A stretch of 64,000 bases of DNA from Prosopocoilus inquinatus (lineage: Eukaryota; Arthropoda; Insecta; Coleoptera; Lucanidae). The stretch spans positions 682,001-746,000 of the forward strand of contig JAYKNF010000013.1 in the NCBI GenBank assembly GCA_036172665.1, in the 5' to 3' direction. Position numbers and translations under genes: made by a program. Under the pieces are notes generated by a model. It was not told the origin of the DNA and ran no database searches. It saw only the letters and a program-made list of their open reading frames with translations. Shown in pieces: positions 1-64,000 of this stretch; within the stretch, counting starts at the first letter, position 1, and every line of letters starts with the position of its first letter.

Positions 1-1316
1 TTTCCCATATGTTACGAACTTTATGAAAGGCACCGTGCTTACCCAAAACTACAACACATTGACCTTTATCTGCTTTAGAAATGATTAAGTTTGTTTATTT
101 GTTTAAATCTTTTATTTTTATCTTAAGATCTCTTATAACAAGTGTTCATTTCGATTTCCGGTAGCATTGGCGTTGTAAACAAATGATTTTTTTAAACTCA
201 TGTCGTAGCTTAATTTTACTACTAACAGTACTGTCACTAATATCATGCCTTCTGTTAACTGTCCAGTAAGATGTCGTTTTATTTACGTTGTTTATTAGTT
301 TCATTGCAAAAATAATTTCTTTTCAGGACTCATTTACGATGTTATTGACTTTATGTTGCATTACAAAATGATATTTGATGTTTACATTGAAGCAGATTTA
401 TGATTGAAAGTTAATTTTCTTAACGGTTCAAAAGTTACGAGAGTACCGAAACTGCTTGGAAGAGTTTAGAACTGAATTGGCCGCTATATTGTTGACTATA
501 AAATATTTGAAGACAATCTGCATTGATGGGTACAGATGTTTAGACAAACTGGAGGATCTTCCGAAGAACAGTTGACTATGAAAACATACTGCTAAGGTTA
601 TGGAAAGTGCAATACTTGCAGTGGAAAATGTTCCATACATCCCTATTCGCTCATTATCACAATCAATTTGACTGGTTTGAGCTTTCGGTTGGAAGGTGTC
701 ACAAATTATTACCTGAAGATGCAAAGCTCTGTGTTTTCCGCATGACATTGGTGTAAGAATTGCTGCCCGGTGATCTCGGAGAGGGACATTACAACTTCTT
801 ATGTAAAAAATTATTTAATTTGTGAGTGAGTTGTAATTCATATTCTTCTAGATACGTTTTACATTATGATGACATTTTAAAGTTAGATTACGTCCAATTT
901 TAACACAGTGACAAACGTTTTTCGAAACATAAGATTTTCACAAGTATGTTACCGGATTTCCAAATGAACGCTTGTTATTTTTAAGAAATTTTTTTTATGT
1001 AAGTGAATCATTACGTTTATTACTTAAAAGAAAAGAATTAATAATGAGTGATACTTCAGTATGTACAACATTTTTTGACTCATTGTTTAATTTTGAAAAA
1101 AATATTTTCAACAGTAATAATTAGATTTTTAAGTAATTTTGAATTTAGATTAGTTGGAGGGGAAAATTTAAGACCTACAGATTTAATAAATTAAGTTCAG
1201 TTTCTGTAAAAATAATATTAGATAACTTAAGTACATTTGTATGAAGTTCATGAAAATTATAACATTACAGTTTAATATCTTTAATTGTTTGTGCAGTGGG
1301 CTCTTGGTGAAACATT
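1..1316. other. AT-rich non-coding stretch, no gene recognised
   Basis: No protein family is recognisable on either strand. A 106-residue open frame on the minus strand at 428-748 has no family resemblance, and the opposite strand reads briefly as a hydrophilic peptide broken by stops. The first ~30 bases resemble the sequence at about 34885, next to a Tc1-type element end, so the window probably opens inside a dispersed repeat. Confidence 0.4.
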
Positions 1317-1317
1317 A

Positions 1318-2274
1318 TGAATAAATTGTAGTAAAAGAAAACACTTGTATTTAACTGTTTCACGAACACTATCATACGGACACTATCATACCAGCACAAT
1401 CTAATCAAAATTGGAAAATAAAATTGGCAGCCTTCCACAGTTACATACACAGACTATTTAACATACCACTAAATGAACAAAATTTCCAAATAGAAAGACA
1501 AACAATCAAAGCCATTGCAAAAAACAACGGATATAAAGAAAATTTAATAGACAAAATGATTAAAAATAAACAAAAACTGTTACTAAAACAACAATTTTAT
1601 CCAGTAGTAAACAATAATGACCCCAATAAAACTTGGCATTATATAAATTACTTTGCACCCTTCAATAACAAAGTCACCTCAATTCTAAAACAAATAGATC
1701 TCAAAATAGTCAGTGTGAATAAAGGCAATCTCGGTACTATGCTTGTCAATAACAAACAAAAGACTACAAAGTTAGAAAAAACAGGTGTCTATCAAATAAA
1801 TTGTGCAGATTGTGAAGCCACCAATATCGGACAAAGTGGTAGAAAATTAAAAACTAGATTAGATGAGCATAAAAAAGCAATCAAGCATAACATCAAGAAC
1901 ACCGGATTTGCAGAACATTGCATTGATAACAACCACTTCTTCGATATGGATGACTGTAAACTATTACACCATGTACATAAAAGCAAAAAATTAAATTTAC
2001 TCGAAACTTTAGAAATATAACGGGCCATTTACAATAACAAACAAGTAACCAACAATCACATTGAATTTCCGAATACACCAATTATTGATCAATACCTGGA
2101 ACTAAGGATGGACCTGGACTGCAATATAACGCCCCAGCAGTAAAACTTTATTTAGTATTAATCTTATACTCTTTGAGAATGGTAAAAGTGTATTACCGAA
2201 ACATATGTCAGAGTTACTGAAATAAATTCGTAAAACAGTTAAATACAAGTGTTTCCTTTTACTACAATTTATTA
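1318..2274 (+). mobile_element. Penelope-like element, 3' fragment with inverted flanking repeats
   Basis: A ~950-bp insertion is bounded by inverted repeats of about 45 bp (1321-1365 and 2228-2272, nearly identical after reverse complementing). Penelope-like retroelements often carry such terminal repeats in direct or inverted order. The interior encodes the C-terminal linker and GIY-YIG endonuclease only. The reverse transcriptase is absent, so the copy is severely 5'-truncated and cannot move by itself. Confidence 0.7.
1424..2149 (+). pseudogene. Penelope-like GIY-YIG endonuclease remnant
   Basis: The open frame 1424-2020 (198 residues) ends with a GIY-YIG-type endonuclease module. A Gly-Val-Tyr stands for GIY, a Cys-x-x-Cys pair follows within six residues, Asn-Ile-Gly stands for YIG, and an Arg-rich helix with an Asp-Glu-His comes next. 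This arrangement characterises the EN domain C-terminal to the reverse transcriptase in Penelope-like elements, where it nicks the target. A TAA at 2018-2020 interrupts the frame, which then runs on to about 2140 with an Asn-Thr-Pro tail typical of the family. The N-terminal reverse transcriptase is missing. The fragment sits wholly between the two inverted flanking repeats, which supports a single retroelement insertion. Confidence 0.75.
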
Positions 2275-2910
2275 CAGTTTAAATTATGATATTTAGAAAA
2301 ATTATTAATGATGATCCGTCACGTTCATAATAATAGTTATTAAAAATTTTGTGTAGTAATAATAATGAACTTAAATTTGATATTTTAACAGGTTTAGAAA
2401 ACGTTGACCTTTAATAAATGTGTTCTTGTGAATTACTGTCACTTTCTGATGTATTTTGAAAACTGCAATCATTATTCTGTTCAAAATGACTATATGATCC
2501 ACATTCATCAAAGTCCAGCGATAAATTTAAACAATTATTAAAAATATCTGATGAATTAGAACGTAGGAATTCAGATTTTTGTTTAATATTTCATGCACTA
2601 CTGAATCACTACGAGAATTTAAATAGCAAGCTGATGTTTACTGCTTTCTAAACATAATGAATAAAGAATGTTGATTTTGTTTGTTACACGAAAAATGTCA
2701 ATACATTTTTTCTTAAAACCGAATATTGAGTTTTCTATGACCAAAAGCCTTAGTATATAATTCCAAGATAGAATAACTTAGTCTTCTAGAAGCAAGTTCT
2801 GTAAACTGGTTTTCAATTTAGAAGTTGCCATTTAAGGGTCCATAATCACTGAGTAAACCTGGATAGCTTGAATAATCTTCTAAATTATCAGTTCCCAAAA
2901 ACTTTTCATA
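2275..2910. other. No gene recognised
   Basis: AT-rich sequence with stops in all frames; no repeat or conserved domain recognised. Confidence 0.4.
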
Positions 2911-3081
2911 TGCCGGGTGTTCCACGCCATGTGCTCACCCTTCTAGGATCTTTATTTATTAATCGATTAACCTGAATTTTGGGAGACAATAAATTAAACA
3001 AAAAATGGAATTTTTCGACACAGAACTAACGGTTTCGCCGGAAGTGATATCAACTTCTTATTTTAAGTGGAACACCCTATA
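2911..3081. repeat. Short inverted-repeat element with GGGTGTTCCAC ends
   Basis: About 13 bp at 2913-2925 is matched in inverted orientation at 3067-3078, bounding ~170 bp. Related GTTCCATTTAAA-like motifs occur at 5752, 6010, 9715, 63225 and 63545. A MITE-like family of short elements is likely, but I see no clear target duplication. Confidence 0.35.
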
Positions 3082-3169
3082 TATTTTTATATATTTGAAA
3101 TGTAAGGATCATTACGAGTCCGAATACGTATCAACTGATAATTTTGGTTTCCATTACAACGAATCATGT

Positions 3170-3553
3170 TGTCATGATGTCAATTTTGTGCAAATCGTTT
3201 TTGATTGCAGTGAGAACCTCGAACAGCCTCTGGACAGCTGTTTCAGCCCTGCTTGGGGCTTCTTCAGCAGAAACGTATCTCGACATTCCCACTGCAGACC
3301 AAAAACGACTTGCCCAATTTATTCTGCTGAAGAAGCCCCAAGCAGGGCTGAAACAGCTGTCCAGAGGCTGCTCGAGGTTCTCACTGCAATCAAAAACGAT
3401 TTGCACAAAATTTTTCTAAAATCTTTCATTATGCTTTGACAGCAAGCATGGCCGCCTTGCATGGGGGACTCATTAGGAGCAAATCCCGCTTCAATTTGTC
3501 TATCCTACTGCAATGTTAGGTCAAAAAGCGATAGTAAGATGTCGCTATTTTAT
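3170..3553 (-). repeat. Palindromic SINE-like repeat, copy A
   Basis: A left arm (3182-3275) and right arm (3324-3411) are near-perfect inverted repeats of ~88 bp around a ~50-bp core, followed by a ~135-bp unique arm ending in a GATGTCGCTATTTTAT-type terminus. The same modules recur at 11302-11879, 24335-24918 and 27085-27607, with fragments at 34029 and 57702. The arms happen to stay open in several frames on both strands. I do not regard these frames as genes. Confidence 0.75.
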
Positions 3554-4314
3554 ATGTTGATGAATGTATCGTCTTTCGAAAGGAAATGTAAGTGAAAATT
3601 TTCGACCACTGAATCAAATGGAATTAGTGAAGCCTTTGGAAGAACTATGTGACATTTTGGATGTGGAATATGTATATTAGAAATCTTAATTCAATCAATG
3701 TCCGGACATTTGCATTCAATAATTCAATCGAAAGGCTGCATGACTGTTATTTTGTTTCATTTTATTTCGCATGGCAATAATTCTAAGTAAAATAAAAACT
3801 AACTATTACACTAGTATGATTTATTTGTATGAGGTATTGGTTCGTTATAATTTTTAATTATAAACGGACTGATTAATCATTTTACTTAATGTGAAGGTTG
3901 AAATTACCATAGTTACCGAAATTTAGAAGTAAGGTTTGAACTAACGAAAGTTTACTGTCCCGCTTTCTGTTTCCGCAACTGTACATATATATTGATTTTG
4001 TTGTCAATAATCAAATTTTAGTAATTCATAGATGAGTTTAAGGAACATTAGATCAATTACAGAAATGAAATTAAATGTGCAAGCTAAAAGTTGCGATTTC
4101 ATAAACTAAATGTGAAAGTAACAGAAGAAGACTTTTTACCAAAGATTGAAGAACACAAGAACTTTGTATACGGGCAGAATGGCCATTATAATATTAACTC
4201 TGATAGTTGCGATAGCGACAACAATTCTGATTTGGCTAATGAAACAACAAAAAACACCAATTTTGAGCTGGACATTGATATTGAAATTAGTGATGCGCTG
4301 ACTCGGTTATTTTA
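3554..4314. other. No gene recognised
   Basis: AT-rich. A 74-residue open frame at 4091-4315 is acidic and Asn/Asp-rich but matches no family I know; it may be a relic exon or chance. Confidence 0.35.
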
Positions 4315-4490
4315 AGAATCGAGTAGACTTGTACTCGTTAAAAAAAGAATCGAGTACCGTACTCGAGTCCCGTAATCGAATCCAGTACTCGGAGTTCAGT
4401 ACTCGAGTCTAATACTCGAGTCGAGTCCTCGAGTCCAATACTCGAGTTCAATACTCGAATTTGGAATTCTAATAGTTTTCGAGTCGAGTA
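4315..4490. repeat. Degenerate TACTCGAGTC tandem/palindromic repeat tract
   Basis: About ten imperfect copies of a ~10-bp palindromic motif centred on CTCGAG lie in ~170 bp, spaced roughly 10-20 bp. The tract resembles a decayed microsatellite built on a self-complementary unit. Confidence 0.6.
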
Positions 4491-4568
4491 AGGGTTTTGT
4501 AACACATTTAGAATAAAGGTAACACCGCACATTGTACGCAAGAATAAGTCTTGCCTGCTATAAGTATA

Positions 4569-5351
4569 CTGTGATCGCCAAAAAGTCGGCATCAAATGGG
4601 AAAAATTTTTACTTTTGATTTTTCGAAAAAACTAATAATAATTAATCATTTCCGCTTCTCTGAAAACCTATTTAGCCCCTATCAGATATACTGATTCTTA
4701 CGTAGTTAGAAAATAGGGTTTTTCTAAATGGTCAAAATCATAAAATTATTATTTCTCAGTAACTAATCAAAATTTCAATGAAATTTCTTTAATTAGGTTA
4801 GTTTCAGCTTATTGGATAATATCAAGGCCAGAAAATAATTTGCTTTTCTTTAAATTCCGTTCAAATTGAATTTTTCAATACTAAACGATTTAAATGTATT
4901 TAATCGTCAAAACGTTCTCGTATCCTAGAGAGATAATAGAAGAAAGTTTCTCTTTGAAAATATAAAAATGCATTTAATAGTCGCTGCAAATTACCACATA
5001 CTTTAAATATTTAATTGCAAGCAATAAAAACGCCTACAAGTCGACAGTATTGTGCTCGATGCAGCAACATGAAATAACTCCCTTCCAAATACTGCGGGCG
5101 GAGCTAGTACAGTCCGAGTATTAAATTTTCGTACTGGGCGCGGAACAAGTGGCCCGATTTTTTTTTCCTTGGTAATAACAATTTTACGATTTTGATCACT
5201 TCGAAAAACTCTATTTTCTAAGTAAAATTCACTAGGTATATCTGATTGGGGCTAAATAAGTTTTCAGACAAACAAAAATTATTGTCGTAAAGTTTTTTCA
5301 AAAAATTAAAAATATTTTTCCCCTTTGATGCCGACTTTCTGGGGATTACTG
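4569..5351. mobile_element. Tc1/mariner-type non-autonomous element, ~180-bp inverted ends
   Basis: Inverted repeats of ~180 bp (4569-4755 and about 5172-5351) start CTGTGATCGCC and CAGTAATCCCC, continue into a shared AAAGTCGGCATCAAA block, and are flanked by TA. Such CAGT-like ends and TA duplication are characteristic of the IS630-Tc1-mariner superfamily. There is no transposase. The end sequence resembles the partial end at 34905-34922. Confidence 0.7.
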
Positions 5352-5353
5352 TA

Positions 5354-7294
5354 CATGTATTTTAACTCGTTGTCAATTTCTACTAATATTTCTTTACTAT
5401 CTTTGATGTGTACTCTAGGATTCTTAGAAATTCATTTTTCCATATATAAAGTCAATTTCTTTTACAAGTAATTCAATGGTCGGCTTTTAAATTATTTTTG
5501 TTAAAATAAATCCTATCGTGAGGGTATTCAAATTAAAGATCTTTGAATCAAATGATCGAAAAATCGACTTCGAATGATCAAATTCAGGTAGGAAAGTGGC
5601 AATATTGGGTGTTAGTTAAAAAAACCGACCATTGAAATACTTGTAAAACTAAATTTTTAGTGACGAAATTGTTAAAAATAAAGATATACAACCTTATATC
5701 GGCAGAAAGCTACATTTAAGTGCTACCCATTTCTGAAATAAAAAGTAGGCCGTTCCATTTAAAAAAATATGAGATATCGAATGTTTCGTAAGTATCGATC
5801 GCCCGGTGCAATCCAAAAAGATATAATAATTTTGTTCACATTTTCATAAAGCCCAAAGTCCTAAATCGTGTTAGATTTTCGTTCGCCTGTGTTATCTCCG
5901 TAATCTCTTCATATTCTAACTGACTGAGATTTTGAAGAATTTTTCTTTGAAAAAAAATTATTTTACGAAAGCTCACTGCGGCGCATCCAAATATCTAAAA
6001 ATGTATAAGGTGTTCCATTAAAAAAAAAATTAATTCCCGCGAACCGCCATTTTGTTATCACCCTGTATAGTTCAAAATAATTTTGCAATATGCCGAATAT
6101 TGTCTAGTATAAAATTCTTTATCGATTTTTTTCCCATAGGCCTCACAAAAGAAATACGCATCGTTGGATCACACTATACAACACATAGGATTAAGAACGA
6201 ATACACGAGTATGTCTTGAAAATACATATGGAGTGACTGTTCCTCTTTCGACAATTGAATGTTACTTGTTAACACTTAACAAATAAGGGAATAAATTAAA
6301 TAAATAGATTAAATAAACTAAATCATGAGGAAACTGTATTATTAAGTTTTTTTGTCATATTTTAGCTTTATTTGAAAAAAGTATCAATTATTATACATCA
6401 CTGAAATCACCAGAAAAAAAAATGCTAACGAATAAAATAATAAAAAGATAAGGACATGAACTAAAAATATGAAATTACGAATTAAATAAAATTTTTATGT
6501 AAGAATCTTTATTATTTGTTTCAAATTAATATCGACTATTAAGTGTGATATACCATTACAATCAGGAGAAGAAATGCTATCGAATAGAATAATAAAAAGA
6601 TATATGTTGCATTTAAGAAATGGAAACTGAAGATGGTTTAAAACGTTTGACTTGAATTTTGTTACACCGAAGCAGAATCAAAACGTGCCAGTAGAAAATT
6701 AAATCAAAATTTCAAAATTATTTATAATAATTTTCATTAATGTCTCAAGAAATAAGAAAAACATTCTGTCAATGGATGTGAATTAGGCATTCATTCGTGC
6801 AACTTTTCTTTCCGTTCAGTGCACAGTCAATTTGAAGCAGCCGGTATAGTGACGTCAGGATTTTTATAAGTTTTGAAACTTTTCTTTTCGATTTTACAAT
6901 ACGGCAGTTATATTCCACTGCTAACATTTTTTCACATTTGCAAACGTATTTACTTCTTTAGAGTTGCAATACATAAACAGGTTACAGGAATTTTGAAAAC
7001 TTTCGCCAATCTTTCCCATGTTCCCACTGTTGACTGCGAGAGCAAAAGTAACTCTCCAGCAGGTAATTCTCCGTTACGTTCGTAAAGTCGCTTACGCCAT
7101 TTCCCTTGATTTTACGAACGCACAGGGGAGTAATGGTATTACCCAAGAGGACTTTATGCACAGAGAACAATAATTCTTTACACTTAATAAATATGCTTTA
7201 ATTTAAAGAGTCTACATCTTTCAATAGTAGCAAAGATATATTTCTTTAGAGATAATAAATTATTTTCGCGTGTCTTTTTAACACAAATACAATA
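5354..7294. other. No gene recognised
   Basis: AT-rich intergenic sequence with short GTTCCATTAAAA-type motifs (about 5752 and 6010) that recur elsewhere in the window. No open frame resembles a known protein. Confidence 0.4.
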
Positions 7295-7296
7295 TA

Positions 7297-8417
7297 CAGG
7301 GTGTAATCAAATTAGTTTCACATATTAATACCGTAAGTTCCTCATCATGTAAGAGAATTAATGCTGCAACTACCAAAAGTCTAGCTCAAAAATAAAAAGA
7401 TTACCTAGTGGAGGAATATTGACGCTTTTGTTTGAGAACTTTTGGTCGGCCGTGCACAAAGACGTTATAAAACAAAATTCCAGCAAAATTCAAGGTCAAT
7501 TGCTTGATCGCATTTTAAAAGCTTTATGGGAACACAATAAAATAGAATCACCGACCCATTAAAGACGACAGTTCAAATCGACAACCTCTGGGTCGTAGCC
7601 CGTGTGTGCAATATTATTAAAGAAGAACAATTTAAATCTGCTTGCATTGATCAGAATTAAATATGTTTCATTAGATAATCGACAATAATTAGATCTTGAT
7701 ATCCTGGTCTTTGTAAACCAATAGTATACATGATTTACAGTGCTAATTTCGCTTATTAAAATGAGTTAAAAAAATATTAGTCGCTTTGATTGATTGTCGC
7801 TTTGTTAATTATTTCCACCAACGAATACGTTTCTTCGTAGTTCGAGTTCGATGACGCTTTATTGGTTTGGTTCCACAAAATAATAAAAGCGATAACTGCG
7901 TTCAATAATGATTTTCCGAAATGCAGAAAGAAGACATTCTTAAACGTTTTGCGCAATAAAGAAATAACAATGCAGTTTATTGACGACCAGCAAATAAAGT
8001 ACACGATAATACGTATGAATTAGTGAAATAATTTTAGAAAATGGAATTTCTAATTTTTATTTATTTTTACATTTTTGTGAGCAGAAAACTATTAACAATT
8101 ACGTGAAAATTGATTAATTTAATAAGCAACGCGATGGATATTTATAATTCTATTCCGTTATGGAATTACATAAGCGATGATTTTACCCAGTGCCCTTCAG
8201 TTCGATGACGCTTTATTGTTTTACGACGTTTTATGATGCGCTTGTAGAAACTGATACACGGCCAGTCAGAGGTTTTCAAACAAAAAGTTTCCGGGCTCTG
8301 GGGGGGTTTTAATTTCTTTAATTTTTCACCAATAAAATTCATATTTGCAGAAATCACTTTCTTAAGTGATAAAGAACTTACAGTTTTAATATGTGAAACT
8401 TATTTGATTACAGGCTG
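7297..8417. mobile_element. TA-flanked non-autonomous element with CAGGGTGTAATC ends
   Basis: About 60 bp at 7297-7356 is matched in inverted orientation at about 8358-8417, starting CAGGGTGTAATC and CAGCCTGTAATC, flanked by TA (7295-7296, 8418-8419). The form and target site are Tc1/mariner-like. The 1.1-kb interior has no recognisable transposase. It contains a 19-bp direct repeat at about 7845 and 8199. Confidence 0.65.
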
Positions 8418-8419
8418 TA

Positions 8420-10904
8420 TTTGAATGAAATAACATTTATTTAACTGAATTACAAATTTATTTCACTGAACAAAAAATGTGAAAGATACAAATTTCTTCA
8501 ATGTAAAGATTCCTATTTCTCAGTGTAAACACAGCCTGACCATTGATTTAAAAGTGGAGATAGTGGAAATACAAAAATATGCTTGCTTACCTAAACTAGA
8601 AGGAAAGTGTAGAACGCAACCCAAAAGAGGTATGGGTTTTAATTCTGGAATATGCTTCATATACATATAAAAGGTAAAATACCTAACATACCAAAGTATC
8701 ATCACAAACAACAACAGAAAGCAAAAAGCTAAAAGGTTCTGCAACCACATTAACAACATTCTTTGTGTAAGTATCGCAAAGAACATGCTTGCCATTCGAT
8801 TTTTACGCATTTTTGAGGAATAGTTATCTTATCTGGCAAAAAAAATTATTATTGTATTAAGCAATCATCTAATAAAATAGATTCGGAAATTGCAAACCAT
8901 ACATAAAACAAGAAGTAATTACGAAATTGTTAACGCAATTTAAAAAAAAAACTGCCGACTTGTACTTTGTTACTTTTTATTTGATACTCGACTAGTTACG
9001 GGTCAATAATAAAACTATACAATTTAGAAAAAAATGCTGCCGAAAATAGGCACTAGGCAGTAAGTAAAATGTTAATGAAAGAAATATAAAATAAATTAAA
9101 TGCTATCAAACATATTGAGACTAAAATTTTCACTAATTCGTGTTCTTTATTTCAAATGCTAACATTTCAACAAGTTTAAACAATATTTTTTCACTATTTT
9201 TATTCACTTTAAAGAACTAATAAAAATCCGCTATTACATTTTTCGTGTCTTCTCTTGTATTCAACTATACTATAATAGACGCTCAATTTGTGATTAAATT
9301 TTCAGTAGTTGACCGCCAGCCTGAAACTTTTAATAATACAAAGTTAAAATTCTCACTCTTGAAATAGAATATTTATTCCAATACACCTGCTTTTTATGCG
9401 TTGTGCATGTATTTTCATTCTATAACAAGTACTAGAATATTATTCCATAGCTCTGCTCAACGAAACACATACAGGTGTCCCAGAGCTCCGCAAAAGTTCC
9501 AACTTTTTTGCTATTCCAGGTATCGACTCGATTTTTTTTATTTAATAGCGCTTCCATTGCACATTTTAAAAATATTTTCCTTTGCATACAAGGTGTCCAA
9601 GTATTATAATTGAAATTAATCTCCGTCCACAATAGTTTTATATCCGTATTTACAATTTTAGTTTAGTCCAAGTATTAAAAAAATATCAAAATTACGTTTT
9701 CTTTTTTTTTTTAAATTGGAACGCCCCAGTTTGATTTCATTTTTGAATTCTACTCTAAATTCTGCATTAAATTTATTTAAGTCATTTTTACGTATCAATC
9801 ATAATTTTTGATGTGAGCCCAATTGTTTCTTGAAAATTCATTTTTCAGATGTAAATATTTAACAAACAACTGAAAGTTTCTAGTAGACTGCAGTAGCGGC
9901 TGGTGATGATTTGCAGCGACTGGGCAACATGTGCAAAAAGAGGGGGCTCTTCCGAGTGAATTCTCTTTAATGTGGATTAGGACATTTTAGTATTTTTACT
10001 ATTTTCAGATAATAAAAGGTATTGAAAGACAAGAAAATATTTTTTCTTTCTTTTTTATTCGTAACAGAATAGGTAACAAAAATAAAAATCATATTAATAA
10101 CAGAAATAAATTCTCAAATAATAAATAAATTCTGCAGAATACGCTGTGTCCACGGATTGGGTTGACAATGGGAAAAAGTTTTTTATTTTTGAGTTTTTGA
10201 AAAAAGTCATTATAAAAGTTTTTGCTTGTACTAAACCCCCCAAAATTTTTTTAAAACATAGTAAATTCCACAGCCGAAAAAAATGGAAGGTTCTGTTTTG
10301 ACTTTCTGCAAAATATGCAATTTTTCTCAGTACAATTACGTCAGCTGATATTGCTTGTTTCATGATTTAAAATGTATCTTCTGTTAGAAACATGATAATT
10401 AAGGTAATTTAAACAACAACATAAATTTATTGATAAAAGAGGACGTATGGACTCTACAATAGTTGATTCAGAACTACCGTGCCTTTAATTGAATTCCTCA
10501 TTAAAGTGGGCTATGATTTCATTGTTTTTTTCTCCTAAGATTTTAAGATCGCCAACTGCGAAAACCCAATACACTACACCAATTCAAAACAACATTGTGT
10601 AAGTGCCAAGAGTAGTATCAAGTATCTTTCAACTTCTACGGTATTGTTACTGAATGAATTATTATTAGGTTCTATCCCAACATTCGATAAACTTGAAGAA
10701 TTTACAACTTCGACATCTGGTATAATTGTAGGTCCTTCAATACAATTATCGTAAGTTATTTCTGGCGTAAAATTACATTGTTTGGACGAATCTTTACGTA
10801 AGTAAACCTAACAAAAATAGACTTTAAAGCTTTTACAGTAGTGTTGGCAGTCTCGTCTTTCAAACTGACATCAATATATTTTAAAAAATAATCTGCAACC
10901 AATA
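8420..10904. other. No gene recognised
   Basis: AT-rich. A stretch starting near 9893 (CAGTAGCGGCTGGTGA) resembles a hAT-type terminal repeat, but I found no partner end. Open frames here (for example 8520-8810 and 10094-10363 on the minus strand) match nothing known. Confidence 0.35.
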
Positions 10905-10906
10905 TA

Positions 10907-12099
10907 CTGGGTGTCTCATAACCTACGGAGGATATTAAGAGGGTTGATAGGGGAGATCAAATTAAAGACTTTTTCTTAATAAATTTTTGGTAAAAACGCA
11001 ATAACTAAAAAGTTACAAGGGTTTAAAGCGAAATTAATTAACAAGCAAAAGTTACTCTCTGTAGTAATATTTTACGTTTTAAATTCAAATTTGACGCATT
11101 TATGAGTTAATTGAAGACTGCTTTACAATAAACAACTATTTTAAAAAATGTAGTCATGTTAAAGTTACGGCTATTTCATTTTTTCTTCTAGTGCCCAAAA
11201 ACGGGTTTTCATGTCGTTGTGCACCGCCTCCTAATTAAAAACACAACTAGGAAACAGATTAACATAGACATTTTATGAATGGTGGTTTTGATAAATTTAG
11301 AAAATTTTTTTTTTTTGTGCAAATCGTTTTTGATTGCAGTGAGAACCTCGAGCAGCCTCTGGCCAGCTGTTTCAGCCCTGCTTGGGGCTTCTTCAGCAGA
11401 AACGTAGCTCGACATTCCCACTGCAGACCAAAAACGACTTGCCCAATTTATTCTGCTGAAGAAGCCCCAAGCAGGGCTGAAACAGCTGTCCAGAGGCTGC
11501 TCGAGGTTCTCACTGCAATCAAAAACGATTTGCACAAAATTGACAACATGACAACAAGAAAAAACTAAATAACAAATAAAAGTTTTTTTTTTCGTTTTAA
11601 TGGGGCAAGTCGTTTTTGGTCTGCAGTGGGAATGTCGAGCTACGTTTCTGCTGAAGAAGCCCCAAGCAGGGCTGAAACAGCTGTCCAGAGGCTGCTCGAG
11701 GTTCTCACTGCAATCAAAAACGATTTGCACAAAATTTTTCTAAAATCTTTCATTATGCTTTGACAGCAAGCATGGCCGCCTTGCATGGGGGACTCATTAG
11801 GAGCAAATCCCGCTTCAATTTGTCTATCCTACTGCAATGTTAGGTCAAAAAGCGATAGTAAGATGTCGCTATTTTGTATGATAAATTTAGAGTTTAGTTA
11901 ACAATAAAGTTGCTTTTTGTGAAATAATTTTGATTAATTAAGAAGCTCTAGGTGTAAATTAAAGAAGAAATTAAGAAAGTTAAATTGCTGTAACTTTCTT
12001 ATTATTGGGTTTTGGTCAAAAGCGAATTGAGAAAAAAGCTTTACTTTGATGTTCTACAGCTGCCCTTTCAATCTCCTCCGTACGTTGTGAGACACCCAG
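10907..12099. mobile_element. TA-flanked inverted-repeat element hosting a nested repeat
   Basis: Ends of ~75 bp are inverted copies starting CTGGGTGTCTCA and including a shared TACGGAGGA block, flanked by TA at 10905-10906 and 12100-12101. The superfamily is probably Tc1/mariner-like. Without the nested SINE-like insertion at 11302-11879 the element would be ~600 bp. It has no coding capacity of its own. Confidence 0.75.
11302..11879 (-). repeat. Palindromic SINE-like repeat, copy B, nested, with 12-bp target duplication
   Basis: Flanked by a perfect 12-bp direct repeat GATAAATTTAGA (11290-11301 and 11880-11891). Read on the minus strand it begins at the AAAATAGCGACATC end and finishes with an A-tract of ~13 after TTTGCAC. 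That is the layout expected of a retroposed, polyadenylated element. It holds three copies of the ~88-bp arm and two copies of the core. Confidence 0.75.
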
Positions 12100-12101
12100 T
12101 A

Positions 12102-12279
12102 TACTGTGGCTTGCAAAAAAAACGCGTATACCTGTTTTTCGTTGTATTAAGTTGGTCTTGAGATTGAATTTGTCAGTGTCAAACAATTAAAATTCAGACT
12201 GACAGAAAACGAGTAACTTAGAAGACGAATAGTGATTCACAGCAGTAACGAATGATTATAGCTTAAATAATACTATGAA
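12102..12279. other. Short non-coding spacer
   Basis: AT-rich sequence before the mariner relic. It may include degraded 5' parts of that element, but no inverted end was identified. Confidence 0.3.
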
Positions 12280-12928
12280 GCATCCTTACGCATTGACATG
12301 AAAGCAATGCACCAGATTTTGCATGATCATTTGAACATACGAAAGCTTTGCAGTCGTTGGATCCCACACAATTTAACAGAAGCGCAAAAGCAGAGTCGTA
12401 TCAAATGGTGCGAAGAAATGCTGGTCGTTCAAATTTAGTTTATAACATCGTTACTGGTGACGAAACGTGGATCTAGTCGTACAAGCTAGAAAGTAAACAA
12501 CAATCTACCGTTTAGGTATTTCAAAATGAACCAAAACCAACAAAATTGATTGGTATACTACAATTTGTTTGCCGGAAGTCATCGATCATATAAGAAGAAA
12601 CAATCGAAATCGACGAATTATTCTTCATCATGACAACGCCAGCTCTCACTCAGCCCGTCAAACAGTTGATTTTTTGTCCAACAAAAATGTTGAATTAATG
12701 ACTCATTGTCCATATTCACCTGATTTATGACCTAATGATTTCTTTTTGTTCCCAAATATCAAAAATAAAATGCGTGGTGAGCGATTTTCGTCGGCTGAAG
12801 CAGCGGTTGAAACATTCCGGACACTGGTTTCTGAGGTACCATCTTTAGAGTGGAAAACGTGCTTTAGAAATTGGTTCGAGCGTATGCAAAGGTGTATTGA
12901 CGTCAAAGGCGAATACTTCGGAAAGTAA
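12280..12928 (+). pseudogene. Mariner (DD34D) transposase relic
   Basis: Three frames together read as a mariner transposase, the DDE/D enzyme that cuts and inserts the element at TA. Visible landmarks are the pre-catalytic linker with Trp-Ile/Val-Pro-His, the first Asp in Gly-Asp-Glu-Thr-Trp (~12460), the second Asp in His-His-Asp-Asn-Ala (~12625-12640), and the third in Pro-Asn-Asp-Phe-Phe (~12735). Exactly 34 residues lie between the last two, the DD34D signature. The C-terminus ends in the usual Trp-Phe-x-Arg-Met-Gln-x-Cys-Ile block and stops at 12926-12928. The DNA-binding N-terminus is missing. At least one frameshift and several stops are present, including one just before the third Asp, and an internal deletion removes the segment just before the Cys-Leu-Pro-Glu motif. 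Confidence 0.85.
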
Positions 12929-14094
12929 TGACACCGTTTACCAAATTTCATATGCGTTTTTTCATACCGTTTCCAGAAATTTTTCCAGCAGCCCACATAT
13001 GTACAAAAATTAAATCGCGGCAACAAATGTGCGTAGCCTTATTTCAAGCTCGGTCCTCTTTTTATGCTATCCAATTGGTCAGTTAATTAATACTTGAATG
13101 TGAGCATTATAAATATAATTAATATTATTGCACTACTAGAATCTGAGCGAGATTGTTTACACGTTTTTTTGTTATTTAATGCTTTTATTGTACCAGCCGA
13201 AGTCGCTCCCAATCGAAACAACGACGCGCAGTTTTATAGAGGTGGTTATTGTAGCGGTACCTTAAGCCGGCAATACATGTTCCAATAATTTCACATAAAA
13301 ATTCAATTATATTAATAAAAAGATGTTCCGCTATATAGTAATTTAGATTTTAATGTTGGTGAAAATGGTAATTCATTAATGCTTCTAACTTCAAGTTATT
13401 TTCTTTGAATAGCTGGGAATATTGGATTATGTTATCAAGGGTATCATCCAAACAGAGAGCACTTGGTTATCAACAATTAAACTCTCTTGAAGCTAAAATT
13501 ATTTGTAAACATATAGCCACATAAACTAGCTGAAGTCGTTATTCATTCATCTGAGTCAACAGTCAACAGCAACAATCAAAATCACTAGAATTTACTAAAA
13601 TTTCACGTCAAAAACCTTGAGAAATAGAACTTGCTCTTTGTTGTCAATTTTACATGTATAAATTCATGTAATTCTTTTTGCTCACTATACACGTTGAAAA
13701 ATAGGTTTTGTCATAAATTACATGTAAATTTCATGCAATTTATGATCGTCTATTGTGGGCTTTATACCTAAAAAAACCGTATGAGTTCATGTTTTATCGC
13801 GACGTACTGTTTAAGAAAATTCTTATCCTAAAACTTGTCTGGACTGTGACCATTACTTAACCTGATAGTATTAGTAGTTATGAGCAGAACTTAAGTAGTA
13901 TTTCCTTGTTGGTAAAACAGAAATATTTTTCCGAAATATAAGAATTACGTTACCGAAATTATTATTTCGGTACATGCATAAGGGTATTTAACGGTAACGT
14001 TTTCAGTCGTTTTAACCAATTCCGATATCGAAATAATTTGCGTTAAAGTGTAAACCGAAATAAAGTAACGGAATGGTAACGGTATGTGGCGCGC
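12929..14094. other. No gene recognised
   Basis: AT-rich. 13930-14090 contains repeated CCGAAAT/GTAACGG motifs and a short palindrome (about 13945-13975), possibly part of an old element into which Gypsy copy 1 inserted. Confidence 0.4.
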
Positions 14095-14404
14095 CACTTA
14101 GCTCACTACGTCACACTGAAGGCGTCAAGAAGTCGGTCGTCGGGCTGTCTATAATGAACAAATTCGACTTCTCCAGCGTCTTCGAAGATGGAACAAACGA
14201 GAAGGCAGCGTAGAATATAAAATCGACCGGGGATGACTCAGGAGCCAGTCGAGTTCTAATTAGCGATCGTCGAAGTTAGATTTAGTGTATAAAATAAATT
14301 GTTGCAAATAGATTAGATTGTAATCATTATTAAATTACGGTTAAGTTTGTTACCGAGTGTTTTATTCGATTAAATAAATTAATTTAAACCCTAGAAACGT
14401 AACA
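14095..14404 (+). repeat. 5' LTR of Gypsy copy 1
   Basis: Starts TGTGG and ends AACA, 310 bp. It aligns with the copy 2 LTR mainly at the start and over the last ~170 bp. The middle (about 14140-14220) differs strongly from the 3' LTR of the same copy. Confidence 0.8.
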
Positions 14405-14405
14405 G

Positions 14406-14423
14406 TGGTGTCAGGTGTTGGGG
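14406..14423 (+). promoter_or_regulatory. Primer-binding site, probably tRNA-Leu
   Basis: TGGTGTCAGG directly follows the LTR. It matches the pattern complementary to the 3' end of insect tRNA-Leu, inferred from the general form rather than an alignment. Confidence 0.5.
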
Positions 14424-14501
14424 TTTGTGCAAATAAATAAACAATTGAAAGTATATTAAATTTTATCAGATTATTAAATAAGTACAGTATCGGAAAAAAA
14501 A

Positions 14502-15367
14502 ATGGCTACGAGAAAAGTATTGTTGAAAGACTTAAAAGTGGCCGAGTTAAAAACCGAATTGGAAGAACGAGAGCTAGAAACCTGTGGTTTAAAAGGCGCA
14601 CTTCAACAGCGTTTCCGATGCGATTTGTTGACAGCTGGTGAAGATCCAGAGACGTTCCTTTTTGAAATTTCGTGTGGTCCCGCCGATTTTAATAAAATCT
14701 TGAAGGATGAATTTCGAGAACAATCCAGAAATTTAGAGGAAAAGCTTCTAGAACACTCTGAAAATGTAGAGAAAAAGCTTCTAGAACAATCTGGAAATTT
14801 CATGGACGAACTTCGAGAACAATCCGTAAACTTCAAAGATGAGTTGCAAACTAAATTGATGGAACAATCTAGAAATTTGGACGAGAAGTTCCAAGAACAG
14901 TCTGGAAATTTAGAGAAGAAGCTTCTAGAACAGTCCGGAAATTTGAAGGGTCAATTTCTAGAACAGACGAAAGGATTCGAAGATAAACCAGTGGTAAAAA
15001 TATGGGAAGAAACAAGAAACCTGCAAAGTAATGTGGAGGAAATAATCTTCCAGCAGGATAACAAAATCAAAAGTCTGGAACAAATCATGGCGGGGTTGCG
15101 AGTGTTCGGGGATCAGCCACCAGTAGAAACACTAGAAAATAATGAAACTCGAATTGTGGAAGGACCAGCAGAAAATTCGAAATTGAAAATGAAACCACCA
15201 ACGTTCGATGGAAAGTTTTCTTGGCCCAACTACTTCAAACAGTTCGAAGCAGCAGCAAAGGCGAACAGATGGACGGCCAGCGAAAAAGCCACTTCGTTAA
15301 TTGTGGCCTTGAGAGGGGACGCTATCGATGTACTACAGACGATGCAACCAGAGGAACAAGAAGACTT
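14502..15367 (+). pseudogene. Gag, N-terminal part, Gypsy copy 1
   Basis: Starts at an ATG after an A-rich leader, as in copy 2. Residues ~9-40 form a SAP-like helix-turn-helix (Lys-Val-Ala-Glu-Leu-Lys followed by a Leu-Lys-Gly-Ala-Leu block), a motif usually associated with chromatin or DNA contact. Residues ~70-165 are a coiled coil of repeated 11-residue units of Glu-Gln-Ser-x-Asn-(Leu/Phe)-x-x-x-(Leu/Phe) type. The start of the capsid-like region (Phe-Asp-Gly ... Trp-Pro-x-Tyr) follows. The frame is cut at 15367 by the TG...CA insertion and resumes at 18573. Confidence 0.85.
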
Positions 15368-15930
15368 TGTAACGCGCCCGCCTCCCCCTGGCTGTAAATA
15401 TTGATAATAAACAAATAAAATCTGATTTGTTTTAATTATTTAAATGGCTCGTAAATTGTCTAGTGATAAGTGAAAAAGGACCCCTCTGTCAAGCTCGCAT
15501 TAACATAGGGTCTTACCTGGTATTGGTGTGAAATTTGAAAGGAGGGACCTTACAAGAATGAAATAAAAATGCCAGATTAACGTTTAAGACGTATATTGTA
15601 GAGGAAAAAACTCCTGAAGTCCGCAGTCTTAACTGGCCTTACCAGTCCTGCGGAATTCTTGAGCGTAAAACCCTCTACTCGAAAAATTAAAATGATAACA
15701 CAAACCAAAACCAAAATCTTACAAAAGTGAGCCGTAACAAAGTAATCGTAACTTAATAGCGACCTTAAATTCAGTACCGTGACGAAATTCCTATTATCGA
15801 CGCGACTCATTGACATAAACCCCGGAGTGCCCACTCGGCTAGGTCTCGCCGACTGACTTAGGTAGTCCCTTAAAGTCTCCCTGGGAGTAACTAACCACTA
15901 ATTGTTAATGTGGCAAGAATTTTGCATAAA

Positions 15931-17190
15931 CAGAAAATATTACTTTTATTACTTTTATTCGTAATTTTGAGAACACCTCGGGTGTTCCCCGCCAATCAGA
16001 TCCGACAATGTCACGGGGGTCTATCTCTGTAATAATTATAATGGGTGGGTACACCCGTGAGGCAAATGCTTTAACCGACAAGGCACGGCGTAGAATAAGA
16101 GCAGCGGTTTATCACGGTTGTTTAAGTGACCCACATGTGGGGTTCATTGGAATCGCCACCGGGCTTCCACCGTATGATCAATTGACTTTGTTATTTGTTT
16201 TAAAGAGAGGGATCGCGAATCGGTTTCGGACTGGATACCTGAGATCAGAAAATATTACTTTTATTACTTTTATTCGTAATTTTGAGAACACCTCGGGTGT
16301 TCCCCGCCAATCAGATCCGACAATGTCACGGGGGTCTATCTCTGTAATAATTATAATGGGTGGGTACACCCGTGAGGCAAATGCTTTAACCGACAAGGCA
16401 CGGCGTAGAATAAGAGCAGCGGTTTATCACGGTTGTTTAAGTGACCCACATGTGGGGTTCATTGGAATCGCCACCGGGCTTCCACCGTATGATCAATTGA
16501 CTTTGTTATTTGTTTTAAAGAGAGGGATCGCGAATCGGTTTCGGACTGGATACCTGAGATCAGAAAATATTACTTTTATTACTTTTATTCGTAATTTTGA
16601 GAACACCTCGGGTGTTCCCCGCCAATCAGATCCGACAATGTCACGGGGGTCTATCTCTGTAATAATTATAATGGGTGGGTACACCCGTGAGGCAAATGCT
16701 TTAACCGACAAGGCACGGCGTAGAATAAGAGCAGCGGTTTATCACGGTTGTTTAAGTGACCCACATGTGGGGTTCATTGGAATCGCCACCGGGCTTCCAC
16801 CGTATGATCAATTGACTTTGTTATTTGTTTTAAAGAGAGGGATCGCGAATCGGTTTCGGACTGGATACCTGAGATCAGAAAATATTACTTTTATTACTTT
16901 TATTCGTAATTTTGAGAACACCTCGGGTGTTCCCCGCCAATCAGATCCGACAATGTCACGGGGGTCTATCTCTGTAATAATTATAATGGGTGGGTACACC
17001 CGTGAGGCAAATGCTTTAACCGACAAGGCACGGCGTAGAATAAGAGCAGCGGTTTATCACGGTTGTTTAAGTGACCCACATGTGGGGTTCATTGGAATCG
17101 CCACCGGGCTTCCACCGTATGATCAATTGACTTTGTTATTTGTTTTAAAGAGAGGGATCGCGAATCGGTTTCGGACTGGATACCTGAGAT
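15931..17190. repeat. Four perfect 315-bp tandem repeats
   Basis: Units start at 15931, 16246, 16561 and 16876 and appear identical base for base. Because 315 is 3 x 105, an open frame runs through all units (16008-17225, 405 residues), with a 72-residue shadow on the other strand in each. The predicted peptide resembles no protein I know. Each unit contains short hairpins such as GAACACC-TCG-GGTGTTC. The near-zero divergence means recent amplification or gene conversion, or possibly an assembly artefact. Confidence 0.9.
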
Positions 17191-17994
17191 CAGAGGTAGC
17201 ACAGTCTCAGCTGCCCACATTCTAGCCGCACTCCGGTCGGGGAGGCTTGATCGTAGGATGACCCAGATTAGTTGCTAGGGGTCAATATTGAATCACGGGT
17301 TGCGATTCAGGATCGAATCCTTGTCCAGATTCCCTTAGGGCAAGGGCGGTCATGAATCGCGGTATACGTACTCGTGCATCTACACGAGTACGATAAAATG
17401 ACCAGAACATGTTGGTCGGTCGAGAAAATAGTACTCTCAGTCGGAGCCCCCGGCCGAAGTAAATTCTGACGCTCAAAAGGGACGAACAGAGACGTACTAT
17501 AAAGATATGATTTGTAATTGTAAATGTGTTGGCCGAAATTTAGCACTGCCCATTCTGAGATATGGGTACACTTGGGCTTTCAGGGACTCTTCCAGTCGAT
17601 GTCCGGGCACAAACTCCGCCGGCCAAAGCCCGCCCATGGACATCACCAAAATCGTCCCTACGGGAATTGCATAAATAATGTGCCAGAAATACAGATCCCA
17701 GAAAGTGAAGTTTGTCTAGATGTGGTAGATCTACCACCGGAACTGAAAGGCAAACGAGACACCCGCAGGCGCGTCAAATCAGTCCTTAAATTTTAGACTG
17801 AACCCGCGTTCCTACCCCGAGGACGGCGAGACCCCAACAAATCGCCACCCTTACATGAATGTATGACAAATTATATCTGAGTTCCTACTGGTAATGATAA
17901 CACATGCGCCTTTTTGTCTTTAATTAACACACTAACACTTACACTAGGACTTAACGCTATTGGTCACTACCCGTAACTTACGTTAGGAAACTTA

Positions 17995-18122
17995 GGGCCA
18001 GTTTTACAATGACGGTTTAACTTTGAGCCGAAGCTTAAATCCTTCACGACAATTGTTGAAATAATCGTTGCTAAGGGTTCAAGCCTCAGCTCAAAGTTGA
18101 GCCGCATTTGTAAAACTGGACC
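17995..18122. mobile_element. Short MITE, Harbinger-like (TTA flanks)
   Basis: 128 bp with inverted ends GGGCCAGTTTTACAA and GGTCCAGTTTTACAA extending ~40 bp, flanked by TTA on both sides (17992-17994, 18123-18125). The related element at 32163-32287 has a similar end design. Confidence 0.7.
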
Positions 18123-18568
18123 TTAGTAACTTAGGAAATAATTAATTTACATGAGCTTAGAAAATAATTAAAAATGGACTTAGAAACAAAACACGCTCGG
18201 TCGTCCGATCTCGGAGCTATTCCGTTTTCGACTGCCCTTCTTGTCCCTCGAATTCCCTATTGCGGTTCTCCTTACACCCCTCCGAAAAAACAGCAAAAAC
18301 CACTTCTCTACGAATGTTACTTATCTTAAATCCTAAAATATCCTACGCCCTAATTGACTTAATAACTCATGTGTCTATCCGTGGCGTTCCCACCCGTTTG
18401 GCGTTTCAAAATGCCCATACTTATCAACCCTCTGCAAACTTTCGCTATCTTGGCGCCAACCGCATTAGCAACACCACGAATCGACGGAAAAAAAATAATG
18501 ATAAAATAAACTAAAAATAAAAACGTCTTAAACCACAAAAATATAGCTGACCGGCTAGGACTGTTTCA

Positions 18569-19245
18569 ACTTCAACAAGCTGGTGAATAGGATGGAAATA
18601 CGTTACGGACATGCCCATCTCACCGAGGTATACCATGCGCAGTTGAGGAATCGCTGTCAGAAATCCGGAGAAAGTCTTCAGGAATTCGAAGCGGACGTAG
18701 CGCGTCTGGCCCAGTTGGCATATCCCACAGCTCCTGTTGAATTCCTCAAATGTTTGACGGTGCAGACCTTCATAGATGGAATCCGTGACCCAGACAACCA
18801 GCAGGCATTGAGAATGACCCATCCGAAGACGTCCAAGAACGCATTGGCTTATGCCTTGGAATTTGAAGCGGCGAGACGAGTTTCAAGAGGGCATGTCAAG
18901 GTGCGAGCGGCTATGGACTTCCAAGAGGAAGAAGAGGAAGAATCCGCTAACGCCAAATTGGGATCTGCTATAAAGGAGCGACCCAGGGAATATGCCACCG
19001 CCGAGGATGTTCGCCGCATTGTGGAACAGGTCTTCAAGCAGAAGAAGCCGCTGGAATTGCCAGGAGGAAGGACATGTTCGCAGGCGATGTCCAAAGCCCA
19101 GACAGGATCCAAGGAAGCCACAGTTAAACTAAGCCGGGTCGGTCCAGAGGGGCAAACGTCGACCCGTACTCAGAGGCCCCCAAAGACGAAATCCAAACAA
19201 GTAATATCCCTACGGCAGTTAACCAGTAGTGTCTTCTTCCATTGA
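18569..19245 (+). pseudogene. Gag, C-terminal part, Gypsy copy 1
   Basis: Picks up the gag frame right after the insertion and runs through the capsid-like region (Arg-Met-Glu-x-Arg-Tyr-Gly ... Leu-Gln-Glu-Phe-Glu-Ala) and an acidic Glu-rich stretch. No Cys-Cys-His-Cys zinc knuckle is visible. The frame ends at a stop caused by a ~10-bp deletion relative to copy 2 just before the protease. Confidence 0.85.
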
Positions 19246-19893
19246 TGATATTCCTCACACCATGTTATTGGATACGGGTGCGACGAAGACCATCCTAAGA
19301 CCCAACGTCATCAAGTCAGCTGGACGCACCGAGCCGACCAAGTGGAAACTGAAAACTGGAACTGAAACATCAGCAACTGTCCACGGTGAAGTGGAGGTTA
19401 TCATCACCATTGGCCCAACTCCAATAAAACACCGTGCACTGGTAGCAGACATAGAGGAAGAGCCAATTTGGGTATGGACGTCATGTGTGCCCACGGGTTT
19501 CAATTGGACTTACAGCGTGGCGTGATGGCGGTCAATAATGAGGAGTTGGATCTACATCAACGAGGAGACGTGGCCGCTCGTGTAGTCCTCGCTGAAGACG
19601 TTGTATTACCCAGCAGGACTGAGGTTATCGTCGACGCAAAACTGAACGGTGCTTCTCAAGATGGGCAAGTCATTGTGGTTGAACCTAAAACTGATGATCA
19701 GAAGATTGGAAGAGGAGTCCTCGTTTGGAAAATGTTGTTGACGGCGAAGAAGGAAGTACCTGTTCGGCTGATGAACGTCAATTGTTTCTCCGTCAATTTC
19801 AAGAAAGGAACCATCTTGGGAAGCTGCACCATGATGGTGTCCTCCATCTCCCGCCAACTAGGAACAACGTGCCAGAAGCGAAAGTCCCAATGA
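19229..19893 (+). pseudogene. Retropepsin region, Gypsy copy 1
   Basis: The aspartic protease active site Asp-Thr-Gly-Ala is present near 19270 in a frame shifted from gag. One missing T near 19470 shifts it again into 19468-19893. This second segment still carries the protease-to-reverse-transcriptase linker, and in this copy the linker is continuous. Copy 2 has lost 38 bp here, so the comparison suggests the ancestor had one uninterrupted gag-pol frame. Confidence 0.8.
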
Positions 19894-22800
19894 AATTATG
19901 GGAAATGGTTATGTTAACAGCCCAGGAATTGACTCCAGACCAGAAGACAAAAGCAAGGAATCTGATCGGCCGCTATCAAGATGTATTCGAGGCAGAAAAT
20001 GGATCCAAGGGAAGAACTGTTGTCGTAAAACACAAAATAGGGACTGAAGAAGAAAGACCTATTCGTCAAGCTCCAGGCGATTACCGTGGGCAAAGCGTGA
20101 GGAAGCAGAACGCATTATTCGCGAGATGGAAAAGGATAATGTAATAGAACCATCAAGCAGCCCGTGGGCGTCACCAGTAGTGCTTGTGAAGAAGAAGGAT
20201 GGGTTCACCAGGTTCTGTGTAGACTACCGGTTACTCAACAATGTCACCAAGAAGGACAGCTATCCCCTGCCAGGGATTAATGATACCCTGGATACCCTGA
20301 CCGACTCAAAGATCTTCTCAACTTTGGACTTAAAGAGTGGATATTGGCAAGTGGAGCTGGCGCCTGAAGATCGAGAAAAGAGGCGTTTTCCATTGATATG
20401 GATCTGTGGCAGTTCACACTGATGCCATTCGGGTTATGTAATGCTCCAGCGACATTCGAGAGGTTAATGGAGACGGTTCTGAAAGGTCTGTCCTGGACAA
20501 CGTGCATGGTGTACCTTGACGACATAATTGTCGTAGGAAAGACGTTCGACGACCACCTGAGGAACCTCGAAGGAGTGTTCCAGCGGCTTAACAGAGCTGG
20601 ACTAAAGCTTAGCCTCAAGAATTGTCACCTGTTCCAGAAGGAAGTGAATTACTTGGGGCACATTGTTAATGGAAACGGAATTGCCGTGGACCCTGTGAAT
20701 ATTCAGGTGGTGAAAGACTGGCCAACTCCCAGAAATAAACACGAAATAAGGAGTTTCCTTGGCCTGTGCACTTACTATCGGCGCTACATTTCTGGATTTG
20801 CAGACATTGCTAAGCCGTTGACAAAACTCACTGAAGAAGGTCGTCCATTTGAATGGGACCAACAGTGTCAAACTGGTTTTGAACAACTAAAGCAGTACTT
20901 GATTAGTGCTCCTATTCTGAGTTATCCTCTCCAGGAAGGCAAGTTCGTCGTGGACACAGATGCTAGCGACGTTGGGATCGGTGGAGTAGATACAAGAGGG
21001 GCAAGAGAAGGTGATCGGCTACTTCAGTAAAGTCCTATCAAAGCCGGAACGAAACTATTGCGTCATAAGAAGGGAATTGCTAGCCGTCGTAAAAACGATA
21101 GAACATTTCTACAAGTACTTGTATGGTAGACGCTTCCTCCTGAGGACCGACATGCCGCCCTAAAATGGCTTCTCCGTTTCAAGAACCCAGAAGGGCAAGT
21201 TGCACGTTGGATCGAACTACTTCAGGAGTACGATTTTGAAATTCAGCATCGGGTAGGAACTAGCCATCGAAATGCCGATGCTTTGTCGAGAAGACCCTGT
21301 GCCGAAGACTGTAAGCACTGTAGTCGTTTGGACGAGAAAGTAGCCACGACTGCGAGGACAGCCATTGTTGACGACAAATGGCAAGGCGAAGAACTGCGAA
21401 GAAACCTTGAGGACGATCCGGATTTGAAATTAGTGCTAGAATGGAAAAGCAGGGACGCGAGGCCTACCTGGGAAGAGGTAGCACCATGTGCACCGTCCGT
21501 AAAATCATACTGGGCGCAGTGGGACTCCATAGTGTTGGAACGTGGTCTTCTGAGACGAAGCATAGAGAATCAGCAAGGCACGGAACAGAAGACACAGTTA
21601 CTAATCCCCAAGAATAGGGTGCCAGAAGTTCTGAGGGAACTTCGAGATGGAACTTCGAGAGGGCATCTGGGAATTAAGAAGACTATGGAGAAGGTGCGCG
21701 AAAGATTTTACTGGGTGAACTGCAAGGAAGACGTGAACGATTGGTGCAGAAAGTGTGCAGTCTGCGCAGCCAGTAAGGGTCCCCACAGGCGAGGAAAGGC
21801 TACCATGAGACAGTACAACGTTGGAAGTCCTTTTGAGAGAGTTGCCATCGATGTAGCCGGCCCATTCCCAGAAACGAATGGTGGAAACAAGTACATCGTC
21901 GTGGTAATGGACTACTTTAGCAAGTGGGTTGAAGCTTACGCCCTACCTAACCAAGAGGCAGTCACTATTGCGGAAGTCCTTGTCAGGGAATGGATCAGCC
22001 GGTATGGTGCACCTATGGAACTGCATTCAGACCAAGGAAGGAACTTTGAATCGGCCTTGTTCAAGAACGTATGTACTCTGCTCGGCGTACGAAAAACTAG
22101 AACATCTGCACTCCACCCACAGTCGGACGGAATGGTGGAACGGTTCAATAGAACCATCAACCGACATTTGTCCAAGGTCGTTTCCGATCATCAGAGGGAT
22201 TGGGACACGTACATTCCCCTGTTTCTAATGGCATACCGCTCGTCCGTTCATGAGACAACAGGGGAGACTCCAGCGAAAGCGGTATTCGGGCGAGAGCCGA
22301 GACTGCCCTGCGACCTGAAGTTTGGTGTGAAGCCTGGCGAAGTCTCTGCCGACGAAGATTACGTGAGCAAATTACGCAGGAAAATGGACGACATCCACAA
22401 CCAAGTGCGTCACAATATACAGACGACCAGCGATCGGATGAAGGAGCACTATGACATCAACGCTCAACACGGGGGATACTGGAGCACTGGTCTAGCTTTA
22501 TAACCCCCATAGACGTCGAGGTTTGTCCCCAAAACTGCAGACCTCTTGGGAAGGTCCTTACAAAGTGATGAAATGGATCAACCACGTCATTTACCGCATC
22601 AAGAAGGTCCCCCATGGCAAACCCAAAGTAATCCACTTCAACCGGATAGCCCCTTACCATGCAAAAGCAGATGAAGGGGCAGTACAAAGTTTCCGAAGTG
22701 AACTTCGAAACCTTCATGTCTCATCACGCCGAAGGAAGCAAGGCACGGTTTGGAGTGACCACGGAGAAGCAACAAGATCTCTTTAAAGTGCCACTGGAGT

Positions 22801-23207
22801 ACAGTCTGGCCCACTTCGTAGCAAGTGGTAAACCTGACTATCAAAGTATGTGGAGAGCCCTATGTAGCCTGAGAAGACAGCTAATAGAGAACCACCAAAC
22901 GAAGTTGGCCATCCCCAAATTGGGCTGCGGATTGGACGGACTAGACTGGAGAGTAATTTGAAGCATGCTGGAAGTCATCTTCCACAGAACGGGAATTGAA
23001 GTCCTAGTCTGCAGCCATCACCCACAGGCAACAGTCAGCAACAGCAAAACCGTAGACTGCTACTTCTTCCAGACGGGAAATTGCAAGAATGGGCCAGCAT
23101 GTAGATTCCGACATCCTCCTTCAAGACTATCACCAGGAACATTTCGAAACGAAACGTTTTTAAGAAGGGGGCAATGTGGCGAGCCACTCACCACTACGTC
23201 AGACTGA
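19894..23207 (+). pseudogene. Pol (RT, RNase H, integrase) with broken macro domain, Gypsy copy 1
   Basis: Readable pieces at 20126-20422, 20398-21030, 21283-22503, 22523-22786, 22659-22961 and 22965-23207. Reverse transcriptase motifs include Tyr-Leu-Asp-Asp at about 20513-20524. Integrase shows the His/Cys zinc region and an Asp, Asp, Glu core. After integrase the macro domain is present but lacks 56 residues (in-frame deletion of 168 bp at about 22821) and has a TGA at 22959-22961. The CCCH finger (23056-23115) survives. Frameshifts relative to copy 2 lie near 19870, 20080, 20380, 20988, 21150 and 22485. The product would be non-functional. Confidence 0.85.
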
Positions 23208-23498
23208 AGGCGTCAAGAAGCCGGTTCATTATTATGCGTCATCGGCCGTCACGCCACCATCGAACAAACTTGAATTTTCCAGCGTTAGAAGAAACGCGAA
23301 GGTATCAAAGGATTTAAAATCGGCCGGAGTGGACTCAGGAGCCAGTCGAATTTTAACAGCGATCGTCGAAGTTAGATTTTAGTGTGTAAATAAATTGTTA
23401 AAATAAATTAATTTGTAAGCATTATTAAATTACGGTTAAGTTTCTATTGGGATGTTTTTATTCGTTAAATAAATAAATTAAACCCTAGAAATGTAACA
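23175..23498 (+). repeat. 3' LTR of Gypsy copy 1
   Basis: 324 bp, TGTGG...AACA, preceded by the purine-rich tract AAGAAGGGGGCAA (about 23162-23174). Its middle region (ATTATGCGTCATCGGCC...) matches the copy 2 LTR better than the 5' LTR of its own element does. Confidence 0.85.
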
Positions 23499-23659
23499 AT
23501 GTTTTACAACCACGTTTTTCTGTAATATTATTTTGAATACATATCGGTAATACTAGTGAAATATCGGCGTATTTGTATAAATCCCTTCATAATCAGAATA
23601 CAATGAAAACTTATTTTAGTATATTTAACATACAATAGTTCTAATGAATTTGGTTTCAA

Positions 23660-23665
23660 TTTATT
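23660..23665 (-). promoter_or_regulatory. Candidate poly(A) signal of the EcKinase gene
   Basis: AATAAA on the minus strand, 58 bases past the stop codon at 23723-23725. Copy 1 of the Gypsy element ends only ~160 bp further downstream. Confidence 0.5.
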
Positions 23666-23722
23666 TGAATTATAAAAGAAAAATGTTTCTCATTTGCATC
23701 ATTTTTTTACAAAATAACATTC

Positions 23723-24181
23723 TCAGTTAAGAAAGTCAAGGTAACCATATTCAATGAAGTCATTAACGACATCGTGAATTCTAACTTGATAATCATGGTA
23801 ATTCTTTGTTTTATACTCAAATGTTTGTCGTATATCCTCAGCGGTCACATCTCCATTCCAAATTGGTGCATCATCCTCATCGGTCATGATTAAGTGCAGC
23901 GTCAGAAGCGCCATGCATAATCCGTACACCGAATACCTTTTTAATTGCAGTTCCAGTATATTAAATGGTATTAGTTTCTCGGGATCTTCCCCTAATTCCG
24001 TGAGGTACGAGCACAATTCGTAATGGTAAACTCTGATCATCTGATGGTAATGTACGTCACGAAAACTCTTGTCGGTTGCTGTGAAGAGGAAATTTGATAA
24101 ATCTAGTGCGGGTGATCCGTAACGAGCAAACTGCCAATCCAAGAGGCACATATTTGTTGGTATGTTGGGATTGTCTGGATT
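23723..24181 (-). CDS. EcKinase-like protein, exon 2 (C-terminal 152 residues)
   Basis: Exon 2 opens at an acceptor TTTTCATTACAG and encodes the second half of the kinase fold. The catalytic Leu-Asp-Trp-Gln segment (Asp of the metal-binding site) is followed by Ala-Arg-Tyr-Gly-Ser-Pro-x-x-Asp-Leu, the hallmark of EcKinase/CHK proteins, then the helical C-terminal lobe. Exon 1 ends in phase 0 at 35233 and this exon begins in phase 0 at 24181, so joining preserves the frame without a gap in the conserved motif order. The family (pfam02958-like) phosphorylates small hydroxylated substrates; one member acts on ecdysteroids, others on xenobiotics. Substrate cannot be told from sequence. Confidence 0.9.
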   Translation of the reverse strand, partial: NPDNPNIPTNMCLLDWQFARYGSPALDLSNFLFTATDKSFRDVHYHQMIRVYHYELCSYLTELGEDPEKLIPFNILELQLKRYSVYGLCMALLTLHLIMTDEDDAPIWNGDVTAEDIRQTFEYKTKNYHDYQVRIHDVVNDFIEYGYLDFLN

Positions 24182-24334
24182 CTGTAATGAAAAGTTATTT
24201 TTAAATTAATTATATACTCTTTTATGCTGTTTGCCGTTTATTATATTTTGACATCAACAATTAGTTTTGGTCAAGGGTAGTCATGGGTTTTAAAATTATT
24301 GCCGGATTTGTGCATTGCATCAATAATTTTTTGG

Positions 24335-24918
24335 TGAATAGATAAAACAGCGACATCCTACGATCGCTTTTTGACCTGACATTGCAGTAGGATAACAAAT
24401 TGAAGCGGGTTAACGACTGAATGAATTTAGGCTACCCATAACTAGATGGCGGCAAGGTACCAATTCCCTCAACAATTAATTCAATTAAATTTTCAAATTT
24501 GCTACGTAATAAGCTACCCCATGCAAGGCGGCCATGCTAGCTGTCGAAGCATAATGAAAGTTTTTAAAAAATTTCGTGCAAATCGTTTTTGATTGCAGTG
24601 AAAACCTCACTCTTACATCACAATTGCGAATAAATTGGACAAGTCGTTTTTGTTAGCAGTGGGAATGTCGAGCTACGTCTCTGCTGAAGAAGCCCCAAGC
24701 AGGGCTGAAACAGCTGTACAGAGCCTGCTCGAGGTTTTCACTGCAATCAAAAACGATTTGTACAAAAATTTTTCTAAAAACTTTCATTATGCTTTGACAG
24801 CAAGCATAGCCGCCTTGCATGGGGGACTTATTAGGAGCAAATCCCGCTTCAATTTGTCTATCCTACTGCAATGTCTGGTCAAAAAGCGATCGTAAGATGT
24901 CGCTATTTTATCTGTTCA
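24335..24918. repeat. Palindromic SINE-like repeat, copy C (two 5'-type ends)
   Basis: Both ends carry the same terminal sequence in inverted orientation (GATAAAACAGCGACATC and its complement), so this copy is a complete foldback: terminus, arm, core, arm, terminus. The left half is interrupted at about 24410-24515 by ~105 bp of unrelated sequence. No clear target duplication. Confidence 0.7.
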
Positions 24919-25029
24919 TTACAATAGGATGATTTAAACTTACTTTTATGTATGTAGGTAGGTGATTAACTTAACACAACTCACAGTTCTGTAACAACTG
25001 AATCTATTCCCAAATGAAGAACCTTATAT

Positions 25030-25520
25030 AACAAGATTTTAGGTGGGGGTCTCTACCTCCTCCAACCTTACGGTTGTATTCAAGATAAACCGTTTTTGGA
25101 TCCTGCGTCAAGTTAAGGTCACGTCAAGGATAGATAATTTTTGGAACCCTCCTCTGACCTCGCTTTTAGAGGTAATGATGAGATCACGTCAATGACATTG
25201 AGATTTTGCGACTTCCTCTGACTTGATCCTTAACCTTATAGTTAGATTGGCACAAAACAAATTCTAGAACTTCCTCCGATCTTAACCTTGAACCCTCAAG
25301 GTCATTTCAAAGTTACCTTTCGGTTACGTTAGGAACAGGTCGATTCTGGAACCTCCTCCAATCTTGACCTTGGTCGAGGTCACCTCAAGATCATGGCCTT
25401 GAATTTGAAGGTCATCGTGAGGTCACGTCAGGAATAGGCCTATTCTGGAACCTCCTCCGACCTTGACCTTGAATTTTATTGGTCAAGGTTGGAGGAGGTT
25501 CCAGAATCGGCCTATTCCTA
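25030..25520. repeat. Degenerate tandem repeats rich in AAGGTCA-type hexamers
   Basis: Roughly five imperfect units of ~80-100 bp, each with a CCTCC(G/A)ACCTTGACCTT-like block. AGGTCA half-sites occur many times in both orientations. The last part is a near-perfect 38-bp hairpin (25430-25468 with 25481-25518). Confidence 0.6.
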
Positions 25521-25544
25521 CTACTTTAGACTTACGGTACATAC

Positions 25545-26545
25545 TAGTGTTGTGAGTCGGTAATATTACCACGTTACCTTACAGTAAGTGTTGTGAGTCG
25601 CTAAAATTACCACGTTACCTTGCGGTAAATTTCCAATGTTACCGGTAAGGTAATATTCATTTATTACCGTTTCTTATCGTTTGTTACCCCTGTCGGAAAG
25701 ATAACGTAATTTCGAGTTACCAACCAAGGAAAGAAATGGTCAAGGAATATTTCTGATTATTTAGGAAAACCGTATATACTAAAAAAAGGGAAATAAGTAT
25801 TTCATAACCTAAAATGACATTCGTTTTCAAATGATTTTATTTAGTGGAAGTACATAATATTAAATATTGTAAGCTTTATTTTAAACAAAAGCCAAAAATG
25901 TAATGCGTTTCCCACATCAAATTAATCAGAAAATTGAGTAAAAATAATATTTTTAGTTACAAGTGTAATTGGTAACTCCGGCGTGAGATGTCACTTGAGC
26001 TGAAATTGGAAATATTACGGTAACATTACCGGTAAGGTAACATTAAAAATAAATTACCGGTAATTTTCAACACTACCTTACGCTAAATTTCCAATGTTAC
26101 CAGTAAGGTAACATTCATTTGTTACCGTTTGTTACCTCTGTTTTCAACATAATGTAATTTTTAATTGCACACTTGCAAAATACAAGTAAACCAATGAAAC
26201 AAAAGGCCATGGAATACTTTTAGTTAGTTAGGAAAAACGTAAATACTAAAAGAAGAAAATAAATGTTTCATAACCCAAAAATATTTTCCTTCAGACATGA
26301 AATTATTTAGTGGAAATATATAATATTGAGTATTAGAAACCTTATTTTTTAATAAAAGACAAAAACGTAATGATTATCCGATATCAAATTAATCAGAAAA
26401 TTGAATAAATATCACCTTGTTAGTTAAAGCGCAATTGGTAACTCCGGCGCGAGATGTCGCAACCTAAGCTGTAATCGGTAATGTTACGGTAACATTACCG
26501 ATAAGGTAACATTAAAAATAAATTACCGGTAATTTAACAACACTA
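25545..26545. mobile_element. hAT MITE with 8-bp target duplication and internal tandem units
   Basis: Inverted ends TAGTGTTGT and ACAACACTA are flanked by a perfect 8-bp duplication GTACATAC (25537-25544 and 26546-26553), the hAT signature. Inside are two tandem ~430-bp units (about 25610-26075 and 26085-26545), each built from TTACCGGTAAGGTAACATT-like palindromes. No transposase. It inserted into the EcKinase intron. Confidence 0.8.
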
Positions 26546-26586
26546 GTACATACCCTGTTTCGCTTCACTCGCTATGGCCCGGCGCC

Positions 26587-26759
26587 TTAAAACTGAGCGT
26601 CGGTCGGAGCGGTGCGGCGCGGCTCCCAAACGAAATGCATGTAAATCAATCAATGCGCGTCCATTAGGGCGGGAACGCGGTGAAGAATAGTGCCTATGAG
26701 TTACGTGCCTTTCGTTTTCTCCGCTCCGCTCCGCCGACCTAGTGGACGCTCAGTTTAAG
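26587..26759. mobile_element. GC-rich MITE with ACTGAGCGTC ends
   Basis: About 173 bp with inverted ends (TTAAAACTGAGCGTC and TTAAACTGAGCGTCC) and GGTCGGCGGAGCGG-like subterminal blocks. Much more GC-rich than its surroundings. TTAA lies at both ends; class uncertain. Confidence 0.55.
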
Positions 26760-26814
26760 ACGAAGATTTCGGCTAGTATACAAAGACGTTATTTGAAGGA
26801 ATATAGGAATAATA

Positions 26815-26880
26815 TATATAAATAAGTATATAATTCCCTGTTATTTGATACCTAAAGATCCTGAAAATTAAAATAAAATA
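26815..26880 (-). repeat. Dispersed ~66-bp repeat adjoining a TA-element end (copy 1 of 3)
   Basis: Inverted relative to 32806-32870 and related to 34923-35018. In all three places it directly abuts a Tc1/mariner-type terminus at a TA. Confidence 0.65.
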
Positions 26881-26882
26881 TA

Positions 26883-29167
26883 CAGTGTACCCGGATTTCG
26901 TAGGGACAGCACAGGTAACTTCTTTATTTGAAGAGCTAGAGAGATGATTAAATTAGCAAGAAAGTGCAGGTTCGAGAATACATTAAGAATTCATTTTCAA
27001 ATATTACTTGTCATGGCCAACTTGGTTAAAATTTTACAAAAACCAAGATCTCCTAATTTCTTTTATTTGCCGTAACTTTTTTTGAACAGATAAAATAGCG
27101 ACATCTTACTATTGCTTTTTGACCTGACATTGCAGTAGGATAGACAAATTGAAGCGGGATTTGCTCCTAATGAGTCCCCCATGCAAGGCGGCCATGCTTG
27201 CTGTCAAAGCATAATGAAAGTTTTAGAAAAATTTTGTGCAAATCGTTCTTGATTGCAGTGAGAACCTCGAGCAGACTCTGGACAGCTGTTTCAGCCCTGC
27301 TTGGGGCTTCTTCAGCAAGCATGGCCGCCTTGCATGGGGGACTCATTAGGAGCAAATCCCGCTTCAATTTGTCTATCCTACTGCAATCTCAGGTCAAAAA
27401 GCGATAGTAAGATGTCGCTATTTTATCTGTTCATCATTCTTACATCGCAATTGCGAATAAATTGGGCAAGTCGTTTTTGGTCTGCAGTGGAAATGTCGAG
27501 CTACGTCTCTGCTGAAGAAGCCCCAAGCAGGGCTGAAACAGCTGTCCAGAGGCTGCTCGAGGTTTTCACTGCAATCAAGAACGATTTGCACAAAAAAAAA
27601 TTTTTCTGTAACTTTTTTTGTTACTCAAGATATTGAGATGCGGTTTGAACTAGTTTGTATGATAATTTAAGTACCTTTATAGCCACTTAATAAAACTAAT
27701 TTCATTTTTGCACATTTTCAGTAATTTAACCTAACCTTAAAATTTTAAATTGATACCCCCTAATTTTGTATCTATTTTTTTATCGTTTGTATACGATTGT
27801 CCACGAACGATCAGTGGAACTACAGCTTCATCTGTGTAGCTTTTTCTGGATATTGAGCTTCGTATCTTTGACGAGTAAGTTTTACGTTCTTATACCACTT
27901 GGTATACATATAGTCACGATCAAGTGAATCGAGACGTATTTAGAGTTCTGTAATCCTTAAGGGGCGCTTACATTACATACATGTCTCCAATGACTTCAAA
28001 AACAAATCTTTATAAAACTGTCGACTTGTCGCATACAAATCCTGATGAATCTTTAGCACAAGTTTTCGACAAGTACTAGCACAGGACATCGTTTACACTG
28101 TGTGACTTCTTCGCTATATTTCTAGTATTTAATAAAAGAAAAAAGTGTCGCTCATGGACGATGACGATTAATTTTGGTTTTTGGCCGCGGCCGCATATTA
28201 CTATGCTCTTTTTGGATCACTCCATCGTCACAAACCACCAGCTCGCTTAATAATTTAAAACAGCTAACTATTCTGCTCATGCGTAAAGTATCTTTGTATG
28301 GTCTGCGATCGCTGTTTTCAAATAATTTGGAATACAAATACAAATCTGTCCTGTAAAATATATCGGATACATGTCAAATACATGAAGAATGTGATACTTG
28401 TATGAGACAAATTTCAGATTCGTTCCAGACTTATTAAACAACATGTAGGATACATGTTTAATACAGATATGTATGTAATATAAATGCCCCTTTATTACCA
28501 ACGTTAGGACGCGGTTAGCTTGCAACAGTCTCAATAAGGATGATTGGGATACATTTTTTTAGGTTTCAAAATTTTCAATTATAAAATAAATAAGTAATAA
28601 CACTGACTCTATTGACAGGAATGTATGATAATAAGCGTGCTTCTTGTTTCGAAACATAATTTTACAGATAATTTGATAAACAGAAAACTTTGTGATCATG
28701 GTACTAGCGATTTCTGTTCGTAAAAAGAATAATTTCGGTTTTGCAAGATTTTGAAGAAGTTTCCATATCATGTGAAACATCATTGCACTTAGAAAAAAAT
28801 TCTCTCTTAAAAAAGGCAAAAAAATGAGGGGGTACCATTTTAAAATTTTAAGGTTAGGTTAGATTATTGAAAATTTGCAAAAATTAAATTAGTTTTATTA
28901 AGTTCCCATAAAAGTACTTAAATTATCATGCAAATTAGTTCAAGCCGCATCTCAATATCTTAAATAACAAAACAGTTACGACAAGTAAGAGAAATTAGTA
29001 GATTTTGGCTTTGTAAAATTTTAACCAAGTTGACAATGACAAGTAATTTTTGAAAATTGATTCTTAATGAAGTCTCAAACCTGCACCTTTTTGCTAATTT
29101 AATCATCTGTCTTTCTCTTCAAATACATAAATTACCCATGCTGTCCCTACGGAATCCGGGTACACTG
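26883..29167. mobile_element. Long-inverted-repeat TA element with CAGTGTACCCGG ends
   Basis: Arms of ~360 bp (26883-27071 plus 27608-27775, and about 28815-29167) are inverted copies starting CAGTGTACCCGGATT. The left arm is interrupted by SINE-like copy D. TA flanks the left end; the right is AA, probably mutated. The ~1 kb between arms has no transposase. Confidence 0.75.
27085..27607 (+). repeat. Palindromic SINE-like repeat, copy D, with 13-bp target duplication
   Basis: Inserted in the left arm of the 26883-29167 element. The matching right arm shows the empty site. Perfect 13-bp flanks run 27072-27084 and 27608-27620. The copy starts AACAGATAAAATAGCG and ends TTTGCACAAAAAAAAA plus a short T run. 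Modules are scrambled: terminus, arm, inverted terminus, core, inverted arm. Confidence 0.8.
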
Positions 29168-29234
29168 AATATATTATTTGCACTGGAATTTGATAAGGAG
29201 AGGATTCTCCGAGATAAAATTTTCCTAAAATATA

Positions 29235-30437
29235 CAGACTGTCCATTTTTCGAGTGCCACTATGGAGATCTCGCTTATCTTAAGAGATACAAAGTTGGTT
29301 AAATAAGGGCAAAGTGGTGCATTTTCATGATAAATCATAATCTGAAAAGAAATTGGAAATATCTGGTTTTGAAAATATTGCAGAAAAACAAAAATTTCTG
29401 ATCTTCTCTTTTAATTTTTTCACCATAAACTAATCGTACTAGGCTTTTCTAACCAAGACATTATTTAGACACTTTTTTTATGAGGAATTCGAATATGGCA
29501 TCCCCTTTTCAATAATTTTCAAGATGGAGGAGAAACACTGGAAACTTCATTTTTTCTTACGGACGCAATCTTAGATTTTAACATTTTGAGATTACGTCTT
29601 TTTTTCTCTTTACAGCGGTGTATAACACACGGTGATCCAATATCACATTTTTGCAAATATCTAATTTTTCATTTTTTGCGAAGCGTGCTTTGGCAAATCA
29701 AAATCATTGGGCGATATTTTCGTCTACGCACTAGCATTGAAAAATACTTCAAACCAGGTTGTTACCGTTTCTCTCGATAACGCTGCAAATATTTTGCCGC
29801 AGTCATTTGGGCATATTTGGATGCGAAGTGTAGTGTCATATAGTATCATATCTTTGTTTTTCACTTGAAAAAGGTATTTTCGTGATAAAACTAGCGCAAA
29901 CGTAAATGACAAGACTTTACATAGGATCAAACTGTCAAACTTTTGTTCACTATAAAAGAGAGTTGTGTTTTTCCAAAGCACTCTTTGCAATAAATGAAAA
30001 ATTGGATTTTTGGCAAAAATTTGTTATCGGACCACCATGTGTGATACATCGTTGTAAAGAGAAAAAAAACGTAATCTCAAAATGTTAAAATCCAAAATGG
30101 CGTCCATAAGAAAAAATGAAGTTGTCAGTGTTTCTCCGCCATCTTGAAAATTATTGAAAAGGGGATGCGATATTCAAATTCCTCATAAAAAAGTGTCTGA
30201 ATAATGTCTGGTTAGAAAAGCCTAGTGCGATTAGTTTATCGTGAAAAAATTAAAAACGAAAATCAGAAATTTTGTTTTCTTGCGATATTTTTAAAACTAT
30301 TGAAGATATTTCGAATTTCTTTTCAGATTGTTATTCAGCACGCACGAGAATGTGCAATTTTGCCGTAATTTAACCAACATCGTGTCTCTTAAGATAAGCG
30401 AGATCCCCATTCTAGCACTCGCAAAACGGACAACTTG
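29235..30437. mobile_element. Foldback TA element with ~450-bp arms
   Basis: Left arm about 29235-29705 and right arm about 29990-30437 are inverted copies of ~85-90% identity by eye, starting CAGACTGTCC and CAAGTTGTCC. TA is present at both outer edges. The ~280-bp loop has no coding content. It lies between two other TA elements with only a few bases or tens of bases separating them. Confidence 0.8.
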
Positions 30438-31402
30438 TATATACAGGGTGTTCTATTACTGCGTGCAAATAAAAAAACCTCAGTATAAGTACGTGAAATG
30501 CTACCTTCTGCGCTTATTTTCGGGTGGCTAGCGAACCATAGCCAAAAAAATTCGGAGGTTCCACTTGTTTGAAACTGCTGAAATTTGAGAGAGACGCACG
30601 GTCATTGACGCCTTCCTCTGTGGGTGTGACCATACACAGGAGTGCGTTCAAAAATGGAGAGTGTAGGGTAGAGCGTTACCCCCAGGGGAATGACAGCTGA
30701 TTCGCCCAGAGCGTTGCGAGTACGTGGTAAAATTCTGAACGATTAAGACGTCCTCCGTGTGGCGCAATTTTTTATTACTACTTTTGTTACTATTACTACA
30801 CGAATCTGAGTATTGCAGATGCAGACATCGTTTAATATTTAAATCTTATTGATATCAACCTTTTTCCATATTTAATTTTGCTGGTTCCAAAAACAAATCA
30901 TATCAAAATCCTTTAAAAAAAATTAATTATATTCAATAGGGAGAGTAAATATATTTTATTTTATAAGGTATTCAATTTGTCACGCTTCACATCTATCATG
31001 CACCTATGATTTAACATATTTCGCATATCGGGCGAAATTCACCTCGCTCCTGACCGAGGAGTTGGGAGCGCACACCGAGCGCTACACCATTGCGATTTTA
31101 GAACGCTTCAAGGGCGAGGTGCGTCTACTTTGATATTGAATTTATGAACGGTTTTAGTGCACCCCAGTATAACTCTCACCCGTTCGGGCGTCATTTATGA
31201 ACGCACCCCAGCGCCGATCATAAAAAGAGTCCAACATTTAAACTCGTTCTTCAGCGTTTCGTAATAAAAATCACTGATATCGTTTATTACAATGCCCGGG
31301 CCCTATGTGCGTTTCCGCGGACTTCCTCGTACAAAAAATCTGTTTTTCCTTATTTGTAAATGCCATTACGATCTTAATATGCGTTTTTACGAATCAAAAA
31401 TC

Positions 31403-31734
31403 TATAGTCGGGCCGCCGAAGAAACGGAGTGATCACGCGATGCTCTTGTGACACCGACACGGAAAGCCGTATTTACATCAAACACCAGAAATTACCACTT
31501 ACCTCTATTTTATTCAAATATTAAATTAAGTCTTAAGAAAGACTGATTAATAATAACGCCAATTTGTTAAAAATAGGAAAAATACGAACTACTGGAAATA
31601 TGACCACGTTGTTACTCTGCAGAGTGAACGACACTGTAGGCTAGTGTAAATCTGTCGGTACTTAGCTCACAGAAACAGCAATCACGTGTATATCACGCAG
31701 TTTTACTACTCCGTTTCTTCGGCGGCCCGACTAT
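31403..31734. mobile_element. ~330-bp MITE with TAGTCGGGCCGCCGAAGAA ends
   Basis: 28-bp near-perfect inverted ends (31405-31432 and 31707-31732), flanked by TATA on both sides, consistent with TA duplication. No coding content. Confidence 0.7.
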
Positions 31735-32162
31735 ATATTCGTTTGTCAAATTTTTCGTAACTGCAGAAAACTAATGAAATAGTGCCCCACCTTAAATGCG
31801 TCACAGCGGCCGCCGTTGTAAAAACACAAAAAATTGCCGTAATAAAAAGCATCAAAAAAATGCGAAACTGCGACTTTATCGAATGCATGCGAGAATACGT
31901 GTACTTTAAGATACTAATCAATTAGTAAATTTTGGAATTTGCAATGCAAGTGCGTTAAAAATGCTTTACTTGGCCGAATTTCATAATTGAATTAATAGAA
32001 ATTGTAAATTTAATGTCAGTCATATTGGTAGTGAGCACATATCAGTTTTAACAGCTATTTTATTATCCCTTATTACATAATCCGGCCGATTTTGAACTGT
32101 ACTAACAGTAGATAAATTACTATATTATTTTAATGTTTCTTTATTAAACTAAAGAAATCTAA

Positions 32163-32287
32163 GGTCCGGTATTATAAAGGCAAGTTAACTTTAACTATTG
32201 GTTTATTTCCATGGTAACAGTTGTGAACACAATTGTTGTTGCAATAAATTGAGAGTTAAAGTTAACTTTCATTTATAATACCGGGCC
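32163..32287. mobile_element. 125-bp MITE with GGTCCGGTATTATAAA ends
   Basis: Inverted ends of ~36 bp (GGTCCGGTATTATAAA and GGCCCGGTATTATAAA), flanked by TAA and TTA. Design and size resemble the element at 17995-18122; a Harbinger-type origin is likely. Confidence 0.65.
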
Positions 32288-32805
32288 TTAATCTATTTAA
32301 TCAGAAATGGAAAGGCAATTTATTACTTGTGAGGGCAAAATATCCAAAATAAAACGATGAATGACGGTGATGTCATTATTTAACTCATCCGAATTTCTGT
32401 CCAGTAATTATAATCGTCGGTTTTTAATTTGAAAATACCTAAAATTGTAATTACTTGGAGCGAAGTGACACTTTTTTTAATTAATCCCGGCGCTTTGTGA
32501 GCGCGTTTAGAATGTTTCTACTGTTACGATTTATTAATAGGCCTCATATGAATCAAGCAGATGTTCGTTTACAACATCGTAAAACACTGACCTATATTCA
32601 GGGTCGTCATTCACACAGGCAAGGCGGCGTACCATCCAGTCGTTAGCTATGCCAGCAGTTCTCAAACGGTTTGGTGAAAATCTTCCAATGCATTTTTCTC
32701 GAAAACTATTAACTTGGTGTTAAAGGCATATAAGTTTAATCGTTGCCATTTATGGTGATATATTACAGGTTTAAATATTTGCACACAATAAAAGAACATC
32801 CTGTA

Positions 32806-32915
32806 TTTTATTTTATTTTTCAGGATCTTTAGGTATGAAATAACAGGGAATTATATACTTATTTATTCGTCAGAATAAGAACTTTTTTCGGGTCTTTGGA
32901 CTATTTATTTGCATA
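32806..32915 (+). repeat. Dispersed repeat adjoining a TA-element end (copy 2 of 3)
   Basis: Shares ~66 bp (TTTTCAGGATCTTTAGGTAT and onward) with the complement of 26815-26880, and ~100 bp including AAGAACTTTTTTCGGGTCTTTGG with 34923-35018. Confidence 0.7.
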
Positions 32916-33241
32916 TTTCCGTGTTGTTTGGTTAGCTCTTATGTGTAAGGTTTTTCTGACGGTTAATGGCCTTGCACCAAGAACGTGAAAAATTCTCTCA
33001 ACTTTTCTTGTGCGTGGAACAATTTGGAACCCCAGAGAAATATTTATTCTATTAAATATTTTTTATGAATATGAATGAATAAGCTAACCACTCGTAAGAG
33101 TTAAATGCCAAATGACCATCGACTGCTACACATCTTGAGCAAAACTGAGAATATCGAAAATCTTCCTTCTTTCAAAGTACTAGACCGAAGGAAATTTTAT
33201 CTGGCAATCAAGACACACATTTTGCACATAACTATTAAATC

Positions 33242-34688
33242 CAGGGTTGGAAAAAAACGGTTTTTTTTAAAGAACAAAATTTCTGTTTTTTTTTGTTTTA
33301 AACAGTTTTTTTTTGTTTAAAACATGTTTAAAATTGACCCTAAATTAAACATGTTTTAAATAAAAAAAATCAGCTGTTTAAAACAACTTTTAAATGTTTA
33401 AATTGACCTTACAGCTTACATAAAAAGATATATATTATTATTATTATTTGATATTTGTGTAAAAAGAAGAATTTATTAAAATTCGATCTCTAATTAAAAG
33501 AAAGATGAAAAGTTTGTAATGTTAGATTATGTACCCTTTTAAAAATAATGTATGTACTTTGATAATAATTTAAATCATTTAAGGCAGAACTTGATTTATT
33601 TAGGATCTACGGTCGCGGTGTTTTAAATGATTTTCAAAGAAAGTATGAACTATTTGGTATCAACATACTGAGAAAAATATTCCCAATAAAAACTAAAATC
33701 AAATACAATCCAAAGAAATATATTTTTTTTAATTACTTGATCGCATTAGAACTAAAATACATGACTCCTGGCTTTCAATACTGGAAAACAAAAATTTCAA
33801 ATATGTAAAAACATGTAGGTCGTTCAATTTAAAATAACAAAGTTGATATTACTTCCGACGAAACCAAAAGTCCAGTAGATATGTTTGAAATTTCAAATTA
33901 AATTTTTGTTTAATTCATCGTTTTCAAATTTTAAACAAACCTTAAAATTTTAGAAGGGCGAATGTACGGCCTTGGGACACACGGTAGAAATTCAATGAAG
34001 ACAAATGAAACGATAACGTTATAAATCGTTAAACAGCGACATCCTACGATCACTTTTTGACCTAACATTACATTATCATTGACTCATTCCGTAGTATGAA
34101 CAGGGAAGCGGAGGATCCAGTATGTTTCAAAACTTAATGTAATAATAAAAGGTTAAATATTGAAAAGGTATTTTAAAATTTTACAATATAAGTATTATTC
34201 TAGTCAGTAATAATTAATGAATTGATTATAATCAATCTAATGCAATTTAAATTTAGTTCAAATCAGAGCTACAGTGTAGTCATCAAGTCATCAGCTCAGC
34301 CACGCATTGTCTACAATTATTAAAACCATTGATATGAGAAGAAACTAAAGTTTAAAGTTAATCTGTCAGTGAAATACAGACCCTAAACAATTAACTTCTG
34401 GTTACACAGTATTACGTTGCAAAAATAAAACACATATATCAAAAGTGGTTTTTTTAGCTTAAAACTAAAAAAATGAATTAAAAACATTAACAAAAAAACA
34501 TGTTTAAAACTTAAAAATAAAGCACTTATATCAAGAGAGTTCTTTTTTAGCTTAAAATTACAAAAAATGAATTTAAAACATTATCCAAAAAAATGTTTAA
34601 AACATTTTGTTTAAAACAGATGGTATGTTTTTAATTCGGTGTTTTAAACATGTTTTAAACATAGTTTGTTTTAAACTTTCCAACCCTG
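33242..34688. mobile_element. hAT-type non-autonomous element with CAGGGTTGGAAA ends
   Basis: Terminal CAGGGTTGGAAA and its complement CAACCCTG, flanked by 8-bp near-duplicates ATTAAATC and ATTGAATC (7 of 8). Subterminal regions are dense in TTTAAAACATGTTTAAA-type palindromes. No transposase. A 42-bp SINE-like fragment lies inside (34029-34070). Confidence 0.75.
34029..34070 (+). repeat. Fragment of the palindromic SINE-like repeat
   Basis: AAACAGCGACATCCTACGAT and the following CTTTTTGACCTAACATT match the 5' terminus of the family; the rest is absent. Confidence 0.6.
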
Positions 34689-34884
34689 ATTGAATCCTAA
34701 TAAAATTTTGTCTAATATGTCCGACAATTCCAAATTACAACTGTTTAATTTTCGTTTCTTAAATAAGTGCTATTTTTATCACACTAAAAGTTGCTCACCA
34801 GCATTGTCCTACTTATATTTGGTTATCGAACATGCACAAACTATTGCCGCAAAAAGTTTTTTAACGAAATCATTAATAAAAAAT

Positions 34885-35018
34885 TTTCCCATATGGTGCG
34901 AACTTTTTGGCGATCACTGTATATATTTTATATTATTTTCAGGATTTTTAGGTATCAATTTATACTTATTTATTCGTTATAATAAGAACTTTTTTCGGGT
35001 CTTTGGTCTTTTAAGTTG
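34885..35018 (+). repeat. Tc1-type end plus dispersed repeat (copy 3 of 3)
   Basis: 34905-34920 is a Tc1-type terminus (complement of CAGTGATCGCCAAAAAG), matching the end of the 4569-5351 element. It is followed at a TA by ~95 bp of the repeat seen at 32806-32915. The other end of this element is not visible. Confidence 0.6.
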
Positions 35019-35232
35019 GTAGCGTACTGAAAATGACAGCTTAGCTTCCGAAATACGTATCTACGGATATAAAATTATTGTGGGCGGAGATTAATTTCAA
35101 ATATTTTTTTAATAATTTTAGGAAGGAATTCCAATTAATTATGAAAGATAGATTCTGACAAGAAGATAAGATTTTGACAGGAAACATTTATATTTTCTTT
35201 TTTGGTAAAACTGAAAACACTTTACTACTTAC

Positions 35233-36036
35233 ACCGTACTTGAATAACATATTGGTGACAACAGCATCGCCATGTGAAAACACCGCGTGTGTTCCAATAG
35301 CCCCTAACTTAACAGCTTCCATCTGCAACTCGAAGGACCTCTCCAAAAATTTCTTAAAAGTCTGTATGATACTTCTATCCTTCGATAAACTTAGAGTCTC
35401 AAGAGCTCTGCTGCAGCTATATTTCAGTTGCGAACTTATGTTTCCTATGTTAACATTTGTGTTCTGTTTCTCTTTGAAATCTTCGGCGATTTTTTTGAAT
35501 TCTTCGGGGTATTGTTGGCGCAAGGCGTAAGACAAGCCATGTAATTTTCCGTAAGTTTTCATCACGAGAGTAACATGACCAAAGTCTAAAGGTACTTGAC
35601 GATTCACACCGCCGAAGCCCAAAGATTTCATATCTTCCAAAACCAAACTCTCTTGGTACGTTTCAGTACACCTCAAGTGTAGTTCGGGGATGGAAGCAAA
35701 TGGTTCGAAAAGTTCATGGTTATTCTGAATATTTTTGAAGAGAGGGATCAGTCGCTCATAAACATAGATTTCACGCTTAAATAATCTATCGACTTGGGTA
35801 TATTTTCGGACGGCATCTGCAAGAGCTGCACATTTGATGATCCAGTTCAAAGTTACACTATCGCCATTTTCTTCGTTTACTCCGTTGATTGTTATTTTTA
35901 CTACAGTTCCCAAATAATTATCACCTGGTGCCGCACCTGGCGTTAAATCTAACTTGTAATCGCTGACGCCTTTTTCTTCTATCAATCGGTGGATTCTTTG
36001 AAGCACAAACGGATGAAGATACACTTTTTCTGTCAT
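35233..36036 (-). CDS. EcKinase-like protein, exon 1 (N-terminal 268 residues)
   Basis: Start chosen at the ATG 36034-36036 (context AACAACATGA). The open frame extends eight codons further upstream but only to a GTG. Visible features are a glycine-rich nucleotide loop (Pro-Gly-Ala-Ala-Pro-Gly-Asp-Asn-Tyr-Leu-Gly), a conserved Lys in the next strand (Ile-Ile-Lys-Cys), the hinge segment (Leu-Val-Leu-Glu-Asp-Met), Gly-Lys-Leu-His-Gly, and the Brenner-type catalytic motif His-Gly-Asp-x4-Asn just before the splice donor. Joined with exon 2 the protein is 420 residues, the usual size for EcKinase/CHK proteins, with no stop or frameshift. Expression and substrate are unknown. A cytosolic small-molecule kinase involved in ecdysteroid or detoxification metabolism is the family expectation. 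Confidence 0.9.
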
Positions 36037-37167
36037 GTTGTTTTGGTACTGCGCCCACACGAACTTTTTTGCGATAAGGTTGAATTCGTAATCGATGATA
36101 CGTTCTCATTTGATAAGGGCAATACAATGAACATGCAATATAACTTATCAGTTTACAACCTTGCGATGTCCTTGATGCTGATTTTTATAATTAGGCTTAC
36201 CATACGTCCAGGTTTCAGACATTGGTCTCGGCGTCCCGGCCGATTAACGATTTAAAAAAAAAAAACTTAAAACAAATACGCCCGGTACGTCGCACGGCAC
36301 GACAGGAACGCGTCATTTAATTCTGATTTGTAATGGAAACTTGTTTGATTTAAAATGTAAATGGTACATAAAAATAATTAAAATAATTTAATTTTCTGCC
36401 TCAGCGGACTTTCCGTACTTTGGGTACCTTATCTATATATCTGTTTCTTTTTGATAATAAAACATTTTTTGGTAATGGCCTACCCAGCTAGCAGAGTGAC
36501 GTGAAAAGGGTATTATAAAGCCGTCATCTTTGTCACTAAAATGTCGTCATTCTAACATCCAAAAGACGTCTGGCCGAAGTCTAAAGGTATTTTCTTTCGC
36601 TCACTAAATCGTGATCCAAACTTGTTTTGATTAAAAAACAGACTTTCTTTTCCTTGAATCTCTCTAGTTTTAAAGCTTGTCTGGATTGAATTATGTTTAT
36701 TTATAAATAAACTGTCGATCAAAAATTCAAGTCAGGTATTTTGTTACAACAACTACGAAATTCAGGTTCACACTATTCGAAACACGATTCAAACGTTTAA
36801 GCAAAAGAAAACACTTTTAATCATTTTATAAGTCAAGCCATATCACGTCATGTAGATAACGTACCTTTGATATTAATTGTGACGTATAATGACATGATAA
36901 TGACGACGAAGTAACTTGTTTCGCCTCCACGTTGCAGCCACATTTATGTAGGGGTATTTCTTGTTCACAACTATATACATGTTATTATTTCCCTTAATTT
37001 AACAATTTCAATATTAATTTTGGTATAATTGGCTTCAGAAATATTCAAAGTATTTATTTACACTTTTTATTTAGTCCCAAAACTGTTTTTAAACTAATAA
37101 TTTTCAGTAACATTTTGTCACTTTCTATTGACGTGGTAATGACATCACTTTTATGACGTTATTAATA
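36037..37167. other. Upstream region of the EcKinase gene
   Basis: No gene recognised. It should contain the promoter of the minus-strand EcKinase gene; no unambiguous TATA box or initiator can be assigned. An A-run of 12 lies near 36253. Several ATGACGT/TGACGTCA-like motifs occur around 36490-37150. Confidence 0.4.
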
Positions 37168-37817
37168 CGTGTCGTCAGTGGCGCACCCAAGGGGGGGGGG
37201 GGGCACTGGGGCACGTGCCCCCCCCCCATATGCGCCGGTCGTGTTTGTTTCACACCAAGCCAGTCAAATAAAATCGTTGTTTTAACTTTTATCAAAACAC
37301 TATCATTCATTACACTATGTATTAACTAATATTGTTGAAAATGAATTGTGATTGTATTGAAATGTATGTAGATCGGACGAAGTTGAAATCATGAATTTCT
37401 TGAACAATGAGTAAAAAATCCCTATTATTACAATTCTAAGATCACAACTCTATGGTCAAAACTATCCTCGGCCAGTGGAAGCCAGGGACTGCTAGCTAAC
37501 TGTAAATAATAAAAAAATATTTGGGATAATACCGTTACGTTAGGTACTTAGGTCGCAATTTGCTTTGGTACAGTGTTTTTTATTTGCGACCGGCAAGTTT
37601 TCGACTGAACACTGGCAACACTACGCGATGCGCAAAAACACGCAGTACGCGTTCGTATTTTTGTCGTGAAAGTTTTACATTTTTTAAACGTTTCTGTGTT
37701 CATTGTTCCTTAGTTCATTTTGAATTATTTCTCTTCTTATTTAAGTAAAGATACTTTTAAATCACGTAAGTAAAACTAAAGTTACTTTATTATTCCTTTT
37801 CTTCGTTGAGATAATAT

Positions 37818-38160
37818 TGTGGCGAGCCGCTCAGTGCTGCGTCACGCTGAGGGCGTCAGGAGGTCGGTTCGCTGTTGTGCGTCATCGGCCATCACGCCAC
37901 CGGGGCCTACACCGGGGTCACTTCGAACAGACTGGGATCTTCCCGCATAGAGAGTTCCAGACGGCGGCGAATGATATAAAATCGCCCCGGGTTGACTCAC
38001 CAGTCAGTCGAATTCGAACAGCGAACGTCGAAGTTAGATTTTAGTGTGTAAATAAATTGTTACAAATAAATTACTTTTTAAGCTTTATTAAATACGGTTA
38101 AGTTTGTATCGAGTGTTTTATTCGTTTAAATAAATAAATTAAAACCCTAAAAACGTAACA
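37818..38160 (+). repeat. 5' LTR of Gypsy copy 2
   Basis: Starts TGTGGCG, ends GTAACA. A TATA-like ATATAAAAT lies at about 37974 and AATAAA-type signals follow near 38050, as expected for U3-R promoter and polyadenylation. Confidence 0.95.
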
Positions 38161-38161
38161 G

Positions 38162-38179
38162 TGGTGTCGGTGTGCGGGT
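38162..38179 (+). promoter_or_regulatory. Primer-binding site, probably tRNA-Leu
   Basis: TGGTGTCGG starts one base after the LTR. The pattern resembles the complement of an insect tRNA-Leu 3' end; copy 1 has TGGTGTCAGG, which fits better. Confidence 0.5.
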
Positions 38180-38257
38180 TTGTGCAAATAAATAAACAAT
38201 TTAAAGTAAATTAAATTTAATCAGATTATTAAATAAGTACAGTATCGGAAAAAAACA

Positions 38258-40354
38258 ATGGCTACGAGAAAAGTGTTGTTGAAAGACTTAAAAGTGGCCG
38301 AATTAAAAACCGAATTGGAAGAACGAGAGTTAGAAACCGGTGGTTTGAAAGGCGCACTTCAACAGCGTCTCCGATCCGATTTGTTGACAGCTGGCGAAGA
38401 TCCAGAGACCTTCCTTTTCGAAATTTCGTGTGGTCCCGCCGATTTTAATAAAATCCTGAAAGATGAACTTCGAGAACAATCCAGAAATTTAGAGCAAAAG
38501 CTTCTAGAACAATCTGGAAATTTCAAGGACGAACTTCGAGAACAATCTGGAAATTTCAAGGACGAACTTCGAGAACAATCCAGAAATTTGGACGAGAAGT
38601 TTCAAGAACAGTCTGGAAATTTACAACAATCTAGAGACTTAGACGAGAAATTTCGAGAGCACTCCAGAAATTTCAACGAGAAATTTCTAGAACAAACAAA
38701 AGGACTCGAAGATAAATTAGTGGTAAAAATATCAGAAGAAACAAAGAACCTGCAAGAAAATGTGGAGGAAATAATATTTCAGCAGGATAACAAAATCAAA
38801 AATCTGGAACAAATCATGGCGGGGTTGCGAGTGTTCGGGGATCAGCCACCAGTAGAAACACTAGAAAATAATGAAACCCGAATTGTGGAAGGACCAGCAG
38901 AAAATTCGAAATTAAAAATAAAACCACCGACGTTCGATGGAAAATCTTCTTGGCCCAACTACTTCAAACAGTTCGAAGCAGCAGCAAAGGCAAACAGATG
39001 GACGGCCAGCGAAAAAGCCACTTCGTTAATTGTGGCCTTGAGAGGAGACGCTATCGATGTGCTACAGACGATGCCGCCAGAGGAACAAGAAGACTTCGAC
39101 AAGCTTGTGAATAGGATGGAAATGCGTTACGGACAGGCCCATCTGACCGAGGTATACCATGCGCAGTTGAGGAATCGCTGTCAGAAATCCGGAGAAAGTC
39201 TTCAGGAATTCGAAGCAGACGTTGCGCGTCTGGCCCAGTTGGCATATCCCACAGCTCCTGTTGAATTCCTCAAATGTTTGACGGTGCAGACCTTCATAGA
39301 TGGAATCCGTGACCCAGACAACCAGCAGGCATTGAGAATGACCCATCCGAAGACGTCCAAGAACGCATTAGCTTATGCCTTGGAATTTGAAGCAGCGAGA
39401 CGAGTCTCAAGAGGGCATGTCAAGGTGCGAGCGGCTATGGACTTCCAAGAGGAAGAAGAGGAAGAATCCGCTAACGCCAAGGTGGGATCTACTATAAAGG
39501 AGCCAGCCAGGGAGTATGCCACCGCCGAGGATGTTCGCCGCATTGTGGAACAGGTCTTCAAGCAGAAGAAACCGCTGGTGTGGCCAGGAGGAAGGACATG
39601 TTCGCAGGCGATGTCCAAAGCCCAGACAGGATCCAAGGAAGCCACAGTTAAACTAAGCCGGGTCGGTGCAGAGGGGCAAACGTCGACCCGTATTCAAAGG
39701 CCCCCAAAGACGAAAGCCAACCAAGTAATATTCCTACGGCAGTTAACCAGCAGTGTCTTCGTGGATGTTACCATTGATGACATTCCTCACACCATGTTGT
39801 TGGATACGGGTGCGACGAAGACCATCCTAAGACCCGACGTCATTAAGTCATCTGGACGCACCGAGCCGACCAAGTGGAAACTGAAAACTGCAACTGGAAC
39901 ATCAGCAACTGTCCACGGTGAAGTAGAGGTTATCATCACCATTGGTTCAACTCCAATAAAACACCGTGCACTGGTGGCAGATATAGAGGACGAGGCAATT
40001 TTGGGCATGGACGTCATGTGTGCCCACGAGTTCCAATTGGACTTAAAGCGTGGCGTGATGGCGGTCAATAATGAGGAGTTGGTTCTACATCAACGAGGGG
40101 ACGTGGCCGCTCGAGTAGTCCTCGCTGAAGACGTTGTATTACCCAGCAGGACTGAGGTTATCGTCGACGCAAAACTGGACGGTGTTTTTCAAGATGGTCA
40201 AGTCATTATGGTTGAACCTAATACTGATGTTGTTGACGGCGAAGAAGGAAGTACCTGTCCGCCTGATGAACGTCAATTGTTTCTCTGTCAATATCAAGAA
40301 AGGAACAATCTTGGGAAGCTGCACCATGGTGTCCTCCATCTCCCGGCAACTTGA
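38258..40354 (+). CDS. Gag-protease polyprotein, Gypsy copy 2
   Basis: Begins at an ATG after an A-rich leader. Residues ~9-40 form a SAP-like motif. Residues ~68-150 are a coiled coil of 11-residue units, fewer and partly different from copy 1. Residues ~215-380 are capsid-like (retrotransposon gag fold, with the Trp-Pro-x-Tyr and Arg-Tyr-Gly landmarks). A Glu-rich acidic stretch follows, then a retropepsin with Asp-Thr-Gly-Ala at ~39800. No zinc knuckle is seen. The natural frame should continue into RT, but a 38-bp deletion near 40228 diverts it into an unrelated tail ending at 40354. Gag should assemble particles and protease would mature them. Confidence 0.9.
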   Translation: MATRKVLLKDLKVAELKTELEERELETGGLKGALQQRLRSDLLTAGEDPETFLFEISCGPADFNKILKDELREQSRNLEQKLLEQSGNFKDELREQSGNFKDELREQSRNLDEKFQEQSGNLQQSRDLDEKFREHSRNFNEKFLEQTKGLEDKLVVKISEETKNLQENVEEIIFQQDNKIKNLEQIMAGLRVFGDQPPVETLENNETRIVEGPAENSKLKIKPPTFDGKSSWPNYFKQFEAAAKANRWTASEKATSLIVALRGDAIDVLQTMPPEEQEDFDKLVNRMEMRYGQAHLTEVYHAQLRNRCQKSGESLQEFEADVARLAQLAYPTAPVEFLKCLTVQTFIDGIRDPDNQQALRMTHPKTSKNALAYALEFEAARRVSRGHVKVRAAMDFQEEEEEESANAKVGSTIKEPAREYATAEDVRRIVEQVFKQKKPLVWPGGRTCSQAMSKAQTGSKEATVKLSRVGAEGQTSTRIQRPPKTKANQVIFLRQLTSSVFVDVTIDDIPHTMLLDTGATKTILRPDVIKSSGRTEPTKWKLKTATGTSATVHGEVEVIITIGSTPIKHRALVADIEDEAILGMDVMCAHEFQLDLKRGVMAVNNEELVLHQRGDVAARVVLAEDVVLPSRTEVIVDAKLDGVFQDGQVIMVEPNTDVVDGEEGSTCPPDERQLFLCQYQERNNLGKLHHGVLHLPAT

Positions 40355-42731
40355 AACAAACGTGCCAGAAGCGAAAGTCCCAAAGAAATTATGGGAAATG
40401 GTTATGTCAACGGCCCAGGAATTGACTCCAGACCAGAAGACAAAAGCAAAGAATCTGATCGGCCGTTATCAAGATGTATTCGAGGTAGAAGATGGATCCA
40501 AGGGAAGAACTGATGTCGTGAAACACAAAATAGAGACTGGAGAAGAAAGACCTATCCGTCAAGCTCCAAGGCGATTACCGTTGGCAAAGCGTGAGGAAGC
40601 GGAACGCATTATTCGCGAGATGGAAAAGGATAATGTGATAGAACCATCAAGCAGCCCGTGGGCGTCACCAGTAGTGCTTGTGAAGAAGAAGGATGGGTCC
40701 ACCAGATTCTGTGTAGACTACCGGTTACTCAACAATGTCACCAAGAAGGACAGCTATCCCCTGCCACGGATTGATGATACCCTGGACACCCTAGCCGGCT
40801 CAAAGATCTTCTCAACTTTGGACTTAAAGAGTGGATATTGGCAAGTGGAGCTGGCGCCCGAAGATCGAGAAAAGACGGCGTTTTCCATTGGTATGGGTCT
40901 GTGGCAGTTCACAGTGATGCCATTCGGATTATGTAATGCCCCAGCGACATTCGAGAGGTTAATGGAGACGGTTCTGAAAGGTCTGTCCTGGACAACGTGC
41001 ATGGTGTACCTTGATGACATAATTGTCGTGGGAAAGACGTTCGACGACCACCTAAGGAACCTGGAAGGAGTGTTCCAGCGGCTTCGCGGAGCTGGCCTAA
41101 AGCTTAGCCTCAAGAAGTGTCACCTATTCCAGAAGGAAGTGAATTACCTGGGGCACATTGTTAATGGAAATGGAATCGCCGTGGACCCTGTGAAGATTCA
41201 GGTGGTGAAAGACTGGCCAACTCCCAGAAATAAACACCAAATAAGGAGTTTCCTTGGCCTGTGCACTTACTATCGGCGCTACGTTCCTGGATTTGCAGAC
41301 ATTGCTAAGCCGTTAACAAAACTCACTGAAGAAGGTCGTCCATTTGAATGGGACCAACAGTGTCAAATTGGCTTTGAACAACTAAAGCAGTACTTGGTTA
41401 GTGCTCCTATTCTGAGTTTTCCTCTCCCGGAAGGCAAGTTCGTCGTGGACACAGATGCTAGCAACGTTGGGATTGGTGGCGTACTCTCCCAGATACAAGA
41501 GGGGCAAGAGAAGGTGATCGGCTACTTCAGTAAAGTCCTATCAAAACCGGAACGAAACTATTGCGTCACAAGAAGGGAATTGCTAGCCGTCGTAAAAACG
41601 ATAGAACACTTCTACAAGTACTTGTATGGTAGACGCTTCCTGCTGAGGACCGACCACGCCGCTCTAAAATGGCTTCTCCGTTTCAAGAACCCAGAAGGGC
41701 AAGTTGCACGATGGATCGAACGACTTCAGGAGTACGATTTTGAAATTCAGCATCGGGCAGGAACTAGCCATCGAAATGCCGATGCTTTGTCGAGAAGACC
41801 CTGTGCCGAAGACTGTAAGCACTGTAGTCGTTTGGACGAGAAAGTAGCCACGACTGCGAGGACAGCCATTGTTGATGACAAATGGCAAGGCGAAGAACTG
41901 CGAAGAGACCAGGAAAACGACCCGGATTTGAAATTAGTGCTAGAATGGAAAAGCAGGGACGCGAGGCCTACCTGGGAAGAGGTAGCACCATGTGCACCGT
42001 CCGTAAAATCATACTGGGCGCAGTGGGACTCCATAGTGTTGGATCGTGGTCTTCTGAGACGAAGCATGGAGAATCCAGAAGGCATGGAACAGAAGACACA
42101 GTTACTAATCCCCAAGAATAGGGTGCCAGAAGTTCTGAGGGAACTTCACGATGGAACTTCGGGAGGGCACCTGGGAGTTAAGAAGACTATGGAGAAGGTG
42201 CGCGAAAGATTTTACTGGGTGAACTGCAAGGAAGACGTGAAGGATTGGTGCAGAAAGTGTGCAGTCTGCGCAGCCAGTAACGGCCCCCACAGGCGGGGTA
42301 AGGCCCCCATGAGACAGTACAACGTTGGAAGTCCTTTTGAGAGAGTTGCCATCGATGTAGCCGGCCCGTTTCCAGAAACGAATGGTGGAAACAAGTACAT
42401 CGTCGTGGTAATGGACTACTTTAGTAAGTGGGTTGAAGCTTACGCCCTACCTAACCAAGAGGCAGTCACTATTGCGGAAGTCCTTGTCAGGGAATGGATC
42501 AGTCGGTATGGTGCACCTATGGAACTGCATTCAGACCAAGGAAGGAACTTTGAATCGGCCTTGTTCAAGAACGTGTGTACTCTGCTCGGCGTCCGAAAAA
42601 CTAGAACAACTGCACTCCTACCACAGTGGACGGAATGGTGGAAAGGTTCAATAGAACCATCAACCGACATTTGTCCAAGGTCGTTTCCAATCATCAGAGG
42701 GACTGGGACACGTACATCCCCCTGTTTCTAA
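40229..42731 (+). pseudogene. Pol: reverse transcriptase, RNase H, integrase core, Gypsy copy 2
   Basis: In the frame after the 38-bp deletion. RT runs ~40570-41130 with the catalytic Tyr-Leu-Asp-Asp at 41007-41018. RNase H follows (~41430-41700, starting Val-Asp-Thr-Asp-Ala-Ser, with the usual Glu and Asp). Integrase has the His-His-Cys-Cys zinc region (~42150-42275) and the first two core acidic residues (Asp in Ile-Asp-Val-Ala-Gly and Ser-Asp-Gln-Gly). A missing C near 42627, present in copy 1, shifts the frame just before the third catalytic residue, so the ending at 42731 is artefactual. Enzymes look otherwise intact. Confidence 0.9.
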
Positions 42732-43891
42732 TGGCATACCGCTCATCTGTTCATGAGACAACAGGGGAGACTCCCGCGAAAGTGGTATTCGGGCGAGAGC
42801 CGAGACTGCCCTGCGACCTGAAGTTTGGTGTGAAGCCTGGCGAAGTCTCTGCCGACGAAGATTACGTGAGCAAATTACGCAGGAAAATGGATGATATCCA
42901 CAACCAAGTGCGTCACAATATACAGACGGCCAGCGATCGGATGAAGGAGCACTATGACATCAACGCTCAACACGGGGGATACCAACCTGGAGCACTGGTC
43001 TGGCTTTATAACCCCCAAAGACGTCGAGGCCTCTCCCCAAAATTACAGACCTCTTGGGAAGGTCCTTACAAGGTGATGAAACGGATCAACGACGTCGTTT
43101 ACCGCATCAGGAAGGTCCCCCATGGCAAACCCAAAGTAATCCACTTCAACCGGTTAGCCCCTTACCATGGAGAAGCAGATGAAGGGACAGTACAAAGGGC
43201 GCAAGTTTCCGAAGTGAACTTCGAAACCTTCATGTCTCATCACGCCGAAGGAAGCAAGGCACGGTTTGGAGTGACCACGGAGAAGCAACAAGATCTCTTT
43301 AAAGTGCCACTGGAGTACAGTCTGGCCCACTGCGTAGCAGAAGACCTGAAAATGTCCAAAGGAATCGCTCAGGTGTTTAGGAAGAAATTTGGCCAAATCG
43401 AGGAGCTACGAAGACAGCATCCCATGGTAGGCAAGAGCTTGCAGATCATTGATTCGACGGCAGATCGGAGGCGCCACGTGCATTATTTAGTCACTAAGAA
43501 GACATCAAGCGGTAAACCTGACTATCAAAGTATGTGGAGAGCCCTATATAGCCTGAGGAGACAGCTAATAGAGAACCATCAGATGAAGTTGGCCATCCCC
43601 AAATTGGGCTGCGGATTGGACGGACTAGACTGGAGAGTAATACAAAGCATGCTGGAAGTCATCTTCCACAGAACGGGAATTGAAGTCCTAGTCTGCAGCC
43701 ATCACCCACAGGCAACAGTCAGCAACAGCAAAACCGTAGACTGCTACTTCTTCCAGACGGGAAATTGCAAGAATGGGCCAGCTTGTAGATTCCGACATCC
43801 TCCTTCAAGAGTATCACCAGGAACATTTCGAGACGAAACGTTTTTAAGAAGGGGGCAGTGTGGCGAGCCGCTCAGTGCTGCGTCACGCTGA
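42626..43891 (+). CDS. Pol C-terminus: integrase end, macro domain, CCCH zinc finger (Gypsy copy 2)
   Basis: Continues pol after the 1-bp deletion: Val-Glu-Arg-Phe-Asn-Arg with the catalytic Glu, then the integrase C-terminal domain (to ~43180). From ~43265 to ~43710 follows a macro domain of the Poa1p/TARG1 (OARD1) type. It has an Asp-Leu-Phe start, Ser-Leu-Ala-His-Cys-Val-x-Glu-Asp, Lys-Met-Ser-Lys-Gly-Ile, a Thr-Lys-Lys segment, and Pro-Lys-Leu-Gly-Cys-Gly-Leu-Asp. The Lys and Asp correspond to the catalytic pair of human TARG1. A CX7CX5CX3H zinc finger follows (43741-43800). The stop (43889-43891) lies 33 bases inside the 3' LTR. Such cellular enzymes remove ADP-ribose from acidic residues; the role in the element is unknown. 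Confidence 0.85.
   Translation: MDGMVERFNRTINRHLSKVVSNHQRDWDTYIPLFLMAYRSSVHETTGETPAKVVFGREPRLPCDLKFGVKPGEVSADEDYVSKLRRKMDDIHNQVRHNIQTASDRMKEHYDINAQHGGYQPGALVWLYNPQRRRGLSPKLQTSWEGPYKVMKRINDVVYRIRKVPHGKPKVIHFNRLAPYHGEADEGTVQRAQVSEVNFETFMSHHAEGSKARFGVTTEKQQDLFKVPLEYSLAHCVAEDLKMSKGIAQVFRKKFGQIEELRRQHPMVGKSLQIIDSTADRRRHVHYLVTKKTSSGKPDYQSMWRALYSLRRQLIENHQMKLAIPKLGCGLDGLDWRVIQSMLEVIFHRTGIEVLVCSHHPQATVSNSKTVDCYFFQTGNCKNGPACRFRHPPSRVSPGTFRDETFLRRGQCGEPLSAASR
43846..43858 (+). promoter_or_regulatory. Polypurine tract of Gypsy copy 2
   Basis: AAGAAGGGGGCAG immediately precedes the 3' LTR, the usual plus-strand primer position. It is also coding sequence for the pol C-terminus. Confidence 0.8.
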
Positions 43892-44201
43892 GGGCGTCAG
43901 GAGGTCGGTTCGCTGTTGTGCGTCATCGGCCATCACGCCACCGGGGCCTACACCGGGGTCACATCGAACAGACTGGAATCTTCCCGCATAGAGAGTTCCA
44001 GACGGCGGCGAATGATATAAAATCGCCCCGGGTTGACTCACCAGTCAGTCGAATTCGAACAGCGAACGTCGAAGTTAGATTTTAGTGTGTAAATAAATTG
44101 TTACAAATAAATTACTTTTTAAGCTTTATTAAATACGGTTAAGTTTGTATCGAGTGTTTTATTCGTTTAAATAAATAAATTAAAACCCTAGAAACGTAAC
44201 A
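43859..44201 (+). repeat. 3' LTR of Gypsy copy 2
   Basis: 343 bp, TGTGG...AACA, differing from the 5' LTR at about three positions. Confidence 0.95.
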
Positions 44202-44287
44202 ATATGTATACATAGCAGATTGAACTGATTGCGTATTTGATTTGAAGATAAAATTTTGATTACCAGTTTATCCACAATGAGCGAGAA

Positions 44288-44384
44288 ATGGAAGATGAAG
44301 ACGTTGACTTTGTTGAACTTCTGAAAAAGCCCAAAATAGATGAAAGCGTGGAATCACAAAGTACCAGCGAAGCCGACATATAGA
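44288..44384 (+). pseudogene. Candidate 5' exon of the hAT transposase
   Basis: An acidic open stretch (about 35 codons, starting at an internal Met-Glu-Asp-Glu-Asp) ends near a CAG|GTTATT donor, but an in-frame TAG lies just before it. It could be the first coding exon of the hAT transposase, with an intron to the acceptor at 44541-44542. Uncertain. Confidence 0.35.
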
Positions 44385-44542
44385 TCAGGTTATTACCTAC
44401 TATTTCTATTAGTTTAGTATATTACCGTTCGCGCAATTTGATAATTTCCTAAATTTTAATGGTTGTTGAAATCGGTAATTTATCAAAACATAATTTATAA
44501 ATATTTTTTGAATTTTTCTCTTATTTTTTTTTAATTTTTAAG

Positions 44543-46878
44543 GGTTATCGTGTTTCCGCCACAAACGTGCAAATACAAGCTGCAACTTACTTGGAGGACG
44601 CTTCACTCGCTTTAGACTATTCGGTTCATCAGAATCATGACAATCAAGACATATCCTTTTATAAACAAAAGCAACTACTGAACTATAGAGACAAAATAGA
44701 TATACTTCAGAACTTGGCGATTCCAGATAGAAAATTTGATTTTCCTACCACAAAGTTCGGCTCCAAAATGAGAAAATTTAATTATTCATGGTTAGATACT
44801 TATAAGTGGCTGGCTTATTCCAAATCTAATGATGGTGTCTATTGTAAATATTGTTTTATTTTCGCGCCACAACAGGTCGGAAGTACTTCATCTCAAAATT
44901 CTGACCAGCTCGTGATTCTTCCATATAGAAATTGGAAAAATGCTTTAGAGAATTTTCGGAATCATTAAAATTGTCACTACCATCTAACTGCTACTATAAA
45001 AGCTGACAATTTTTTAGCAATTCAATCTGGTAATTTGCAATCTATAGAAACTCAAGTCGACATCGCTAGAGTTCAGCAGATTCGCGAAAACCAAGAGAAA
45101 CTGGATCCTATTATAAAAACTGTGGTATTGTGTGGACGACAGTATTTGCCATTGCGCGCACATAGAGACTATGGGGAGTTTAACATTACCATTGAACCGG
45201 AAGAAAATGAGGGAAATTTTCGTGCACTGCTACGGGCACGTATTCAGTCCGCCGATAATAAGCTAAAATTACATTTCGAGACATGTGGTCGAAATGCTAC
45301 ATACATTAGTTGGAAAATACAAAATGAAATTATTGAAGCTTGTGACATAATAATAACGAGAAAAATTTCCAGTGAAGTAAATACTGCCAAGTGTTTCACA
45401 ATATTGGCCGATGAAACTGTCGACATATCATCAGTTGAACAACTTTCGTTGTGTGTGAGGTATCTTAGAGAATATGAACCAAATTTGTACAAGATTTGTG
45501 AACATTTCCTACATTTTGTTCCTGTTCCATCCACATCTGGAGAAGCTTTAGCTAATGCAATTTTAACTGGACTAAAACAGTGCAATATTGACATTTCTTA
45601 TCTAAGAGGTCAAGGATATGACGGGGCTTCCAATATGAGTGGGGCATTGAAAGGTGTACAAGCTTTAATTATGGAACAGTATAAGACGGCTATATACGTA
45701 CATTGTGCATCGCACAGCTTAAACCTTGCTCTTTCCAATGCATCCGAAGTGCAAGCAATAAGGAATTGCGTAGGGACTATTGAAAAAGTATATGTTTTCT
45801 TTAACACACCGAAAAAGCAAATAGTACTAAAAAATAATGTCCAAGCTTTACTACCAGAATCACACAGTAATCGATTGAAACAATTATGTCCAACGAGATG
45901 GGTACAAAGACATGATTCTGTCGTGATTATGGTTCAACTACTAAAGCCAGTCTTTATTTCGCTACAAGAAATATCTTCATGGAAAGACAAAGATTCCAGT
46001 TCAAGCGCATTCGTTCTTATCGGTGCGTTGAGCCAACCACATTTTATTATTTCTCTTTTGTGCTTAGAAAGGCTTCTGGGATTTACTCTTCCTCTCAGCA
46101 AAATACTTCAAACGAAAGATATCGATCTCGCATATGCAATGAGTAATGCTGAAGATGTGATCTCATCCGTACAAAACGTACGTGAAAATGCTAACGATGA
46201 GTTTACTAAAATTTTTGAAGAGGCTAAGCAGAAAGCTGAAATATTTGGTAGTAATATCAAAATACCAAGAGTAACAGCGAAACAAATACATCGAAGTAAT
46301 ATACCACTGAAAATTGCATAAAATATTACCAGCTTTCAATATTTTTACCATGGATAGATTCTTTTCTAACCAACCTAAAAGACCGATTTTCCAAACACAA
46401 AACAATATTTAGTAACTTTATGGTTCTGCTTCCTACTAGTGGAAAATCTGTTACACAGAAACAAATAGACGATTTTCATATCTTAGTGTCCTTCTATCAG
46501 CAAGATGTACAAGAATTGAGTAAAAATGTGTTAGAAGCAGAATTACGTCTCTGGTACCAAAAATTTATTAAAATTGGTAATTACCCCCCTGTTCCAAAAA
46601 GTGCAATCGATGCCATAAATGTTTGCAATGCTGATATGTATCCAAATATTTTCACGTTGCTCAAAATATTTTCAACAATACCCGTCTCTACAAACACAGC
46701 AGAAAGAACATTTTCAACTTTACGAAGACTCAAATCATATTTAAGAAATACAATGGGAGAAAACAGGCTAAATGGACTTGCAAATTTAAACATTCATAGA
46801 GAGGTACATATAGATTCTAATGAAGTACTATCTATTCTAAAAGAGAAAGGCTCCAGGAGGTTGGATTTCGTCTTGTGA
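44543..46878 (+). pseudogene. hAT transposase, DUF4371/ZMYM1-like, two lesions
   Basis: A pyrimidine-rich acceptor (..TTTTTAAG) precedes 44543. The N-terminal part has a TTF-type zinc finger (Tyr-Cys-Lys-Tyr-Cys-Phe-Ile-Phe, ~44835). The middle is a DUF4371-like RNase-H core with Leu-Ala-Asp-Glu-Thr (first acidic site), Gly-Tyr-Asp-Gly-Ala-Ser-Asn-Met and His-Cys-Ala-Ser-His-Ser-Leu-Asn. The C-terminus is the hAT dimerisation domain (Asn-Thr-Ala-Glu-Arg-x-Phe-Ser). A TAA at about 44966-44968 interrupts an otherwise continuous frame, and one frameshift lies near 46303-46320. About 780 residues in total, typical of the subfamily. It cuts and pastes the element whose 8-bp duplications flank 37176-47063. 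Lesions are few, so loss of activity was recent. Confidence 0.9.
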
Positions 46879-47071
46879 ATTGTGATTTGTGATCAAATTC
46901 CATTCTTTTTTGCAGTTTTCTTGAGTGTAAAGAAATAAAAGTTTTTTTTTAATATCTCGGTAGTTTACTTATTTTGCTCCGCTTTGTATACGAGACGACC
47001 AAAACATAAGAAGTGTACTGTGCCCCTCCCACAATTAAGTTCTGGGTTCTGGGTGCGCCACTGCGTGTCGT

Positions 47072-47631
47072 ACGACTCACGTACGTCGTATTAACGTCAC
47101 TTTCGGAACAAATGACGTCAATCCGGCCGGAAGCTGTTGGTTAGCGGTGTATTTACATTTCAAGATGTTTTGAAAGAGGTGAATGGCCTAATGTATAGAG
47201 GCAGGTTGTCTTCATCGTGCTGAAGTTTGCAAGCGATTGCAGGGGATTGACTACAAGGGTGTGTATTTTTTCTTTTTCTTCGTACAGAAATAGTATTGTC
47301 GAGTCAATAAACTCTTACAAATGCGAATTTTTGTATTGGAATGCTACGTATGTGTATTACTGTGAGCTGTAAAATTTCCCGAAACTGCTGAATCGGTATA
47401 TTTGCTAGCGCTCGGTACTATTAATAATTCACAAGGATGACAGAAACAAACGTTTTAATAAGAAATTTCATTTTCATCTTATTTTTTCTACAATTGAATA
47501 TAATACAAAAAATTCTCCGACCATGAATATGAATTAATTAATAAGAGAGAAGTGAAGTTTAACATATCACATGTGTTGCAATTATAACTGTCATTTATTT
47601 TTATTTTTGCTAAGCGAACATTTTTATTGTA
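47072..47631. other. No gene recognised
   Basis: AT-rich spacer between the hAT element and the DD41D element; ATTAACGTCAC near 47090 mirrors GACGTTATTAAT left of the hAT insertion, so the hAT target was itself palindromic. Confidence 0.4.
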
Positions 47632-47633
47632 TA

Positions 47634-49728
47634 CAGGGTGTGGATAAAGTATGGAACAAAATTCATATTTCTGTTATCTTGGGTTTGATGAAAAAATCTT
47701 GAAACAGGTCGATTTTAGTTTTGTCCCGTGCATTTTATGACATAGTGAATTTCATTCTGTAGCCATCTGATTGCATTCAGGTGTGACGTCATCAGTTTTT
47801 TCAAATGGTAACATCCGACTTTTATTATCCCTTGTCGTTAAGTATTCCATTGTGCATACAACGGTATAAAAAGTTTGGTATCTTACATAACAATTTTTTG
47901 GAGAAAAACACTTTCGAATTTAAAAAAATTAAAATTTTATTCCTATGATAAACTAATCAAAAAATGATAAACTAATCAAAAATTATCAACAAATTAGATA
48001 AAATATCAACGGAGGTGTTCAAACTATCCACCGTTGGCCATTTGACATTGGCCAAGACGGACGTACACACTTTCTACGGAACGTCGTATTGTCTCTGGGT
48101 CAATATTACGAATTTCCTCGTAAACGCGAGTTTTCAGGTCATCCAAGTCGTGTGGCTTATTTGTGTACACCTTTGATTTCACATGACCCCATAGAAAAAA
48201 AATCAAGTGGGGTGAGATCTGGCGAGCGGGCAGGCCAGTCAATTGTTCCCCTTCGTCCTATCCATCTCCCTGGGAAAATTTCGTCGAGATACCTGCGAAC
48301 ATGCTGGCCAAAATGTGGAGGTGCTCCATCTTGTTGGAACCAGATTCTGGGATGAGGCGCATAAGGATTGGCTTCGTCCGGAAACAGTATTACCAATGCT
48401 GGCACGACATCAAATCTTAGAAAATCTAAATATCTTTCAGCGTTTAAATTTCCCTCGAGAAAGACAGGTCCCACAATGCGATCTCCTATTATTCCCGCCC
48501 ACACATTAACTTTTTTTGGGTTTGGGTGTGACCCTCCCGAACCCATCGAGGATTTTCGCCCGACCAATATCTACAATTATGGCGATTCACCTGACCGTTT
48601 ACTTTAAAAGTTGCTTCGTCGCTAAAAAACACATTACTGAGAAATTCGGGATTCTCATCGCATCGTAGCATCAATTGTTCACAGAACTCGTTTCGACGGT
48701 CAAAGTCATCTTCATTCTGTTCCTGAACGAGATGGACTTTATATGGATGAAGTTTTTACTTCTTCAAGTACTTTGCGACTGTGGAAAAGTCGACTGCATT
48801 ATCTCTGGCAATGTTTCTTGTTGAAGTGTGGGGATTGTTTTGAACTTCCAAGAGAATGTTCAGCCTAGTACCTTCTTCAGTTCTTGGACGACCTTGTTTG
48901 GGTCTGTCTTTCACACTGCCAGTTTCTGCGAATTTTGCCACAATTTTGCTCACCGTTGATCGCGAAATAGGTGTTCGGTTTGCATTTTCTGCATTGAACA
49001 ATTGACAGGCTTCTTCATGGCTACGTATTTTATCACCAAAGCCAACCATAATAAGAATTTGAATTCTGTCTTGTTCGCTCAAATAAGCCATTTTCGTGAT
49101 TCACTTTCAACACTACCAAATTTCCGTTCTAGTCAAAACGAATACTCAGGTGCAGTACTTGATATACGGTTATAAGCTAATTGACAGTACTTTGACATTA
49201 ATTTCGTCTACGCCATAGTTACTTGCGTTTTTCAATTGTAAAAAAACATCATCAACCGGAAATTTAAAAAATCATTCGGTTCTAGGAACAAACGATAAGG
49301 CCTGCATAGGGTTTTTTTGTTTCCCTTATGTCGACTGGTCGATGTCTCGATTGAAGACAATCCGAGGTACACCTCAGACGTATCTAATTTGTTGATAATT
49401 TTTGATTAGTTTATCATAGGAATAAAATTTTAATTTTTTTAAATTCGAAAGTGTTTTTCTCCAAAAAATTGTTATGTAAGATACCAAACTTTTTATACCG
49501 TTGTATGCACAATGGAATACTTAACGACAAGGGATAATAAAAGTCGGATGTTACCATTTGAAAAAACTGATGACGTCACACCTGGGTGCAATCAGATGGC
49601 CACAGAATAAAATTCACTATGTCATAAAGTGCATGGGACAAAATTAAAATCGATTTGTTTCAGGATTTTTTCATCAAACTCAAGATAACAGAAATATGAA
49701 TTTTGTTCCATACTTTATCCACACCCTG
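47634..49728 (-). mobile_element. DD41D (rosa/Visitor-like) Tc1/mariner element with ~340-bp inverted repeats
   Basis: 2,095 bp. Ends CAGGGTGTGGATAAAG and complement, flanked by TA (47632-47633 and 49729-49730). Inverted repeats run about 47634-47990 and 49385-49728 with only a few mismatches. A single transposase reading lies between them on the minus strand. Long inverted repeats and D-41-D spacing fit the rosa/Visitor branch. Confidence 0.9.
48024..49091 (-). pseudogene. DD41D transposase with one stop and two frameshifts
   Basis: Starts at an ATG (49089-49091) with a helix-turn-helix paired-type domain (Ser-Arg-Ser-Thr-Val-Ser-Lys-Ile-Val) and a Gly-Arg-Pro-Arg linker. The first catalytic Asp is in Phe-Ser-Asp-Glu-Ala-Thr-Phe (~48620). 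The second is in Gln-Gln-Asp-Gly-Ala-Pro-Pro-His (~48330) and the third in Pro-Leu-Asp-Phe-Phe (~48205), with 41 residues between these two. A TAA at 48756-48758 interrupts the frame. One frameshift lies near 48515 and another in a T-run near 48195. The whole would be ~355 residues, ending at 48024. The catalytic residues are all retained. Confidence 0.9.
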
Positions 49729-49730
49729 TA

Positions 49731-50700
49731 GATATAACGATGATGATGTGTTTAGTCTATTTCTATTAATAGAAAGGTGAAGAATAAAAAAGATACTCTT
49801 TAAACAAACAGTATTAATTTATTTATTTTTCATAGAAAATACATTATGAACACGAGCGTATTTAAATATTAAGTAATGTATAACTTAAAATATTTAGAAT
49901 TTCTTATTAAAATCTAGAATATACCATTGATACAATGAATTCACACGATTGTTAGCACAATTTAATGTGTTATCTGAATGTAGATTACAATGATTATTTG
50001 CAGAACGACTTTTCAGATATTTTAAACTAGGACACCCAAACTGATCTAAATCAATAACATTATTACTTAAAAATGTACTTAACACTTCCTTTGACTAACA
50101 CTGTTCCGTTTCCAATTATGCTCTTAATGTAAATGCTTACATTTTCTTGTGGTAAATAATAATCGTGTGAGATTTCCCATTCCAGTCCGTGTAAATTTTT
50201 TGTTGTCCATTCGATATGCTTTCTTAATTGAGAACAGAACCAGGATGACTTGCGGTGTGGATGTGAACGTGATGGACATGTTTTGTATTCATATCGAGTA
50301 TTGCTACTTCTTTTATGATGAAGTGGCTTTGTTTATATTGAAATCCTTGAATATCAATGATGTACATTCTTACTGCTTTATTGTCTTGCAATAAAAATGA
50401 AGTAACACCTCGGCAATCATTTTATACTAACCACTACTGATTATTACTATTAGTTTTAGCACTACTTTTTTAGCGAGGGTTACGCAATGTTATCCTTACC
50501 TATCCAACCGTTATGTGTATCCAGTCCTAACCATTTCACAAATACTTTATTTCTATTTCTTTTTAAAACTTTTCCCACAAGATAAACATCAATTTTTGCA
50601 ATTGTTGTTTATAAAATACGCCTAAAATTTCCTGTTTCCTGACATTGCTTAATAAATACGTTATCGGGTTAGTGAGTTGAACCTTTCGAATTGTAAATAC
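49731..50700. other. No gene recognised
   Basis: AT-rich spacer. An 81-residue frame at 50149-50394 and a 63-residue frame on the minus strand match no family. Confidence 0.4.
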
Positions 50701-51030
50701 TGTTACGAATTTGGGGGTTCACAAATTATAGTCGTTTAAATGGCAGAACACTTTAATTACAAGCTGTCGCTTTACACAATTAACAACACAATAGTAATGG
50801 GCTTGTCTATTGAATAACACTTTTACAAAATGTACTTACTATTTATTCGAGGTATGAACCCTTCGCTTGCCAACCACTGACTAAACTCCTGGCGGACCAT
50901 ACGGCTTTTATAGCAGAGCCCTCTTTTGCTCGAACTTACTAGAAGGCCCCGTAGCTGCGGTAACGTTCTGTGACGCAAGGTGGCGAGACTGATGCTAAAA
51001 TAGGTTTGTTTGTACGTCACGGCTGTAATA
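50701..51030 (-). repeat. 3' LTR of Gypsy remnant 3
   Basis: 330 bp starting TGTTACGAATTT on the plus strand and ending GTAATA (ancestral GTAACA). Closely similar to the solo LTR at 62830-63160. The adjacent CCCCCCCTCTTAG (51033-51045) is the complement of a polypurine tract. Confidence 0.85.
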
Positions 51031-51150
51031 CTGCCCCCCCTCTTAGTTCTGTTCTAATAGAATACGGAGCCAAACGGTCGATGTGGATCACTTTCTTCTT
51101 CCCACGAGGTAGCTTTTGTATTCTATAGACCACGTCATTGATCCTCTTAA

Positions 51151-52167
51151 TTATTGATAGGGTCCATCCCAAGGCGCTTGAAGTTTGGGGCACAGACCAC
51201 GAGTCCTTCTAGGGTTATACAGCCACACCTGGTCCCTTTCTTGGAATCTTGTTTCATTGGCTCGTCGATCGTAGCAGGTCTTCATTTTGTCTGTCGCCAA
51301 ACTGATGTTACGACGGACGTATTCGTGAGTGTTCATTAAACGGCATTCAAGTTCTTGCGAGTATTCACTTAGTCCCAGTCGAGTTTCTGGTCGCCCAAAT
51401 TTTAAGTCACAAGGCAGACGCATTTCTCTTCCGAGCAAGACACTGTATGGGGTTCGTTTAGTAGTGTCATGCTGAGCAGAACGGTACGCTATCAGGAAAA
51501 GGGAAAGATGTTCGTCCCAGTCCCGTTGGTTCTTCGAAACATCTTTAGCCCAACGTATTTCCAAGGTCCTATTGAAACGCTCCAACATTCCATCTGCCTG
51601 TGGGTGCAAGGGAGTTGTTCGCGTTTTTAAAATGCCTAGTAACTTGGTCAATTCCTGGAAAACGTGTCCTTGAAAGTTCCTGCCTTGGTCGGAATGGATT
51701 TCAATGGGTACTCCAAATCTTGTTATCCAATTCTCTATCAAGGCACTCACAACGGTTATTGACTCTTGGTTTGGCAAAGCATAACTTTTTGGCCATTTGG
51801 TGAAATAATCGGTCACTACTATAATGTATTTGTTTCCATGGTTGGTTTCTGGAAGTGGGCCGGCTATGTCAATGGTAATCCTCTCGAATGGTGCTCCAAC
51901 GTTGTAAGGATGTAATTTTTCGCGGGTCCGGAAACTGCAGCACATGTAGTACACCTGGAACACCAATTTTCCACTCAGTTCTACATTCGCCCAGTAGAAC
52001 CTTTCTCGTACTTTCGACAGTGTCTTGTTGATGCCCAAATGTCCACCGGACATACCGTCATGAATCTCTTCCAGGACCTCAGCGACCCTTACCCTTGGAA
52101 GCACGAGTTGGTCCTTCATCAGACTTCCATCAGGTGTTTCCCATTTTCTCATTAGCAACCCCTTCAT
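51151..52167 (-). pseudogene. Integrase, Gypsy remnant 3
   Basis: 338-residue open frame. The His of the zinc region is seen in Gly-Gly-His-Leu-Gly, but the Cys pair region is altered (substituted near 51950). The catalytic core has Asp (Ile-Asp-Ile-Ala-Gly), Asp (Ser-Asp-Gln-Gly-Arg-Asn) and Glu (Leu-Glu-Arg-Phe-Asn-Arg), and the C-terminal Trp-Leu-Tyr-Asn-Pro block follows. The frame continues toward the LTR out of phase. It would join the cDNA to the host chromosome if intact. Confidence 0.85.
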
Positions 52168-53560
52168 TAACTCCCAAGAATCCCATTGTGCCCAATAAGT
52201 TTTAAATACTGGATTCTTTCCCGATATCTCTACCCACGTGGGACGTTGCTGTCTTTCCTTCCATTCAATTATGGTTTTTATTTCAGGATCTTCTGGCTAT
52301 TCCCTCTTAATGGTCTCGGTTTGCCACCTATCTACTATGGCGCCAGTTCTTCTGTCGGCATTATTATGGACTCGACCTGGACGATGTTCGATTGTAAAAT
52401 CGTACTCCTGTAATCTTTCTATCCATCTGGCAAGCTGGCCTTCTATGTTCTTAAACTGAGGCAATCACTTCAATGCTGCATGGTCTATTCGAAGATGAAA
52501 CTGCCGGCCATAAAGATACTTGTGAAAATGTTCTGTTGCCTTCACTATGGCAAGAAGCTCCTTTCTGGTTACACATTAGTTCCTTTCAGCTTTCGACAAA
52601 ACTTTACTGAAGTAACCAATAACACGTTCTTGCCCGTCTTGCACTTGTGACAATACGCCTCCAATCCCGTAGTTGCTAGCATCACTATCAATAATAAACT
52701 TGCCCTCTTATCTTGGATACGACAATATAGGACCAGTCACTAAAAGATCCTTCAGATTGTCAAAGGCTTCTTGGCAGTCCTCACTCCGGAAAAATGTGGA
52801 TTTTCCTTTGATCAGTGCATGTAAAGGTTTCGCTGCCCTTGCAAAGTCCTTAACGAATCGTCTGTAATAGGTGCAGAGCCCCAAGAAACTTCTTAATTCA
52901 TGCACATTTTTCGATGGTGGCCAGTTCTTAACAGCTCAAATCTTGTACGGGTCGGTCGCCACTCCTGCCTCAGATGCCATGTCCAAGGTAATTCACTTCC
53001 TTCTAGAAAAACTTGCATTTGGCTGGATTTAATTTTAGCTCCGCCTCTTCATCTTTGGAAAACGTTTCTCGGATTTGCAAGGTGTTCTTTGAAGGTTCTT
53101 CCAACCACAATCACATCATCTAAGTATACGAGGCAAGTCTTCCAGCTAAGTCCACGCAATACCAATTCCATCAGCCGCTCAAAAGTGGCTGGTGCGTTGC
53201 ATAGACCAAAAGGCATCACCTTGAACTGCCATAGACCAGTACCTGTGGTGAAGGCTGTCTTTTCCTTGTCTTCGGGATGTATTCCAACTTGCCTATATCC
53301 ACTTTTCAAGTCCAAAGTAGAGAACCAACTCGCACCGGATAAGGTGTCAATGGTGTCATCAATCCCAGGAAAGAGATAGCTGTCCTTTTTCGTGATATCA
53401 TTTAATCGCCTGTAGCCCATACAGAAACGCGTGCTGCCATCCTTTTTAGTTACAAATACGACAGGAGATGCCCATGGTCTTTTCGATGGTTCAATAATTC
53501 CTTGGCCCTGCATGTTCTTGATTAACTTGTCAGCCTCTTCTCTCCTCGTCAATGGCAGTC
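52168..53560 (-). pseudogene. Reverse transcriptase and RNase H, Gypsy remnant 3
   Basis: RT is readable at 53552-53049 with Trp-Ala-Ser-Pro-Val-Val, Phe-Ser-Thr-Leu-Asp-Leu-Lys-Ser-Gly-Tyr and the catalytic Tyr-Leu-Asp-Asp. It continues at 52905-52708 (Arg-Ser-Phe-Leu-Gly-Leu-Cys-Thr-Tyr-Tyr-Arg). RNase H fragments are visible at about 52690-52370 in several frames. At least three frameshifts and a few stops separate the pieces. Confidence 0.8.
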
Positions 53561-53585
53561 TTCGTGCGGGTTAACGAATTGGATT

Positions 53586-54410
53586 CTAATCGTCAGTGTT
53601 TATTCTGTGCTGAACAATGTCCGTCCGGGTTAAGTCTTCATCGGTAAAGGCGAAGATTCTTTTGAATTTTCGAGACAGTCCTCTTATGTCTTCTGTTTCC
53701 ATGGATGCTAACGATGTTGTTACCTCTTCCAGCAATTTCTCTAGTAGTGGTGGTAGAGTGTCAGACTGATGCCGAGCGGATGCATTGTTTACTCGAATGT
53801 GGTTCACAGAAGCAATTGCTTCACATTTGCCCACCACTGTTACGCTGTGTATGGTCACTGGGTAACTGTTGACATTTGCAAGACGAATAGGAATTGTTTC
53901 TTGGATCTTCACCAGAGTCCCAACCAGTAAAATTCCTTTCTTGGCGCTACTGATCTAAGTTGGCTCTATGATTCCGGCAGGATAGCTGCTAAGATTGCCT
54001 TCTAACTTCGCCAGAATTAACTTATCGGTTAAGGCTGGAATGTATATACTTTCTTCCAATATTACTTTTAAAACTGTAGATAAATTTCCAATAACGTGGA
54101 GAGGTATTTCTTCAGATCCAATTCGTAGAACTTTATCTTTTAAATCTACAACCAAGCCGTTTTTATTCATGAAATCCACTCCCAGTATGAAGTCGTCAAC
54201 AATGTCTGCCACTAACACTCTGTGTCTTAATTTCATACTTCCAATCTTCATGTCAATTTCGGTTCCATCACAAACTGGAGTAACCTCGCCAGTAGCTGTT
54301 TGGATGTGATATACCTTTCCATTATTTACTAGCTTCCATTTCGGTAAAAGTTCTGTTTTCATGATGGACACATTCGGTCCGTATCAATTGTGAATTGGAA
54401 AGATCCCTCA
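53586..54410 (-). pseudogene. Protease and linker, Gypsy remnant 3
   Basis: The protease flap and C-terminal segment (Phe-Ile-Leu-Gly-Val-Asp-Phe-Met) are clear at 54371-53955. The active-site triad near 54385 reads Asp-Thr-Asp rather than Asp-Thr-Gly and is followed by a frameshift, so the enzyme would be dead. 53912-53586 is the linker to RT. Confidence 0.75.
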
Positions 54411-54539
54411 CCAAGTTTTCCATGTACTATCAAGCTATTTTCATTGTTACTTATCCTGGAAATGGAGACAATCTTGGGGCTATCTGTAGAATCAGTCAGC
54501 ATGCGCCCCTTCTTGCCGACTGGTTTTAGTTTAAATGCT

Positions 54540-54774
54540 CACTGTCATTGGCTTGGCGCGCCCGTTTGCGACGGCAATTGGAACTCACATGACCTGACTT
54601 GCCACAATTCCAACAAGTTATGATTCGCCTGGGACTGACCACCTTCTCTTCCAGCTGCTTCAGTCTTTCAAGAACTTCTATCAGTCCAGTACCATCATCA
54701 GCTTTTACTTCTCGTACCCGTACTAGGCTTCTAGATGCTTGCTTGGCCGCCTCGAATTCCAGTGCACGGGTCGC
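54540..54774 (-). pseudogene. Gag C-terminus with CCHC zinc knuckle, Gypsy remnant 3
   Basis: Reads Ala-Leu-Glu-Phe-Glu-Ala-Ala-Lys, the same landmark as in Gag of copies 1 and 2, then a helix and a CX2CX4HX4C knuckle (about 54580-54622), the RNA-binding motif of nucleocapsid. The frame begins abruptly at about 54774, where the sequence changes to a different Gypsy family. Confidence 0.8.
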
Positions 54775-55400
54775 ACTTCGATGTGAAGCGGTTCTTTTAA
54801 CGTAATACGAACAGGATTTATATTTGCGTTAATCATAATGGTAATTATTTCTTCCTTTTTCACGTTCACCAAAGCGGTTGGAGTTTCGACTTTATTGCCA
54901 AATTTTACACAATTTATAATGCCTTGAGAAATATTTTTATCTACTGGTAACTTGACGATTTGTTCTGATTTCGCGAAAGAGTGATTTGAAAATTAAATTC
55001 CGATTGTTTTGTTTGTCCCCCTTCAAAATATATAGGTATTTTAGCCTCTGGGGTGACTAAGCTTTTCGAATTCAAATTAATCGAAGCGTTTAATAATTTC
55101 AATAAATCAACTCCAATTAAACCGTTGTACTTAAGGTTAAAGTCAAAAATGTAAAATTTATGTTTCTGGTTTCGTTTAAAAATTTTTTAAAGCGGGATGG
55201 TTACACTATAACCGTGAACTGAAGTATTGTGAGCAGATTGAATTTGAAATGGATCTTGGCGAACATAATTATTATAGATTTTTTTCCACAATTTCTGAAT
55301 TTATAAGCGTTTTTGTTGAATCAGTGTCGATCATGAATTTTGAATTAGTTTCAGGCAATATTATGTATGGTAATTTTTACAGAGAAGTCGAATTTATTTC
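54775..55400 (-). pseudogene. Protease-like segment, Gypsy remnant 4
   Basis: The conserved Asn-Gly-Leu-Ile-Gly-Val-Asp-Leu-Leu segment of Gypsy proteases is readable near 55130, followed by a linker to ~54775. Frameshifts and a stop occur. The catalytic Asp-Thr-Gly was not identified. Confidence 0.6.
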
Positions 55401-55402
55401 TA

Positions 55403-56685
55403 TTACGTCATGTCGGTTACAGGAGGGTCCATATGAAAATTTTGCTCTTGATTTTCATAGTATTCTGGAGTAACTTCGTTTTCTTGGGTAACTTGATCCT
55501 CGTAGTGTTGATCATAATAATATTGATCTTCTTCGTTTTGAGTTACGTCAGTTATTCCTGCTGCTTCATTACCGTCTTCGTGGTAGAAAAGTTCTTCACT
55601 TATGTAATGTCGTGCTGGGGCTTGGGGTTGTTGTCTGATTTGTGTGCGTCTGGAAAAAATTCCCGAGGAGGTATCCATCGGTGTAGATTTCGGCAAAATT
55701 TTTCCTTGTTCTGGGTTGGAAAACATTTATTTCCGGTTTTGGTTGCGCAAAATTTTACATTGTAGGTTTCCACGCAAAAGTCGGTCTTGGTTGATTAAAT
55801 TGTTGAAACATTGGTCTCGGTTGATTAAATTGTTGAAACATTGGTCTCGGCGGTGGTGCAAAGGGTAATTGCGGTCGCGGTGGTGGTTGAAACACAGGTC
55901 TTGCGAAAGCAAATTTTTGGGGTGGCCTCATAAACGCATTGGTATATTGTTTTAATGCGGGCTGATACGTGATTTGCGGCTTGATTTCTTTTTGTAAACC
56001 TAACGTGTTTGTTTTATTTTGCATATAAGCGAAATTTTCCTTTTCTATTACTAACTTTCTCTAACGAATTTGGTTCTTGTAATCGAACTGCCAAACTAAG
56101 CTGTCCTTGTAAGCCGGAAAAAAACGTTTGAAGATCCAAGTCATCGTATAATTCGATTTTAATTCTTTTTTATTTGCGTCTCTTTCAGAAATTTTAAGTC
56201 TAGATAACAGTAAACTTCTAACATCTTGACAACGAATGCCAAATTGATATGGGCTTTCGTTTGATTTTGGTTTTAATGCCATTAAATCCCTTACTAAGCA
56301 GTTTTCGTCGCGCTGGTCGCCAAAATACTGCTGAAGTAAATTGCGAATTTGCGCCCAAGTCGTCGCATCTTCTCTACTGCCAATTAATACTAATGCTCTG
56401 CCGGTTAATTTACTATTTACTTATTATCAAATATTCATTTATCGGATTCGCAGGTTGCGCTCGATTAGAAAACGTAGTTAACAAATATTCGCACGCAGAT
56501 ATAAAAATTTCCAGGGTTGAACGATCGCCATCGAAATTAGGTACGGCGTCTAAATAGATTTTTTGCTGGGTTGGTGTTGCCATTGTAAGGCCAGAATTTG
56601 ATTGCACGTTTTCAGAGTCAGGAGATACTTGAGAATCGATTGACCAATTACAAATTTGTTGTAAAAGATTGTCGAGTTCGAACAA
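55403..56685 (-). pseudogene. Gag-like region, Gypsy remnant 4
   Basis: Open pieces 56685-56413, 56282-56061, 56024-55755 and 55726-55403. The first has Pro-Asn-Phe-Asp-Gly-Asp, the second Gly-Ile-Arg-Cys-Gln-Asp-Val-Arg-Ser, both typical of Gypsy capsid. The third carries two tandem Pro-Arg-Pro-Met-Phe-Gln-Gln-Phe units, and the fourth ends in an acidic Tyr/Glu-rich tail. Stops separate the pieces. Confidence 0.7.
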
Positions 56686-57338
56686 TGTAATAAGGAAACA
56701 ATATTAAGGAAAATGAGCAGTTACTTACATTAATAAAAGGATGATTTTCATGTCCATTGAAATGTTGAAATTCTTCTTAAACACTAAAGGTAGCTTTACA
56801 CGATGCCTCATTTCTTGCATCATGTTGCATGCATTTATAACGCAATAAAATGCATGCATGGCTGCATGCGTAATTTTATAGCGCAGCACACTATTCTCTG
56901 AGAGGCAAGGCGATGCAAGCAAGACTGAATGAGATGAGTACTAGGCATCCCCTTTTTAGTCATCTTTAGACGATGCCGCATTACTTTTATCTTGATGTAA
57001 ACATGCGTTTATAGTGCAATGAAACGCGTGCCAGCTTGGTTGCGTTAATTCACAGCGAAGCTTTTTTTAAAGGCAAGGTGACGCGATTGATTCCCAAATT
57101 TGATGGGAATCCTTTGCGCTATTTTTGCATTTTTATTAATCGTACCTTTGCATTCGTCGAACTAAAAAGTCACAGACGTCATGGAGTGGTATAATAAAGA
57201 AACACTAAATTTCATCAAGTTATACAGATACATACATGTTTATGGCGTTCCAGTGATATAAATTATAAAAGTGGAGAGTTGAGGGGTGATGAATACCTGA
57301 ATTAGAGGAAAAGTACAACATAATTTCAAAAATTACAA

Positions 57339-57493
57339 CTTTGTTCCATCTGCTCGAAAAACCGTTCATTGTACGATCACGAGCATGCGCAGTAAACAAA
57401 TTGGTGTCGTTGTGTTTACTGCGCATGTACTTTTTTTTAATGCGCATGCTCGTGATCGCACAGTGTACGGTTTCTCGACCAGTTGCAACAAAG
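57339..57493. repeat. 155-bp palindrome
   Basis: Arms of ~54 bp (57339-57392 and 57440-57493) are inverted copies around a loop that itself contains GCGCAGTAAACA and its complement. Confidence 0.75.
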
Positions 57494-57701
57494 CTTGTAG
57501 GAGTATTAAAAAAATCAAAAGTCTACGATCTTAGCTGCTTAAGGCGCGCCCTCAGGCGACTAGGGGTTTGACTTTATACTGTATGACAATTTATAGTAAA
57601 TGGCCACTGTACTGCTGCCTAGTAAGCTATAATTCACAAAGAGAGCCGCCCTACATGGAATGACTTATTCTGTAGAAAACTGGCTTCAATTTGTCAATCC
57701 T

Positions 57702-57870
57702 AATGCATTTGCGATTATCCTTAGTCCAATCGTTTTGGTTTACAGTGAAATTCCCGAGCTACGCTTTTTCTGAAGAAGCCTCAAATGGGGTTGAAACAGC
57801 TGCACAGAGGCTGCTCGGGGGTTTCACTGCAATCGATGTCATCACAATTTTAAAAAGACTTGCACGACTT
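57702..57870 (+). repeat. Diverged copy of the palindromic SINE-like repeat
   Basis: Retains core and one arm (TCTGAAGAAGCC, GAAACAGCTG, CACTGCAATC) with many substitutions. An older insertion than the copies at 3-27 kb. Confidence 0.65.
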
Positions 57871-58769
57871 TTATAATTATCTGAAAGAAGAAAATAGTAT
57901 AATTAAGAAAGTATAATCAACTTGAAAATATGACTGGGCTAAAAGGGATTAGCCTTGCAACTTTCCATTCATTTTATTAGATTGCTTAAATTTTATTCAT
58001 CTTTTTTAAGAGTAAAATAAACTATTACTAGATCCACTTTTTTCTTATTTAGTCCTTAAGCGTCTCATATTAATGCATGGCAATTATGGCAACTCTATAG
58101 ATACGCAAACTTGCAGCATAGAGTATGTGGGCTTAGCGAAATCAGAGGGCAAGGAAAATACTGACATCCAATCAGAGGCTTAGCTGCTGGAACTGTTTCC
58201 ATGGCAACTGCATTCTATTTTCTGTGTATCTGTGAGAAATTTCTTTGTTCATTTTTAAAGTTATGGTGCTTATATTTTATTAAATTTTTAACAAGAAATA
58301 CTTAGTAGTGTATTTTTATAGTGAAAGTTCCCGCGACCTTTGAGTAAATGAAGAAGCATTAATTTTCCCCAGTTTTTATTAGCATTTATTCCAAATCTGA
58401 TAATTACAGTTTTGCACTCATTCAATTTTTTTATTTTATTACATTTTACATACATAAGTTTGCTTTTTATTTCAACACAGCTAATTACGTTGCTTACTAT
58501 AAGTACATACCTTTAATAAATCTTTAAACACGTTTGCAGTGACATTTATAAATAAAATAAGGATAAACTTAAGTAGAAATAAGGTCTTTAAACCCAACGC
58601 TGTTTATTTCATTCAGTAAACTAGTTTTAATAATTGCTAAAAAGGATTTTTCTATAAAAAAGACATAGATAATAATTTAAAAAGTCCGCTAATACTTGAA
58701 GTTTGCCTGACGAAAACCAGAGGCGCTAATAGTCACTTTTGTTGCCAATGTTTAATACGGGATTTACTT

Positions 58770-59026
58770 GGTTGAATTCCTGGCTTCCGGTTGGGACCCC
58801 GTTTCTCGAATTTCTTCTACTGCCGACGTTTCGTTCTCCATTGCAGAAGTACTTCCCCAGGGCTACTGCTGCTGTTGCAGGTGGTGGTGCTGCTGCAGTT
58901 GGTGGTCTTGCTGCTGCTTCTTGTAAGTCGTTGAGACCGTAGTCTCAACGACTTAACGAGAACGAAATGTCGGCAGTAGAAGAAATCCGAGAAACGCGGT
59001 TCCAACGGGAAGTCAGGAATTCAACC
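58770..59026. repeat. Hairpin with ~67-bp arms around a GCT-rich core
   Basis: Left arm 58770-58838 and right arm 58957-59026 are inverted copies with ~6 mismatches. The core has CTGCTGCTG/GGTGGTGGT-type triplets and a perfect 13-bp palindrome (58925-58954). Confidence 0.75.
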
Positions 59027-59238
59027 GTGGACGACGGCCGTGGAAGCCTTAAACAGGATTTACTTTTCTTTCTTTCATTTCGCAATATACAGTGAAATGA
59101 ACTCTCCTGTAAACACTTTGACGCATACTTAAGACGCATGCGTCCTTGCCTCCTATTGCATGCTATTGTGTGCGTAGATGCATGCAATTAGCGCTTGCGT
59201 TGTTGCACGAAGTGAGGCATCGTGTAAAGCTAGCTTAA

Positions 59239-59989
59239 GGACTTAATCCTACGTGGAAAATCTTCGGCGATGCTGTCCGAACTTCCCAGTGTCGAAGGCT
59301 CGGCGATGTGGTCCGATCTTCGGAATGCGAATTTTCCAATTAATCGTTAAAACGAAAGGTTTTCGGCAATTTTTGTCCGGTTCCTTTGGGATATCCTACT
59401 GAATGCGCCACTTAAATTACGCGTTCGCGTAAAATGATTTTTAAAAAATCAAAAATTTATTGGAAAAAATACAAAAATTGAGATTAATCGAATAAGGCAA
59501 TGTTAAAGCCACGACATTCAGACTAATGCTACTGTTACAATGCAATGCACTAATCTACTAAAAACAAAGCGTCAGCATGATGCAACGTCTTGTTGAGATA
59601 AGTAATACTGCGGGCAACAGCCGTACTCGGAACGTAACAAGTAGTTCGAAATGTTCATTGTAGAAACGAAGAAAATTTATAGAAGAAATAGGGTAGGCTC
59701 AAACGGTCTCAATTTACTTAAATTTCTTTAAAATAGCAAATTATGTATTTATTTATAAAAATTCAAACAAATGTGTAATCCTATTTTTTTGTTTATCCTA
59801 ACTTACCTTAACGTAACAGGTAAGCCTTTCTTCTGCAGATACTCGTTCTGTAATACTCAGAGAACATTTATGCGTAATTCCGTAAATCTTTATGTACATT
59901 ATGAAACTCTCCTTTTAAGAGATATTTTGTAATATTATCGGATGCACCAGTACCGCATTTTCCGCTTTGTTTTTGTTTGCTAATTTCCA
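59239..59989. other. No gene recognised
   Basis: AT-rich spacer with stops in all frames; no repeat recognised. Confidence 0.4.
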
Positions 59990-59992
59990 CAG

Positions 59993-60210
59993 CACATACA
60001 CACACACAAGCTACATATCTCAGTAAAATTCATTGTTACACTAATAAGGAAAATGACTTCTGTAACTATTTAATTGCATACGAGCGCACTCATCAAGACG
60101 AACCATTTAGTTACTTAGAGGAGCGCGAAACGTGGCTCGGCGATCAAATCATCGCAAAATTAAAAACTGCTGTGTCAATGAAACTTGATGAAAAATTCAT
60201 GAGTGGATGA
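59993..60210 (+). CDS. Possible terminal exon of an unknown gene
   Basis: A good acceptor (TTTTTGTTTGCTAATTTCCACAG) is followed by a ~72-codon open stretch ending in TGA at 60208-60210. The peptide is hydrophilic and helix-prone (Tyr-Leu-Glu-Glu-Arg-Glu-Thr-Trp-Leu-Gly ... Met-Lys-Leu-Asp-Glu-Lys-Phe-Met-Ser-Gly). I recognise no family, and no upstream exon was found. It may be chance. It lies ~100 bp from the 3' end of the ionotropic receptor gene on the opposite strand. Confidence 0.3.
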
Positions 60211-60309
60211 AGGAAATAGTCAAAATTAAAACTACATTTACTCTCCACTAGATCAATTTAGATCATAAAATTATACATTTTAAAAATGTGAATAATACAT
60301 TTCCTTAAA

Positions 60310-62025
60310 TTAAAAAGGCGAATACTGCTCCATGCGATTAATTTTTTTCTCAATCATCTCCGCCACAATTTCAAAAGCGAAAACTATCAAAGCCCCCATT
60401 TCGCCAAAAAACAGCACCAGAAACACTTCTTGGTAGTGGGACAATGTGAAAGCTGCCACTAGTTTTTCGTCGGTTTCTACCGCATTTCTTTCGGCCGTGA
60501 AATTCCTGAAGTTCAAAATAATATCATCCCACCACTTTTGAAACAGGCCTCTTTCGATAATTTCTTGCGCCCAGTAGTTAACAATTTCATTGAGGAAGTT
60601 ACCTTTGCGTAAGTAAAACGTATTAAAATAATTTGCCTCCGGTATGAAATTAAAAGTATCGGCCGTCATTACTTGTGAAGGATACGTTTTACATGCTGAC
60701 TTAAATACAACGGATGTCGCATAATTCTTTGCGTCAGCTGCCAGTTCAATAAGAGCTTTCTCTGATTCGTTTACGTTATGCACAAATCTTAACCAGTCTT
60801 CGTTTGTGATTACGTAGCGACCGGTCATGACGGTTTGTGCGTACCACGTTTTGTAAACGTGAAATTCATGAACGTAAAGAACCATGACGTCAGTAACTTT
60901 TATGGTTTTCGATGGTGTACCAAACACGCTGCTTAATTTACCTACGTATGCGGTTTCGAAAATTATACGAAACACGAAGTAAAACGAGAATAAAATCAAG
61001 AGCGATCTGTATTTTGAAATTAACTTAATTCGAAAGCCGGAATGGTCTTTCGTTATTACTTTGTAAAATGCAATAATAACCATGTGTGTGATTAAGAAAG
61101 ACACATATAATTGGGGCGAAAAAATTTTGAATAAATTACGATGTACTTTTAAACTTTGGGGTTTTGGAGCTATTACAAAGAGCTTGTCATTGTAGAAGAC
61201 AGGGCCGAATTCCACGCTAGGTACGACGGTGTTTGCAAGCAAATGTCCCAAAATTGCGTCGATCTTCCTCCCCGTTGCTAAATGTTCAGTTACATTTTTG
61301 AAGGACCCTCGTATGTCAAAATCTCTTTGATATCCTTCTTCATATCGGAACAACATTTTGATGCCGGTTTTATTTTTAATTGCCTCAAAAAGATTTATGT
61401 ATAAACTCAATTTATCCTTGGATCCAATAACAAAGGGAATTTTCTGAATCCAAGTGACTCTGAGTGGGCATTCGTTAAACATCCTCTGCTTCACTTCCTG
61501 GTACTTTCTACATTTTTTGTAGCATGAAATCTCGTGGCAATTTCCTGTAATCAACGGGGATCGGATGCAGAAATTAGTTTCTGAAATGAAGCTAACGAAG
61601 ACGCCGTCTTTCCAAAAATTTCGAAGAAGAAAATAAAAACGCTCAGTCGATATGTCAATTGAATTCAATTTCACATAGAGCTTTCTCGGAGTAATTTCTT
61701 TCAGTATACTTCCTAAATCAGAAAGATCGTTGTCTTTTTGAATAAATGCAAGAAGTACTTTCATTGGATAACTCCGTAATCTACTATGAACTAGCAAATC
61801 TCTAAAAAGAGTAAGATTGTTGTACACTGTTATTAATGTTTCGTTAGATGTTAGTTTCGCGCTTAAACTTTCCGTGTTTCCCAAAATAAATAAACTTGTG
61901 CCATCCAAAGAGACTAAATGCTCCAAGCATTCATCGAATGTATCAATGCTACTGATTGAAATGTTGGTGGTGGTTTTCTTTCCTGCCGCCACAAACAATG
62001 AAAGTATAATAATAAAAACTATCAT
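60310..62025 (-). CDS. Divergent ionotropic receptor (IR)
   Basis: 571 residues in one uninterrupted exon. Residues 1-15 look like a signal peptide (Met-Ile-Val-Phe-Ile-Ile-Ile-Leu). A long extracellular N-terminal region with two clustered Cys pairs near residues 150-190 is followed by an S1-like ligand-binding lobe (~205-300). Then come M1 (~312-332), a hydrophobic M2/pore-M3 block (~345-375, with Ala-Tyr-Val-Gly-Lys-Leu in place of the Ser-Tyr-Thr-Ala-Asn-Leu of ionotropic glutamate receptors), the S2 lobe, and a last membrane segment (~535-557). This order is that of insect IRs, chemosensory ligand-gated cation channels in sensory dendrites. Glutamate-binding residues are not obvious, as in most divergent IRs. 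The single-exon form suggests a lineage-specific expansion. Ligand unknown. Confidence 0.85.
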   Translation of the reverse strand: MIVFIIILSLFVAAGKKTTTNISISSIDTFDECLEHLVSLDGTSLFILGNTESLSAKLTSNETLITVYNNLTLFRDLLVHSRLRSYPMKVLLAFIQKDNDLSDLGSILKEITPRKLYVKLNSIDISTERFYFLLRNFWKDGVFVSFISETNFCIRSPLITGNCHEISCYKKCRKYQEVKQRMFNECPLRVTWIQKIPFVIGSKDKLSLYINLFEAIKNKTGIKMLFRYEEGYQRDFDIRGSFKNVTEHLATGRKIDAILGHLLANTVVPSVEFGPVFYNDKLFVIAPKPQSLKVHRNLFKIFSPQLYVSFLITHMVIIAFYKVITKDHSGFRIKLISKYRSLLILFSFYFVFRIIFETAYVGKLSSVFGTPSKTIKVTDVMVLYVHEFHVYKTWYAQTVMTGRYVITNEDWLRFVHNVNESEKALIELAADAKNYATSVVFKSACKTYPSQVMTADTFNFIPEANYFNTFYLRKGNFLNEIVNYWAQEIIERGLFQKWWDDIILNFRNFTAERNAVETDEKLVAAFTLSHYQEVFLVLFFGEMGALIVFAFEIVAEMIEKKINRMEQYSPF

Positions 62026-62829
62026 TGTTGTATTTTAGCAACGTTACTTGGTGAGAAGCAAGAGTTAGAATGTAAATATTGGCTCAAGTGGATAGTCATT
62101 TAGGATAATCATTGTACATTACGAAATGAAATCCTGATTCATAATCACGTAATTACGTAATTGTTATTAATGACAGGAAGGAAAAAAAAGACATTAACTA
62201 ATTGTATGTGTAGCGTGGGATCAGAATATTTGACAAAATAAATGCAAATATTTTTGGAATTATATCCACCGTCATGAGTAGAGACCAAAAACTATGGAAA
62301 TATCACCAACTCCCACTACATGAATGACTCTCCTGCAGTCGATAAGTAGTTGTAAGGAGTCAACCTGACCTTAGCATTGTCAAAGTCAACATCAGGCAAG
62401 AACGGTAAAAATGATTCAATCAAATCTCTTTAATTTCAATGTAATATTCAAGCCGACAAAATTGAATACGAATGCAGATTATTGTTCTTCTATTGCCACA
62501 AGTCAAAGACACAATTCACGAGTTAGATGAGTTTGATCAATTTGCCCACTGCCAAATTAAACAATTACCTATTCGTACGGATGATATAGCTAGGGAAACA
62601 CAGTAATAAGCATTATTATAAGTGTACGGTTAGGTTTCATGTAATAACATACATGATCCAAAAGATGGAAGTGATTTGCTTCTTCATCTAAATCATTAAA
62701 TTCTGACGTGTCTTGTTCTATACAGGAAGATTCAGGGAACGCATTCATTAAATGTTGACGGACTTCTCCTTTGAATTTCTGTCTCATATTTTGCAGTTAT
62801 AAGTTAACGATAAGGATCTATCAAAGTAT
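62026..62829. other. Upstream region of the IR gene
   Basis: AT-rich. A 65-residue minus-strand frame at 62590-62787 is of unknown nature. No promoter element can be assigned with confidence. Confidence 0.35.
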
Positions 62830-63160
62830 TGTTACGAATTTGGGGTTTACAAATTATAGTCGTTAAATTTCAAAACACTTTAATTATAGGCTGCTGCTTA
62901 CAACAATTAACAACACAATTGTAATGAGCTTGTCTATCAAATAACACTTTTACAAAATGTATTATCTATTTATTCGAGGTACGAATCCTTCGCTCGCTAA
63001 CTTTATAACTAACTACTTCTGACGGATCGTACGGCTTATATAGCAGAGCCCTCTATTGCCGGAACATGCTAGAATGATCGAGTAGTTTCCGGTCATGTTC
63101 TGTGACGCAAGGTGGCGTACTGATGCTAAAAATAGATCTATTTGCGTGACGGATGTAACA
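62830..63160 (-). repeat. Solo LTR of the Gypsy remnant 3 family
   Basis: 331 bp, TGTTACG...GTAACA, closely similar to 50701-51030. No internal sequence on either side, so it arose by LTR-LTR recombination. Flanks GTAT and ATGT do not form a perfect duplication. Orientation is given by similarity to the minus-strand element. Confidence 0.8.
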
Positions 63161-64000
63161 ATGTATTATTTTCAATTTTTGACACTTCCGCTTATACTGG
63201 AAATTGCCGTCAAGTTTCTTATTTTAAATGGAATACCCCATCTTTTAAAGCATTTTTGAAATCTTCATGTAATTCTAAAAATATTTTTTGCAACATGTCA
63301 TACAAGCAAAATTAACCGTTTCCGAGGTATTTCCATTTAAAAAAAAAAACTCAAACTTGCAGAATCTTGTTTATGATACCGCCATCTTTGTACAACAAAA
63401 ACCACGATGTCAGTTTTTGGCCTGTAGTAGGATACAGTAACATTCTTTCAAATCATGTCCAGTTTTGTACTTGATTGTTTACAATCTGGTTGAAAAGTAA
63501 CTTCTATTTGAACTGATTTCAACTGTCGAAAAGTCATGTTTTTTAAATAGAACATCCAGTATTTTTTTATACCATAATAATCAGAATTAAATGTTCTTTC
63601 GTTCTGTATTCCCTATACCTATCTCTTATAATTCACTCGTTAACGATGATTTCTTTTTAACACCTAATTTCTTTCCATTTTGCGGTATTATTTTTAAATA
63701 GTGGGCTATGAAAACTAGAGAAATTATAATTTTTCAAATCATCCGTCTAGTAGGCATTAAAAAAATAATTTAATCGCTACGAAGAACCACAAAATGAATA
63801 TTCAAACGCAGACATATTAAATGTATTTAATGATAAAAAAAAACACAATTCAAGAAGATAATAAAAAAATTTGTTATATCGAGAAAAATACGTTATTACT
63901 TAGATACAATAAACAGATATTATTAATAAATAATAGCCAAGGACAACTTAGAGCCAATATTATGACCAACAATTTGTGTATAATTTTTAATATTTTTGGT
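63161..64000. other. No gene recognised
   Basis: AT-rich. Motifs TTTAAATGGAATACCCC (about 63225) and AAATAGAACATCCAGT (about 63543) belong to the same dispersed end-motif group as those at 2911 and 6010. Confidence 0.4.

What the first reader, a model, noticed from the sequence alone, without database searches (positions are those of the whole stretch)
43265..43800. Gypsy retrotransposon carrying a TARG1/OARD1-like macro domain and a CCCH zinc finger
Seen: after the integrase C-terminus the same frame encodes ~150 residues with the order and motifs of Poa1p/TARG1-type macro domains (Leu-Ala-His-Cys-Val-x-Glu-Asp, Met-Ser-Lys-Gly-Ile, Thr-Lys-Lys, Leu-Gly-Cys-Gly-Leu-Asp), then a CX7CX5CX3H finger. 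Known: human TARG1 uses Lys84 and Asp125 to remove ADP-ribose from glutamate/aspartate; the equivalent residues appear retained here. Inference: a host ADP-ribosyl hydrolase was captured and fused to pol, perhaps to counter PARP-mediated defence or to remodel modified chromatin at integration. Some viruses carry macro domains for the first purpose.
Basis: partly seen in the sequence, partly recalled or inferred. Interest (0 to 1): 0.93.

Follow-up and report, generated by a model that had tools for sequence, protein, structure and literature searches.

The report
Jumping gene with captured ADP-ribose eraser
A lineage of Gypsy retrotransposons, so far named from beetles, has fused a copy of a host enzyme that removes ADP-ribose marks onto the end of its integrase and keeps that enzyme's catalytic residues in most relatives examined, which suggests that these elements deal with ADP-ribose signalling when they insert into the genome.

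The parts
37818..38160 (+). 5' LTR (TG...CA)
   Evidence: 340/343 identical to the 3' LTR
37814..37817 (.). 4-bp target-site duplication ATAT, left copy (right copy 44202-44205)
   Evidence: read directly from the flanks
38258..40354 (+). gag-protease ORF: SAP domain, coiled repeats, aspartyl protease
40134..42731 (+). pol ORF: RT, RNase H, integrase zinc-binding and core; the frame breaks in the integrase before its C-terminal part
   Evidence: read through in copy 2
42626..43891 (+). ORF with integrase C-terminal part, macrodomain and CCCH finger, running into the 3' LTR
43061..43162 (+). Integrase_p58_C (PF22938) domain
   Evidence: 52.3 bits, cut-off 27
43262..43705 (+). TARG1/OARD1-type macrodomain
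43496..43498 (+). codon equivalent to catalytic Lys84 of TARG1
43619..43621 (+). codon equivalent to catalytic Asp125 of TARG1
43742..43798 (+). CCCH zinc finger C-x7-C-x5-C-x3-H
   Evidence: Pfam zf-CCCH 27.4 bits, cut-off 20.5; position
43846..43858 (+). polypurine tract, inside the ORF
   Evidence: read directly
43859..44201 (+). 3' LTR
14200..23498 (+). second, decayed copy of the same family, interrupted at about 15368-18568; its macro part (about 22725-23040) has an in-frame deletion of about 56 codons, which takes out the Lys84 codon, and one stop; the CCCH finger follows
51017..54341 (-). related Gypsy element (pol 50-55% identical), itself frame-broken, whose integrase ends right before its polypurine tract: no macrodomain, the layout expected before capture

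Best explanation
A Gypsy (Ty3-type) LTR retrotransposon lineage, so far named from beetles, once captured an animal TARG1/OARD1 macrodomain, most likely an arthropod one, between the end of its integrase and the polypurine tract; a CCCH finger came with it or nearly so. The element makes it as the C-terminal part of Pol. Most likely it stays joined to integrase, enters the nucleus with the integration complex, binds ADP-ribose or poly-ADP-ribose and strips ester-linked ADP-ribose. Substrates would be the complex itself, its nucleic-acid ends, or PARP1-marked chromatin at the cut target site. Shown by computation: fusion, predicted fold, catalytic dyad retained in most relatives, one clade, some selective constraint. 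Inferred: activity, tethering to integrase, nuclear target, benefit. Capture and retention alone I hold at about 0.95; the confidence below is for the whole statement, and the rivals partly overlap with it.
Against: Seven of 41 element macrodomains lack Lys84 or Asp125 in the alignment, among them one small clade (P0022, P0024, P0124, P0125), so catalysis is dispensable in some. The macrodomain changes faster than integrase: mean identity 0.49 against 0.72-0.75 in 15 full-length rows, and faster than 14 beetle host macrodomains at 0.58. The dN/dS rests on 8 differences between two copies, one of them decayed. No activity, expression or protein processing was tested. In the PARP-1 paper 3 of 8 elements went down, ten further rises were not significant, and the authors say the effect may be indirect. 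PMC5928194 could not reproduce a damage-response role proposed for TARG1.
Confidence: 0.6

Rival explanations
1. Reader, not eraser: the macrodomain works as a chromatin tether on integrase, binding ADP-ribosylated chromatin at damaged or open sites and steering integration there, as chromodomains do in chromoviruses.
For: Same place as the chromodomain at the integrase C-terminus (abstract and passages of PMC3605345). Gly43, whose mutant was used to probe the ADP-ribose site of TARG1, is kept in 40 of 41, more often than Asp125 (35 of 41). PAR-dependent recruitment of TARG1 to DNA damage sites is cited in PMC5928194.
Against: If reading were all, Lys84 and Asp125 need not both persist in 34 of 41. 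Gly123, the other binding residue, is kept in only 33 of 41. No integration-site data were available.
Confidence: 0.25
2. Counter-defence in the cytoplasm: the domain is released from Pol and protects element RNA or proteins from antiviral-type ADP-ribosylation, as viral macrodomains do.
For: Similar macrodomains occur in arthropod viruses: Banna virus VP5 by sequence (35% identity), and by predicted fold Kadipiro virus VP8 (41% identity), a woodlouse iridescent virus (34%) and virga-like viruses (24-29%). Fish retroviruses carry macro domain ORFs (passage of PMC4977317 citing Basta 2009). Faster change than the host copy.
Against: Nothing shows release from Pol. Insects are recalled to have few PARPs, without the vertebrate antiviral set (recalled, not tested).
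Confidence: 0.2
3. RNA-binding add-on: macrodomain plus CCCH finger help to bind the element's RNA.
For: Human TARG1 binds RNA. The finger's best solved matches by sequence are CPSF4 (CPSF30) fingers. No CCHC knuckle pattern was found in the Gag frame of the first copy.
Against: Six macro-bearing relatives that form one clade with the broken P0123 (P0108, P0109, P0116, P0117, P0122, P0126) keep the macro but have no finger. P0106 and P0117 show knuckle-like CxxCx4H stretches, so the finger did not simply replace the knuckle.
Confidence: 0.1
4. Passenger: a fused host fragment that is tolerated but does nothing.
For: Loss of catalytic residues in some lineages; internal deletions in P0112 and in copy 2.
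Against: Long open frames with macro kept across a deep clade, identity above that of the neighbouring linkers (0.49 against 0.34-0.35), dN/dS 0.15 between the two window copies.
Confidence: 0.06

Closest known systems
TARG1 / OARD1 / C6orf130 (ALC1-like macrodomain class), human and insect
   Same: Predicted fold, 38% identity to human and on average 41% to 14 beetle host copies, Lys84-Asp125 dyad, Gly43 and Gly123.
   Different: Here it is the C-terminal module of a retrotransposon Pol, followed by a CCCH finger. Ser35 is Ala, as in 44 of 49 non-element rows.
Chromoviruses (Ty3/Gypsy with a chromodomain at the integrase C-terminus)
   Same: A chromatin-related domain added at the same place (PMC3605345).
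   Different: The added domain would read or erase ADP-ribose, not histone methylation; Pfam found no chromodomain in the tail.
Teleost epsilon-like endogenous retroviruses with macro domain ORFs
   Same: A retroelement carrying a macro domain (one passage of PMC4977317; the primary paper, Basta 2009, was not seen).
   Different: Vertebrate retroviruses, described as additional ORFs; class and position of that macro domain not seen by me.
Arthropod viruses with similar macrodomains (Banna and Kadipiro viruses, iridescent and virga-like viruses)
   Same: A similar macrodomain in a selfish genome.
   Different: Viruses without integrase (recalled); the Banna row joins another row (98/93), not the element clade.
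Insect LINE retrotransposons with a captured RNA-virus helicase
   Same: Accessory enzyme domain gained by an insect retroelement (listing and abstract start of PMC5563155).
   Different: Non-LTR element, other enzyme, viral donor.

Membership tests
TARG1/OARD1 macrodomain | Closest to TARG1 among solved proteins by sequence | tested here: met
   TARG1 E 9.7e-30; next macrodomain 5m3i (DarG) E 2.1e-5
TARG1/OARD1 macrodomain | Macrodomain fold of TARG1 type (predicted model) | tested here: met
TARG1/OARD1 macrodomain | Catalytic Lys84 and Asp125 | tested here: met
   both in the window copy; 34 of 41 element rows
TARG1/OARD1 macrodomain | Hydrolysis of Glu/Asp-linked ADP-ribose | not testable with these tools
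   needs an enzyme assay
TARG1/OARD1 macrodomain | Phylogenetic place inside TARG1 against other macrodomain classes | tested here: inconclusive
   one clade among insect TARG1 rows, but no MacroD or PARG rows were included and the donor is unresolved (p-AU 0.436)
Ty3/Gypsy LTR retrotransposon | LTRs TG...CA, short target-site duplication | tested here: met
   343-bp LTRs, 340 identical, TSD ATAT
Ty3/Gypsy LTR retrotransposon | Domain order PR-RT-RH-IN | tested here: met
Ty3/Gypsy LTR retrotransposon | tRNA primer-binding site after the 5' LTR | not tested
   sequence seen, no tRNA compared
Errantivirus (env-bearing Gypsy) | env ORF between pol and the 3' LTR | tested here: not met
   that space is filled by the macro-CCCH tail, which runs into the LTR
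Chromovirus | Chromodomain at the integrase C-terminus | tested here: not met
   Pfam scan of 43199-43888 at E up to 1 gave nine families, macro and finger types only
CCCH zinc finger | C-x7/8-C-x5-C-x3-H with Pfam score above cut-off | tested here: met
   27.4 bits, cut-off 20.5; the model does not confirm it, its blocks there are at pLDDT 61-69

The most novel reading that the evidence does not exclude
An integrase-tethered ADP-ribose eraser/reader: a retrotransposon lineage that senses and edits PARP-made ADP-ribose marks at the very site and time of its integration, the ADP-ribose counterpart of the chromovirus chromodomain.
Probability: 0.4. Interest if true: 0.87.

Novelty: new variant of a known kind. 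Interest (0 to 1): 0.74.

Why it matters
It would be a direct genetic link between retrotransposon integration and ADP-ribose signalling, kept over a deep clade. It makes an open question testable: whether PARP activity restrains or guides LTR retrotransposition in insects. It also offers natural controls, since relatives without the domain, without the finger, or with the dyad lost all exist.

Tried and rejected
Chance match or artefact: rejected; E 1e-29 and the same fusion in many independent records.

Origin from a seadornavirus macrodomain: not supported; the Banna row joins P0060 (98/93), not the element clade.

Prokaryote and virus collections: pattern matches (14 and 1) but no related locus confirmed in genome contigs or viral contigs.

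CCCH as a substitute for the Gag zinc knuckle: not supported; P0106 and P0117 have knuckle-like stretches, and in this element a knuckle-like stretch lies in another frame near 39580.

Donor lineage: the careful tree leaves the backbone open and its bootstrap had not settled; the test holding element rows with human TARG1 was not rejected.

Rows left out: one search passed 235 candidates and listed 89; one search listed 120 of 1598 matches. The tree used 109 rows (12 of 120 dropped for coverage under 60%); the tree used 57 rows, the window and 56 of the 60 rows P0100-P0159. The macro tree used 91 rows: I left out 34 named near-duplicates or truncated rows by hand, and P0027 as short. One search dropped 24 more of those 91 (long branches, near-duplicates), and I moved P0028 into the element group. 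P0128, without macro, falls inside the macro clade (89/75); a tree with it outside is not rejected (p-AU 0.231), so one gain with one loss, or one gain alone, both fit. The 49 'other' rows include the Banna virus row, P0028 and unnamed records.

Genome-wide copies, host species of the window and insertion sites: not done, because the genome search did not complete.

Full report
What is there. The window holds a Gypsy LTR element at 37818-44201. Its 343-bp LTRs are identical at 340 positions, begin TG and end CA, and are flanked by ATAT on both sides. The gag ORF (38258-40354) has a SAP domain, coiled repeats and an aspartyl protease; the pol ORF (40134-42731) has RT, RNase H and the integrase zinc-binding and core domains. 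In this copy the integrase frame breaks, and its C-terminal part continues in ORF 42626-43891. The second copy reads through this spot in one ORF, and so do relatives, so the break is a lesion of this copy. How to mend it was not worked out.

It is a lineage, not a local accident. Of 89 proteins found with the tail, 23 also match the integrase C-terminal part. Named hosts among these are Molorchus, Aromia, Harmonia, Pyrocoelia, Callosobruchus, Gonioctena, Diabrotica and Leptinotarsa. I looked up Molorchus (Cerambycidae), Harmonia (Coccinellidae), Pyrocoelia (Lampyridae), Gonioctena (Chrysomelidae) and the scarab Holotrichia; that the others are beetles is recalled. A separate search with the integrase region gave 1598 matches, 120 listed. 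Of these, 25 carry the macro by phmmer at E 1e-3. All 25 are among the top 28; the other three are truncated (P0111), internally deleted (P0112) or broken (P0123). None of the remaining 92 carries it, and in 89 of these 92 the protein ends within ten residues of the integrase match (exceptions P0161, P0214 and P0141). Two macro-bearing rows (P0106, P0117) are labelled Erysiphe pulchra, a mildew; I suspect insect contamination but did not test it. The host of the window itself was not identified.

One capture. In the pol tree all macro-bearing rows fall in one clade, 100/99, which also holds P0128, a row without macro (89/75). Placing P0128 outside is not rejected (p-AU 0.231). The element macrodomains form one clade in two trees, 99/99 and 100/98, with the Holotrichia row P0028 inside. 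Pol and macro distances agree (Mantel r 0.68, 0 of 9999 permutations as high, 20 rows), as expected if they travelled together. The trees are made of mostly insect TARG1 rows, and which lineage was the donor is not resolved.

The window's own controls. A second copy of the family lies at about 14200-23498, split by an insert of about 3.2 kb. Its macro part has an in-frame deletion of about 56 codons, which takes out the Lys84 codon, and a stop. Across comparable codons dN/dS is 0.28 and 0.41 for two parts of gag-protease, 0.27 for RT-RNase H, 0.27 for the integrase core, 0.25 for the integrase C-terminal part and 0.15 for the macro (5 synonymous against 3 amino-acid differences in 90 codons, 57 codons left out; Fisher p 0.013). 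For macro plus finger it is 0.30 (p 0.019); for the finger and end alone the counts are too few (2 and 2). A related element on the minus strand (pol 50-55% identical), itself frame-broken, has an integrase ending in HIDRLAPY plus 14 residues, right at its polypurine tract, with no macro. This is the layout expected before capture.

Retention and loss. Lys84 and Asp125 are both kept in 34 of 41 element rows (Lys84 38, Asp125 35, Gly43 40, Gly123 33), and in 47 of 49 other rows. The seven exceptions are P0020, P0021, P0022, P0024, P0121, P0124 and P0125; for P0021 the loop alignment is doubtful. Mean pairwise identity in 15 full-length relatives is 0.78 for RT-RNase H, 0.72-0.75 for integrase, 0.49 for macro, 0.34-0.35 for two linkers and 0.31 for the finger (65 of 105 pairs). 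Beetle host macrodomains average 0.58 over 14 rows. So the domain is constrained, but less than integrase. The finger is found by pattern in 15 of the 25 macro-bearing rows. Of the ten others three are truncated (P0100, P0105, P0127), P0114 is degraded, and six form one clade with the broken P0123 (100/98) and lack it. The macro is thus the more lasting part.

How it may work. TARG1 belongs to the ALC1-like class, interacts with PARP1, and cleaves ADP-ribose from acidic residues and nucleic-acid termini and releases whole polymers (passages of PMC7050489; that review writes Glu125, the PDB sequence has Asp). It binds PAR and RNA and moves on DNA damage in a PAR-dependent way, though that paper could not reproduce a proposed damage-response role (passages of PMC5928194). 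In Drosophila without PARP-1, 5 of 8 significantly changed mobile elements went up and 3 down; ten more rose without significance, nine of them of the gypsy superfamily; the authors say the effect may be indirect (passages of PMC7712786). Integration nicks DNA, which would draw PARP1 (recalled). An eraser on integrase would therefore meet its substrate at the integration site. Similar macrodomains in several arthropod viruses keep a cytoplasmic counter-defence role open.

Novelty. Macro domains in retroelements have a precedent in fish retroviruses (one passage of PMC4977317). Paper searches combining macro domain or macrodomain with LTR retrotransposon, gypsy, integrase, retrotransposon or endogenous retrovirus, and OARD1 or O-acetyl-ADP-ribose deacetylase with retroelement and beetle terms, listed no account of a TARG1-type domain fused to a Gypsy integrase: 30 of 38 papers listed, 20 of 3189, 2 of 2, 9 of 9, 10 of 311, 10 of 478, 2 of 2. 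For these searches I read listings and passages of a few papers, and the library lacks most subscription journals.

Noticed in passing
window 38258-40354 and 18583-19245, near 39580: The Gag frame of the first copy has no CCHC knuckle pattern, while a knuckle-like stretch (WCGQEEGHVRRRC) lies in a neighbouring frame; copy 2 reads nearly the same Gag frame there.
   Followed up: partly
window 40134-40354: Protease is in the gag frame and RT in another frame; similar overlapping matches appear in copy 2, whereas relatives such as P0120 have protease to CCCH in one ORF. A programmed frameshift or a shared lesion.
   Followed up: no
window 16008-17225: Inside the insert of copy 2 lies an ORF made of four near-identical repeats of about 100 codons.
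   Followed up: no
window 44567-46878: Right after the 3' LTR, ORFs that look like a hAT-type transposase (recalled; not scanned).
   Followed up: no
window 47632-49730: Inverted arms of 332 nt, 97% complementary, 1435 nt apart: a possible foldback or DNA element.
   Followed up: no
P0089 and P0060 (protein rows): Banna virus VP5 carries a TARG1-like macrodomain that groups (98/93) with P0060, a protein with dsRNA-binding Pfam domains from an unnamed contig.
   Followed up: partly
P0028 (Holotrichia oblita): An annotated beetle protein joins an element-type macrodomain to a part with Pfam PF05225 (pipsqueak-type HTH, name recalled), probably a chimeric gene model or nested insertion.
   Followed up: no
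P0106, P0117 (Erysiphe pulchra); P0129 (Rickettsia endosymbiont): Insect-type Gypsy proteins under fungal and bacterial names, probably host contamination in public assemblies.
   Followed up: no
window 60310-62025 (-) and 62823-63158: A 571-aa ORF on the minus strand (unidentified), and an LTR-like stretch 82% identical to 50695-51028; whether these LTRs bound one element was not resolved.
   Followed up: no
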